This document shows positions 1 through 64,000 of a DNA stretch of 64,000 nt, piece by piece. The position numbers were made by a program, and so were the translations under genes. The stretch's first letter is position 1, and every line of letters starts with the position of its first letter. Under the pieces are notes generated by a model that saw nothing but the letters and a program-made list of their open reading frames with translations, was not told where the DNA came from and searched no databases. Source of the stretch: Halichondria panicea (taxonomy: Eukaryota; Porifera; Demospongiae; Suberitida; Halichondriidae); assembly GCF_963675165.1 (NCBI RefSeq), contig NC_087381.1, positions 1,364,001 through 1,428,000 on the forward strand, written 5' to 3'.

Positions 1-205
1 TTGGATGTTTGTTCTGACCACTCATGTTGTTCTGACACGCAGCTTTGATGTTTGTTCTGACCACTCACGATTGTTCTGACAGCTTTGATGTTTGTTCTGA
101 CCACTCATGTTGTTCTGACACACAGCTTTGATGTTTGTTCTGACCACTCACGATTGTTCTGACAGCTTTGATGTTTGTTCTGACCACTCATGATTGTTCT
201 GACAA
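1..205. repeat. Minisatellite, 40-43 bp unit
   Basis: Five head-to-tail copies of a 40-43 bp unit that begins CTTTGATGTTTGTTCTGACC, at about 1-42, 43-82, 83-125, 126-165 and 166-205. The first copy may be cut by the window edge. Long units (42-43 bp) and short units (40 bp) alternate, so the array may have grown as dimers. There is no spacer structure and no coding sense. Confidence 0.9.
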
Positions 206-602
206 CTTTGATGATGATTCATTCATTTGGAACTGTTAGAGTGGTTTAACATAATTATTACCTGATAATTATTGATTCCTGTAGTGCTAAATGAAATAGT
301 ATAAATGTAGCTAGCTATGCAATGCTCAATATCACTTGAGGGGGCACTGAATTCCTTGGAGTCAAGAGAGTTGACCACACCCGGCTAGTTTACGACAACG
401 GTAGTTCTCATAGTGATACGCTCATAGTTATGGTTTTCAACTGATGCAGTTCAGCATTAGATTCATTTCCTCTTCTTATTTGAAGACAAAGTTATACAGG
501 TTATTATAATGCAGTGTGGGAGGCTAACCCATTTTAAGTGCTTAAGTATGAATTTATAGAATTGGGAATTCCTATTAGTTGACTGCAGTACTCTATGTTA
601 TA

Positions 603-717
603 GTTAGAACATGGGCAAGAGGTATCTATATGTGTTATAGTGTCCCAAAGCTCGAGGGCTTTAGCCCGAGGGATGAGGGACACTATAACCATAGATACCG
701 AATGCACATGTTCTAAC
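603..717. mobile_element. Short foldback (MITE-like) element
   Basis: A 115-bp near-palindrome. The ends are GTTAGAACATG and CATGTTCTAAC, and the inner arms pair GGTATCTAT and TATAGTGTCCC with GGGACACTATA and ATAGATACC around a small GC-rich stem-loop. It has no coding capacity. A target-site duplication is not clear. It is probably a miniature non-autonomous DNA element. Confidence 0.65.
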
Positions 718-826
718 TGATTTAGATCCCAAAACCTATTGGCTACTAGAAATGCACTAGCTTAGCAACAGTCAACCTATATAAACAACCAACCTAGCAA
801 CTGCATCATTATTTTTTTGAAAACTA

Positions 827-2750
827 CACAGCCAAAAATCCACGGGGCGTATCAGGTCCGTTACATGTCCATTACAGGACGTTTACCACATCCTGATACG
901 GGACCGTTGGGTAGACACTACTGAACAGGCCGTTCACATACAGCCTGTAAACAGCCCGTACAAACAGCCTGTATTCAGCCTGTATCATACTGTTCTCATG
1001 CACAATTTAATAAGCTAGTATCATGCTTCAAAAGGTCACAATTCAAAGACAAAGAAGACAAGAACAAGATATATATATATATTAATTTCTGTTCAGCTAC
1101 ATTATGTCTCTCATTATCATGTCCGTGTCTTCACATCCCCACGGTGGCACTGCAGATAAAAACAACCAGTTGAACCGTACGTTAACGCCACATAAGTATA
1201 CTAACTTACTGTATTTATATTCGTCTTGTTTTTGTGCACAAAGATAGACTCTGAGGAGAAGAGGCTGGGAATTATACAAAAAATACACCACTGCTTACCG
1301 GCGTACTATGAAGTCAGTGACAGCTTGAAGGGCCGTTCTTCATCTCCGAGATAGCTCGCCAGCTGTACACTAATAATACTTATTCACATAGATTAAACTA
1401 AGTTGCTTACCAGGCAATTGTTGCATTCTCTTTATCATTCGTCTAAAAACTTCAATCTATGAGGCATATAATGTATCACCAAACACATACAAAATAATGG
1501 CACTTACCTAACACACCCACACTCCAACTCGGCATGCCAATAAAGAAATCATTAAATAACATGTGTAACGAGTGCTAAAGATGAAAACAATAAACAAACC
1601 TTGAATTTTGCAACATCTGAAGAAGAGTTAGAAGATTAAAAGAACACACCACTGTGAATAATCTTACCGGCGTACTATGAAGTCAGTCAACAGCTTACAG
1701 TGTGCTGTACACATTACAAGGGCTCTTTTTCATCTCAAAGATATCTCGCAACTGTACACCAATACGCTATTCACACAGATTACATAGTTGCTGAATTTTC
1801 TTACCAGGAAACTGTTGCTTTATCTTTAGTTCATTCTTCTGACAACATCTAGTGTCTACAGAAGCAATAACGTATCACAAAACACAATAGAACAGTGGCA
1901 CTTACGTAATTAGCCCAGACTTCAACTCGGCAGCATTATCTAAAGTCAATTTGATCGCGTGTTTAATATGTGAATGCTAGTGAAAGAGAATAACAAACCT
2001 GGGAGCATTCTTCAACACCTCTTTATCAAAAGTGAAAAAACTTCAGATGGGAGCCTACGATGAGGAGGATTATTTCAAAAAGGAAGCAAAACGAAACGTT
2101 TACCTTGTAAAATTGGCCAGTGTTCCAGCTTCAAAAGTCCATAACAACGTGCAAACCTGAATTTATAAACATACAGTAGAGGTGAAATTTACAGACCTTT
2201 GCTGCCAACTACACTAGAGGTCAAATTTACTACAGATTTGAAATAGCTGTGGAACTAGAGGAACACAAACTGCATGCTATGAGAAAGTTCAATAAAAATA
2301 ATATAACTGTTTAATATAATAACATGCTGCTACAGCTTCACCTTTTTCTGTTCACAGGTAGACTAATAGTGTATAGTCCTCTTCAAGTTGTCTTTTTGGA
2401 CCAGCAGCTCCTCTTGTGCATGTCGTGACAAGCAGCAGGATTTTTTCTCAGAGCTCTGTCTGTCTCATTCTCTTTTTGTAGTCAGGTGACGTCTCCTGCC
2501 CCAAGCTAGCGCATGCGCATAAGCTACAGCTGCAACAGCCTGTATACAGGACGTGGTTGCTACGCCCTGATACAGGCCCGTATCCACGGGCTGTAAACAG
2601 GACGTGGGCTAACGTTCTGTTTACAGCCCGTGAGAACGGCCTGTATACAGGACGTGGGTTGGCTACATCCTGTATACAGGCCGTTCACGGGCCCGTAACG
2701 GCCCGTTTTCAACTAACGGCCTGAAACGGACCCGTGGATTTTTGGCTGTG
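827..2750. mobile_element. Non-autonomous DNA transposon, 1.9 kb, TA-flanked
   Basis: Both ends carry the 20-bp perfect terminal inverted repeat CACAGCCAAAAATCCACGGG, and each end is bordered by a TA dinucleotide (825-826 and 2751-2752), as for Tc1/mariner-type TA insertion. Subterminal zones (about 840-1000 and 2530-2720) are packed with variants of CCTGTATACAGG and ACAGCCCGT motifs, which may be transposase-binding sites. The interior holds a diverged direct duplication (about 1290-1660 and 1665-2045) that shares ACCGGCGTACTATGAAGTCA. There is no transposase ORF. The superfamily is inferred only from the TA flanks. Confidence 0.8.
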
Positions 2751-2878
2751 TAATATCTGAAGTTGGCATCTCTACTAAATCTGTGAAGTCAACCCTGTTC
2801 CTCCTCAGTTTGATGGACAAAATTATAGTCCTAGCTCCACCCACAAAACGGAAACATCCAGCTCCTCCCCCAGTTTTC

Positions 2879-3165
2879 CAGCAACCAAGCCCAGCACACT
2901 TTCCAAGAAACGAGCGGCTCGTACTACTCTCACAAAGCGAAATGAATACACCTACAAGCTATAATTTGCAGCAAACAAGCCCAGCAAATGAGCGGCTCCT
3001 ATACTACTCTTGAACAAAGCAAAAGGAACTTTAGGAAGAAGCCAAAGCTAGAATCCCAGCACTTCCATACACATGATCCATCCCCATGCAGCCTTGCAGC
3101 AAAAAATCACAGCACACTGCCCAAAAAATGAGTGTCTCCTGCTACCCTCGAACAAAGCCAAAAAA
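2879..3165 (+). repeat. Three degenerate ~60-bp repeats
   Basis: Three diverged copies begin near 2881, 2970 and 3097. Each reads roughly GCAGCAAACAAGCCCAGCA, then an ATGAGCGGCTC-like stretch, then CTACTCTNGAACAAAGC. They give short open frames but have no recognisable protein domain, start context or exon structure. I regard this as old repeat DNA. Confidence 0.4.
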
Positions 3166-3382
3166 ACTAGAGCTTCTCTCTTTCAGTTTCATTCTAGCTC
3201 TGTTATTACTAGGCAAAGCATCTAGCTACACAATAATTTTTATGTTATTACATGTATATCTTCTTAAATCACAATACAATGTACAATGTTGTAGTTTGTA
3301 GCCCAGAGCAATCTATAGTACCGGTACTATAGCTCATAGTTCCCTGCTAAATACACTCAAATGGGATCTATGTTTATATTAT

Positions 3383-4257
3383 AGCTTGTTTGATTCATGT
3401 CAGAGTAGAACTAAACAGGAGAGCTAGTACTGTCAGTGGCAATCCAGTATTCTCCAGATGGTCAGCCATGACGGATGTCACTGCAAGAGCTTGCTGGGTT
3501 GTTGATTGTTCCAAGATAAAGTGGCTCCAGTTCTTCAAGAATAGACTGCATGTACGTCGTTGAGATAGGATGCTATTGGACCTAACTCAGCAATAACGGA
3601 CTGTATGTCATTGATATTTCTCAAAATATATTTGTTTTGCTCGGAAATGTTGCTTGAAAGAACTTGGATTGAATTGCTGAGTTGACTTGATTGGTTGTTC
3701 AGTTGCTCGTTGGTAGACTGTACTTACTTATTAGTGCTGCTCAGCTGCTCGTTGGTAGACTGTACTTACTTATTAGTACTGCTCAGCTGCTCAGAAAAGT
3801 TGTTTTGAAGGAGTAAAATTGAATCACTGAGTTGAGCTTGTAGAATTTGAATCTGTTGACTGGATTGGTTGTTCAGTTGCTTGTTCATGGACTGTATTTG
3901 CTTATTGGTACTGCTCATCTGGTTCTTCAAATCTACATTCGTGTAGATCTCTACACCAGTGCTGCCAAAGTAGTTCTTAGTACATCCATTAGCCAAGCCT
4001 TGCCTTATACTCCTTATATTGCTTTTTATGTCCAGAACACTGATGGTAGAATAAGTGTGTGTTTCTTCTGCAATGTTGCTATCCATTGTGTGTCTTTCTT
4101 CCCCGTCGTTCTCAACGATACTGTATTCAGCATCTTCGTCTGTTTGGGTGGGGCTTAATTCTCTCGTTGACATTGTAAGCATGTCTTCCTGCGATGCAGT
4201 GGCTTGTGTTTCTCTTTCCCTTATGTTGCTGAGTTGCACAACATTGTAGGGCTCCAT
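3383..4257 (-). pseudogene. Pseudogene of the fibrinogen-like type II membrane protein
   Basis: A broken paralogue of the intact gene at 7966-9339. The start codon lies at 4257 and the N-terminal tail, with its RERETQAT motif, is recognisable. The stretch coding for the transmembrane segment is deleted, so RQGLAN runs almost straight into TNVDLKNQMSSTNK. The Glu codon after STNK is TAA. That nonsense change sits inside a ~39-bp unit that has since been tandemly copied (about 3703-3782), so two identical stops follow each other. Beyond them, the start of the extracellular domain (NPASSCSDI, PSGEYWIATDSTSSPV) carries further stops. Homology ends near 3383, before most of the C-terminal domain. 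The damage is plain; expression is unknown. Confidence 0.8.
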
Positions 4258-4374
4258 AACATTCACTGTTGAAACTCTACCATTGACTTGAATAGAGAGG
4301 CTGAATGATACTGTACAGACTTTGCTGTATTGCATGCATGCAGCTTCAGTGCCTGATTTGTGTAAAATGTACAT

Positions 4375-5106
4375 TTATCTTCTATGTTTGTCTGATTGTT
4401 ATTTTCCTTATACAGTATATCTTAAAACATCTGATGCCGACAGTTAGAGGCTACTATGTTGTAAGAGAAGTGTGGGAGGCTGCCCGTTTTAGTATGATTG
4501 TGCTTACCTAGGCGTAATAATTACGTACCTTAAGACCCACCTGGACGTGTGTGTCAAGACCTCTGATAAAGTAGTTTATTGACAGACTCTATTATGCAAA
4601 TTAAAGTAGCTCTGTGTGTATTCAAATTAACTGATACAATAATAGGTATGCTTTTTCTCATTGATTTTTGATTATAATTATACCGAACAACCCCATGCAT
4701 TATCTTAGCTTTTAGCCTGATTCCAATCCGCTTGGTTGTATGCATGGGGTTACTATTAACTCATATAAAAGTTGCAAGCTAATCTCGAGGATGAATTGTC
4801 TTATTCTAGACTATAAACGTAGCTACATGTTTTAGTTCATTGTATGCATAAGATAGTTTCATTGCTAGTGGTTTGCAATTCAATTATTCATAGATCAAGT
4901 GTGCTGATATGGGGGCGTAGCTGAGTTGCATTTTTAAGCAGCCCAGCCCCCTTTTAAAGAACACAACACTAGGGCTATAGATCTAGTGCTTTAATATCTG
5001 AGGCTAGCTAGTGTGTATCAATAGCTATACACCTAGTTGACTAGCTGACTAGGTTGTAGACAAAGTTTGCAAAAGTACTGAAGAAGCAATTGACCAACTG
5101 GTCAGA
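4375..5106. other. Gene A 5' flank, no clear feature
   Basis: AT-rich intergenic sequence between the pseudogene and the start codon of gene A. No TATA box or other promoter element stands out, and no convincing coding exon was seen. The promoter and 5' UTR of gene A presumably lie here. Confidence 0.4.
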
Positions 5107-8100
5107 ATGAAGAGACATGCCTTTCAAAACCTGTTGCTGGTTGTGCTTTGTGTACCGTTTCTATCGCAGGGTGCTGTACAGACGAGCCTACCAGAGACGC
5201 GTGACTCCTTCCTCTCAGACACACGATACTCTTACCAGTACAACAGTGTAGCTAGCTTGCATCAGGGTGTGGATGTTACTGTGCAATCTGAGGTAAGAAG
5301 TATAAGTTATTGTTTTGTTCTGTAGACTGTAGAGAATAATATAAAGTTTGTTGGTATGATAGCAATCGCAAAAGACATGCAACCACCTCATTAATTGCTA
5401 TAATAATAATTATTACCTCTCACTTACATTAAGTTATAGTGAAACCTGTTCTATATACAAACAAAATAACTATATCAACCTCTCTATACTACATAGGGCA
5501 TGTACATATTCCCTTTGTGTGTGCAAGTAAGCTTTATAATTATGTGTTTAATTTTAGAGCTCTGTTTATCTATGTACCCATACAAATGCTATGCAACCCA
5601 TAAGGGGGAGGGGCTGGTAGTAGCTCCATGAATATGGCATACAGTTGTGCCACATGGCATAATTTATTATAACAATAAGAGAACTTGTTACCTGCTTTAG
5701 AGATACTAGCTAGCAGTAAAATAGACTGCAGCCTTATACTTAATCTCTACAAAGTATCACATTACTGTATGTATAAAGAGCTATAAATTTATATGCATTA
5801 ATGTTAGTCTTGTGCTGTTTATACCAATGCAGGTTATCTTCAGTGTAGTTGAGTCTGATTCCATACACACTGAGCTCTTGGTTCAGTTCCAAGACACGTC
5901 TATCGTGTGGAACACAGACGTGCACCATACACCTCAACCCTTTGGGGACCTGTCTAACTGGTTCTCCTTCACTCTCAACAGTCATGGTGGATTATCTGAA
6001 CTCTATCACCCCTCAGGGGAATTGCCTCAAGTGCTGGCATTCAAGAAATCTGTTGTGAAACTATTGAGTACAGGGAATGTGGAACGTGCTATAGAAAACT
6101 CGATGGTAATTTTGACAGAAGAAGTTGAGGAGAATGGACTATCTGGATTAAAGGTGATAATTTTGTGCGTGTTTGAGAGTGCGTTAATTTAAGCAAGCAG
6201 AGAGAGGCTTAAAATTGTATTTAATTAAATTGAGGCCACACACATTCAACATGTAACACTTGAAGCCATTCAAGTATAGTTGTTTTTCACCTCATAAATA
6301 ATAATTATTTATTTCGATTTATTTATTGTACTGACATATTTCATTTCTCATAGAAACTTACCTTTAATGAGAATGGACTCCTGTTGTCGGCCGAGATTGC
6401 TGAGAGCACGTCACATGACCTCGTAGCGATCACACCTCTCCTAACATACCCCATGAACTCCACTAGCTCCCTTGTCTTTATTGATGACAATAGAGGGGGC
6501 GTGGTCAGTACTAGACCAGATGATGTCATCTCAGGTACCGTTGAGATCGATAAGATTAGCGATTATCTCCCACTATCTCAATTGTTCCTCACGATTACCA
6601 CCACCCTCAATAATTGTCGACATGACACTAATTGCCTTCAATCGCTAACTCCACTATTCCAAAAACTGTCTCTTGACGACATCATCACTTTTCTGGACGA
6701 TTATTTCACTAGTGGTATCAACGAGGAAAGATTCGCAGACAACACAATTGCTATAATGAATTCACTCTCTCACTTGGAGAGAAGTAGAAGTAGCTCAGAA
6801 ATCGGTGATTTGTTGACAAAGTATGTGTTGAATTTTGAAGGCGCTGATGGCTCTGTAGTTGAGAGTTATCTACGACATCTCACTAGAGGAAGGATACAGG
6901 GAGATGAGTGAGTGTTGTGTGTGTGTGTGTGTGTGGGTGAGTGTGCGTATGCATGTGTGTGTGATTGCATATGTTTTAGTTATGTGTCTGTGAATATTGT
7001 TAACCTTCGTTGTTATTCATAACATTGGTTGCTAAACAACCATTGAGCCAAACAAACCAACAGTACAAGCATAACTGATTATGTACTTATTCACAGAGCA
7101 TACAACATTATGTAATTATGTCTATTGTCCGTTTTCAACAGTATATAATTATTATGTACACAAGTACACCCATGCATAACTTAGTTAGTTTCAAAACTTC
7201 CGATATGTTCTGTGTTATGCATTTATATAATAAATCAGGGAGTGAACTTTCATCTACAACACATTTTTATCCTCCATCCCATAGAGCTACTGTAAATGCT
7301 GTGTTGGACCTCATTGGTGACGAGCATTATAGTCGTCAGGCCATACTTGCCCTGGGGGGATTGTCACGGTTGCTATCAACAACAAATCCTGAGTTGGCCA
7401 ATGGGATCGTGGACACACTGCATTCGCTGCTGGATCAATTATCAGGTAAGAATGTACTAGAGTATTATTGCCTTATTGTAACTGAGTATAATTATTAGCA
7501 CACTATAACTTTGCAAAAGTAGTACTTGTATGACAACACAAATCATCAATTTAAGCTTACAACCAGAGCAGCGCTTGAAAAAACTTCTGAGCAGTGGAAT
7601 TTAGTTAAAGTGCCCTTATAATAAGTATATACTCACTAACTTGTCCAAGTAAAGCCGTTAAAGTCTACAGCAACCGGAGCGACTAGTTGGAATAAGTCCA
7701 CCAAAATGTCAATGATTATAATGACTTCGCTCGGAATTATTCATTGACAGGAAATGCACTATGTCATCATGTGCTTGACTATTGAAATCTGTTCTGATGT
7801 CATAACATGTTTGTATGTTGATGGTTAATATCGTGCTACATGTACATGGTGTAAAATAACTATTAACCTGCATGATTTTAGAAGCTAAAATGTAAGATTA
7901 TAAAAGAAAACGTGTAATGTACCAGGGTATCAGCTCTACTATAATTATAGTCTTGAGCGTCGGATTCAATGAACATAGATCTCAACTAGCTCAATGGCTG
8001 TGTCTTCATTGCTAATGTCTTCATTACCACAAATCCTCAGCTCAATATCGTCTGTAGTTGGTTGAGGGAGTTGCTTGCAGAACCATGGTGGGTTGTTGAA

Positions 8101-11100
8101 CTCACAGCAAGTACTGGTAGCCCCGCATCCCTGACCGTCCCAGAGTGGATCATCAGAGTAGAAGATATACCTCCATTGTTTTCGGCTTCCAGTTTCACAG
8201 AAGTAGTCTTGACCAATGAAGGGAGGTACAACTCCAGTGTAGGTCAGGTCAGATCTTGTGCAGGGACACGCAAAATTATTGGAGGGAGTTTCATCAAGTG
8301 CATTAGCAAATGTCCAGATGTGCTGACGAGACGACTGACCATGGGTTAGGCTCACACCATCAACGTAACCATCATCAATAGATAAATCTCTGTTGTAGAA
8401 ATATGGAGCAAAAGCATCCGGTGAACTGTTTTGAAATGCAATTATTCGACCGCAAACTTTCGAATACTTTACCCCATACGTTGAATAGGTAGTAGACACA
8501 CATCCCGGTGCATGTCTGCCACAAGTACGCAATGGTGGTTGTGACCTAGTTATCAATCTCAATTCCTCTGGGCAGTTTTGGTTGGGATCAGTCATGTCAA
8601 GGTTGGCTACTCTCATCCATCCTCCTATAGTGTTGCAGCTACAGCTTGTTCGATTCATATCACAGTAGACCTGAACAGGAGAGCTAGTACTGTCAGTGGC
8701 AATCCAGTATTCTCCAGATGGTAGGCCTTGAGGGATGTCACTACAAGAGCTAGCTGGGTTTCCTATTCTTGCTCCAGGATAGAATGCCATTGTACCTAAC
8801 TCAGCAATAATGGACTGTACGTCATTGAGGTCTCGAATAACGATTTCATTAATGTTGCTTGAAAGAGCTAAGATGGAATTGCTGAGTTGACTGGATTGGT
8901 TGTTCAGTTGTTCCCTCATAGACTGTACTTCCTTATTGGTACTGCTCATTTGATTCTTCAACTCTATATTGGTGTACACCAGTGCAGCCACAGCTACCAA
9001 CAGAGACAGAACAAAAGCTACGACGGCAAGAATTGGAAGCCACTTCGGTTTATTATATGCATTTTTAGCCAAGCCTTGTCTTTTTCTCTTGTTGTTGTCT
9101 AAAACACTGTTGGCATCAAAATCAGTCGAGGCATAGGCTGTGTTAGTTTTCGATGCAAACGTTTCTCTCCCATTGTTTTCAACCATAATATTGTTGTGGC
9201 CATTATCTTCGATAGAAAGAGAAATGTCATTTGCAATGTAAGCTATGTTTTCCTGTAATTGAGTGGCTTGTGTTTCTCTTTCTCCTCTGCTGTTGCTAGC
9301 ATCTACAACATCGTAGATAACGTCAACGTTTAGCTCCATAACTCAATGTTTTGCTGTTGAAACTCTACCACTAACTAGAGAGCCTATTACTATAATTATA
9401 ATTATAATTATATACATTTATTTAGTTTCTGTGTTTTATCAGGAGAAAATGATAAGATAGCCATAGATGTGTGGAATACAGCAAAACATATCTTTATTTG
9501 GGATGTGCTAAATACATAACACCTTTAGATCCAACTTAACCGTAGAATGTTTTGCGAGCATCAAACATAAGCAAATGTTTCTAATGCTAGCTAATGGCTT
9601 CGCAAAATAACCTATATACAGGTAGCTGTATATGACGTCACCATCCTTGCCAGAACGCTAAGTGTCAAACTTTCTGCTAGGTTACGTGCCAAGGTTAAAG
9701 GTTAAAGGTTAAAGGTTAAAGGTTTTGTTATTAGTTGAGAGAAGTGTGAGGGGGGGCTGATGCACATTTAGATGCTTAACTATGCAAGATGTATAGGATA
9801 TACCACACCTAAGAGAAGGATATGCTTGAACTGTTAAATCGTTGTTCTGCTGTCTCAACCTATATAGGCGTTGTTTGTCTGCATCTCGATTCCTGAACAT
9901 TTATTTGGAGCCGGCATAGAAACATCTATATATAGTTTTTATAAGAATTTTAGCGTGCATGCACTGAATACACAAGCCTGTACTGTTTAAACGACATGAT
10001 TATGCACACCTTAGCTAGCTAGAGTGTGTTAGTTTTCGATTTTCTTATTATGTTAAGTGGTGTTATTTGTTATAATTATGGCAGTCTAACAGCTATTTCT
10101 CACATGATATATAGGGGATGCCAGAGGACAGGATGACAGTCCGTCAAGGCTTCGTCGTTCAGTATCCATGGAAACATATGACCCCCTCACACATGCCACC
10201 GTCATCGATAGTATTGGAAATGCACGCTCTGAGCGTTCCCTCGAGATACTCTCCGATCATGTGACCAGATCACATGACCTCAATGACGGATCACATGATC
10301 TCACTATCAGACACGCTGCCGTCAATGCCATCAGAGGATTCGGTTCAGAAGAGGTGAGTAGTATAGTATGGCATTCCATGCATAATTTATCGGTATAATA
10401 TATGCAATTTCATTGGATGTATAAGCATATTTTTTCATTTAACTTTTCAAAAGTGTATGGACGTTGGTGAACTAGAAGAGCTTATAAAATTGCAAAATAA
10501 TGAGCATCTAAAATTGAATTACAGCATGGCTGCACAACTGAATATATATACGTAATTAATTTTGCTCTCACTCTACCCTTGCAGAGTGCGGAAACTCTCC
10601 TAACCATCGTAGACACCACCCCCCATCCCAGCGTCTACCACCAAGCAGCCTCCGCCTACCAGACACACTCTCGACGAACAAGAGACCTCTCACACATCAC
10701 ACAACAAAGTCACAGCCACAGGTGAGTGGAATGGGTGGGATATTGAATGATTGAGTGAGTGAAAAACAGTTGCAAAATGCGCAGAAAATGTATATAACTT
10801 TTCGATGTTATACAAGTAACACATATGCAGGTTTATGTCAAAATTTTAATGCTCAAAAAAACGTATACCGGTACATGTAGGTTTGTTGATATTTTTGGTA
10901 GGTAATTTTGATAGCTCATTCATTTTCAACATGCATTCTGTAGCTCTTTGTTATGTCTATATAATAATAGTACGTTTATCAAGTTGAATGTACTACTAAA
11001 ACTAAGTGACCGACAGTTCTGTTTCTCTATTACTGAGTTTGCATGTCATGATATCCTAAGATTACAGTTTATACTCCGTATTGCTAATTTTACTGTATAT

Positions 11101-14100
11101 ACGTTTTCTCGGCTCAGGTCAAGACGACAGGTAGATGACACTGTAGATCATGTGATCAACATTACCATGCCGACTGTGACTTGGTCTCAAGAGTTTGGAG
11201 AGACTAATATCAACGTGGACGTGAGGAGGTCGCTAAGAAACAGCTTCGATGTGGCTACAGGTATTACCGTAGAACTGAATATTGCATCACAACAGTAAAC
11301 TATAACTACTGTATATATATTCGCCATTAATTTCATAATGAGTTCCTAGATATCTACCCTCTGCTCCCACCCCCACTCTCCTCACATGATCACACCTACA
11401 CACTCTCACCCACCACCCACACACCCTCACAGCCCCACTCTCCTCCCACTACACATTCTCCCTCCATGATGAGACCTCCTTCATGGCAGATCTCCTCCTT
11501 AGCAACGGGCAGACTCGCTTGGAGATGCTCAGGACTGAAGTTTGTCTCCAAGGAACAGCATCTTATGACACCAACATTCTTACGGTAATTTTTGTTGTTT
11601 TTTGTATTGTTTTGGGCTGCTATGTACTTTGTGAGCGTATAAACGTAGGCCTGCATCTATTAACGTGCTTAGATTAGCTTTTGGGTTCAAATTAGAATAC
11701 TCCCATTTTGTGATAAAGCAGGTGCTACAAATATAACCTTGGAACACATAATTATATGGCACTATTAGTATTTTGTTATGTTACTGACAGTTAGTATATT
11801 ATGTTTATCTTGTAAACAAGTATTCGATAGCTTTCAGTTTTGCAGGATAACTGTTGATGCATGTTGTTTATGCTGTGATGGTACATTTTGTGTACATCAT
11901 CACAGCTCACTAGGTCACGTATCCGATGGTAATTGTTGTATTTTGTAGGTGACGTGTCATAAATTGTTTATTATGAAATCTAAATCAATCTTTCAATGTC
12001 ATGCATCACTGCAGAATGTCGACTACAACCTCACAGCTGCACAGTTTGAACGCTACACCTCCACTGTTCCCACCCTCCAATCTTCGTTCCGTACCTCCCA
12101 CTCACACATCACAGCATCACAGAGCTTGTACGATGACCTTGACAGCCAGTTCATATTGTCACTAAGTAACCTGCCGTCTCAATTCTCATTGGTCGATGAG
12201 GCTCTGAGTAGTTACCGTAGGGTGGTGGATCGTATCGAAGGAGACTTTGTTTTGAAGTCAAAAGTGGAGGAATTGTTTTCATCTGTCAACCAGACCTTCA
12301 TCGAGAGGAGGGGCGTGGCTACTGACTCTATACAGGTGTTAACAACATTGATACGCTGAATAATATTACTGATTTGTTAGAAAATATGGCCATAATTTTC
12401 ATGTAGTGTACCAGTAGTAACAAAAATTGACTTCTTTTTTCTGAAATTGCCGTACTTGCAACCTACCTCCCCCCATACACACACACTCACACATTTACTC
12501 CCCCCATACACACATACTCACACATGTACTCACAGCCACCCACCACACACACGCACACACACACATACAGTCCATAGCAGCAGCAGTCAGTGAGCTCCTT
12601 CCCTCAGCCCCTCAGGTTCTTAGCTCCGCCCTCTTAGTGGGGGGTCAATCGTTCACAGAATCCACCTTCTACGTCCCATATCTCCCCTATGCCCCCCAAC
12701 AAGCACTTGGCAACATCCTCACCGTCGTTAAGAGGTTAGAGAAGTTATGTATGATAAAATATAGGAGATGGTTCTAAGCGAACCTGCATGTCTGTTGTGG
12801 TCATCCTATATAACTATAATACAGCCAGGTTAATGAACCCCAAAGAATGTGTTTGGACGCAGGCCACCCTTCTATATAATATAGCCACTGTTGGTCGGTC
12901 TACCCAAGAGTGACTTTACACACACACACACACAGTGTTGAGACAGCTTTTTCCTCTCTGGAAGTCTTGGCGCTAAACCTGCTTAACCTGACTGGCGGGT
13001 TTGGGACCAACAGTGCCTGGTTGAGTCCATCCCCTCGAACACTGACCACACAGCTGGAACTACTAGTTTCAGAGGTGAGGATTGCCGTGGATACAGCCCA
13101 GAAGTGCGAGGACCAGGTGAGAAGGAGGGGAAGTTTTACATGGATTATTTTATTAATTACGTTTCACTGCTGTGAAAATTTACTGCGATACTAATTAACT
13201 ATAATGCTATTATGCCAGCGGCTATAATCTGTTGTATTAATTGGCATTTAGTCTATTGAATTTGCACCATTTAATCAAGGAAATAATTATATTGGAGCCT
13301 TTAAAATTAAAGTTAGTGCATTTATAGCAGTACTGTAGTGATCATTATTATCTTCTGTAGATCTACGATGGAGCCACTCTTGAACAGCTGCAAGCACTGA
13401 GCACTGCCCTGCAAGTCTACCTATATCCGGCCATCTCATTGCTAAGCAATGTGGGGGGGGAGATTCAGAGTGCCTCGGCAGAGCTAAACTCTGTTTACCA
13501 GGAGAGCAGGAACAGCCTCACAACTCTACAACTAGCGTGAGTTTAACTTCGATGTATGTTGTTAGTTAATAATAGACAAACACGTCATCTGTAAAGTAAA
13601 ACTTATCCTATAGAGGTCACCCTCTGTATATAATACTCTCAAGTGCACGTAGTGATGGACCCCAAAGTCTCTATAGCATGTGTTAGCAAGCGCAGTTAGG
13701 CCACCTCTTTATTACAGCCACTTTTGGTAAAGGTACCACTGTGAAAATAGACAGATCGTGCACTACATGTAGTAGTTCCAGAACTGTTCAGTCTCATAAG
13801 TTGAATCGTCCAAACTCAATTTACATGTATGTCCGAGTGGAAGCCTTAATCATACACAACGTGGTAAATGTTTGTGGTAGGTGATAAAGAATTAGCATAC
13901 CAGTGTTTACCACAAATTGTTTGTCTTGTCTATGACTATAAAAGGAGAGCTTTGTTGAGGATTAAACATAACTCTGGTCTCCCTTCAAAGCGAATAAATC
14001 TTTCGCCTTTTACTAAAGATTTCCGTGGAGGGGGGCACTCAATGAGTATGCACTGAATTTGTTTGCGGCCCCTTTATTGGGGCTTACATTTCAACAACAA

Positions 14101-17100
14101 AAAACAATGAAACTATTAACTACTGTCCAGTATATATGTGGACTGTATTCTTGAAGAGTCTTTTTGATATCGATATGTTGTGTAGTCTTCTCAATAGTTG
14201 ATGGTAGGGTAACATTTGTGTGTGACTCAATGCGGCAAAAATAAACAATGAAACTGCTTGCAAATGAAGGGGAAGAACATCACCATAATTATAGATAATT
14301 ATGCTACCTAAGCACACAACTAAAAATACATGCTGTGTACACGGTGACACTAAATAAGCAATATCCTGGATGTTGCCTGGACTGATACGCACGCCTACAC
14401 TCACTCAGGTATGATCAAGCTCGATCTGAAATTGATACAATCTTTGGCCCCAAGTTCCACCCGAAGTTTCCACGACGACTGAGGTCATGTGACGTGTCAT
14501 GTGGAAACTACCCCTCCACTGATGAGGGTCGCTATAACGATGGTATTGACTTGGTCAATGTAGAGGAGGTATGTACTTATACGCTCTAAAGCATTAGATG
14601 TTTATGATTTAATTGTTTTCCATCATTTTGTTGCTATTTTTTACAGTTCATTGCTCCGTTCTCGACTTACGTACAATCTCTCGAGCTAGTATCGCTTCCG
14701 AGTGACCTTCGACCCTTGTATACGGAACATGTCGGCTCCACCATCCTTATTCCTGCTGAGTCAGCATTCAGTGACATTCGCCTTATCATCCCGAATCTTG
14801 TACCATCAGTGGAAGTTGCTATGTCCACAGCAATCGTCCAATCAGGTGCCTTCATTTCAAGCAGCCTATCATTCGAGAGGACACTCTCTTATCACGTGGA
14901 AGCATTCAAAGTCCTGGAGGGGGAGTGGTTTAGGATAGATCCCACTCCCTTTTTGCAGCCGCTGATGGGCCCTCAAGTGAATGTGCAGTTTGATTGCAAC
15001 GATGTGGTAGTGTACGTTGGTGGCACAGTTGTGGAAAGACGGGCCCTGCTAGAGTCTACAGACGTTGTCATGGAGATGATGGGGAACCCACTTGTACAAG
15101 GTTCGTACATACATATTGCAGAAAGGGTGGGTGTATTTTCGCAAGGGTACAGAACATGTAATTATCTAAATTCGAGCTTACAAGTGATGATTGTATATTG
15201 AATTTTGTATATTTATATCGTTTGTTGAACAGTTTTCTTTGACTATAGGTATTCCCGATCATGAGTTTCCTCAGCCGTTTGATCATGTGATCCAAGGCGA
15301 TGATGTCATAACCTCCTCTGTGGGGGGTAGCAATATTACAGACGTCACCTTCTTCCAGAGCAGTACCCAAATCATGGTGGGGCCCATCCCAGTCCTGTTT
15401 GGTGAGATGCGTGAATAGATAGCATTTTATATTATTTTATAATGATTTAATGCAAGCATAAGGAAAAAACCACTTATTATAGCAACTGAATGCTAATGTA
15501 TAAAGGTATAGCCCTAAAAATATAGATGATACTATATTATACTGTTGCACGCTCGTGCCTGCGTGTGCCTTTATGGATACTTGCTAATAATTGAAAATGA
15601 TTTCATTGATGTTGTGGAAGATGATGTTCTTATACACATACAGAATTCTCTTCTGTTGGTTTGTACGGATTCTCCTACTCTCCTTCAATCAACCTCCTCT
15701 CTAAGAAACTCCACCTACCTGTCACACCCACTATCCATGCAAAAGCCCAGGGGTTTATGCGTACAGGGACGGGCACTCAGATAGCAGAAGTGGAGTTCAG
15801 CGGTACACTGCTACAGGCCTCGCTACCACAAGTGCTGAGTCAGGACTTCAACGTCTGGCCCCAGAAAGCAAGGTATACTGTATAATTATATACATGTATC
15901 AGAATAATTATGTGTATGCATTATATACATCGTGATTGTACCTTAATTATTCAATATAAGCACCTAGTCTCTAATTTATGTGCCAGTGACTCAACAGGGG
16001 TTCAAAGGTAAGATGCCGCCAAGCCCTCTGGAAACTCACTTAGGCAATAATTAAGTGACAGGCTCTGGGAAAAAGGCCATATTGGAGCAGATATTGGTAT
16101 TGAGCAATAGCCAGATTTATAGACTACAGTGTATAATCTCATAATAATTTTTCTTGGTTTATAGTTATCTACAGTCTTTCTACTACCACTGTGTAAAATC
16201 TGATGCTCTGAATCCAACGCGTTCCACCGAAGCGCTTTGTCCAAGCAGACACCATTACCTTACTTTTCCCAATTTAGCAATCTTTAAGTGGGTGTTTCTC
16301 AATACCGCTATTTCAGAACTTTGAGTTTCTAACGCGCATAACTCAGGCATGAAAAGAGGTATGTGCAAACTAAGCATATCAATGCATAGGCAATTCTTTG
16401 CTCTATCATCTGGTATTTAAATCTCAACAATTGTAGCCTGCTCCAATATGGCCTTTTTCCCAGAGCCTGTCTGATGAGACGTTACACTATGTATATTTTG
16501 CAAGGTAACATAAAAGTACTTAATTACTTGCACATAGACTACAGTGTATAATCTCATAATAATTTTAAAATTCTGTAATAATTCTGTAATAATTTTGAAC
16601 AATTGCATGTAACTTAAAACAGTAGTATCGATCATGTCAATAATAAGAGTTTATATAGCTATTCTTGAGAGAATGTATTCTGTTCCTGTCGTCTTACGTT
16701 CCTCGATGCTGAAACCTTGTAGAGTAGCCGCTTGCCACATTAGTGAGAAATCACTGTGTTTACAACAATTAAACGTTATCGTCATTAGCGACGGTCTTTC
16801 GAGCAATTTCCGATAATCCTCAAGTTTAAATTTATGCAAGTTTATGCAATTAAGCCGTAGTCGCGTCATTTCAAAGTATTTTAACAGTTTAGAGATATAT
16901 TGCGGCTGTATTCGAGTAGCTATTAATTGTCCAAGTTTGATTGGTTTAAAATCACCTTTAAATGAAACGTGGCGACTGAACTCGAGAGATTTGCGTTGTA
17001 GGATGCTCTCGTCGATTTCTTCCAGTTGTGCTCTGAGCTTATCAGAAGGTGTTCTATCACCTGATTGAGAAATTGACGACTGGTGCTGACCAGGTGGCCG

Positions 17101-20100
17101 TGGTCTCGCGAGCGTGTATTCTTTATCACTCGCATCTCTTGAAATGAGTATAATTCGTAATGTAAGAGTTTGTTCTTGCGAAGATGGAGTGGAAAGAAAT
17201 GCGTACAATATGCTCAAAAATGTCTCAGTGCAAACGAAACTAATGTAAATATCAAGATGCTGCAGATTTTGATTTTTAACCGATATCTGCAACCACGTCT
17301 TAACAACAGATACAGGTGTTTCAATTCTGTAGTCCGTATTATAATCAGAGTGATGTATGGAGATTGATTTTAATGAAGATTGGTATTCGAAAATGGCGTT
17401 TAATTTTCCGAGGTGGTCTTGAGATAATGTAGGGTCTGATATGAATTTAAACGTCTGTAGGTTGTTGCATGATGTCGTAAGTAGCATAGTTACGCAATCG
17501 ATCACTTTTTCTGCTTCTTCAGTTTGGATGGTTAGGGATGTTAGTTTAGGCCTGGACCTTAACAGCGCTAGTTCTATTAACAGTTGTGAGGTTTCTTCAA
17601 TGTTTTCACTACTAAAAATATACAACTGCTTCGAGTAATTGCTAAATGTTATGGACTCCACGTTCTTCAACATCTCTGTCAAAGCCCCGAGATAATTACC
17701 ACCCTGATCACGAGCATTATGAAGAAAGGTGCCAAAAGTCGAAAATGTAATATCCATCGATTTGAGACAAAAACCGGTTTTGTTAATCAATTCTATGGCC
17801 GTCAAATCGGGCAAAAATCGGCTATTTTGAGCGAAGAATTTCACGTAGCGTGGAGGGATCCTTTGCGTGGCTTCACAAGCTCTGTGGTACACTTCTCCGG
17901 GGGGGACCACCCCTCTCATTAGTGTCATCTGATGACAAGATAGTGCCTCAGATCTAGTGGTGCCGTCTTCGACAGTTGGTGATTTTTCGTTTTGATCTTC
18001 GCGTTTAATCGCAACCAAGTAGTTGATAATGTCCACCGGATGTTTATCAATCGGACCATCAGTGGATATAGCCCCACCCTCCCACGGACTGTACGCTCTG
18101 AAGCGATTCAAAGTCATAAAATAGCCGTGTGGCCGACTACAGTTTAGAATATTCTTTGCAAATCTATCGAAAAGTGAATGCTTCCAATTTTCCACACGTG
18201 TTCTAATAACAAAATGCTCTTCGTTTAGTTGCTCCCAAATTGATTCCATATCGATATCGGCTATAAATTGAGGAGAACTTTCCAATTGACAAACATCTAT
18301 AATTGGTAGTCTCAGTAGAAACTTGGTTCGATAGGCTTTTGGTAACAAACACAGATCTTCTGTTTTGTAGCTGTCGAGTGTCCACATAATGTGATCAAAA
18401 CAAAGAGACTCGAGAGAGCTTGCAGTAGCCATTACAATTATGTTATATTGAGTGTCTCTCTTTAGTATCTAAAGCTATTGATAGATGCTTTTACTTTGTT
18501 TAGCTATAGTACTGTTTTGGCGACACCCCTAAAGTGTGCGTTATCACATGATTATAATTAAAATTCTTTATCCTTAAAAGGAGGTTGTTTAGGAAGCCAA
18601 TGATTAAAGCCGTATGTGTGTAACCAGAATTCTGTCCATACATCCATTAAGCCAATTTAGTGGTATTGACTGACTGGTACAGTATTACTACAATGTTTTG
18701 CGAAGCAAACGTTGCAAGTGCTAATAGCCTTTCATCGCTATACCTTAACGTTATGATGATAGTACACCCCACACCGCACACAATCATTGATATCCACACA
18801 CACGTACACACACACAGCTCCACAATGGACGTCATTCTTGTCCCCTCTACGCTCACACTCACCTCTCGTCTTCTCCGACTCACAGGGGGCGTGGCCGAAC
18901 AGGAAACCCTCCAGACAAATACTCTAGTACGATATTCGATACCAGCATTCAATCAAAGCGAATTCTACTATGAAGGGACTTTAGCTGATACTACACCTCC
19001 TGTTTTTACGCCTTTGCCATACTCCTCCGTCCAATCTGCAGAATGTTTTGTGAGGCAGTTACCAGGGAAACCATACAACAATCCTACGTTTGAGTTAGAA
19101 GCCGACGTGAGTGATCCTGACAGTCTTTTAAACATTTTCTACCAAGTAGGCACGTACGAAAATAGCGGTGATGTCATCGAGAAAACAGAAATTGGTGGCA
19201 CAAGTATTGTCGTTCCCTCTCAACTTATTTCCCGTTATGACCTATACTTTACTATCTCTGCTCGCAATCTGAATGGGATCGAATCTTTCGCTACCTGCAA
19301 GTTACCCGTAGGCACATACTACGATCGCAGTCCCCCTCTTGCTAGAGTGATACCAATACGAAGCGTCTCTAGTCACTCGTCGAAAATTCGAGCTCTCCTC
19401 AGTCTGTTCGACGAGGCGGGCTTTGAAGGGCCGCAAGAGGTTGCCATAGGAACCGTGCCTGGTGAGGACGGTGACGATGTGATGGCCTGGAGAGTTTGGA
19501 ATGCATCGTTGATCAGTACACCACCAGAGGATTCTGGGAATGCTCTGGATCAATTCAGTTTTGGAAGAGTAAGTTATTATTATAAGCTATTTTCATAGCA
19601 AAAGAAAAATGTAAGTAGAGTTTTAGATAAGTCCAATGGAGGTGCCTGCATGCCTGTTTAGTCAGAATAATATTATATGCATGCTAAGTACAGAGCCAGT
19701 AGAACTTCAAATGTTGCTTGTACTTAGTTTCAACTATATCCGGGCTATAGAGTCAAAGTTATAAATTTGCTACGTGTTCAATTTTTATTACAATGTGGCG
19801 TTTCACCCTATACAGCCGGGTCGCCTAACTACAGACATTGTACGAACCCTAACCTCAGTGGACGACCTCATTTCTTGTGCTCTGAACTGTCTAAACAATT
19901 CCAACTGCCTCTCCTTCGACTACTCCCAACAAGAAGCCACTTGTAGTATCCATGGTAACATCGAGGGACCCACCTCCGCTCAAAATTCCCATTCTCTCTA
20001 TCCGTTCCAAAACACTGATGTTTATTTCGAGTCGTTTGAGAACGTTTATGAAACTCCCATTTTAAGGACAGCCGGAAATTATTATCATTACGAAAAGCTT

Positions 20101-23100
20101 GGTGTCGGAAATACTACAGAGTTGGAATTTTCTGATTTGTTTTTCGAGCATAACACTATGTACTTTATCAATTTACGAATCAGAAACAAACTTGGTGTTG
20201 AGGATATTGTGTCATCGACTGGTTTTCTGGTGGACCTTGCGCCGCCCTATCCCGGTATGATTAGGAATGCTGCTAGCGATGTCTTGGTCAGCGATGGTTG
20301 TAATGTGGGCGTGGTCATCCCTGGTTGCATTGACGACAGCGGAGCAGCAAATCACAGGTAAGATATGATATGTGCATACAGTATCTGGTTGAATGTAAGC
20401 TAAAAACACTTTTGAGGGAAATTGCTAGGCAATGCAATTGTTTCGTTGATCCTCCCTATAGCTATTTGATTAGGTGTTTTAAAATCGCAAACTAAATTCA
20501 TAGGCAATGAAGCTTGCTGACACCCCAAATGAGTTACCATCGCACATGATCAGTATACTATCCTGCTCATTCTTTCTGCAGGGTGATTGTGGATGGACCT
20601 GCCTCAGGCACTGTGTTCAATGGCCCCTCCCCCGCTCTGGACGCCATGCACACCAGCACCAACAACTACATTATCGGTCAGCCCCATGCACACAATCTCA
20701 TAATTATGTATATTCTACGTTTTGTTAGCTTGCATATAAATGCGTATCACCCACTGAACTGCATGTAGACACGTTATTGTAGTCTATTAAAATAGGTAGT
20801 GCTAAGTGGCCACATTAAAAAATTGGAAATGTTTGTACCTACATAATTATATCAAGTGCAAAATTATCGGCTTTCTCATAAATAAGTATCCTCATTGTAA
20901 AGTCTGTATACACTACCCCTACAGCTCACTGGCATGGCTTCCAAGACCTCCAGTCGTCTATCTATGCCTACACTTGGTGTATCGGCACTAGCATCGGGTC
21001 ATGTGACCTCCTACCTCCCACAGACCCACATGCAGCCCTCGGACTGACCATACCCGAGACATGGACCAATACCGGTTTAGCGAGTTTCCAAAACCTTTCG
21101 GACGGGTCTTACTTCATCACTGTGCAAGCTATCAGCAATGTCGTCTACGGCGGACCGCTAGCTACAACTGTACATCATTCGACACCATATATAATTGATA
21201 CGACTCCGCCCATCATTGAAGAAGTTTTCAACATCCAGTACAACTACACGTCGAACGAACTGAGTCTGGAGTATAACTTGTCTGATTCCGGTTCTGGTAT
21301 CGGAAATGTGGACATTGCTATTGGACGGACTCCTCGTGACACTGGGTTGCTAGGGTGGACTGCACAAGGGATGAGTGGGCGTGGCTCCATCGTCGTGGTG
21401 ATACCGGACGGTGTACCAGGGTGGGTAAAGCTTAGAGCAACAAATAATGGTGAGTGGACAATGGCATGGCCAAATTGCTTACCTCTTAAAGTACTTTGCA
21501 TGACACCTAATAGAAAGATCTCTTTCTAACCTTTCAGAAATTTTTAATTTGATCCACGGAATTCAAGTTTTATAGCAGCTGAAAGAGTCCTGAACCATTG
21601 ATTAAACGGGGGGGGGGGGGGGTTGAGAGAAAATTTGACATTTATCGACGTTGAACCATAAATAATTAAAATTCATGGTATGTTTTGTTTGTTGCAGCTG
21701 GCCTGAGGAGTATCGCCGTAGCTGAAAATTCCATCATGGTTGATCGCACACCCCCTCTGGCTGGTACAGTCAACGATGGCTCTGAAATCTCATTGGACGC
21801 CAGTTATCAGTCATCTCTGGATACGCTCTGTGTGAACTGGGAGGGGTTTAGCGACCCAGAGTCTGGAGTGGCTGAAATTGAGTGGACAGTCGGTAATTGA
21901 TTTCAGCGATTACAGCATCAATTATTATAAATTATGTATCGACAACCTTCAGTTTCGGTTTCAAAATAATATTATGTAGCATGTTACAGTAGCATTATCG
22001 TATATTAGCAGAAAATACATGTACTCTCGATCACATACAGTGAAACCTGTCTATTAGATAGTATGACTACTATCTAATAGACATGGGCATACAGATCAAC
22101 AGTGGCTGTAATACAGTGGCGTAGGAAGCACGGGTGCTCAGGGTGCTGGAGCACCCCCTTATCTCATGCTACCTTACCTACTTGCTCCATGAAGTTCAGA
22201 ACAGCTAGCTAGCTTGATAGAGCAGCTAGCTAGCTAGTAGTCGAGCTAGTAGCTAATAGTTACTGAGCTAGCTAGCTATACTATACTAGCATAGTTACGT
22301 ACACAGTACAAAGGTCAGCTAGATGAACCACATCTTAGATATCTCTTATAAAGAGCAAGTACATTGCACATCTTTTAAACGAACATGAACCTGATGATGA
22401 ACATGTTCCTTATTGTATATTCATACCCACTCTATAGTATATTATACTAGCAGAACAATTTATCCAGGTATAAACTCACGTAGAATTAATTATTTGGGCA
22501 AATTTTGATACTGATAATTTTATACCAAATTTGCTCAGAATTTATCTCCGGGAATGTAGAATGCCAAAATTTTCCGGGGCAAGCCCCCGGACCCCCAGAT
22601 TTTTCGGTGGCCTCCAGCCACATCAGCACCCCCTTACAAAAACAGCTTCCTACTCCTCTGTAATAGAAGGTGGCCTGCTAACACAGGTCCAATTATACAT
22701 TGAGGCCTGGTTGTATTATAGAGGGTGGCCTGCTTTCAGGGTGACCGTAATCATAAAACTTCCATAACTTAAAACCCTTCAGCTGCTAGCTCAGGCTCAG
22801 GCTTACTGCCAGTATTGTATACAGTAACTATACGATTTGTCGTTTTAACTGTGTGTCTATACTATTACAGGTATCACCAGTTCTTATGGCTCTGGATTTG
22901 CGACACTCCCTCTGTCACCATCGGAGATAGCGGGTCACATGACTTGCATGTCTGGCCTTGCTCTCATTCACAATACGACATACTACTCGTTTTTATCAGT
23001 TACCAACGGCGCCATGACACCACTCACTACCACTGTCGGATCTAACGGAGGTTACTAAATATGATTATGTACATGTATAGTAAACACATAATTATAGTGG

Positions 23101-26100
23101 AAAATGTTTTAAGCGATTTGGATAAGTACTTCCCCATTAGATCAGTTGAGTCCCAAACCTGCACATACAACCCCCACACGCACACACACACACACACACA
23201 TACACACACACACACAAACAGTTCGCACCGACGTCACCCCACCCTCCACGGGCACTGTTAGTGATGGACCACACCCTACTATCGACCGTCACTTCTCTGA
23301 TTCCCACACAACTGTGTCTGCCACATGGTACAATGTGATGGACTACGAATCCGCCATAGACACGTACACAGTGACTGTGTACAGACGATTGTTAGATAGC
23401 TCCACCATCGACACATTACATCAAGAACGAGTTTCCGGAAATGTGAATGAAATAACGTGGAACGTTTTTTCGTTGTTGAACGGAGATTTTATCACTGTTC
23501 AAGTTCGGGCCTTCAATGGAGCTGGTCTAACATCTACTCAGATATCTGATGGCGTTACTATCGATTTAACTCCTCCGGAGCTAGCGTATATCGTAGATGG
23601 ACTTAACCCCTCGGTTGACGAACAATTTCAAGCTAATACTGACAGTATACAAGTCGCATGGAACACTACAGATAACGAATCAGGTGTTGCAATAATCGAA
23701 GGAGCAATCTACGAAGTTGGAGGATCCCGTATAAGGAAAATATATCCCATTGATGGATCTACGGAATCAATACCCGCTAGCGAAAGGTCGTGGTTTGTTG
23801 ATAGTCTACAACTTGTTTCAGGGCTTCAATATTTCGTTTCGATCACCTTCACAAATGGAGCTGGTTTACGATCTGTTTTTAATACGAATGGTGTTATAAT
23901 TGACTCTACCCTGCCCGCTGTTGAGTGGGTATTAATCATGAGTGATACTTATACCGATATGGACGCAGTTAGTACAGTTGACAGTATCTCAGATCGAATC
24001 AATGTCAGGTGGTCTGCTTTTGATCCCGAGTCTGGAATTGCTTACTATCTCACGGGAATCGTTAATGAAAATTTTACAGCTGTGACCCCCAATATGACAT
24101 TTGACGGCTCATCATCTGGGGGGCTTATTGACGATTTCTCTCTGACCCCTGGAACAGAAGTGTACCACTTGGTCGTGTTTGCAGTCAATAATGTTGGAAC
24201 TGTGTCTGTTCCGGTTTATTCAAGTCAATTTAGGTACGTATGCACGTATGTTTGTGAGTGTGTCAGATACAGAAAACAATTAAGCAACCTGAAAAAACAA
24301 AAATAATGCTCCAATTTGCTACATGTAGGCTACCATAATAAATGATCTTAGTATAATATATATAAAATTATGCTGTAAACGAGCTAGGGGGGGGGGGGTT
24401 GTAGTTAAACATATTTTTTCAACAGCGATTTAACCATTAAAATTTATTATTCAATCCTTCGTTGTTCCCTCAGGGTTGTCGATGGAGACAGTGCAGGTGT
24501 GGTCATCGATGGGGATTCCCCTGATCGTACGGACATTGATTACACCAACGAGGTGACTACTGTCACTACTCAATTCTACGACTTCAACAGCCAGACGTGT
24601 GGCGGGATATCCGAGTACGAATGGGCAGTGGGTGTGGCAGATGAAGAAGGGAGTGTGGCCAAGGAGAGTGTGATGTCATTCACAACTCGAGGCATCGTCA
24701 CCCTTGACATGCCTGGTTCCGGATATGCGCAAACCTCCATTCCAAATCTGTCTTCGTACGCCGGAAAGCGACTCTTTATTACGGTTCGAGGGATCACAGA
24801 TTGTGGGAAGATTTTGGAATCGACTTCGAATGGCTTTATCATCGTAACTCAACCCCCATCCCTCCGAATCTTCGGTATTGGCCCTGATGCTACTGAGCAT
24901 GCTCAAATCGACGGCAATGTGTACCAGAGTGAGAGTACTTTCTCCGTTTCTTGGGAGGTTTCACGAGAGACTAACAAGCATACGTTCGTCAAAGTGGGTA
25001 CCTTTCCCGGCGGAGACGATATAACAGACAAAACAGAAATTTTTGAGAATTATTTCAGAGGTGTACTCTCGTCTGGTGAGGGAATTCCCCTGTACGTTAC
25101 CGTAACTGCTGTGGATGGTGCCGAGCTCAAGTCCATTGCTATTAGCGATGCTGTTGTCATGGATATCAGCCCTCCTATTTTAGAAGTGGTGAGTTATTAA
25201 AGTACAGTATAGAAATAATACTTACGTCCGCTTGTTATCCTCTTATTATCAAAGGAGTATAAAAGAAGAGAGGGCATGCAACTCCTATATGAGCAGAGTT
25301 CAAACGTGGGCGGATGAATGTACATGACTGTGCACATGAAATGAAATTTCTATTTTTAGCACTTCATGCAAATGCACACATTCCTCCGCCCACGTTTGAA
25401 CTCTGCTAGCTACGTGTACTGATAGTGGAGTTGCATGCCCTCTCTTCTTTTATACGCCCTTGTTATTATATGATTGTACAGTGTAATCTTTCAATCATGG
25501 CACTGTACTTAATCTTCTGCTGTATTATAGAAACGTAATATAATTGTCTTCTATGGATGTTCCATTATAAAATCATATGATTTTTGTGTGGGAGAGATAC
25601 CCAACTCACCCTCTCACACACACACACCTCACACACATCACTCACACACACACATACACACCCACACACCACCCACCTTCACACACAGGTATCCAGCTCT
25701 CTCTGGTTCTACCCTAACAGTCCCCAGCGTTTGTTTGTTGATCCGTCACTACCCAGCACTGCTGTGATCAATCTTGAACTGTCACGCTTGATAGATCCCG
25801 AAAGTGGAATCTCCGAAGTCGCTATATCTATTGGAGCCAGCCCCAATGACCAATCGGTTTTGAATCAAACCACCCTCACTCTTGGAACAAACTTAACGTC
25901 AATTCAATCGCCTCTCTTTTCTATTGCTCAAGGCGTAGATGAACTGCACATTGATATCTATATTACGAATCTTGCTGGAGTTGAAATTGTCATTCCTCTA
26001 GCCCCCCTGCGTTGCACACCAGTACCCCCCACATTCGAGGGTGTTGTGCTTGTACAACCGAATGCACGATCAGCAAATTACAGCAGCCAGGGTTTTGATA

Positions 26101-29100
26101 CCGCGCCACCAGCTGTGTGTCTACATGATACTGATGTGGCCTCTGTGACTATAGAACAGCACTGGGAAAGTGGTTGTGACAGGTATGCTTATAAACTTGC
26201 ACATAGCTATGACTGCATGTACCTATGCACACTGGAGCATATACGTAGTCTTTATTTAACAGCATGCAGTTCTTCACTACTTTATTACTTGCATGCCTAA
26301 AGACAAACACCTTTAATTTGAAGACCCTTTCATGCACTAGCCTATAATTTAATATCTAATAATTATGTTATGTAATTTGATCACTTGGTTATAGTAGCTA
26401 TACATGAGTTCTTACTTGATTTTCGGTACTAAAAATAAGACGTGTGGTTTTAAAGTTTGTTATATACCCATTACAGCTACGAGATTGGTATTGGAACACG
26501 TCCAACAAGCGACGACATTCGCAACTACGAGAAAATTGTTGCAACTACGAGCGATGCCGACCAAACCACATTCGAGAATGTAAACCTTCCACGAATCGAT
26601 TTCTCTCCTGCTGGGAGCAATCCAGTGTATTTTAACGTCAGGTGCAGTTCTAACAATGGCAAGAGCACAATATCTAGTGGGCCAATATTCATCAAGACTG
26701 ACGTCAGAGCTATTTCAATTTTGGACGGAAATATGCGCCAAGACATTGATTTTCAAACTTCCACCACAGAGATTTCCGGTCAGGTGTACGTGAATGTGAA
26801 CTGTCCGCTTGTGACTGCCAGCTGGTCCATTGAACGAGTTGATGGAGATGTGATACAATCTGACACGCCCCTCACAATTCCTAACACCTTGGTGTCATTT
26901 ACTAACGCATTTGAACTTTATACTGATCAAGTTGACCTCGATGTTGATCAATCTTACCGCATCAAGTTCACGGCCGTTGACTATTGCAATCAAGTGTATA
27001 GACTCACTTCCGATGGTGTTTATGTTGCTAACAGAAGAGCCAAACCTCCACTAATTATGGACGGCCTCATACCAAACCATAATATGAATTTCCAAAACTC
27101 GACTACAAAGCTCTCTTCTCATTGGTCGAATGCTGACGGTATGGATGGCGGGTTGGAACCAGTTCGATATCTAGTGGCGGTCGGTACAGATCTCAGATTT
27201 GCAAGTACAAGAACAGATGTCGTACCATTCACAGATGTTGGTCTTAATACTAGTGTCACGTTTAATAATCTTGATCTAGTAGCTATGGCAACCTATTACT
27301 TTACAGTGCGAGTTATCACTGCTTCAGGGGATTTTGCCGATGCTACTTCTAGCGGTGTTGCTGTCGGCTACGAGCAAGTTATTATCCCGAGAAAAATATC
27401 ACTAGAACGATTTCAGTCTGATACAACGAGTTTAAACATTTATTGGTCTGATTTCCAATCAGATTTGCCAATAAGATTGTACGAAGTTGCCATAGGAACA
27501 GTTCAGCTCAGCGACAATTCGCTAGAACTGTTTTGTCGAGAGAGCACATCAGATTTTGCTGGAGAGTTTAGTATATTTGGTTTTACAAGTGTTAATTTGG
27601 ATACTTTTGCTAGTTTTATCGATCTTAGCCTGTCACATAATACGACTTACTATTTAACCATTCGAGTTCTGGATCAGGCCGATAAATGCATTGCTGTAAC
27701 AACTGAATACGGAATCACTGTCGACACATCTCCACCGCTTAGTGAAAACACACCAGATTTTGTTCAAGTTGGCACAGAGGCGTCACGGTCTCTGGATCTA
27801 CCGCCGACTATTGCTGTGTATGTAGCCAGTTCTGAAAGTATTGAAGTTTCCTGGGATGAATTCTTAGATCTGGAATCCGGTATAGAGTCGTATGAAGTGG
27901 CACTGTACACACAAGGCGCTTGTGGTGATGTGGAATCGGTATTGGAAACTGTTGTTGATTTTAAAGACGTTGGAACTGAAAGAGAGACGAATTTCGAGGG
28001 AGTGGTTTTGAAATTGGACGTGGCCTATGTTGCCGTCGTGCAAGCGATGAACAGAGCTGGTTTAGTGTCAAGGGCCTACTCACTTCCTTTTGTTGTTGAT
28101 AGCCTCGAGTATTTTAGTGGTGATATAAAAGACGGGTCGTCATGGGAACGTGATGTCACCTTCCAGAGCGATCTGAGCATTCTCAGTGCAACATTCACTC
28201 ACACGAAGCTACCACCCACCACTCCAAACACAGCAATGAATGGACCCTGCCCAAATTCTCTGTTTTATCCTCTTTCCTACTTCAGTGACAATTGGACAGC
28301 TCTAACTACTGCTAATCCCATACAACCATTCTCATCTGGTCTTCTGTATTCACCCTCTCAAGTGAATACGTCCGTCAGCGGTGTTCCCGGTATAGTAATA
28401 ACAGCTGTTAGAGATGTTGATGTACCGCAAGACCAATTATTAACCGGAGCATATGCAACACAAGTTTCTCTATCCAACGGTGGAGTGGTATCCATGGATA
28501 TCTTAACTGCAGACGGAGAGAACGAACTTGAAATGAATGCTGTTACTTCTATTCTATTTGTTGATGGAGCACCCCCTGATACAATTGTTGTTTTTGAAGG
28601 AGGAAATGAGCGACAGATTTCCGAGTTAGCATATGATATGGTCGGTGTTCAGATATACCGTGGAAATACTGCCGACCGTCCACAGCGAATCGAACTATGG
28701 GCAATATCAAGTGATTCTGGAAGCGTTCTTGTAAGCGTGTCACATGACATATCACATGTAGACCTTTCTCAAATACACACTTTTTCTATGGATTTCAAAA
28801 CAGAGGAAGCCAGTTACGGACAAACTCGATACTTATCTCTCTACATTGATAACATACTGGAAGCGAGTCTCTACAATATCCCATCGTTATCAGACAATAC
28901 ACAAGTAGTGTTCCATGTTTTCAATAGATTGGGGTATGTCCCCTTGCCTGTGGCTTTTGACCCTCCCACAGTGCAAGCTGTTTTCGGGAATGTATCTCTT
29001 CCGATGAGAGTGGGGGGAGTTTGCGACTATGGGAGTCCGTTTTTCAGTCGCAGTAGTTCGATTGTCGAGTTTAGGGCAGCTGTCGGGAGCACCCCTGGAT

Positions 29101-32100
29101 CAGATGACGTTGTGGAAATGAAGGTGAGTTGTACGCCAGTGTGTAGCGTACGTACGCAGGAGATTATAAGTAGCTATCGTATGTACATGTACACGTCACT
29201 GAAATTATTAGAAGCTAAAACAATCAGATCTTACATTTGTACGTACATGTATTTATCAGTGTATTGCAGTTTATTGCAGTATTGTAACCTTGAATGTACC
29301 ACACACAAGAAAGAAATTGTGTGTGAGAGTAATTAAATTTTGTCCATGGTGTACCCCCAGACTGTCTCTGATCCTTGTCTGACATGTCTGCCCACTACCC
29401 CCTGCCCAACCTTCGGCTGTGACCCCTCCTGCTCTGCACAAGATATCATCCCTCTTATCTTTACCAATCTCACGCTATCACCAGGCAACCAAAAAAACCA
29501 ATCAGAAGAATATAGCACTGATCAGTCTGTCTTCAACACGTTATCTTCACTTTTGATTGGTCAGTTTCAACCAGCAACTTATTTCGTTACAGTTGAAGCC
29601 ATCACTGCTTCCGGGAGGACATTCCGAGGTACCTCCAATGGGGTTACCATAGATACAACACCACCAACATTAGTGTCCGCTATAGAACAGTTTGATGTCT
29701 CTTTTTCACTCGAACAGTCATCAAGATTTCAGGGTAGTAATAATTCCATAGCTGCCGGCTGGTTGTTCGAAGATCTACAGAGTGGAATTGTCGAGTATGA
29801 GTGGGCGGTAGGGACAGTGCCATACGGAGATAATGTACAGCCACGTACATCAGTTGGCATGGAAACCAGTGCCGTAAACAGTGACTTGAATGGAGTGCTA
29901 CAACAGAATACAACGTATTACGTCACAGTGTATGCTACTAACGGTGCTGGATTGGTTTCAAATGCAACAAGTTTTGGAATTATGTACCTAGAATCAGAAT
30001 TGAATGCTACATCCCTTGAAACTTTTGTCAGAGTGAATTCTGTTGATATACTGATGTTTGTTGATGATAATGGAGAGACGATTGACGTTTTAGAGTTTAG
30101 ACTTCCCGACAGTGTTCGTGTGATCTGGGAAGGAGTGGGCGGTGACGTGGAGGAGACATGTGAGTTGTGTGAGGGAGTGAAGTGTGTAGTGTTAAAAACA
30201 GTATTATAACCTTTGTTTGACCAGGGAGTTGCCCTGTGCAAAACTTATTTTTTGTCTGCTAAAAATTCCTCAACAACTATAATGTAATGTGTTTTTATAA
30301 TTATTACTCCACATTCCAACCCCACAGACTGGTCCATTGGCAGCGAGAGAGACTCCGTCCTGTTAGATGTGTTCCCACGTACACTCGTCAGTTTCAACAA
30401 CAGCCAATCAGCAGCCATCGCCAGTGGTGTTCTTTACCTTGATGACCAACCTTTCGCTAGTCTTTCCGAAGTGATTGCTTTAGCCGAGGGCAGAGAAGTT
30501 AACCCAATGGATGACCAGTTTTATTTCGAGCCAGGAAGACTGTTTTATCATTCACTGGAGTTCTGCAACTTTGTTCATCGCTGCACGTCAGTTACAGCTG
30601 GACCTTCTGTTTTGATAAGTGAGTGTAGAATATACAACTATGCTCCTGTTTGCATGTTCCCAGAAAAGTAACCTTGGTGATAGTCTTTTTACGCAGTTAC
30701 TATTAATTTTTAAACAACAAAATAATAGTTGGACTTTGTTTATTTCTATTTATTTAAGAAAACTTCTGAGTTTGCTTGTTGTACACAGTCAAACGATTTT
30801 TGCAATAACCTCGTGTACATATTTAAATTGTATGCAATTTTTTGCTGAATGTTAAAAGCTTTCTACACTACATTTGATTACTATAATTATTTGATTCCAC
30901 ACTTCACCCTCTGCAGGGGAGAATGATGTCAGAGTGACCCCCAGCATAGAGGGGGAGGGTGTGTCCATCACCGTGACTCAGGAGGTGCCCTCAGTGCCTA
31001 GTCCGGCGACGCTATCCACTCTAGACAGGGACTACACGTACACATTGACCACTACTGGTAAGTTATGTGTATACTATGTATGTATATGCAGCATGAGTGC
31101 AGTCAAATGGCATGCAGTTGCAGCTAGTGCATGCATGGAGCCTACGAATAATAAATACTGTGGGAGCATAGTAATAGTTTGCCCTTTTTTTTATATGGAA
31201 TTATGATCTCGTCTCACCCTTGTTTAGGTGGGAGGCTAACAATAACTGTTGGTTCCATAATAGCTAGAGAGTTGGTAGAAGCTACATACAGGTTGTAGGT
31301 TTAATATCGGTGCCACAAAGACTGATGATGTTCTTTTAGTATTGAGATTGTTAGCTGATTATATCTCATGATTATTCTATTCCTATTCACAGGTTTGGAA
31401 GCCGAGTCTGTTTTCATAACAGGATATCTCAGCCAGTTTTCTGTTACTCAAAATTATCGTGTGGCCGTGCCTTATATCAGTAACCCTTTCGTAACCATGG
31501 CGCAGACATCTCGTGAAATAGCTCGGCGATTCACAGAAATCGGTGGACCCAGTTTCTATATTTCTTTCTTTGGGCAGGACAGCTTAACTGGTGTGATTGG
31601 CGTGAATGTGACATTTGATGGCAGCCTGGATTGGGCCGCAGCTGTCCCAGAGCTTGCTTATTGGGATATTGGTAAGTGCGTGATGGCGGGTAGCTTAAGT
31701 ATAGGTGGGTGGTATATAAGCTACAAAGTAGCTTGTGCAGTTTTTGTTTATAGTCTCTAGGTAGAATAATTTATTCCTTTTCTTTCTGCTTCACAGATGC
31801 GGCAGTATGGCGGGAAGTGGGTGCCACATGTGACAGTAGCTCCAGTGTGGATTGGCCGTCGCTCACCCTCTCTGTACAAGTAAGTGTGTGGATTGAGCAT
31901 GCAAATAACTCGCTGTCAGTTGATTAGCATTATTAGTACCTCATCCGCAATCAGATACTTAACGAGCCATAGCTATAACTAAACGTAATGGGTCAATCTG
32001 GTAAATTGCTGCTAAAATTGCTAATAGAGAATCTAACCCATAAACTGCGTAGAATTTTTCTAATAAGACATAATTATACAAGTCATGTATTTACTGCAAA

Positions 32101-34369
32101 ACTGGTTACCCCATGTGTCTTATTACTCTTTCTCTACATTCTTACCAAATCATTGATTCGATACCTTAGCTCACTACCATACACTACCAATACCCTTCCC
32201 CACGCACATATACACCCCCTCACACACACACACACACACACAGGTGTGTTCCACTCTTCTCGATGAGCTCGCTAACAGACCAACCAGTCTCTCTCGTCGG
32301 AGGCGACAAGCCAGCGGATCCGGTAGTGGAATGAACTCTGACCCCACCACCGAACCATTGAGTTACCTCGATCGTCCTACACAATTCATTGTCATACGAG
32401 TCGGCAATACTTCTACGAACACACCCCCCATACTGGATCTACCTAGCGACCCCCTGATTGTAACTGAAGACACTCCACTACAGTACCAATTACAATACGA
32501 AGACGCCGAAGGTGACATCGTTTCCTTTTATCTAGCCTCCCTTCCAAAGCTAGGTTCGGCTAATCTCACCACCGATGGTCAATTGACCTTTACACCTTGT
32601 GATAATTGTCTTGGAATAGACATGCTGGATATTCTGATTGTAGAGAATCCATTATTAGACACACAAGTGCCTCTATCAGCTGGTGGGCGACTTCTCCTAC
32701 AAATACAAAACAGATTTGATAATCCGGAGGTGTTTTTCTACACAAATGTGACGTCAAGCCAACTCACTGTGCAACGAAGTGTGACCGTGTACATGGATGC
32801 TAACAGGACCTCCCCTGTGAGAGTGGCTAGTATTGCTGGCTTCGATTACGACGGCTACAATGACGATTTATCAATCTCCATACAAAATGGTCTCCAGGGA
32901 GATGCCGGCTCTGAAATATGGTTGGACGTTGTCAACGTACCTGAGAGTCTTCCAATTTCTTTCGCAGACGGTACGAATTCCATCCTTTCTTATGCTGACT
33001 ACATCACTTTCGTGGGGTCATACATCACCTATCTACCCAGAGATCGCAACTTTATCGGAACTGATAGTGTTAGCATAATTGTGCAAGATTCTAATAGTCG
33101 AACGAGTTCAGGGTTAACGATACAAATTGAAGTATTGCCGTCTGTTTGTCAAAATGGTGGTGTGTGTGGCAGAAGTGAACTGGATCCGGACTGCACTGAT
33201 ATTGCAAGGAGGAGGAATGGATCTGAGGGGTACAATTGTTCGTGCCCGAGTGGATTTGGGGGGCAGTACTGTGAAATTCAAACAAATACCCCCACACCAG
33301 AGCCAACAAGAGGTGAGTATAATTATTATAGTGAACTTTTTCCTATCCAATCTCTTATAATTATACATACTTCATGATTCTGCTCTAATTTTGCGCATTC
33401 GAATTAGATACTGCCCTCAGCATGGTTAAATTTGGATTACATGTGCATGCATGTAGCTTCTCACGTGATGTGTGTGTTTATGTGACGATATATATTATTG
33501 GTCTGACCCTGCAGCTTGCCCAGTTGACGTGCCTATAGTTGAATGTGAGGGTGACCCGTGCAGTGATGCAGTCTGCCCCTCCCACCCTACCGCCACTTGT
33601 ACGTCCAATCAGTGTGGAGCCTGCACTGCACAGTGGAGTTTACCGGACGGCACCTCTGTCAGTTGCCACGGTAATTCATATTTGTGTGTGTATTTACGTT
33701 ATATTGTGTGTATGTACCGTATTGGCTAAGTATGTGTAGATTAGCTAAGATAGTTTACAGGTGTTGAGATAATTATAGCATCAATTATTATAGTTGTAAG
33801 CCTTAATTGAAACCACAAGCATGTTATATGGAATCAGAAAATGTAGTAGTAGTATAGCTTAGTATTATGATTTGCATGCTTGGATCTTTCAGTACTTTGA
33901 AATTCTCAATAATAAACTCATGTCATAGCATACCTCCCCCCCCCACGCACACGCACAGCTGACATTGCTGGCATATGCGATTCCCCGGACATTCCCAATG
34001 GAGTGTTCCCGCAAGATTGTGCCACAACCACATGTGCCTGTCCACTCAGTCAGTTCGTATGTCCCCAAGATTCTGTCATCACCGTCACACGTGTCGACGG
34101 ATGCTGTCTCTCTTACGAGTGTGTGTGCCCCGATATTTCCTGTCCGTATCTCATGGAACGTGGTACAGGGCTACAACCAGTGCCGCAATACCGTGGTAAC
34201 CTGTTTCCAGGGCGATGTTGTCCGTCTTATGACTATCTTGGTGAGCCTGGTGTATTAATGTAAGCATGCAGGATCGAGTACATTTCTGATGTAACCTATT
34301 TAGTCCACATGCCGTAGCAATACTTCTACCATTGAAATCACACACATGCATCGATCCTAAAGACACCAT

Positions 34370-34433
<64 letters not shown>

Positions 34434-35473
34434 CACACAGATATCAACGAATGTTTAGACGGCAATCAGAACATGTGCACTGATGCTTGTACCAACGAAG
34501 ACAACAGTTACAGCTGTAGTTGCCCACAGGGGAAAACTCTCGCCAGAAACGGAGTCACTTGTGGAGGTAACAATTTCCCTTGTTTGTGCATAATTTATTT
34601 TCTAATAAAATGTAAATTGCACATCATTTTAATTGCTTAATAAATTAGTGAAACAAATTTTATTGTGTGCCATTTTTCTATCGATAGTGGAATCAAATTC
34701 TCTTTTACATTGTCAACCTAAATCACATGTACCACATTCAAGTTAACAGTTTCGTGTTCATGTACATACAGTGTGTCCTTATAATGGAATGGAGTATCTG
34801 ATTGGAGACCGGGTGATGATCGGCTGCAACTGGTGGTGCGTTAAACCTTACAATCTACAATGCGCACGGCACTGCAGCTGTAGACAATTATGTGATGAAT
34901 TTGTAGTTACTACATGATACTCCCCTCTAGTGTAGCTATTGCTTGCGTGATGTTTATTTTGTTTTATTTCCTTCCTGCATGCAGTATTTGCCGTGGTGAT
35001 GATCTGAGTGGTGAGCGTTGGCATTGCACAGCTGCCCCGTGTGAGAGAGGTTGCTATAGCGATGGCATGTTCTACCCCCTGGGCACAGCTCTGGGCCAAG
35101 GACAGTTCAACTGGTGAGGAGCAAAGCTAGAACGTCATGTACTACACTATTTTAGTTTCCCTGGTTCTTGTAGGGTATTTCCTTAGCCTCGTCCAGATTT
35201 TTACTTTCATATCATTGTATAGACAAACTGGGAACTATAGTTGCTCTAAAGTCGTGTCTGGTTTTCAAATCTATTGTCAAATTGTGTGCCTTAAACCAAT
35301 TGTGACAAATATTCACTTTGCTCTTAAAGGAATAAAAGACTAGTTTGTCTGCATGCATATAAACGTGTCAATGTACATACGTTTATACAGTAAAATCATG
35401 ACTGTTCTAATTCTGCAGTTCCTGTGAGGCAACTGATACCAGTGCAGAGTGGACATGTGTTGCAAGCAACTGA
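5107..35473 (+). CDS. Gene A: giant secreted protein with LLTP head, FN3-like repeats and EGF/VWC tail
   Basis: A predicted 38-exon gene of 4786 codons. The exon chain is given in the three block entries below. All 37 junctions keep phase with GT-AG ends, and the sum (14361 nt including stop) is divisible by three. The start at 5107 opens a clear signal peptide (MKRHAFQNLLLVVLCVPFLSQG). Residues ~20-580 resemble the N-terminal lipid-transfer module of vitellogenin, apoB and MTP. Residues ~1244-3980 are FN3-like repeats with a PAN-like insert near 1495. Residues ~4161-4786 are a cadherin-like stretch, EGF modules and VWC-like cysteine clusters. There is no transmembrane segment or GPI signal, so the product is probably secreted. 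I know no named family with this order of domains. The main doubt is whether intron 16 really joins the two halves; separate transcripts are the alternative. Confidence 0.75.
6914..6935. repeat. (TG)n microsatellite at gene A intron 3 donor
   Basis: A run of TG dinucleotides begins a few bases after the exon 3 donor (GTGAGT at 6908). It is probably variable in length. It may serve as an intronic splicing signal, but no effect can be read from the sequence. Confidence 0.8.
7966..9339 (-). CDS. Type II membrane protein with coiled coil and fibrinogen-like ectodomain
   Basis: An intact, intronless 457-codon ORF read from 9339, wholly inside intron 4 of gene A on the opposite strand. Residues 1-100 are a hydrophilic cytoplasmic tail carrying VIYDVV (7-12), which fits the ITIM pattern. 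Residues ~101-124 are one hydrophobic helix preceded by KRKRQ and NKPK, giving type II topology. Residues ~125-180 are heptad-like and Asn/Gln/Ser-rich (MREQLNNQSSQLSNSI), probably a short coiled-coil stalk. Residues ~190-457 are a cysteine-rich ectodomain. It starts CSDIPQGLPSGEYWIATDS with CDMN and GGWMRVANLD, typical of fibrinogen-related and fibrillar-collagen C-terminal-like domains. A surface recognition receptor is the likely role; ligand and signalling are unknown. A dead paralogue lies at 3383-4257. Confidence 0.8.
   Translation of the reverse strand: MELNVDVIYDVVDASNSRGERETQATQLQENIAYIANDISLSIEDNGHNNIMVENNGRETFASKTNTAYASTDFDANSVLDNNKRKRQGLAKNAYNKPKWLPILAVVAFVLSLLVAVAALVYTNIELKNQMSSTNKEVQSMREQLNNQSSQLSNSILALSSNINEIVIRDLNDVQSIIAELGTMAFYPGARIGNPASSCSDIPQGLPSGEYWIATDSTSSPVQVYCDMNRTSCSCNTIGGWMRVANLDMTDPNQNCPEELRLITRSQPPLRTCGRHAPGCVSTTYSTYGVKYSKVCGRIIAFQNSSPDAFAPYFYNRDLSIDDGYVDGVSLTHGQSSRQHIWTFANALDETPSNNFACPCTRSDLTYTGVVPPFIGQDYFCETGSRKQWRYIFYSDDPLWDGQGCGATSTCCEFNNPPWFCKQLPQPTTDDIELRICGNEDISNEDTAIELVEIYVH
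9691..9725. repeat. Short heptamer tandem repeat (AAGGTTA)n
   Basis: About four to five copies of a 7-bp unit, AAGGTTA, in intron 4 of gene A. It is too short to be a telomere relic and is probably a simple microsatellite. Confidence 0.7.
12770..12905. mobile_element. Degenerate CAGTGGAACC-family MITE relic
   Basis: Intron 10 of gene A contains GGTTAATGAACCCCAAAGAATG, GCAGGCCACCCTTCTATATAATA and ATAGCCACTGTTGGTCGG in the order seen in the better-preserved element at 46815-46995. The ends are lost. Assigned by motif order only. Confidence 0.4.
13600..13745. mobile_element. Degenerate CAGTGGAACC-family MITE relic
   Basis: Intron 12 of gene A holds TATAGAGGTCACCCTCTG, GATGGACCCCAAAGTCTC, AGGCCACCTCTTTATTACAG and CCACTTTTGGT, matching the core of the same element family. 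No terminal repeats are preserved. Confidence 0.4.
16057..16564. mobile_element. Rearranged inverted and direct repeats in gene A intron 16
   Basis: A perfect 34-bp inverted repeat lies at 16057-16090 and 16438-16471 (GACAGGCTCTGGGAAAAAGG onward). A ~32-bp direct repeat beginning TAGACTACAGTGTATAATCT lies at about 16120-16151 and 16533-16564. The two pairs interleave, which suggests a rearranged or composite element. It ends just 3' of the nested minus-strand gene, which stops at 16651. No ORF is seen. Confidence 0.6.
16651..18432 (-). CDS. Intronless F-box/LRR-like protein nested in gene A intron 16
   Basis: An uninterrupted 593-codon ORF on the strand opposite gene A, fully inside intron 16 (15873-18817). 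The first ATG at 18432 precedes an N-terminal ~45-residue stretch (LCLLPKAYRTKFLLRLPIID then VCQLE) whose leucine/proline spacing recalls an F-box. The rest has irregular leucine-rich segments (LTSLTIQ, NLQTFKFI, SLKSISIHHS, NLQHLDIYIS) compatible with LRRs. There is no signal peptide or transmembrane helix, so it is probably cytosolic or nuclear. If the F-box reading is right it would be a substrate adaptor of an SCF-type ligase, but this is weak. Being intronless inside another gene's intron fits retroposition or a lineage-expanded single-exon family. Confidence 0.75.
   Translation of the reverse strand: MATASSLESLCFDHIMWTLDSYKTEDLCLLPKAYRTKFLLRLPIIDVCQLESSPQFIADIDMESIWEQLNEEHFVIRTRVENWKHSLFDRFAKNILNCSRPHGYFMTLNRFRAYSPWEGGAISTDGPIDKHPVDIINYLVAIKREDQNEKSPTVEDGTTRSEALSCHQMTLMRGVVPPGEVYHRACEATQRIPPRYVKFFAQNSRFLPDLTAIELINKTGFCLKSMDITFSTFGTFLHNARDQGGNYLGALTEMLKNVESITFSNYSKQLYIFSSENIEETSQLLIELALLRSRPKLTSLTIQTEEAEKVIDCVTMLLTTSCNNLQTFKFISDPTLSQDHLGKLNAIFEYQSSLKSISIHHSDYNTDYRIETPVSVVKTWLQISVKNQNLQHLDIYISFVCTETFLSILYAFLSTPSSQEQTLTLRIILISRDASDKEYTLARPRPPGQHQSSISQSGDRTPSDKLRAQLEEIDESILQRKSLEFSRHVSFKGDFKPIKLGQLIATRIQPQYISKLLKYFEMTRLRLNCINLHKFKLEDYRKLLERPSLMTITFNCCKHSDFSLMWQAATLQGFSIEERKTTGTEYILSRIAI
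22038..22740. mobile_element. CAGTGAAACC-family MITE split by a later insertion
   Basis: The left part (22038-22113) starts CAGTGAAACCTGTCTATTAG and reaches AACAGTGGCTGTAATA. After the insertion at 22114-22660, the sequence resumes as TAATAGAAGGTGGCCTGCTA, with a second GAGGGTGGCCTG further on. The right terminus is degraded. It is the same family as 46815-46995. Lies in intron 21 of gene A. Confidence 0.55.
22114..22660. mobile_element. 547-bp MITE with hAT-like ends, nested insertion
   Basis: The termini are imperfect inverted repeats, CAGTGGCGTAGGAAGC on the left and GCTTCCTACTCCTCTG on the right. The flanks repeat TAATA (22109-22113 and 22661-22665). The duplication can be read as 8 bp (CTGTAATA) if the terminal CTG is counted as target, which would suit a hAT-type element. 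No coding capacity. It is inserted into an older MITE. Confidence 0.7.
23167..23219. repeat. (CA)n tract at the gene A exon 23 acceptor
   Basis: A CA-rich tract runs into the acceptor AACAG at 23221. It replaces most of the usual pyrimidine tract, a pattern shared by several acceptors of gene A. Confidence 0.8.
25257..25455. mobile_element. Palindromic MITE in gene A intron 24
   Basis: A long inverted repeat. The left arm 25257-25314 (GTATAAAAGAAGAGAGGGCA, then GAGCAGAGTTCAAACGTGGG) pairs with the right arm 25384-25455, apart from short indels and a small extra segment on the right. The loop is about 70 bp. No ORF. It carries a GTGGGCGGA core also found in the foldbacks of gene B. Confidence 0.75.
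25605..25688. repeat. CA-rich tract before gene A exon 25
   Basis: Low-complexity CA and CAC sequence about 80 bp long ends directly at the acceptor ACACAG (25688). Confidence 0.8.
32244..35473 (+). other. Gene A exons 32-38: cadherin-like, EGF and VWC-like C-terminus
   Basis: Exons: 32244-33312, 33515-33670, 33959-34240, 34441-34566, 34772-34835, 34985-35113 and 35419-35473. Exon 32 starts with a polybasic RRRRQ (residues 4178-4181), a likely proprotein-convertase site. A cadherin/VCBS-like beta domain follows (TPPILDLPSDPLIVTEDTPL), then an EGF (CQNGGVC ... CSCPSGFGGQYCE). Exons 33-34 are cysteine-rich and VWC-like, including a CC pair. Exon 35 is a calcium-binding-type EGF (DINECLDG). Exons 36-38 form two short VWC-like units with CxC motifs, ending CVASN and TGA. 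At exon 36 two donors four residues apart by sequence context (after 34832 or 34835) both keep the frame. I chose 34835 because GTGCGT is the better donor. Confidence 0.75.
34371..34431. repeat. (CA)30 microsatellite before gene A exon 35
   Basis: A pure CA run of about 60 bp, separated from the exon 35 acceptor by CTACACACAG. It is the longest simple repeat in the window and probably polymorphic. Confidence 0.9.
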
Positions 35474-35697
35474 ACATAATGCAACTGAACATAATGTACA
35501 CTGTCTCTAGATCTTCATCTAGCCATAATTTAGCTAAACTGTCCATTGTAGATTTTGGTACTAATTACATAATGTTCAATGAATAATTTGTGCATGCGCA
35601 GAAAGCTCACATACCGCGTATAATTATAACGGTAAAGTCCTTCAACCACATTCATCAGTTCTCTCACTTCTCTGCGCTGAACGCTGCTACACTAGCA
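35474..35697. other. 224-bp spacer between genes A and B
   Basis: This short spacer must hold both the 3' end of gene A and the promoter and 5' UTR of gene B, unless one of them extends into its neighbour. A small direct repeat of CAACTGAACATAATG occurs just after the gene A stop. No canonical AATAAA or TATA box was noted. Confidence 0.5.
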
Positions 35698-38600
35698 ATG
35701 GAAGGAAAACTGGTCTGTTCCAGTAGCTTACTGCTGGCCCTCGCCATTCTCCAGATCCCTGTGAACTCAATCTCACTGATTCCTGACTGTTTAAACACAA
35801 CAGGATTCAATCTCTGGTGCCCTGATAGACGTGAACTACAGTGCCTGTCACCAAATGCAACAACGGACGCGTATGATCTCGTATGCAATGGCTTTTCCGA
35901 TTGTGTTTTTAGTGAAGCCGATGAAAGTTTTACACTCAATCCATACCTTGTCTGTAAGTGGATAAAGTGCAGTGTTTGCATGCCTCAGTATTCGCTATTA
36001 ATTACAGCAGTCCTTGAAGTAATAATATTGTCACAGGTATCATGTACTAAGTACAACTTTGGATAGCCAGTCCTCTATTATGGAAGCCTGAATTCGGGGA
36101 CATGTACTTTCTTGCCCGTTGTTATGTAGAGTGGTTTCTAACTGTGGATACAGAACCTGCTTCAGTGCAACTGAACAGTGTATAGTCATGGGCAAGAAAA
36201 TATTTCTTGACCAATGACACGATTTGTATGGATGATATGCAGTGCATTCTCTCAAGCCCTCAGGCATCGTGCACTGTATAGTCTATACAACTCACTTTTA
36301 GCTATAGTATGGCATGGCAATACACATCTGTGCATTGTATGCAGTAAATTCAACAGCCACAAACCTGTACATAGAAAAACCAGGCCCCAAATGAGTGTAC
36401 AAAATGCTACTGCAAATACTACCTCATATATCTTGTGAAAACATTGCACGTCTGCTAATAATTCTACTGTATAATTACCCATCTATATAATTATACCGTA
36501 TAGTGTGAAATTTTCGAGGCACTTATATTTCGTGGAATGGTCTCTAAAAGCATTTCGTTGTACAATGTTCGTGGAATAACTGCTTACCAGCCACGCCTTT
36601 AATCTTTGCACGTTATAGGAGATAATTCTAAAACAATTTTCTCGTGGACGAAAATTTCGTGCTATATACGGTGGTTTAATAAAGGTATATATATATATAT
36701 ATACAGGCTCAACAAGAGAGTATCTTTGTGGAGGGGTCTCGCCTAGAATTAATCTAACTCAGCTCTGTGATGGAACTGCCGATTGTCGATCTGGTGATGA
36801 TGAAAATAATCCGTTATGCACAGGTATTATTATAATATAAAAGTGTAAAGGTTCAATCGATGCTATTTTTGGTTGACCCTTTCTTCATGCACGCTACAGA
36901 CAGGTGCCGCCAGCCTTATTATGGTGGTTGCCAAAGCATCAGAGAGTGTATCAATGTTGGCATTATGAGTAGTTGTGGAAACTGCTTTGCTGGGTACTTT
37001 TTAGAGAATGACTTTTGCTTTGGTAAGTTGCATATAGTCTACATTGGTTACTTAAGTTTTAACTCCATTAGTATTAGCATGCCGGAAAGATTTCGTTGAG
37101 TTTTGTCCTTCAAGTTCATGTCTATCCCTTTGTGTTGACAAGAAGTATAGTTATTTCTCAGAGAAGTGTGCATTTCATTCCTTAGCACATACTTATTGTA
37201 CTTTGATCATGTAATAATACAATTAGTGGGACAGGTGTGTATCTGTCCATCATCAACTTTTGTTAACACTTGTGACATGTAATCATATTAAGCAAAAATG
37301 ACGTACATACATACAGTCTGAATTAGGGTATGAGGCTAAACTGAATATTAATTGTCATTGGGCTCTATACTATAGGTCATGTCACCAGTATAGCACGTGC
37401 CGTAATAAAATATTGAACCATGCTTCACTGTAAAACAATTTCCCATGCAGATAACCCAGCTGTGGTGGAGTGGGGTGCTCCAATGTACACAGTAGCCGAG
37501 GACAATATGAGTGTTGATGTGTGTCTTACGCTCACAGTTGACACGACTGCGGGGAACAATATAGCTGAGGATGATTTAGGAAACAGAGAAGTGACTGTGA
37601 CTGTAACAAGTGTCAACTCAACTGCTATAAGTAAAATTAATAGTATTATAAATTATACGTATACATATTATAGTATATACTATGATTACGTAACCTCAAT
37701 TGTCAGAAGTGATTCATGTGAAACACTTAACACATTATAAGGTTGCTAAGTCACTCATTAGCAATCTTTAAACATCCAGCACCTTGCTGAATGCAACTAA
37801 AAACACACAACCCAATGGTTCTTCGCTATTATGCCAGTGCTTTTCCAATGGCCTGCATGCTCTCTTTTTTCACTTTCTGTGTTTACAGACTCTTGTTGAA
37901 ATTTACACAGGGGGCAGAGACTACGCATTCACAAGTCAAAACGTGTCCTTCACAAACTCAACAAGGACACAATGTTTCTCTGTCAGCATATTTGGCTCTG
38001 TTGGCGTGGTAACCAATGATCTCTCGTTCAATCTTGAACTGAGCAATGCCGACACTTCAGTACTGGGTGGTTCTGCAGTGTTTAACGTCACCTCTACTCA
38101 GATTACTATTCGGGACAAAGACAGTAAGTATAAAACTACTTAAATAATACATTGTGCCAATTGGAGGTGAAGTGCTGCTGTTTTAATTAGCTATATGTAC
38201 CGGCAGAAAGTGTTTACAAACATACCTAATTGATTCAGTAAACAACTAACAATGCATGTATAATTGTTCCCTCTTAGCTCCATCGTTTGTGGGTGGTTCG
38301 AACCTCACCGTGAACGAGACAGTGGGCGTGGTTGAGGTGTGTGTGGTCGCAGTGCAGGAGATTAACATACTGACTCCAATCAACCTTACTCTAGAAATGG
38401 AGCCCTCCCCTCTTTGGCCTACAACTTTCCTGGGTATAATATAATTATATAAACATGTGAAGATCATTCTTACATGCATATATAATTATTATACATGTGC
38501 ACTGCATGTATTCACTTACCTATACCCATAAATGTTTGTACGCCTATCCAATATAAAATCGAAAACTCGGCCTGGAATCAAGGTTATAATTATGATAGTT

Positions 38601-41600
38601 TATATGCCTCAGGACGCATGCGCAAGCAACGTTTTCATACATGTATGTGCTGCCCTCCTATAATTTTTGTGTCAATGTATTAATTATATCGTGCGCTGTT
38701 CAAAAAGCAACAAGGCATGATAGTACATGGCCTGTAGGAATGTCTTTTCTATTCTACTGACCATGCACTTCGTCGTACGACTATAATTATCGCTAGATTA
38801 TTCAATTACAGACATCGTATAGAAGCTCTGATTTACTGCCTTAAATTGAACGGTACATGTAATATGACATTATTTTTTTGGTTTCTCCCCCTACTTTCTC
38901 CCTCTCAATATAGACATATCCGTAAACACGATATTCAATATCAGTAGAATCACAGCTGGTGAACAGCTGTGCTTGAACATCTCCATTCCCGATGACTCGG
39001 TAGTGGAAGAAGATGAGACGTATCTCTTCCACCGCACCTCTGACTCCGCTCTCGTTACTGACTCTAGGAACCTCGTCACTCTCAAAATTCAAGATGATGA
39101 TTGTAAAAGTGTATAATTACGTGTATTGGCTGCATCTATATTTACTCTGTAAAGGCATAATTATATGAGAGTACGATTTAATTTAGTAAAAATCAATCTT
39201 TTTATAGCGTACGTTATTTTCACAAGTTTTTGTGTATGTATATAATATATAATAGATATCGCATTTAATAACTGCTATGTGGTGTTCTCTTCCCTTATTA
39301 ATTAGCCTACTTCCTCACCCTGCAACTACAAAATGGCACAAGTAGTGTTATATCTGAGGGCAATAACTTCACCTTTGAGGTAGTGTTTGGGGGATTGTTG
39401 GCGCCTGCAGTAAACGTCACTGCTCAGCTGTCTATTGTACAGATCACTCCCGGTAAATAAGGTTATTATATTGATAACAAGAGTAAAAAGATACTCAAGT
39501 AATAATTGATATGCATGCATGTATCTAGTATTCCACTTTTCTGTACTATTTTCTCTGTTCCTTGCAGAAATGCAACCCCCTCGCACACCTGTACAACTTG
39601 GAAGTATAGTGTTCCTCTCTGACATGGCCAGTACTCAAAATCAACTCTTCTCAGCTCCCTCAGGGATGGACAATCTGCTGGAGGGCGATAAATCATTTGT
39701 TGTGGCATTGAAAAATACTAATCAATTTTTGGAGTTCACAGCACTGGATGATGATGGTACGTTGATGTATACTTAGTTGCATGGTAGTTCAGTTGCACAA
39801 AAGAAGTATATTTCATGACTCTTACATCTTCAGTTGGAGTAGTGACAGTGAGTGAAGTTGTTTACAACAGTACCATGGATATTGGCCCTCGAGTAACAGA
39901 GAACACTGTTGTTGTGACTGCCAGTCTCAACATTGGCACAGCGGTGGCCATCACTTATGAGTACACGTGGATCGATGGCACGGTCATAGGTAAGCAAATT
40001 AACGAGAAGATGCAGGTTATAATAATTATTATGGTTATCAGTAGTACTCAGAAGAGATAGCTAAAGTTATAGTCATTGAATTTTTTATTATAAAAGTACT
40101 ATAGAGTTGGCTAGAGGTATGACAGTCCAAATTCAACGATTAATGGTATAAACCTATTTACCTATAATATTATATCTACCTTGTTTACTTGTTCAATTTT
40201 CTTCACCGATCGACAGAGTTCACCTTCAATACCAGTGCTTATGCTTCGTCCATATCACAAACCATATCCTTGGCAGCTGACGGCTATGTGGACGGGATAC
40301 TCAATGTTACTAGACCCCTCACTCTAGTGTCTGCCATTGCCGGACTTAACGTCACTGACAAAGTCATGGTTACCATAGTGATGTACGACCCAGATGGTAA
40401 GAGAGATTAGGTTAAGTATGTTCATACTGGGGAGTTGTGTATATTCAGTCATATTATTTTTGAGCGACCCATTCGTATGACTAATGTGTGTTTGATTTGT
40501 AGCTCAGTTTTTATTCTTCATTCCCCTTCAATGCAGTTATATACGTCACATTCGGACAATCAGACTACACCTTCATTGAGAGTGACTCCATACAGACTTT
40601 TCAGTTTAATTCAACCGGCTCTGTGGGGGGTCCATTCAGTAACTACTCCGTCGATCCACATAGCTACCGCTCATTTAGAGCCGTTTTCGTCGTGGGCACA
40701 ACTACTGGTATAATTGTAGGAGAAGCTCATTGTACTACATTATTATTAGTATGCGGCTATCTATAATAATTATATGATTAAGCTGCATGTCTGATAAAGG
40801 AACAACTCAGTATATACAGGGCCGTAAATAGCTTTGGTTTGCAGGGGTGGCAAAATAACAACTGAAAATTTGTATTAAAAAAAAAAAAAGGTCAACTGTT
40901 ATTTCATATCCTCTGAGTATGGCAACTTCCAACTTTCTGTGGCACCAACTTAGAGCAACTAAAACAAGATTGCTTGAACTAGGAAGGTAACTCATGCTTC
41001 CAGAGTAGCCTCGAGACCAGCCGTTCTTTCAGATAACGAACGGCTGGTCTCGAGGCTACTTCCAGAGGCCATGAGAGGCACAATGGAGCTCAGAATTTTA
41101 CCTAAATAAAGGTCGTCACTCATTCTCAACGGTCAGCATGCGCATCCGATAGCCCTGCCCACATCTCAATTCCATTACAGTATTACTAACGCATTGGGCA
41201 TGTGCAGATCAGTAATTTTGCCAGATCTAGAATGCCATGGGGGGCAACTGCCCCCCCTGCCCCCCCTGCTGTCTACGGCCCTGATATAGCACTGATATAG
41301 CATGCCATGCATGTATGCACTGTCTTATAATATCACCCTCTACTCTTGCCGTGTATATGCACCGCTGTCCAATAAATTCCTCCCTCTCCTGCAGTGCCAG
41401 CTGATGTGATACCCGGCATGAGTGATCAGACCTTTTTTTTTCATAGTGACGCTATTGGGGCTTCTGTGGACACTTACTCATTCACAATTGTTCAAGACTC
41501 ACTTGTCGAGTACGATGAGGAGTTTGCTTTTGCGTTTTCATCCACTGACACCTATGTTGTCTTGGCTGAGACACATATGATTTTCTTCATTGCTAACGAC

Positions 41601-44600
41601 GATCGTAAGTGTTAATCATTCGATTTCGTATCTGTTTCAGGGCATTACAATGTCAGTACATTGCATGGCCATTACGTATTGCTATAGTTACACAAGTGCA
41701 TGGATATAAGATCTACATGCATGTAAAAAGTGCCTCAGGGTAGGTATTCTAGATCCCTAAAATGCACTTCGTATCCCACTAAGTAAAACCTCCAAAACAG
41801 CTAGTGTTCATTGGTTAGCCGGCCTGGAAAAAATATTTGCTTATTTTTTGGTACTGGGAAAATCGTATGACACGATAAGTATACCACATTATGACATACA
41901 TGTCAATGCTATTGCTATACTTGTTCATACAAAGGATGTATTTCCCCCTGACAAACTGACAAACAGTTTTGCCTGTTGCCTTTTGTGAGCCCAACTCGAC
42001 AGTAACGGAGGGAGATGGGTCAGTCACGGTATATCTTGAAGTGGATTCATCCCTAACAGCCATTCCCATTGACCTGGAGATAATCACTCTGCCCATCAGT
42101 GCTACAGGTACATGTTAACACAAAGTTTATTCCTCCAAATATGCTTGTTACGACTTTAGGCAAGAGTCCATAAGTGGAAACGTACAGAAAATTTTCTTTT
42201 GTGTGTCGATCTAAATCATACGGTTGTTTTCCAGCTGGTGATGATTATGAAAACAGGACTTCGACCATTGTGAAAGTACTTCCTGGAGTTAACACCACTT
42301 ATCAGGTCAACTACACCATCGTCGATGACGACGCCCTCGAACTAGATGAGAGTTTCCTGGTAACGTTACAAGTTGCCCCAGGGGACAGCCGGTTTACTAG
42401 CAGAGTTGGAGGCAATCACACAGTAGTTATCACTGATGACGCTTTAGATAGAGGTAAGAAAATATTTTGTTGGGGGTGTGGTGTGGTGCGTACATGTATG
42501 TCTATAAAATGGTTTCATTAATTGATGAGCTTATAATTATATACTATGGTGCATATGTATAAACATATATACTACCACATGATTGATTGTAGAATTGCAA
42601 TTGTGAACTACATTTCATCCTCTAACGCATTTGTTTCCATAGGTAAATAGTATTCCCGATGCACTGCTTAATAATTTGTATACAATTTAATATTCCAATT
42701 ATAGAGGTATCAATTATTGTTTCCAATGGAGACGGAGTTTCGGGGGCTTACTTCAGCGAAGGAGACTTGGTCGACATCAATCTAACACTTGACGTTAAAG
42801 AGTTAGCAGCAAACATCTCGTTTGATGTGTCATTCTCTGATGGTACTGCTCTTCAAGGAAGTGACTATTTTTTACCAGTATTTTTTGTTATATCTTTTTC
42901 ACCTGGTTCCCTTACTTGGACTCAGGAGATTGTAATTATTGATGATGACATCACCGAAGATATTGAGTATTTTTCGTTATATATAACATCACTCGATAAT
43001 AACATCACTATCGTCAATGGGAGCAATATCCAGTTGTTTATTTCCAGTGATGACAGTGAGTTGATTTTCTAAAACAATCTTGCATAAATCAACTACTCTC
43101 CCCCATGATAATTATAGTTTCTGAATTGGTCTTCTTTTCTGACCCTTTGATAACCATCAACGAAAGAGACTCTATCAACGTATCTATACGTATTAACGGG
43201 ATGGCTGAGTCGCCTGACATATTCCAAGGTCTTATCTCCGTTGTTGCCGTGGAAGGAACAGCAATAACAAGTAAGCAGCTAGCTAGCGTGTTTGTGTTGG
43301 TCACTGCATGCAATCATTATTCTAAGTAGTATCGTTCCAGAACTGTTTGTATATATACTTTCCTGCAGATTCGGATTTTACACTACTTTTGTCTGATGTA
43401 ATCTCGCCAACAATGGCCATTTCCGTCACTGTTATGGCGCTTGCAGACACTGTTATTGAGAATGAAGAGAGCCTTGTACTACAACTGAATATATCAGACA
43501 CCTCCTACTTGAGACTTGGAGACAGGAATAACGTAACCGTGGAGATTAAGGACGAGCCTTGTAAGTAAACAGATCAAAATACAAGCTCTCTTCCCAAGAA
43601 AATTATTAGACCTCCTCTACGTACGAAAATTATGTGCGCACAGTTTGTTTATATAATAATTAATGCATCTGTATAACGTTGCTATGGTGCTCCTCCCCCA
43701 CAGTCTCCGTGTCTAGTACGCTGAGTTTTAACGGCACCAATAGCTTCCTAGAGACAGCTAATGTTGTGTATGTCCAAGTTACCCTGGTGTTGGAGAATGC
43801 CACACTGGAAACAGACCTCACGTTTGGTGTGATGGCCTTGGATGAAACTGGAATAATGGGTGTGTTTTGCAGTGAAAGTAAAACTTCAGAGGCTTACTGC
43901 ATACCCACAATAGCACATTGGTGTCCTACAGGACCTTTAATTTGACAATTAAGTTACTTGAATTGGAATGACCAATAAACTAGTAGAAAACAAGGCCTAT
44001 AAAGTATAATTATATGCTCATTCATGAAACATCTCAGTGTACATGCAGAATAGGCTATTATACTTCTGTATATAATAAATTATTATTAGGCATGTGAACC
44101 ATTATGATGTGTATATAACTGTCCCTATAATTATTGCTCATTACAGGCATAGATTTTGAGGTGTTGAACTTCACGGTGACCTTTAGTGGCTCTGCTCTAA
44201 CTCAACGAGTCTACCTGCTTATCTATGAGGACAATCTATCGTCCGATGACAGGCAATTCTCTCTCGCATTCATTACGAATAATAATTTTATAGTCTTCGT
44301 TGGGGGTAATGTGGTGAAAGTTCAGCTTCTTAACGAGGACGGTAAGAGATGAGAGTGGTTACCTTGTATGGCTTTTTCAATACTAATTGTTAATAGCATA
44401 ATTATAGGCAAAAGGAAATTATATAACGTGGATCAATGTTTAATATAAGCGATGTATATTATATGTTCTACATTATGGAAAACCAGTGTTCATTTTCACG
44501 GATAACTGTTTGCTCGATTTTTAAATTTTTCTCACACAGATCCGTGTAAATTTGACCCTTGCGATGAAATGGCCAACTGTACCAGAAACAGTTCTTCAAA

Positions 44601-47600
44601 TTTCATTTGCACTTGCTTACCTGGTTACTCAGGCAACGGCACAGTGTGTATGGACGTTGACGAGTGCCAGTTGCAGGGAACAGGAAATTGTAGCGAACAT
44701 GCTGATTGTAACAACGTTGACGGTAGCTTTACATGCAATTGCACCATGGGATTCACAGGAGATGGATTCAACTGTACTGGTAAGTAACCTCTACAGCATA
44801 AAATCGCATAAATTTTTCTCTCGGCATTAATTTTTACTGATGACTATAATTATAGGAACTCCATGCATATACCCCATTTTTAAACACAAACTATAGTAAC
44901 ATATTGACGAATCCACATCATGCAGTCATTATTATGTATGCAGTATAGAGAGCTTGAATGTTTACACTCCCCTCATGCATGCATGCAGACATCAACGAGT
45001 GTGAGTTGGACACAGATAATAATTGTGACGAGAATGCTGTTTGCAGAAACACTATCGGGGGCTTTAACTGCACCTGTGTCCCTGGCTACAAGAGCTACGG
45101 AACATTGTGTACAGGTAAATCATTGCTTCCGTATAATGATATACTTACACATTATATTGTGCAAATGTCATCTTTAAGTAGTATGCCTTTACTCTGCATG
45201 TAGTTTAGGTTGCTTTTGCCTATACAGATATTGATGAGTGTACAAACGGGACAGATGATTGCCATAACTATGCCACTTGTAACAACACCATGGGCAGTTT
45301 TGAGTGCACCTGTGATGAAGGATATGCTGGAGATGGTGAAACCTGCGTTGGTGAGTATGAAAATCATTGTCAGTTGCATTCAACTAAGAGCTCTTTTATT
45401 GTGGTATATACTAATTAACGTCTATTATCATACTATTTTCATATGCCATTTCGGTTCCTTTAAAGTTAACGAAACACTATAATTATATACGTTCCTGTGA
45501 CATATGGGAACAGAGGAGGTGCCTCGATTAGACTAATTGCCTCTGCAATAACGTTGAGCGTGGGCGGATAATCGAGGCACGCCTGTCGTATTTCCTCTGA
45601 TGTGGGAGTATGCATGCACAAGCATACAAATCTTTGTAGCATAAGACGCCATTTGACTACAGAACTTCTGGGGCCATTCTTAATGTAAATGAATGTGACT
45701 TTTTGTTACACTGGGTACATTATACACTGTTCTCCCCCACGAATAAACAGACATCAACGAGTGTGTGTTGGATACGGATAATTGTGACGAGAATGCCGAA
45801 TGTAATAACACTATCGGAAGTTTCAACTGCACCTGTGACCCTGGCTACATGGGAGACGGAACAATGTGTACAGGTAAAATCATTGCTTACATACGTATAA
45901 TTAGATCATGCATTTAATTATGATTGTGCAGATAGCATCTTTAAAGTAGTTGTGCATGTGCAATGCAGCTATAATTATAGCCTTCACAGTAAAAATGAAG
46001 TACGTGCGCTGAGCACACTAAAATGTTGTGTGTATACCGGTACAGATGTTGATGAGTGTGCACAAGGGATAGATAATTGCCGTGACTACGCCACATGTAA
46101 CAACATCATGGGCAGCTTTGAGTGTACCTGTGATGAAGGATTTACTGAAGACGGTGAAACCTGCATTGGTGAGTATGAAAATCATACTCATATGCCATTT
46201 CAGTTCCTTTATGTCTATGGCATACCAGTTAAAGACACACTATAATTATATACATTCCTGTGACATATTGCTCTATGTGGGAGCAGAGGAGGTACGACAC
46301 GCGTGCCTCGATTAGGCTAATTGATTCTGCAATAGCGTTGAGCGTGGGCGGATAATCGAGGCGTGGTTACGCCCACGCTCAACGTTGTTGTAGAGGCAAT
46401 TAGCCTAATCGAGGCACGCGTGTCGTACCTCCTCTGCTGTGAGAGTATGCATGCACAAGCATACAACTCGGTAAGACGCCATTTTACTACAGAACTTCTG
46501 GGGCCATTCTTAATGTAAATGAATGTGACTTTTTGTTACTGGGTACATTATACACTGTTCTCCCCCACGAATAAACAGACATCACCGAGTGTGTGTTGGA
46601 CACGGATAATAATTGTGACGTGAATGCCGAATGTAATAACACTATCGGAGGTTTCAACTGCACCTGTGTCCCTGGCTACATGGGAGACGGAACAATGTGT
46701 ACAGGTAAAATCATTGCTTACATACGTATAATTAGATCATGCATTTAATTATGATTGTACAGAATGATGTCATCTTTAAAGTAGTCGTGCATGTGCGATG
46801 CAGCTATAATTATACAGTGGAACCCCTCTATAACGGACACCTTTGGGGAATAATGTTTTGGCCTTTATACAGAGGTGGCCTTTGTTAAGAGGTTGTTCTG
46901 TACACAAACTGTTCATTTGGGACCTGGGTGCCTGGCTGTTATAATTATAGCAACTGGCCTTTATTCGGAGGTGGTTGTTAACAGAGGTTCCACTGCATGT
47001 ATATACAGTAAAAATGAAGTGCGCTGAGCACACTAAAATGTTGTGTGTATACCGGTACAGATGTTGATGAGTGTGCACAAGGGGTAGATAATTGCCGTGA
47101 TTACGCCACTTGTAATAACACCATGGGCAGCTTTGAGTGTACCTGTGATGAAGGATTTACTGAAGACGGTGAAATCTGCATTGGTGAGTATGAAATCATT
47201 GTTAGTTGCATTCAACTAAGTGCTCTTTTGTTCTATGTAACTAAAGTTAGTTAAGAATGCCCCTTTTAATTGTTACTCAGTTCACGCATTAAGCGTAAAT
47301 GAAGCCCTAATTGACCACAGAACGTCCAGGGCCATTGTCCACGTGATTGTTTTTCGTATACATTATACGTTGAGTGTAATAATTATGTGTTCTTCCCCCA
47401 TGCATGTAGACATCAACGAGTGTGTGTTGGATACGGATAATAATTGTGACGAGAATGCCGAATGCAATAACACTATCGGAGGTTTCAATTGCACCTGTGA
47501 TCCTGGCTACATGGGAGACGGAACAATGTGTACAGGTATGATATACCCTGAGCTATAATTATACACAAGTGGCCTGCATTCTATCCTAAAAGCATTTTAA

Positions 47601-48671
47601 AGCTTCAAATGCACTTTAGGAAATAACTATATACTCGGAAAACGTTATACTACTATACTGATTTTTGCTTCATTGCTTTGGAGAGTCTTATAATTTTTGA
47701 TTCGATTTGATGAGCTATTATGATCCTGGATTCAACGTTCTTTGTGTCTTTGCAGGAATGATGTTTGGTGACGATCCTCACTTCAGCGTAGTGTTACCTG
47801 GCAGAAAGTTGCTCTGTTTCTCCGTTATGGGACAACATCACCTCAGTTACAATCTCATCAGTAACCCAAACCTACTCATGAATGCCATATTTGCTCCTGA
47901 CTCAAGAAGGGAGGAAGTCACTTGGATTGGAACCCTAGGAATTATTGCAAAGAATACGACAACTGGACACATTCAAACAAAACTGAAATTTGAGGCACTA
48001 CCTTGGAGAGTTTCAATAATCGATAAAGCTACTCTATACCCCAAAAACATCGAAAAGATAGTGATTAAAAACGGAAAGGTGTTGATATCGGAGTCTATGC
48101 CAACAATTGGTTTCAAGTATCCATCAGTTCTCGTCATTCTTGAAGATTCTGGTCTCAAGTTTACGGTCAAGTTTATGAATGAGCATCTGGACATGTTCTG
48201 GCACAACACAGCTCAACAGCACAGCGACTCACATGGGCTTATTGGTAAGCATAATAAAATTAAGCTTTTCCCTCAAGTGGTGTTATAATTAGGTGAGATA
48301 TACGTTTCTCTTTTTCCGCATTGGTCATAATTGTGCTCTATACATGCATGCATGTATTGTATCAATACCATGCAAGTGCCATGCATGTATGTGTACGTGA
48401 CGTGTTTCTTATTGTTACAGGCCAGTTCTTCCGTGATGGAGTTGAGATCGATGAGGTGCGTAAGATCCTGATTATGCCCAGTAAGGAACCTGTCCCAGTG
48501 ATGCGTCGTCCTGTCTGGGCCTTCATGGAGAGAGAGGACAAAGACGACCAGCTTTGCTGGACCGCCATGAATCCTGGATACCAGGGAGAGGGGCTCATTG
48601 ATGGCAAGCCTAACAACTATCTAGTTGACAATGTCCTTGACGATAAGTTTATGTACAATGATGTACTCTAA
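35698..48671 (+). CDS. Gene B: LDLa - Calx-beta - EGF - ITIH C-terminal adhesion protein
   Basis: A predicted 30-exon gene of 1847 codons (5544 nt). After exon 1 every junction is phase 1, so each internal exon is a symmetric module. The ATG at 35698 opens a signal peptide ([20 protein letters not shown]). Order by residue: LDLa ~30-86, LDLa ~87-125, cysteine-rich/EGF-like ~126-165, nine Calx-beta ~166-1231, nine EGF-like ~1232-1601, ITIH-type C-terminal domain 1602-1847. There is no membrane anchor, so the product is probably secreted and calcium-dependent. Exons 1-3: 35698-35953, 36707-36823, 36900-37022; the rest are in the block entries. Genes C and D are close relatives. Sponge aggregation-factor cores also use Calx-beta arrays, so an adhesion or allorecognition role is plausible but inferred. 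Confidence 0.85.
36495..36672. mobile_element. MITE with ACCGTATAG-type inverted ends
   Basis: The left end reads ACCGTATAGTGTGAAATTTTCG; the right end reads CGAAAATTTCGTGCTATATACGGT, its inverted match with a small indel. The element is 178 bp without an ORF and lies in intron 1 of gene B. Its right end is only about 34 bp from the exon 2 acceptor (36706), with a (TA)n run between. Confidence 0.7.
40817..41283. mobile_element. 467-bp MITE with CAGGGCCGTA ends
   Basis: Inverted ends CAGGGCCGTA and TACGGCCCTG are flanked by ATATA on both sides (40812-40816 and 41284-41288). It lies in intron 12 of gene B, has no coding capacity and contains a second, smaller insertion at 41006-41058. Confidence 0.75.
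41006..41058. mobile_element. 53-bp palindromic foldback with 9-bp target duplication
   Basis: Near-perfect palindrome from TAGCCTCGAGACCAGCCG to its inverse, with an ~11-bp loop. It is flanked by CTTCCAGAG on both sides (40997-41005 and 41059-41067). Nested within the MITE at 40817-41283. A relative with the same TAGCCTCGA ends lies at 61619-61695. Confidence 0.75.
45511..45599. mobile_element. Foldback element copy, internally deleted
   Basis: Starts CAGAGGAGGTGCCTCGATTA and ends ATTTCCTCTG in intron 23 of gene B. It is the counterpart of the longer palindrome at 46284-46436 in the duplicated intron 25 and lacks part of the second arm. Confidence 0.65.
46284..46436. mobile_element. Palindromic foldback element, 153 bp
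   Basis: Arms from CAGAGGAGGTACGACACGCG inward pair almost fully with the right arm ending CGCGTGTCGTACCTCCTCTG, around a centre near GGCGTGGTTACGCCC. It lies in intron 25 of gene B and would form a strong hairpin in RNA. Confidence 0.75.
46815..46995. mobile_element. 181-bp MITE with CAGTGGAAC ends
   Basis: Inverted ends CAGTGGAACC and GGTTCCACTG, with internal GGTGGCCTTTGTTAAGAGG-type motifs. Located in intron 26 of gene B and absent from the otherwise similar duplicated intron 24, so it arrived after the duplication. Confidence 0.8.
47756..48671 (+). other. Gene B exons 29-30: ITIH-type C-terminal domain
   Basis: Exons 47756-48244 and 48421-48671 encode residues 1602-1847. The domain opens [10 protein letters not shown], with the cleavage-site motif at Asp1608-Pro1609. 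It continues through LCFSV, SYNLI and [10 protein letters not shown], then HGLIGQFF, and ends LCWTAMN and GEGLIDG with NYLVDNV. These are the landmarks of the inter-alpha-trypsin-inhibitor heavy-chain C-terminal domain (DPHF, LCFN-like, HGLLGQF-like, GEGLIDG). In ITIH this part is removed at the Asp-Pro bond while the new C-terminal Asp is esterified to chondroitin sulfate. There is no vWA/VIT portion here. Whether cleavage occurs in this protein is unknown. Confidence 0.8.
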
Positions 48672-49537
48672 CTTGAGAGACTAAGCTCACAGTCATCTTT
48701 TTTGGTCATTATCACTTTGTCAGTACAATAATTGTCTCGTCATGTTAGTTACGTAAGTACTCCACCATCATAAGTTGTATATAAGAATGCGGTTGTGGAT
48801 GTTACCAAACTGATTGACAATAATTATCTCAGAGAATAATCAACGTCAAAAGTTCTTATGAGAGAGAGGACAAAGACGACGGACCAGCTTTCAATTTTTC
48901 AGACTATACGAAATATTAACTTTCCTCACAGTTATACGGACATACAGAGTCATTTAATTTATAAAAGTCTTGCATCGGATCGATCCATTGCATGCTGTTT
49001 AATCAGCTAAAGTAGTTCCGTATAAGAATGAATCGAATCTGATAACAATATAGAGTCAGTAAGAAAGGCACATCTTATCTATAGCCATAGAGCCATGGCT
49101 TAGATTTATGGAATATAGATAATGATACATTTTATAAATCTCTCCTTAAGGCCACGTTAGTTGCATACTTGTTTCAGATCAACCTCCCTCCTCGGTTTTG
49201 CTCACCTCCTCAATTAAGTCATTATTGCTGATTTCAGCCATTATTTGAGTCTTTTTTTTGGCTGACATTGCATTATTTTACCATGTGCCATGTACAAGTT
49301 GCATTGTGCACCAAAGAGCCAGTGCGTAAAAAAGTTATGTTCAGACTCCGTCCTTTTGTGTATTTTCGTCAGTTAAAAAAACAGGATATGACGTCATCAA
49401 ATAATAGGATAATGGGTAATGAAGACCTCCCTCCCTCATCGGGGTTGAGCTAGTATTCTCATCTGAAACAAGTATGCAACTAACAGTGGCCTAACATTCA
49501 ATGATGTAGCAATATCCCCAAATCTGCATTATTCCAG
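48672..49537. other. Gene B 3' flank with an exon fragment
   Basis: Presumed 3' UTR and spacer. About 190 bp after the stop lies a ~30-bp near copy of part of the last exon (GAGAGAGGACAAAGACGACG at about 48861-48880, followed by ACCAGCTTT). Otherwise AT-rich with no ORF of note. Confidence 0.5.
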
Positions 49538-51215
49538 ACATCACATATATTTTTTACAATCATCCCCGTTTTCCTTACTCTACTTCTGGAAGTGTGGGTG
49601 GGTTAGCTTCCGCTGGTAGACTGGAGTTGTTTTATAATGGTCGATGGACGGCAGTGTGTAATAACAGCTTCAATCCAAATGATGCAGTGGTGGCTTGTCG
49701 TCAGCTGGGGTACTACTCAGTACGGAACAGCTGAAGCGCTAGGGCGAGTATTGCTGCATGGTGTATGACCAATTTCTATATATACAGCTGGTGCAATTGT
49801 ATTTATCCCCCTATATATAGTTTCTCTCAACCATCATCAACCACTCCGACGTGGCTGAACGAGCTTCGTTGCTTAGGAAATGAGAGTAGATTGATTGATT
49901 GTCCTGCTAATACTACCAGAGTTGAAGATTGCCCACACTCACAAAATGTGGCCTTCGTCTGTACTGCAAGTAAGTAATGGATTACATGTATATATACAAT
50001 AGAGGCCAAATTAAAGTTTCTGTTCCGTTTGCGTAAGATAGCTGATTAGATTGCATGCATGCAAAGGCCCGTTTTTCCGCCTACACACATACCACGCTGC
50101 AGTTTCGTGGTTGCATTGTTTACACTCACAGCATGTAGTAATTGCCTTAATCTAATTAGCGGTTTGCGTAAGTCAACACACTATTGCAAGCACATACACC
50201 AAAATATCTGTAGAGTATACGTAAACGGAACATAAACTTTAATTTGGCATCTACTGTACGTGTAGTGTAGTGTGACGTTGCTGCAGTATATATAATGATA
50301 TAATTATATACGTAATGCATGACACTATAATTATTATTATAGCCGGTTTTATAATAATGCATTTTGTGCTGCATTCCTATCAGATGGAAACCTGAGGCTG
50401 ATAGGCAATTCAAGCCAAACAAAAGGCTTCTCTGGCAGACTGGAGGTTTATTACGATGGACAATGGGGGACAGTGTGTAACAGCAGCTTCAGCTCAGGTG
50501 ATGCAAGAGTGGCTTGTCGTCAACTAGGGTTCTTAACCTACGCTCAATACGGAACAGTTGGAGCGCTAGGGTGAGTACTTGCATGTGTAAGCTCATCATT
50601 GAGTAATGTTGGAAACTGTATAAATAGCCTTTCATGCATGACTTGCCATCAAAATTAATCATCCATCTTGAAGAGTTACTTTATGGTATCAATCAGAAAC
50701 TTTAATGCAGTTTCAATGAAATCTCATCAAACTCTTCAACATGGCTGGACAAGCCTCGTTGCTTAGGAACTGAGAGCAGACTGCTCGATTGCTCTCCCAG
50801 CACTATCGGAATTGAAGATTGCAACCACACACAAGATGTGGCCTTGGTGTGCAGTTTTACAGGTAAACATGATCGATTAATGCTGTACAATTGCAAAGAT
50901 TAATGTTGGCTGAGAGGTGCTATATACATAACTCAGAATTCAATCGACGTATTATTGCACTAATTTGATGACCTATAGTTATATTAACAATGCAGTTGTA
51001 GCTATAAAATGTACTTGAAACGTGTGATAGATGCATGCACATTATTTTAGTGACACTTATTTACCTGGCATAATTACTTTTATGCAGTATCTACTTTCTC
51101 ATCCAACATATCAATCAGCATTGGAGTGAGTGTTTCTATCATCATCATAGTTGTAATTATGCAATTGTTGTATGGTTTCATAAGAAGAAGACGTCGCCTC
51201 CTATCCAAGACGTAG
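49538..51215 (+). pseudogene. Damaged gene for a two-SRCR-domain membrane receptor
   Basis: Exon-like blocks: 49538-~49748, 49821-49969, 50384-50570, 50711-50862 and 51088-51215. SRCR-2 is intact over two exons (RLIGNSSQTKGFSGRLEVYY, WGTVCNSSF, ARVACRQLGF, PRCLGTESRLLDCS, CNHTQDVALVC). It is followed by one transmembrane helix (ISIGVSVSIIIIVVIMQLLY) and a short basic tail RRRRRLLSKT before TAG. SRCR-1 has the same structure, but its first exon lacks about 8 nt relative to SRCR-2. That shifts the frame to a stop (VRNS then TGA), and its donor is GC instead of GT. No signal-peptide exon was found upstream. The likeliest reading is a decaying gene. An in-frame donor (GTACTA, 49709 region) could bypass the lesion with loss of ~15 residues. 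Confidence 0.6.
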
Positions 51216-52909
51216 TAATAATGCTATGTCGACAACTGACCTATAAAATAAATAGCTAAAACTATCTTGTTGACAATGTCCTAGGTACAAAGATGTGAAA
51301 TTATACAGTTTTTTGAACATATTTTTTTAGTTATTATCACACTTATCTTATATCTTATTATCACTATAATTAGGATTCATCATGATTGTAAGTATAGCCT
51401 CGTTCCCATGCAGACTGAGTTGTCTCTAAAATAACGCTAGGTCGACTTCGATCAACTCATTGCCGTTAAATCGTTTTCAGTTGTATAAATTGTAAGAATG
51501 TTATAGGTTGTGTATTCATTGGACGTGGCCTCAATATAAACTATAGCGGCTAAACCAACTAGGCTGTGCTGTAGTGATTGTATAGACTTTGTTTGATTGT
51601 GAAAATGGTTAGACCCTGCTTTTTTCCACCTATTATTACATCAGTTATTCTTTAATTCTTGCGTATAATTATTCTCGGATTATTCTCATAAAAAATCTGA
51701 ATTTAAAACGTATAGACATGAGCACACAACTGACACAAGACATAATTAATGTGATTTCTCAATGTGATTTCTCAGTGTTATTTTGCTGACTTGAACTTGA
51801 ACTCACCTTTAGCTATATTTTTTGCCATGAGAACGTCATATACTAAACTTAATGTAATGATCTTACCACATCACATTGTGCCTATAATTAACCCAATTAC
51901 ATAAGACATCAACCCCTATTAATAACTATGCTTCCAAACATAATTTATTAGGGCCTAAGAAGCATCTTGTTGTCATGAGTGCCACACTGCATAACTACGA
52001 AATATTTCCTTGTTTAATACAGTAGTGTGGCTGCACCTGTATTACACTGATAGTGAATGCATGCAAGGCATTTGTTGGCAGTTCTGGAAGCCACCAGCTC
52101 TTGCTCTTGTTAGGGTTGAGTGCTGGGTACTGAACTGGTACTGGATTGTCATGCAAGAGAGCGGTGGTGGAGGAAGTGCATTCTACTGTTGGCTGGTAAA
52201 TGAGTCAACATGCAGACATACAAATTAAGATAATTATCTAGGGTTGAGTGCTGGGTACTGAACTGGTACTGGATTGTCATGCAAGAGAGCGGTGGTGGAG
52301 GAAGTGCATTCTACTGTTGGCTGGTAAATGAGTCAACATGTAGACATACAAATTAAGATAATTATCTAAAGCTAATATCAATATCGTAGCCTATGATTAT
52401 TACATCTAGTAGCTAGAGTTTAGCGTGGGAATGCACGCACACTGCATGTAGTCAGTTATACCACTAATAATTATGTTCGTTGATATTGTCGATCTATACC
52501 CCTATTTTATTAATTAAAACTCAGCAACTTTTGATAGACTCTAGAGAGTGGAAAAATATGAAAAGAATTACAGTACTAGTTGGCATAACCTATCCTGTTA
52601 AGGTTCACTAATGACGCCAAATATTGCTATTATTGACATACGCGCGTATGATAATCATATTAAGAAGACAAACTACTGTTTTAAAACTTAAAATGCAATA
52701 ATAAGAAGGGTTGCTTTCCTCTGTCCAGTATGAGAAGTATTTTATTATGAGATGACTGATAAGTTGTATCCTATATGTGTCAACAACACGTACTGTTTGA
52801 CTGTCACTATTTAAGGGTGCTGTTTTTTCAGAATCATCAGTATTTTACACCGATTTCTCAGTCTGCTATACACGTTTCTATTCGAGAGGTGTATATAGAG
52901 CTACTGAAA
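51216..52909. other. Intergenic region upstream of gene C
   Basis: AT-rich, with no convincing gene. It includes a 128-bp tandem duplication (separate entry). The promoter and 5' UTR of gene C presumably lie in the last few hundred bases; no clear element is visible. Confidence 0.5.
52113..52368. repeat. Perfect-length 128-bp tandem duplication
   Basis: Two copies, 52113-52240 and 52241-52368, begin GGGTTGAGTGCTGGGTACTG and differ at about one base. The near identity marks a very recent duplication. Confidence 0.95.
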
Positions 52910-55900
52910 ATGTTAAATAGGTTCTTCTTCCTGAAGGTGTTTAGCCTTATTTTGAGTCTAATCACCTGCTCTACAGCACAAGCCCCAGCAACTCCAGGGC
53001 CAATTGCTTTCACCAGAGATTGTCCAGACAACTTGTCCTGCCCACGTGACGATGGTACATTGCAGTGCTACTCAAGATCACAGCTTTGCAATGGAAACCA
53101 AGACTGTGTGGGAGGCTCTGACGAGGGACTCAATTTGAACGCATTGGACTGTGAGTGACTTCAGCTGTTCATTTGAGCAATTTATACTATTGTGCATGTA
53201 TGTAATACAATGCTTCACATGCACAGGTACTGGAATTTTCACTGGAAGAACTACTGCACCAATCGCTTCCTTTGTGTGCGGTGCTGGAGTTGTTGTGGAG
53301 CTGGACGAGCTGTGTGATGGTGTTGATGACTGCGGTGGTGGTGATGACGAAGAAACTGCTCTTTGCGAGAGTGAGTTTCATTGTGCAAGCTTATTTATTA
53401 TAAAAAATTATGTTCGTTGCAGACAAGTGCTTGTTTCCATACTACGGGTCTTGTTCCTTTTCAAGAGAATGTATCTTTACTGACTTGGACTTGAATTGTG
53501 GTTTGTGTCGTCCTGGCTGGGCTAGAAATCCTGCTGTCCCATTTGGAGAATGCTTATGTAAGTTTTCTGTCTACTGCATGCAGTCCAGCTCACCGTAATA
53601 ATTGCACATGTTATGCAGTTGCTCGGTTCCGTTTCTCACTGACCACTTTCTCTGTGGATGAGAATAATGGTCCACTCGTTGGATCTATCACTCTGGACAC
53701 AGCTGGTCAACTTGATCGGGCCATTTCAGTAGTCGTTCAGACTAATCCTACTGGAAGTGCAATTCGTACGTACATGTGCATGCATGCATTATAGACACTC
53801 CTCAGTAAGTATTTTCTGATTGCAGCTGTCTTACTGCATGAATACTCCTATTTGGCATGATCATGCAATTTGTTCCACCTATTTCAAGCCACTATGTAAT
53901 TATATCTCTCAGCAAGAGTTCTCAGTGATATAGCTATTATAATTATTATACATAATTATAGCTGTAGCAAAATAGATGATGACCTGCAAGTCATGCATGT
54001 TTCTTGTATATTTTATTATGGCTGTGTATAATTATGAGTTGTGTCTTTCCCTCACAGCTTTTACTGACTACACACCCATTGTGACCACCCTCCTCTTCCC
54101 AGTAAATTCCGTAGGAGGCACTACGATCAATTTCGAAGTCCCCATTATTGATGACCCCAATTGTGAAAATTCCGAGACATTTGGTCTGTCTGCTACTATA
54201 GTAGACAACCTCGGAAACTTCACCGCTGGTGGAGATACAGCGACTGGTGTCATCATTGATAATGATAGTAAGTATAATTATAGAGAATTAAGCTAGCAAT
54301 TGTGGATAATTATAATAACTACAGTGAAATAATTATAGCTTGACTTCATCATGATGCAGTATAATTACACATGCATGCAGTACAAGCTTTGCTATTACAC
54401 GTTCACTTTTCTTGAACAGATTGCTTCATTGGATTTCAATTTCCTGATTACACTGTGCCAATGGAAGGAATCACATACATGGACGTTTGTCTGGTTACAA
54501 CTGGGATTGGGCAACTTACCTCTTCTTGTCAAGTACAAGTTAGCTTGGCACAATCTTTGTTTGGCCAGCTTCCTTCCGGCAAGACACAAGCAATGAGTAA
54601 GTTCTCTGTATAATGGGTAGTGTACTTGAAATAAAGGTTAAATGTTCACTTCAGCACTTGAAATAATGGTTGCATATTCGCTTGAGCATTAAATATGGCT
54701 TATTAACACTCTATTGTAGTTCCTGGAGATGCCACTCTTTTGAACCCAATGGACTTCACTTTCGGCCCTGGTCAAGCAACAATACAGTGCCTCAACATAC
54801 AAATTGAGGCTGACGCAATTGCTGAAGGATCTGAAGTGTTCCAAGTAAACGTAAATGGCCTTGGCTCTGGTGGATCTCCTTGTGATATTGATCCGAGTAC
54901 TGATGAATCACAAGTGTGCATACCAAGTGGAGGTATAATGAAGATTGCGTATTGAGTTATAACCGTGAGTTTGTTATTTCCCTTACAGATATTGAGTTTC
55001 AGTTCTCTGAAAATGTGTATAATGTTGTTGAGGGTGGTCCTGGATTTGTATTGGTGTGTGTTGACTTGATAAATGGCTTCATTGCTGTTGATACACCCAT
55101 TACACTGACCACTAACGACATTTCTGCTAATGGTGAGTTAGTTGTGACTCTGTTTCCATGATTTCACTGTATTTTGTTTTATACAGCTGACATTCCTGAT
55201 CAGTATGGATGTATCGACTACTTCAGTGCACCTAACCCCAACCCCATTATCTTCCCTGCTGGGACATCACCTGGAGTTGCAGGCGCTACACAGTGCAGTA
55301 GTATCACCATCAACGACGACAATTGTTGTGAGCTCACTGAGAGCTTTGGTGTCACCGCTTCCTCTAACGATCCTGATGTAATGTTTCCTAACGGAGATTT
55401 TGCCATTGTCAATATTGAAGATAACGATTGTGAGCGAATTAAATGTCCTGCAATTATTTTTGCTCAAATACATGTAGAGTAAAATTATAAGTTTAATGCT
55501 CAAATTATTGTAATTAATAATATACATTTTCCATTCTTTAGTTAAGATATTTGGATTCATTCCAACATCTGTGACTGTGCCTGAAGGCGTTACTGCTGAG
55601 TTGGCAATACAGATAGTCAACAACGTGGTGGTGACAGCTGCTGTTTCACCTGTCACTGCAACCTATAAAATACTTCCTGGTGGAACTGCAACAGGTGCAT
55701 AAGAATAAAATCATAGGAAGCTAGTCTAGAGTCTTAATTGTTTGATAAGAAGTTGTTTTTCGATGAAAACATAAATTCCATAGCAACTATAGCGGGGAAA
55801 ATTATCAGTATACGAGGAAGAATTTTGATACAACTTTCATTTCATGTGTTGCAGGTGGTGGAGTGGATCATAATGGTGTTGATGGAACAGTGGTGTTCCC

Positions 55901-58900
55901 ACCCGGATCTGGACAGGGTTCTCAACAACCGATCTTCATTCAAACATTCGATGATAATAATAATGAACCTACTGAGACTATCTTAATAGAGGGATGTGCT
56001 GATGCTCCAGACACGTTTGCTCCAAATATGGCTACAGTTGTTATTATCGATGATGATGGTGAGAAATCATGAATTCTAATTCACTACCATTAATTACTTT
56101 GTACTGTGCAGTGTGTGAGGTTGGATTTGAGATGAGCACTTACTCTGTTCTGGAGAGTGCTGGAATGGTCGAGTTCTGTCTGGTCAAACTTAATAATGTT
56201 CAACTCTCTGGACCTGTCGATGTGCTGATATCCACGTCTGCCTCTCCTACTACTGCTGACAAAGACCCTGCCACTGGTAAGTGAAGAACAATCATGTATA
56301 AATGCATGTGTGTTTTTACAAACTCTAAAAATAAAAACAGCTCCCTATAATTATATAAATGTGCTTAGCTATACATAATAAATTATTATGTACAATTAAA
56401 GCAAGCCAAAAGCATTTATATGAAACATTTTTGCAGCTGGCTCTGACTATGTTGTGAAAAATTCCGATGTCATACAATTTACAACTGGCTCTACCCGTGA
56501 ATGTCATATTTTCACCGTTATTGACGACACTAATGATGAGCGTACTGAAAACTTCATGTTGTCTGCCGTTAGCAGTAACAGCGCTTCTCTTGCAGTGACT
56601 GGAATAACTAGTGCAGAAGTGTGCATCCAAGACAATGACTGTAAGTTAAGACAAAGAAATGCGTGGACACTAATGTAGTTACCGTATTCTATTCTCCTAT
56701 ATTAGTGATCGTATTCGAATTCGATATGTCTGTATACACTATTGAAGAGGGAGGACCTGCCATTCAGGTTTGTATCAACCTTGTGGAGGGAACTCTCACT
56801 AGAGATGTATTTGTCGATGTGGATAATGTGATTGGACAGGGAACTGCCACACGTAAGTGCAAGGCTATAATCATGATGTAATAAGTCATATTGGCTACCA
56901 TATTCACATTCACCTAGCCTGCTAGTACGTACATGTATACATGTATATAAATAGTCACTATAATTGCGTATATTCCTTACAGTTAACATGGACTACGTTG
57001 TGGTCAACCAACCCCTTCTCTTCCCCTCCGGCTCATCCTCTGGTCCACCACCTTCCCAGCAGTGCTTCCCACTCCAGACAATTGATGACTTCAATGTTGA
57101 AGACACAGAATTCTTTTTCCTCTCTGCTACCTCTCCCGATCCAGAAGCTGAGTTCACACCGGGGGGAGATACTGCACGTGTGGACATCATCGATAACGAT
57201 CGTAAGTTTCTTTAAATAGGAATTGCTGGCCAGACTCAAAATACACAGATAAACAGACTATAAAATCAACCGACTATTATATAACTAGTAACCGTCCATG
57301 TGCATGCCTCGAGTTAAAATGATTGGCTTGAAAAAGAGAACAGGTCAACTTATGAATAATTACGTTATATCTTCATGCTTATTATTATAATTATACTCAA
57401 ACTTTTCCTCACAGTGGTACCTATCAGGATTGTGCCTGCTCCCGGCCTTGGCATACCTGACTTCACCATCCTTGAGTCGAATGGTCCACAACAAGTGTGT
57501 GTTGAAATCCAAAATCCCTTTGGACAAGACCATCTGGAGAAGTCAGTTTTTGTTACCCTCAGTACTGCTGACGGCACTGCTACGAGTAAGTCAAGTCACA
57601 GCACATTGTTTAGCTTATTTATATGTAGCAACTTAAAAATTATTCCTCAATATCTAATTCGCAATTAGCAATAACCTGTAATCTTTTGGCTTTATCATCA
57701 CAGGTCCTGCTGACTATTCCGCAATATTTCAGCAATTCATCTTTACTCCTGCCAATCAGAATGATCAGCTCTGTGTTAACATTCCCATCATTAATGATGT
57801 TATCTGTGAGGGTGATGAGGTGTTCACTGTCAGCCTAACTTCAACTGACAATTGCGTTAACATCCTAATGCCATCTCAAGGATCTGTCACAATTGTTGAC
57901 GATGATGGTAAGTTTTCTTAGAATTGGAAGTAACTAAATACTATGTTCCCTCCTTCTATAGTTGCTGTGGTTGGCCCTGATCTGGGTGTGGTTCACTACA
58001 ATGTGACTGAGCGTCTGGATGATGCCGTATGGATCCCTATTCGTCTCAATGGACAGAAGGGACCTGGACGTCAGTGTGTTGTGGAAGTGAGGACCATGGA
58101 TGGAACAGCCAGTGGTAAATATTGTTACAATCAACATCTCTCAGTGAGATAATTATATTGAAATCTTATACCCACCTTCTCCTTTTTCACAGCTGGAATG
58201 GACTACACTAGCATGATGACAACTCTTACCTTTGACAATGCTAACGACCTTCAGACGTTCCATGTTGAGATTCTTGATGACACAATATGCGAGGGCCATG
58301 AGTCTTTCTCTGTTTACCTCAGTACCTCTAGCGAAGGGTGTCAAATCTCTGAAAGTGAGCTGATTGTTTACATCTGGGACGATGAGCTGCACTTTGGTGA
58401 TGATCCTCATTTCAGTATTGCTCTTCCCGGTGGCAAGCTTCTCTGCTACACTGTACAAGGAGAACACGGATTCTCTTTCAACCTAATCAACAACGAAATG
58501 ATTGTCATGAACTCCAAGTTTGTTCCTGATGCTCGTCGATCTGAAGTGACTTGGCTCGGCTCCATGGGAATCATTGTCCAAGACAGCCAATACAAGGGAT
58601 CCAACAGCACCAAGCTACGATTTGAATCCTCTGAGAAAAAGATCTACATTGATGATAAAGTGTCTCTCGAAGCAAAGAATATTGAAAAGCTTACTTTCTC
58701 CAATGGTAAACTTAGCATATCTGAGGCCCCTCCAGCAACTGGATTCAGATATCCTTCCGTAATGGTCGACCTCCAAGATGTGGAGATCAGCTTCACAATC
58801 AAATTCACCAACCAACATTTGGATATGTACTGGCACAGCACTGGAAAGAAGATCATTGACTCTCATGGACTAATCGGTAAGTAATTGGATAATTAAATGC

Positions 58901-59185
58901 AAAGAGAAGTACTTCATGTTTCAATTGCTGTATACAGGTCAATTTTTCCGTGATGGAGTTGAGATTGATGAGGTGCGTAAGATCCTGATTATGCCCAGTA
59001 AGGAACCTGTCCCAGTGATGCGTCGTCCTGTCTGGGCCTTCATGGAGAGAGAGGACAAAGACGACCAGCTTTGCTGGACCGCCATGAATCCTGGATACCA
59101 GGGAGAGGGGCTTATCGATGGCTCCTACTTTGACTACCTTGTCGACGATGTCATGTCCACTGACTTCAAGTTCAACAAGCAATAA
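52910..59185 (+). CDS. Gene C: LDLa - Calx-beta - ITIH C-terminal adhesion protein
   Basis: A predicted 20-exon gene of 1401 codons (4206 nt), all introns phase 1. Start at 52910: MLNRFFFLKVFSLILSLITC then STAQ, a signal peptide. LDLa 1 in exon 1, LDLa 2 in exon 2 (CDGVDDCGGGDDE), cysteine-rich module in exon 3 (KCLFPYYGSC ... NCGLCRPGW), eight Calx-beta ~174-1155, ITIH-type domain ~1156-1401. It lacks the EGF array of gene B. Exons: 52910-53150, 53227-53370, 53423-53557, 53619-53765, 54058-54267, 54420-54596, 54720-54932, 54989-55132, 55187-55429, 55542-55694, 55855-56058, 56112-56276, 56437-56640, 56706-56852, 56983-57201, 57415-57585, 57704-57907, 57962-58114, 58193-58876 and 58938-59185. 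Probably a secreted adhesion or matrix protein. Confidence 0.88.
53619..58390 (+). other. Gene C: eight Calx-beta domains, each split over two exons
   Basis: Exon pairs 4-5, 6-7, 8-9, 10-11, 12-13, 14-15, 16-17 and 18-19 each encode one Calx-beta. The first exon carries the strand with Glu (YxVxEGG, VCVxL). The second begins at the conserved GxDY, runs through FxPG, CxxIxIxDD and ExxExFxLS, and ends IxDND. Extra paired cysteines (for example CLVTTG with QC or EC in the partner exon) recur and are not typical of cytosolic Calx-beta. They suit an extracellular, disulfide-bonded setting. Confidence 0.85.
58376..59185 (+). other. Gene C exons 19-20: ITIH-type C-terminal domain
   Basis: Encodes WDDELHFGDDPHF with Asp1162-Pro1163 as the ITIH-like cleavage site. 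It follows the last Calx-beta directly with no EGF spacer. Landmarks LLCYTV, EVTWLGSMGI, HGLIGQFF, LCWTAMN and GEGLIDG match gene B. Residues up to HGLIG are roughly half identical to gene B, whereas the last exon is almost identical until the final ~20 codons. Confidence 0.82.
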
Positions 59186-62124
59186 CTGACTCAGAAAAAA
59201 ACGTTGAACGTATGTCTATGTAGCTAGACTGTTATAAAAATAGAGTCTATAGAGACACGTATAGTTTAGTAATTCCTTCATATCATTCCCCCCATTGAGT
59301 TTATACTAGCTTTTTGATGAATCCTTCATTATAAATGGCAGATATTGGCCTATGTGAGTGTCACAATGCATGTCAGACTATACCGTACAGCTTAGGAATC
59401 ATTAAGCATGTGGCTGTACTTGATCTGCACTACAATGGTATTTGTTGATACAGCACTGGAAACCATTCATGCATGTTCTTGTTAGGCTATCAGTAATTAT
59501 GAGGCTACGGTGCAAGGTAGTGCTGGAGGGGATGCATTCCACTGTTGTTTCAAATCTTGCACTTGTGAAAGCTGGTAGTGAGTCAGCAGCACACACTGCT
59601 ATCTCTCTAGGTATAGCCCATAACACGTGTGTACAGTTAGGCAAAGCAAACTCAATACAACTCATCACAAAAATAATGAAGGAATTACTAAACAGTATGG
59701 AGATATAATGCACTGTGGCACATAATTATATAGGCGCTCTATAACTATGTTGAATTATTATTGCTGCACAATTTCAAGTTCACATCATAAAAATATGGGC
59801 ATGTTGAGTGTAGCTCTACACGTAAAGTGATTGAATCAGCTACCACATCTTGTACCACAACTCAGTTTAGTCAAAGACTCAAAGTAGATACTTAGGCAAG
59901 GTATTTACTATGGGCTCTGTATTTCCTATCATAATTGCTTGGATACTGAGAAATTTAGAGCTCTTGAAGAGACATCTCCTACTTAGCACAGTGATGAATA
60001 GAGAATGGTACGATATGTGTAATGTTAAGTGTCACAGGCATTAGTCTGTTGCCACATTCCAAGTACCTGGATGAGTTGTATCGAGTTTGCTATGCCTCAC
60101 AGCCTGGCACAGGGTGTGGTGTGTGGTGGGTTGCATACCACGTAGCTATGTATCTATACTCGGGTGGCATAATTACTGCATGAAGCAACTTGCACAATCT
60201 ATACATCATAATACTGAATACGGTACATTGTATTAATTGTTACAAGTGGTGTTGTACAATGGTGAACATGCACTTTGTGCGCACACTGACTCACAATCGA
60301 TTCAGCACATGTAATAGCTATCAAAAATCTCGTTTTTTAATCCAATATTTATTATAGAAGGTACTATTATTGCTCTTGGATTCTGGAAACATGGTCTGCA
60401 AACACTTTTGCGTCTGTATTGCTATTTTGCTATGTACAAAATAATTGTCGAGATGATTCAAGCCATATTCCATACTTCCCTGGGGGAAGTAAAATATGGC
60501 TCATATTCACTGGACATCACCTAGGATACGGAGTGAACCGGTAAATTATAGTATAACTGTACATGTGCGCCTAACATCTATGAAGATAATTATGTCCAAA
60601 GTGTGTATTCATGCATGCTTTAATAATATGCACTGTGGGGAAGAATTTATATAGAGAAAATTTTGAAGAGTAGATAAGAAAGGGGAGCTATGATCAGGGA
60701 AGAAAGAAGGGAGAGATGGGAGAAGAGAGTGCACGAGGGTGGGAGACTGTGGGCTACCACTCCATATTGCTTAGGTTAATTGCTGTACACTAACGCTCAT
60801 AGCTAATTATTGTGCTACTGAATAGCGGACAGATTCATGCTTACAAGTAGCTTACTCAATAGTCAAACATGTATGTTTGCATGCTTGTGAGCTTAGTGCT
60901 GCAAGGTCTAGGACTGGCATGCAATTTCATTGCGTGTTAAATAAGTTTTACATTCCTCAGTTGCCACTGTTTACACTGATCCATTTAGCAGGAAATTAAG
61001 GTTGAATAGCAATGGTCTCTGAAGTGTAACCTAACTACGGTGCCACAATGTGCATGTCTCTAAGCCTATAGCTGAATAGCAGTGGCATCCACATCAGATC
61101 TCATGCAAGTTCAGTAGGAAGCAAATAATGTGTGGGAAAAGATTACATCTATATTTCTCATGAGCATGCTATGTAACTGTTGCAATTCTGGGTAACATAA
61201 TAGTGGATTGTAGAGTAGGTCTGGTTTACCATACTAACTTGTAGAAATCATTAATTTGTTGTGACACACCAAACATAAAGAAATTAAAGGAATTACTCAC
61301 CACGAGGCTGTCAGATACCTTAATTGCATTGATTATGGTATGTACCCACAAGTCCATGTAAAGTACATAGTGCATCGGAAACTTCTAGCCATCATCATAA
61401 CTAGTGGAGAATAAAACTCATGGCATTACCGCATTATCCAATGAGGCCATGCAGCTCCTGCATGGGCACCTCTGTTTCCTATGCCACTGCTCTAAGCATT
61501 GGTTTAAGTACTAGTCAATATAAATGGTCGGTCCGTCGGTGCACTGTCTAATTTATATGAGAGTATTATTTTCCGCCATTCTCCCACCAACCATGCACAG
61601 TTATACAAACTTGATACTTAGCCTCGATCCCAGGCCGAGTTTTCACTTTTATAATGGTTAGGCGAACAACTGAACCTGGCCTGGGATCGAGGCTAAAATA
61701 ATAATACGAACATACAGCTACATATGCTACAAACTTAATGAAAGTGTGGTCCCGAATTAGTTGTTTAATGTTTCTTATGCTATCGATACTATGGTACCAT
61801 TTATACCAGCATTTACAATTATACTTATTCTGCTCTAATCCTCCCACACGTGCACAAGCTATATGATGTAATAGCTCAGTAGTAACAAACTCTACTTTAT
61901 GGAATGCAAGCACATCACTTCCAGTTACTAGGATACACAGGAATTCACTAAAATGATTTGAGCTATTGTTCCCACTGTATGAAAATCAATATTGACAGTG
62001 CTCAAGTACTAATTATTGGTCTGCGATTTCTTTAGTTCTTAAGCGCGTGTTTCAGTCAAAACTTCATTAAACACAAGCAACACTCTCGAACTAGTCAATA
62101 GTGAAAAGGTGTTTTTTGTTTGAG
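59186..62124. other. Intergenic region between genes C and D
   Basis: About 2.9 kb, AT-rich, with no supported gene. It holds the foldback at 61619-61695 and a small imperfect palindrome near 60460-60500 (AGCCATATT ... AATATGGCT). An open frame at 59442-59708 has no recognised domain and is probably chance. The promoter of gene D presumably lies at its right end. Confidence 0.5.
61619..61695. mobile_element. 77-bp palindromic foldback element
   Basis: Arms TAGCCTCGATCCCAGGCC and its inverse GGCCTGGGATCGAGGCTA, with a ~40-bp partly paired loop. The ends match those of the 53-bp element at 41006-41058. No clear target-site duplication. Confidence 0.7.
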
Positions 62125-64000
62125 ATGAGTGGACAATATCGTCTACTGAAAGGGATTACTATCCTCCTTGGTCTAATCACCTACTCCACAGCACAAGCAC
62201 CAGCATCTCCGGCCCCAGTTGCCTTTGATGATGTTTGTCAAACTCAGCAGGGAATTACCGACAACTTGTCTTGTCCACGTAATGATGGTGTGTTAGAGTG
62301 CTACCCAAGATCACAGCTTTGCGATGGAATGCAAGACTGTACAGATGGCTCTGATGAGGGAGTCAGTTTGAATGCATTGGACTGTGAGTGATTGAACCAG
62401 CTACATTTGCATGAGAAATTTAAACACTTAATAATGTATACAATAATGATGCTTTCATGCACACAGGTACTGGACAGTTCACTGGAAGAACTACTGCACC
62501 AATCGCTTCCTTTGTGTGCGGTGCTGGAGTTGTTGTGGAGCTGGATCAGCTGTGTGATGGTGTTGATAACTGCCAAGGTGGTGGTGATGACGAAACCACC
62601 GCTCTTTGCGAGAGTGAGTTTCATTGTGCAAGCTTATTTATTAAAAACATTTTTCATTGCAGACAAGTGCTTTTTTCCATACTATGGATCTTGTCCCTAT
62701 TCAAGAGAATGTATCTTTACTGACTTGGACTTGAATTGTGGTTTGTGTCGTCCCGGCTGGGCTAGAAATCCTGCTGCCATCCTTGGAGAATGCTTATGTA
62801 AGTTTTTTTTGTGTACTACAGCTCACACATGATAACAATGACATTTATGCAGTTGCCAACTTTGGATTCTCACTGACCTCTTTCACCGTGGTTGAGAATG
62901 CTGGTCCTCTCAGTGGATCTATCACTCTGACTACAGCTGGTCAAATTGACCGGGAGATTCAAGTAGTCATTCAGACTGTTGCTAGTGGAAGTGCTACTGG
63001 TAAATACACACAAATATGAATACGGGCACAGACTATAGAAAATTGTTGATATCATTCAAATCGGTTTTTAAATTGGTCATGAGTATGGAATATTATGCAG
63101 TTTCATTCAACACTGTTCTTTTCTTCTCCTATGTATTATAGCTTCTGCTGACTACACACCTACCGTGACAACTGTCATATTCCCAAGATTCACGGGAGGA
63201 GGCAATACACAGGATTTTACTATTCCTATTATTGATGAGCTGATCGTAGAAGGCACTGAGACATTTATTCTGTCTGCTACTATAGTAAACGATCTCGGAA
63301 ACTTCACCGCTGGTGGTGATACAGCTACTGGTGTCATCATTGATAATGACCGTGAGTATTCATGTTTTGCAGCCTATAAATATACCATAACAGAATAATA
63401 GAATTCTTAGTCTAAGAGCTGTCTTGAAGTTTTATATTTTAATCTAATGCTGCAGAACTGGATATTGGCTACGAGTTTGGAACATACGATGTGATTGAGG
63501 GTAATGTGTTGCAAGAAGTTTGTTTGGTGGCATTGAATGGTGCTCAACTGCAAGTTTCTGCTGATGTAACCGTGTCTACTAGCAACATTGGACAAGCATT
63601 GTGTAAGTGGACACATCTGTTTAATTTTCACAAGGTTCATTAAGGATCTTTACCACATGTCTAGCCAACATTTGCAGCCGAGTTTATAAAATTATTAGCA
63701 TATACTGGTGTTAAATAATGTTTATTATGACTTCATAGCTGGCCAAGATTACGATGCTACTACTACAACTGTAACTTTCACGCCTGGATCGAGCAGACAG
63801 TGCTGGTCTATCATGATCCTCGATGATGCGAATGACGAAGCTACAGAATGTTTCCAAGTCAACTCAGTGACTCAATCTGGATCCATCAACATCCCTGCTG
63901 CAGGAAGTACTGCAATGGTGTGCATTGCAGATAATGATGGTGAGTACTTTTTTCTAAATTATCATCGCGAGTCTTTGTCTTAAATACATTGCTGTATGAC
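62125..64000 (+). CDS. Gene D (5' part): LDLa - Calx-beta protein, third family member
   Basis: Truncated by the window end. I use the ATG at 62125 (MSGQYRLLKGITILLGLITY then STAQ). The open frame extends further 5' but has no earlier ATG in that stretch. Exons: 62125-62383, 62467-62613, 62663-62797, 62853-62999, 63142-63351, 63456-63602 and 63739-63939, all joined in phase 1. Content matches gene C: signal peptide, LDLa 1 (CPRNDG ... QDCTDGSDE), LDLa 2 (CDGVDNCQGGGDDE), cysteine-rich module (KCFFPYYGSC), Calx-beta 1 (exons 4-5) and Calx-beta 2 (exons 6-7). More exons must follow outside the window; by analogy it should end in an ITIH-type domain, which is unverified. Confidence 0.8.

What the first reader, a model, noticed from the sequence alone, without database searches (positions are those of the whole stretch)
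47756..59185. Calx-beta adhesion proteins end in an ITIH-type domain with an intact Asp-Pro-His-Phe site: possible covalent coupling to acidic glycan
Genes B and C carry FGDDPHF at the junction between the adhesion array and the C-terminal domain, with all other landmarks of the ITIH C-terminal domain (HGLIGQFF, GEGLIDG). In vertebrate inter-alpha-trypsin-inhibitor heavy chains the Asp-Pro bond is cut here and the freed Asp is esterified to chondroitin sulfate, then transferred to hyaluronan. If it works the same way in these proteins, a Calx-beta core would become ester-linked to a glycosaminoglycan. That would be a direct route to the proteoglycan-like adhesion particles known in sponges. 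The usual VIT and vWA parts of ITIH are missing, so this looks like an independent use of the domain. I do not know this architecture as described; the domain may also overlap a sponge-specific domain already named under another label.
Basis: partly seen in the sequence, partly recalled or inferred. Interest (0 to 1): 0.82.

Follow-up and report, generated by a model that had tools for sequence, protein, structure and literature searches.

The report
Self-cleaving tail of sponge adhesion proteins
Two sponge adhesion genes end in a domain related to the tail of a vertebrate blood protein family that is cut at an Asp-Pro bond and attached to a sugar chain; the cut site is conserved, so the sponge proteins probably cut themselves too, but attachment to a sugar is unproven.

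Summary
Genes B and C both end in a 246-aa domain with FGDDPHF at its start, leaving exactly 239 residues after the Asp-Pro bond; human HC1 and HC2 pro-domains are 239 and 244 residues (PMC7170535, passages). The only significant Pfam hit is ITI_HC_C, E 1.3e-4 and 3.9e-4, but below the curated cut-off of 27 bits. Ten of 11 copies of this half in the same genome keep Asp-Pro-His; 0 of 3 divergent relatives do. One low-confidence AlphaFold model aligns best to VWD domains (top 15 rows, Z 4.6-6.9), the class in which GDPH cuts itself (PMC10880436); a second model agrees only weakly, and profile comparison with VWD fails. Most likely the precursor self-cleaves at Asp-Pro. Ester coupling to a glycan stays a hypothesis: glycosyltransferase families of the chondroitin/heparan type are present, but no VIT match lies within 170 kb of a copy and no Link module was found. 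The gene cluster looks like a sponge aggregation factor locus; the domain may already be named 'Wreath' (recalled; that paper was not held).

The parts
35698..48672 (+). Gene B region: possible start with signal peptide ([18 protein letters not shown]...), LDLa-like cysteine-rich exons, Calx-beta exons, calcium-binding EGF exons, then the C-terminal domain. Start and splicing upstream of 47756 not settled.
   Evidence: Frames (signal peptide and LDLa by eye); Pfam Calx-beta and EGF_CA on pieces, where the one LDLa-like piece given had no hit
47756..48244 (+). Gene B C-terminal domain, exon 1: MMFGDDPHF...SHGLIG
   Evidence: own-genome search
47770..47784 (+). Asp-Asp-Pro-His-Phe of gene B; predicted scissile bond between the second Asp and Pro
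48421..48672 (+). Gene B C-terminal domain, exon 2: [10 protein letters not shown]...GEGLIDG...NDVL and stop
52910..59185 (+). Gene C region: possible start with signal peptide (MLNRFFFLKVF...), LDLa, 8 Calx-beta stretches, C-terminal domain
   Evidence: Frames (signal peptide by eye); Pfam Calx-beta E 1.7e-89, 8 stretches, and LDLa over its cut-off, on a hand-joined model
58193..58876 (+). Gene C exon holding the second half of the last Calx-beta and exon 1 of the C-terminal domain (from about 58384)
58399..58413 (+). Asp-Asp-Pro-His-Phe of gene C
58938..59185 (+). Gene C C-terminal domain, exon 2, ending KFNKQ and stop

Best explanation
Genes B and C (and a near copy of C's domain about 11 kb downstream) are secreted Calx-beta adhesion proteins of the sponge aggregation factor type. 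Their last 246 residues are a divergent relative of the ITIH C-terminal domain, probably with a VWD-like beta-sandwich. The conserved Asp-Pro-His at its start most likely cuts itself in the secretory pathway: the Asp side chain attacks its own backbone carbonyl and breaks the Asp-Pro bond. The product is an adhesion array ending in Asp plus a 239-residue, 27-kDa fragment with its own two cysteines. Shown here: the motif, its conservation, the weak but consistent family relation and the length. Inferred: the fold and the cleavage. Open: whether the two pieces then stay together without a covalent bond (the 27-kDa piece as assembly subunit) or the Asp is passed to a glycan hydroxyl as in inter-alpha-inhibitor.
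For: ITI_HC_C is the only significant Pfam hit for B and C. It is hit by 7 of 8 paralogues given, with no other family reported (the call does not say which member missed, probably the one given without exon 2), and by 2 of 2 members of a more distant sponge group, which matches the paralogue profile at hhalign E 4e-11. Gly, Asp, Pro and His of the motif are invariant in the 8 aligned paralogues, and 10 of 11 copies keep DPH. 239 residues after the cut against 239 and 244 in HC1 and HC2 (PMC7170535, passages). VIA-align of the better model has VWD proteins in all top 15 rows, Z 4.6-6.9 over 116-131 residues, next row 3.6 (row 14, Cypridina luciferase, counted as VWD from recall). PMC10880436 (passages): GDPH of an FCGBP VWD cuts itself, Asp and His mutants do not, and ITIH3/5/6 carry GDPH between the first two strands of a predicted domain with VWD topology.
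Against: Pfam score under the curated cut-off; no paralogue reaches it, the best being 22 bits. AlphaFold confidence is low (mean pLDDT 47.9 and 56.6, only 2 sequences, exon 1 only). Foldseek gives nothing at E <= 0.001 for either model, no VWD in the 50 rows shown for the first, and one (RGMB, rank 32) in the 50 shown for the second. In the second VIA-align run VWD rows (Z 3.1-5.0) are tied with unrelated ones, and Z under 8 can be a common arrangement. hhalign against five of this genome's VWD domains finds no relation. The residue before the scissile Asp is Asp in B and C, not the Gly of GDPH, whose cis peptide bond PMC10880436 links to cleavage. Four relatives have lost the motif (one DSH, one SPRF, two GDPL), so the domain can exist uncut. 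No protein data.
Confidence: 0.68

Rival explanations
1. ITIH-like covalent coupling: the freed C-terminal Asp of the adhesion array is esterified to a hydroxyl of a chondroitin-type or other acidic glycan, and the 239-residue domain is released. (A special case of the best explanation.)
For: Same Pfam family, same pro-domain length, only two cysteines in the 239-residue piece and none in the few residues before the cut, so no local disulfide to hold the halves (the contrast with mucin-type VWD is recalled). CHGN gives 11 matches, six of them at E 5.5e-66 or better; Xylo_C and GT64 also match, so glycosaminoglycan-type glycosyltransferase families are present.
Against: No VIT or vWA in the gene C model; none of 9 VIT matches lies within 170 kb of a copy; no Link module found, though controls were silent too. 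PMC10880436 describes plain hydrolysis at GDPH. g580, a sea urchin glycan carrying the sponge glyconectin epitope, is reported as not degraded by hyaluronidases, chondroitinases or heparinases (PMC8271808, passage). CHGN members need not make chondroitin.
Confidence: 0.25
2. Cleaved but not separated, as in VWD domains: the residues just before the cut stay as the first strand of the sandwich, and the 27-kDa piece is the assembly subunit that joins arrays into a particle. (A special case of the best explanation.)
For: VWD-like fold ranking. Cleavage stabilises the FCGBP VWD domain (PMC10880436, abstract and passages). The domain follows many different N-terminal parts (Calx-beta, Ig, EGF, Sushi, Ser/Thr/Pro linker), as expected of a common hub. 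Recalled: the Microciona factor has separate ring (MAFp3, about 30-35 kDa) and arm (MAFp4) proteins from one precursor.
Against: Only about four residues (MMFG, LHFG) lie between the preceding domain and the DD pair, and there is no cysteine there.
Confidence: 0.4
3. Uncut structural domain: the motif is a fold landmark and the protein stays whole.
For: Three divergent relatives lack DPH and one near-duplicate reads DSH. GDDPH in B and C lacks the Gly before the scissile Asp.
Against: DPH is kept in 10 of 11 core copies although the residue before it varies (Asp, Gly or Ala).
Confidence: 0.25

Closest known systems
ITIH heavy chain C-terminal domain (Pfam PF06668 ITI_HC_C)
   Same: Only significant Pfam match; Asp-Pro-His at the N-terminal edge; 239-residue tail; C-terminal position
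   Different: Below the curated cut-off; behind Calx-beta or EGF instead of VIT-vWA; no Link-module partner seen; bikunin not searched
VWD domains with GDPH self-cleavage (FCGBP, MUC2, MUC5AC, BMPER, SUSD2)
   Same: Asp-Pro-His motif; one low-confidence model aligns best to VWD structures
   Different: No Pfam VWD match, no hhalign match to five VWD domains of this genome, no cysteine at the motif, an extra part of about 80 residues after HGLIG
Sponge aggregation factor family (Calx-beta, von Willebrand and Wreath domains; Grice et al. 2017, recalled, text not held)
   Same: Calx-beta arrays with a common C-terminal domain, clustered copies, shuffled domain content
   Different: Identity of this domain with the Wreath could not be tested; glycan and particle not examined

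Membership tests
ITIH heavy chain | ITI_HC_C over Pfam's curated cut-off (27 bits) | tested here: not met
   22 and 20.5 bits, E 1.3e-4 and 3.9e-4; 7 of 8 paralogues hit, best E 1.3e-4, so none over the cut-off
ITIH heavy chain | VIT and vWA domains before the C-terminal domain | tested here: not met
   Gene C hand-joined model: Calx-beta and LDLa only; nearest of 9 VIT matches to any copy 173 kb away. Gene B scanned in pieces only
ITIH heavy chain | Asp-Pro-His at the start of a removable tail of about 240 residues | tested here: met
   Motif; 239 residues in both against 239 and 244 (PMC7170535). Removal itself not tested
ITIH heavy chain | Ester bond from the C-terminal Asp to chondroitin sulfate | not testable with these tools
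   needs protein chemistry
VWD domain | Pfam VWD match | tested here: not met
   No VWD row at E <= 10 for B or C; hhalign to 5 sponge VWD domains E 0.058 over 16 columns, probability about 1%
VWD domain | VWD fold | tested here: inconclusive
   Top 15 VIA-align rows are VWD proteins, Z 4.6-6.9; second model mixed; pLDDT 47.9 and 56.6; Foldseek no E <= 0.001
VWD domain | GDPH motif | tested here: inconclusive
   DPH kept in 10 of 11; the residue before it is Asp in B and C, Gly in the two C1 copies, Ala in the C12 copies
Sponge aggregation factor | Calx-beta array in a secreted protein | tested here: met
   8 Calx-beta stretches in gene C; secretion signal read by eye
Sponge aggregation factor | Cluster of similar genes | tested here: met
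   Domains of B, C, a near copy of C and a fragment within 27 kb of contig C5
Sponge aggregation factor | Wreath domain | not testable with these tools
   Defining paper not held
Sponge aggregation factor | Proteoglycan particle with ring and arms | not testable with these tools
   needs biochemistry

The most novel reading that the evidence does not exclude
Sponge aggregation factors are built by the same chemistry as vertebrate inter-alpha-inhibitor: an Asp-Pro self-cleavage that releases the ITIH-like tail and ester-links the Calx-beta arm through its new C-terminal Asp to an acidic glycan. The covalent protein-glycan transfer of vertebrates would then descend from a cell adhesion and self-recognition system at the base of animals.
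Probability: 0.22. Interest if true: 0.88.

Novelty: new variant of a known kind. Interest (0 to 1): 0.6.

Why it matters
How the parts of the sponge aggregation factor arise and are held to acidic glycan is an old question (stated from recall). A conserved Asp-Pro-His site at the junction gives a precise, cheap test (one N-terminal sequence, two point mutants). It would tie sponge cell recognition to the ITIH and VWD self-cleaving families and place ITIH-type tails in a setting without VIT-vWA.

Tried and rejected
Sequence search of solved structures with gene C's domain and with the 8-member profile: no relevant match. Viral contigs: four pattern matches, no relative. PF06668 search of the whole genome: no match at E <= 0.001, with silent controls, probably because the domain is split over two exons. 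hhalign against sponge VWD: no relation. Foldseek on both models: nothing at E <= 0.001. Rejected: a canonical ITIH gene, since VIT and vWA are absent from the gene C model and no copy lies near a VIT match. Rejected: chance motif, given expectation 0.01 and conservation in paralogues. A stricter GDPH pattern has no match in the window, as both genes read GDDPH.

Literature: (Wreath, aggregation factor, MAFp3, Calx-beta) found 0 papers; (ITIH heavy chain with sponge) found 1, on a sea cucumber; none of the 25 listed of 38 papers held the ITIH heavy chain term. Searches were seen as listings; 26, 27, 28, 31, 32, 63, 68, 69, 81, 82 and 83 as passages; 33 as one section; 84 as abstract and outline. 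The library holds open-licence papers only, so this does not show that the idea is unpublished.

Full report
The window lies in a 131-Mb genome in 39 contigs. Its gene content (Calx-beta, LDLa, EGF, SRCR, many short introns) fits a demosponge; this is an inference and the species was not determined.

The observation. The DDPHF pattern occurs twice in the window, at 47770 and 58399, against 0.01 expected. Both stand at the start of a 246-residue C-terminal domain encoded by two exons, with the intron splitting the same Gly codon in both genes. Gene B reaches the domain from a calcium-binding EGF exon; gene C reaches it directly from the end of its last Calx-beta. From the Pro to the stop both have 239 residues, 27.4 and 27.3 kDa, with two cysteines.

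Family. Pfam's only significant match is ITI_HC_C, E 1.3e-4 for B and 3.9e-4 for C, below the curated cut-off, over profile positions 102-166 and 104-166 of 189. Of 8 paralogues given 7 match it, none over the cut-off, and no other family is reported; the one that missed is probably the one given without exon 2. A second, more distant sponge group at C5:7.15M and 7.17M matches the paralogue profile at hhalign E 4e-11, and 2 of 2 members pick ITI_HC_C, best E 0.0021, with one further weak row (Levi_coat, E 0.029). A short protein at C2:708k, by eye little more than a signal peptide and the domain, gives ITI_HC_C at 0.0057. So the relation is weak for each but consistent. The landmarks DPHF and GEGLIDG lie outside the Pfam-aligned stretch; their presence in ITIH is recalled, except GDPH in ITIH3, ITIH5 and ITIH6 (PMC10880436, passage). 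HC1 and HC2 have pro-domains of 239 and 244 residues that are removed when the chain is attached to chondroitin sulfate (PMC7170535, passages).

Conservation. The genome search returned 27 matches. Reading them, I count 11 copies with the N-terminal half of the domain, one of them a truncated fragment; 10 keep Asp-Pro-His and one near-duplicate has Asp-Ser-His. In the 8 copies that I aligned (the Asp-Ser-His one left out) the Gly, Asp, Pro and His are invariant, while the residue between Gly and Asp is Asp, Gly or Ala. Of three divergent relatives none keeps the motif. The N-terminal neighbours vary: Calx-beta, Calx-beta with Ig, Calx-beta with EGF, Sushi with Calx-beta, EGF, or only a signal peptide and a Ser/Thr/Pro-rich linker (largely by eye; Calx-beta, Ig and Sushi confirmed by Pfam on sample pieces).

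Fold. Only contiguous window stretches were folded, so models cover exon 1 with two sequences. Mean pLDDT is 47.9 (gene C first) and 56.6 (gene B first). Each has 12 strands and no helix of four residues or more. VIA-align of the better model put VWD proteins in all of its top 15 rows: MUC5AC, MUC2, VWF, FCGBP, RGMB and Cypridina luciferase (its VWD domain is recalled), Z 4.6-6.9 over 116-131 residues, then a drop to 3.6. The poorer model gives many VWD rows at Z 3.1-5.0 mixed with unrelated ones, and an unrelated row ties for the top. This is suggestive, not proof; Z under 8 may be a common arrangement, and a profile comparison with five VWD domains of the same genome found nothing. It fits the remark in PMC10880436 that the ITIH domain shares topology with VWD.

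Mechanism. PMC10880436 (passages and section 2.6) shows for an FCGBP VWD domain that GDPH cuts itself; Asp-to-Ala, Asp-to-Asn and His-to-Asn prevent it, and a cis Gly-Asp bond favours attack of the Asp side chain on its own carbonyl. The sponge copies keep Asp, Pro and His; B and C have Asp before the scissile Asp. I infer self-cleavage with moderate confidence. What follows is open. For retention speak the VWD-like fold and the use of the domain as a common terminal part. For release and coupling speak the ITIH relation, the equal length, and the lack of a cysteine near the cut that could bridge it. Glycosyltransferase families of glycosaminoglycan synthesis are present: 11 CHGN matches, six at E 5.5e-66 or better, Xylo_C, GT64; which polymer they make is unknown. 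Against coupling: no Link module found, with silent controls; no VIT match within 170 kb of a copy; and the report that g580, a sea urchin glycan with the sponge glyconectin epitope, resists glycosaminoglycan-degrading enzymes (PMC8271808, passage).

Place among known things. Aggregation factors are proteoglycan-like complexes coded by a highly polymorphic gene family (PMC8066720, passage). From memory, Grice et al. 2017 describe clustered genes with Calx-beta and von Willebrand domains and a new Wreath domain; that paper was not held. The domains of B, C, a near-identical copy at C5:1433838 and a fragment at C5:1438370 form such a cluster. I therefore expect the gene type, and perhaps the domain, to be already named. 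The part that may be new is the tie to ITI_HC_C and the conserved self-cleavage site at the arm-tail junction.

Noticed in passing
window 49510-51212 (+): A gene with two SRCR domains (Pfam E 8.9e-25 and 2.1e-22) and, by eye, a membrane helix lies between genes B and C. An SRCR/short-consensus-repeat protein has been proposed as sponge aggregation receptor (PMC4557014, passage), so a receptor-type gene may sit inside the adhesion cluster.
   Followed up: partly
window 48450-48595 and 58967-59112: Exon 2 of genes B and C shares a run of 146 identical bases while exon 1 is 62.6% identical (303 of 484 aligned bases), which suggests recent gene conversion.
   Followed up: partly
G000 C5:1433838 and C5:1438370: A copy of gene C's domain, 98.6% identical in DNA over exon 1 (492 of 499) against 93.0% in the adjoining Calx-beta part (172 of 185), and a truncated copy that keeps FGDDPHF.
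   Followed up: partly
L026, L027 (C5:7.15M and 7.17M): Proteins with, by eye, Sushi- and VWD-like stretches (ETCGLCGTQ) followed by a divergent copy of the domain in which DPH has become DPL.
   Followed up: partly
L025 (C2:708k): A short, apparently secreted protein made of little more than a signal peptide and a divergent copy of the domain without DPH.
   Followed up: partly
L031 (C12:511k, - strand): A VIT gene, with a vWA-like stretch by eye, and no C-terminal ITIH-like domain noticed in the fetched 6.5 kb.
   Followed up: no
window 46044-46165 and 47060-47182: EGF exons of gene B recur in very similar form about 1 kb apart (read by eye), a likely recent duplication inside the gene.
   Followed up: no
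window 23146-24303, 26457-29333, 32244-33374 (+): Three of seven long open frames upstream of gene B match Pfam: fibronectin type III (two frames) and Big_9, a bacterial-type Ig domain.
   Followed up: no
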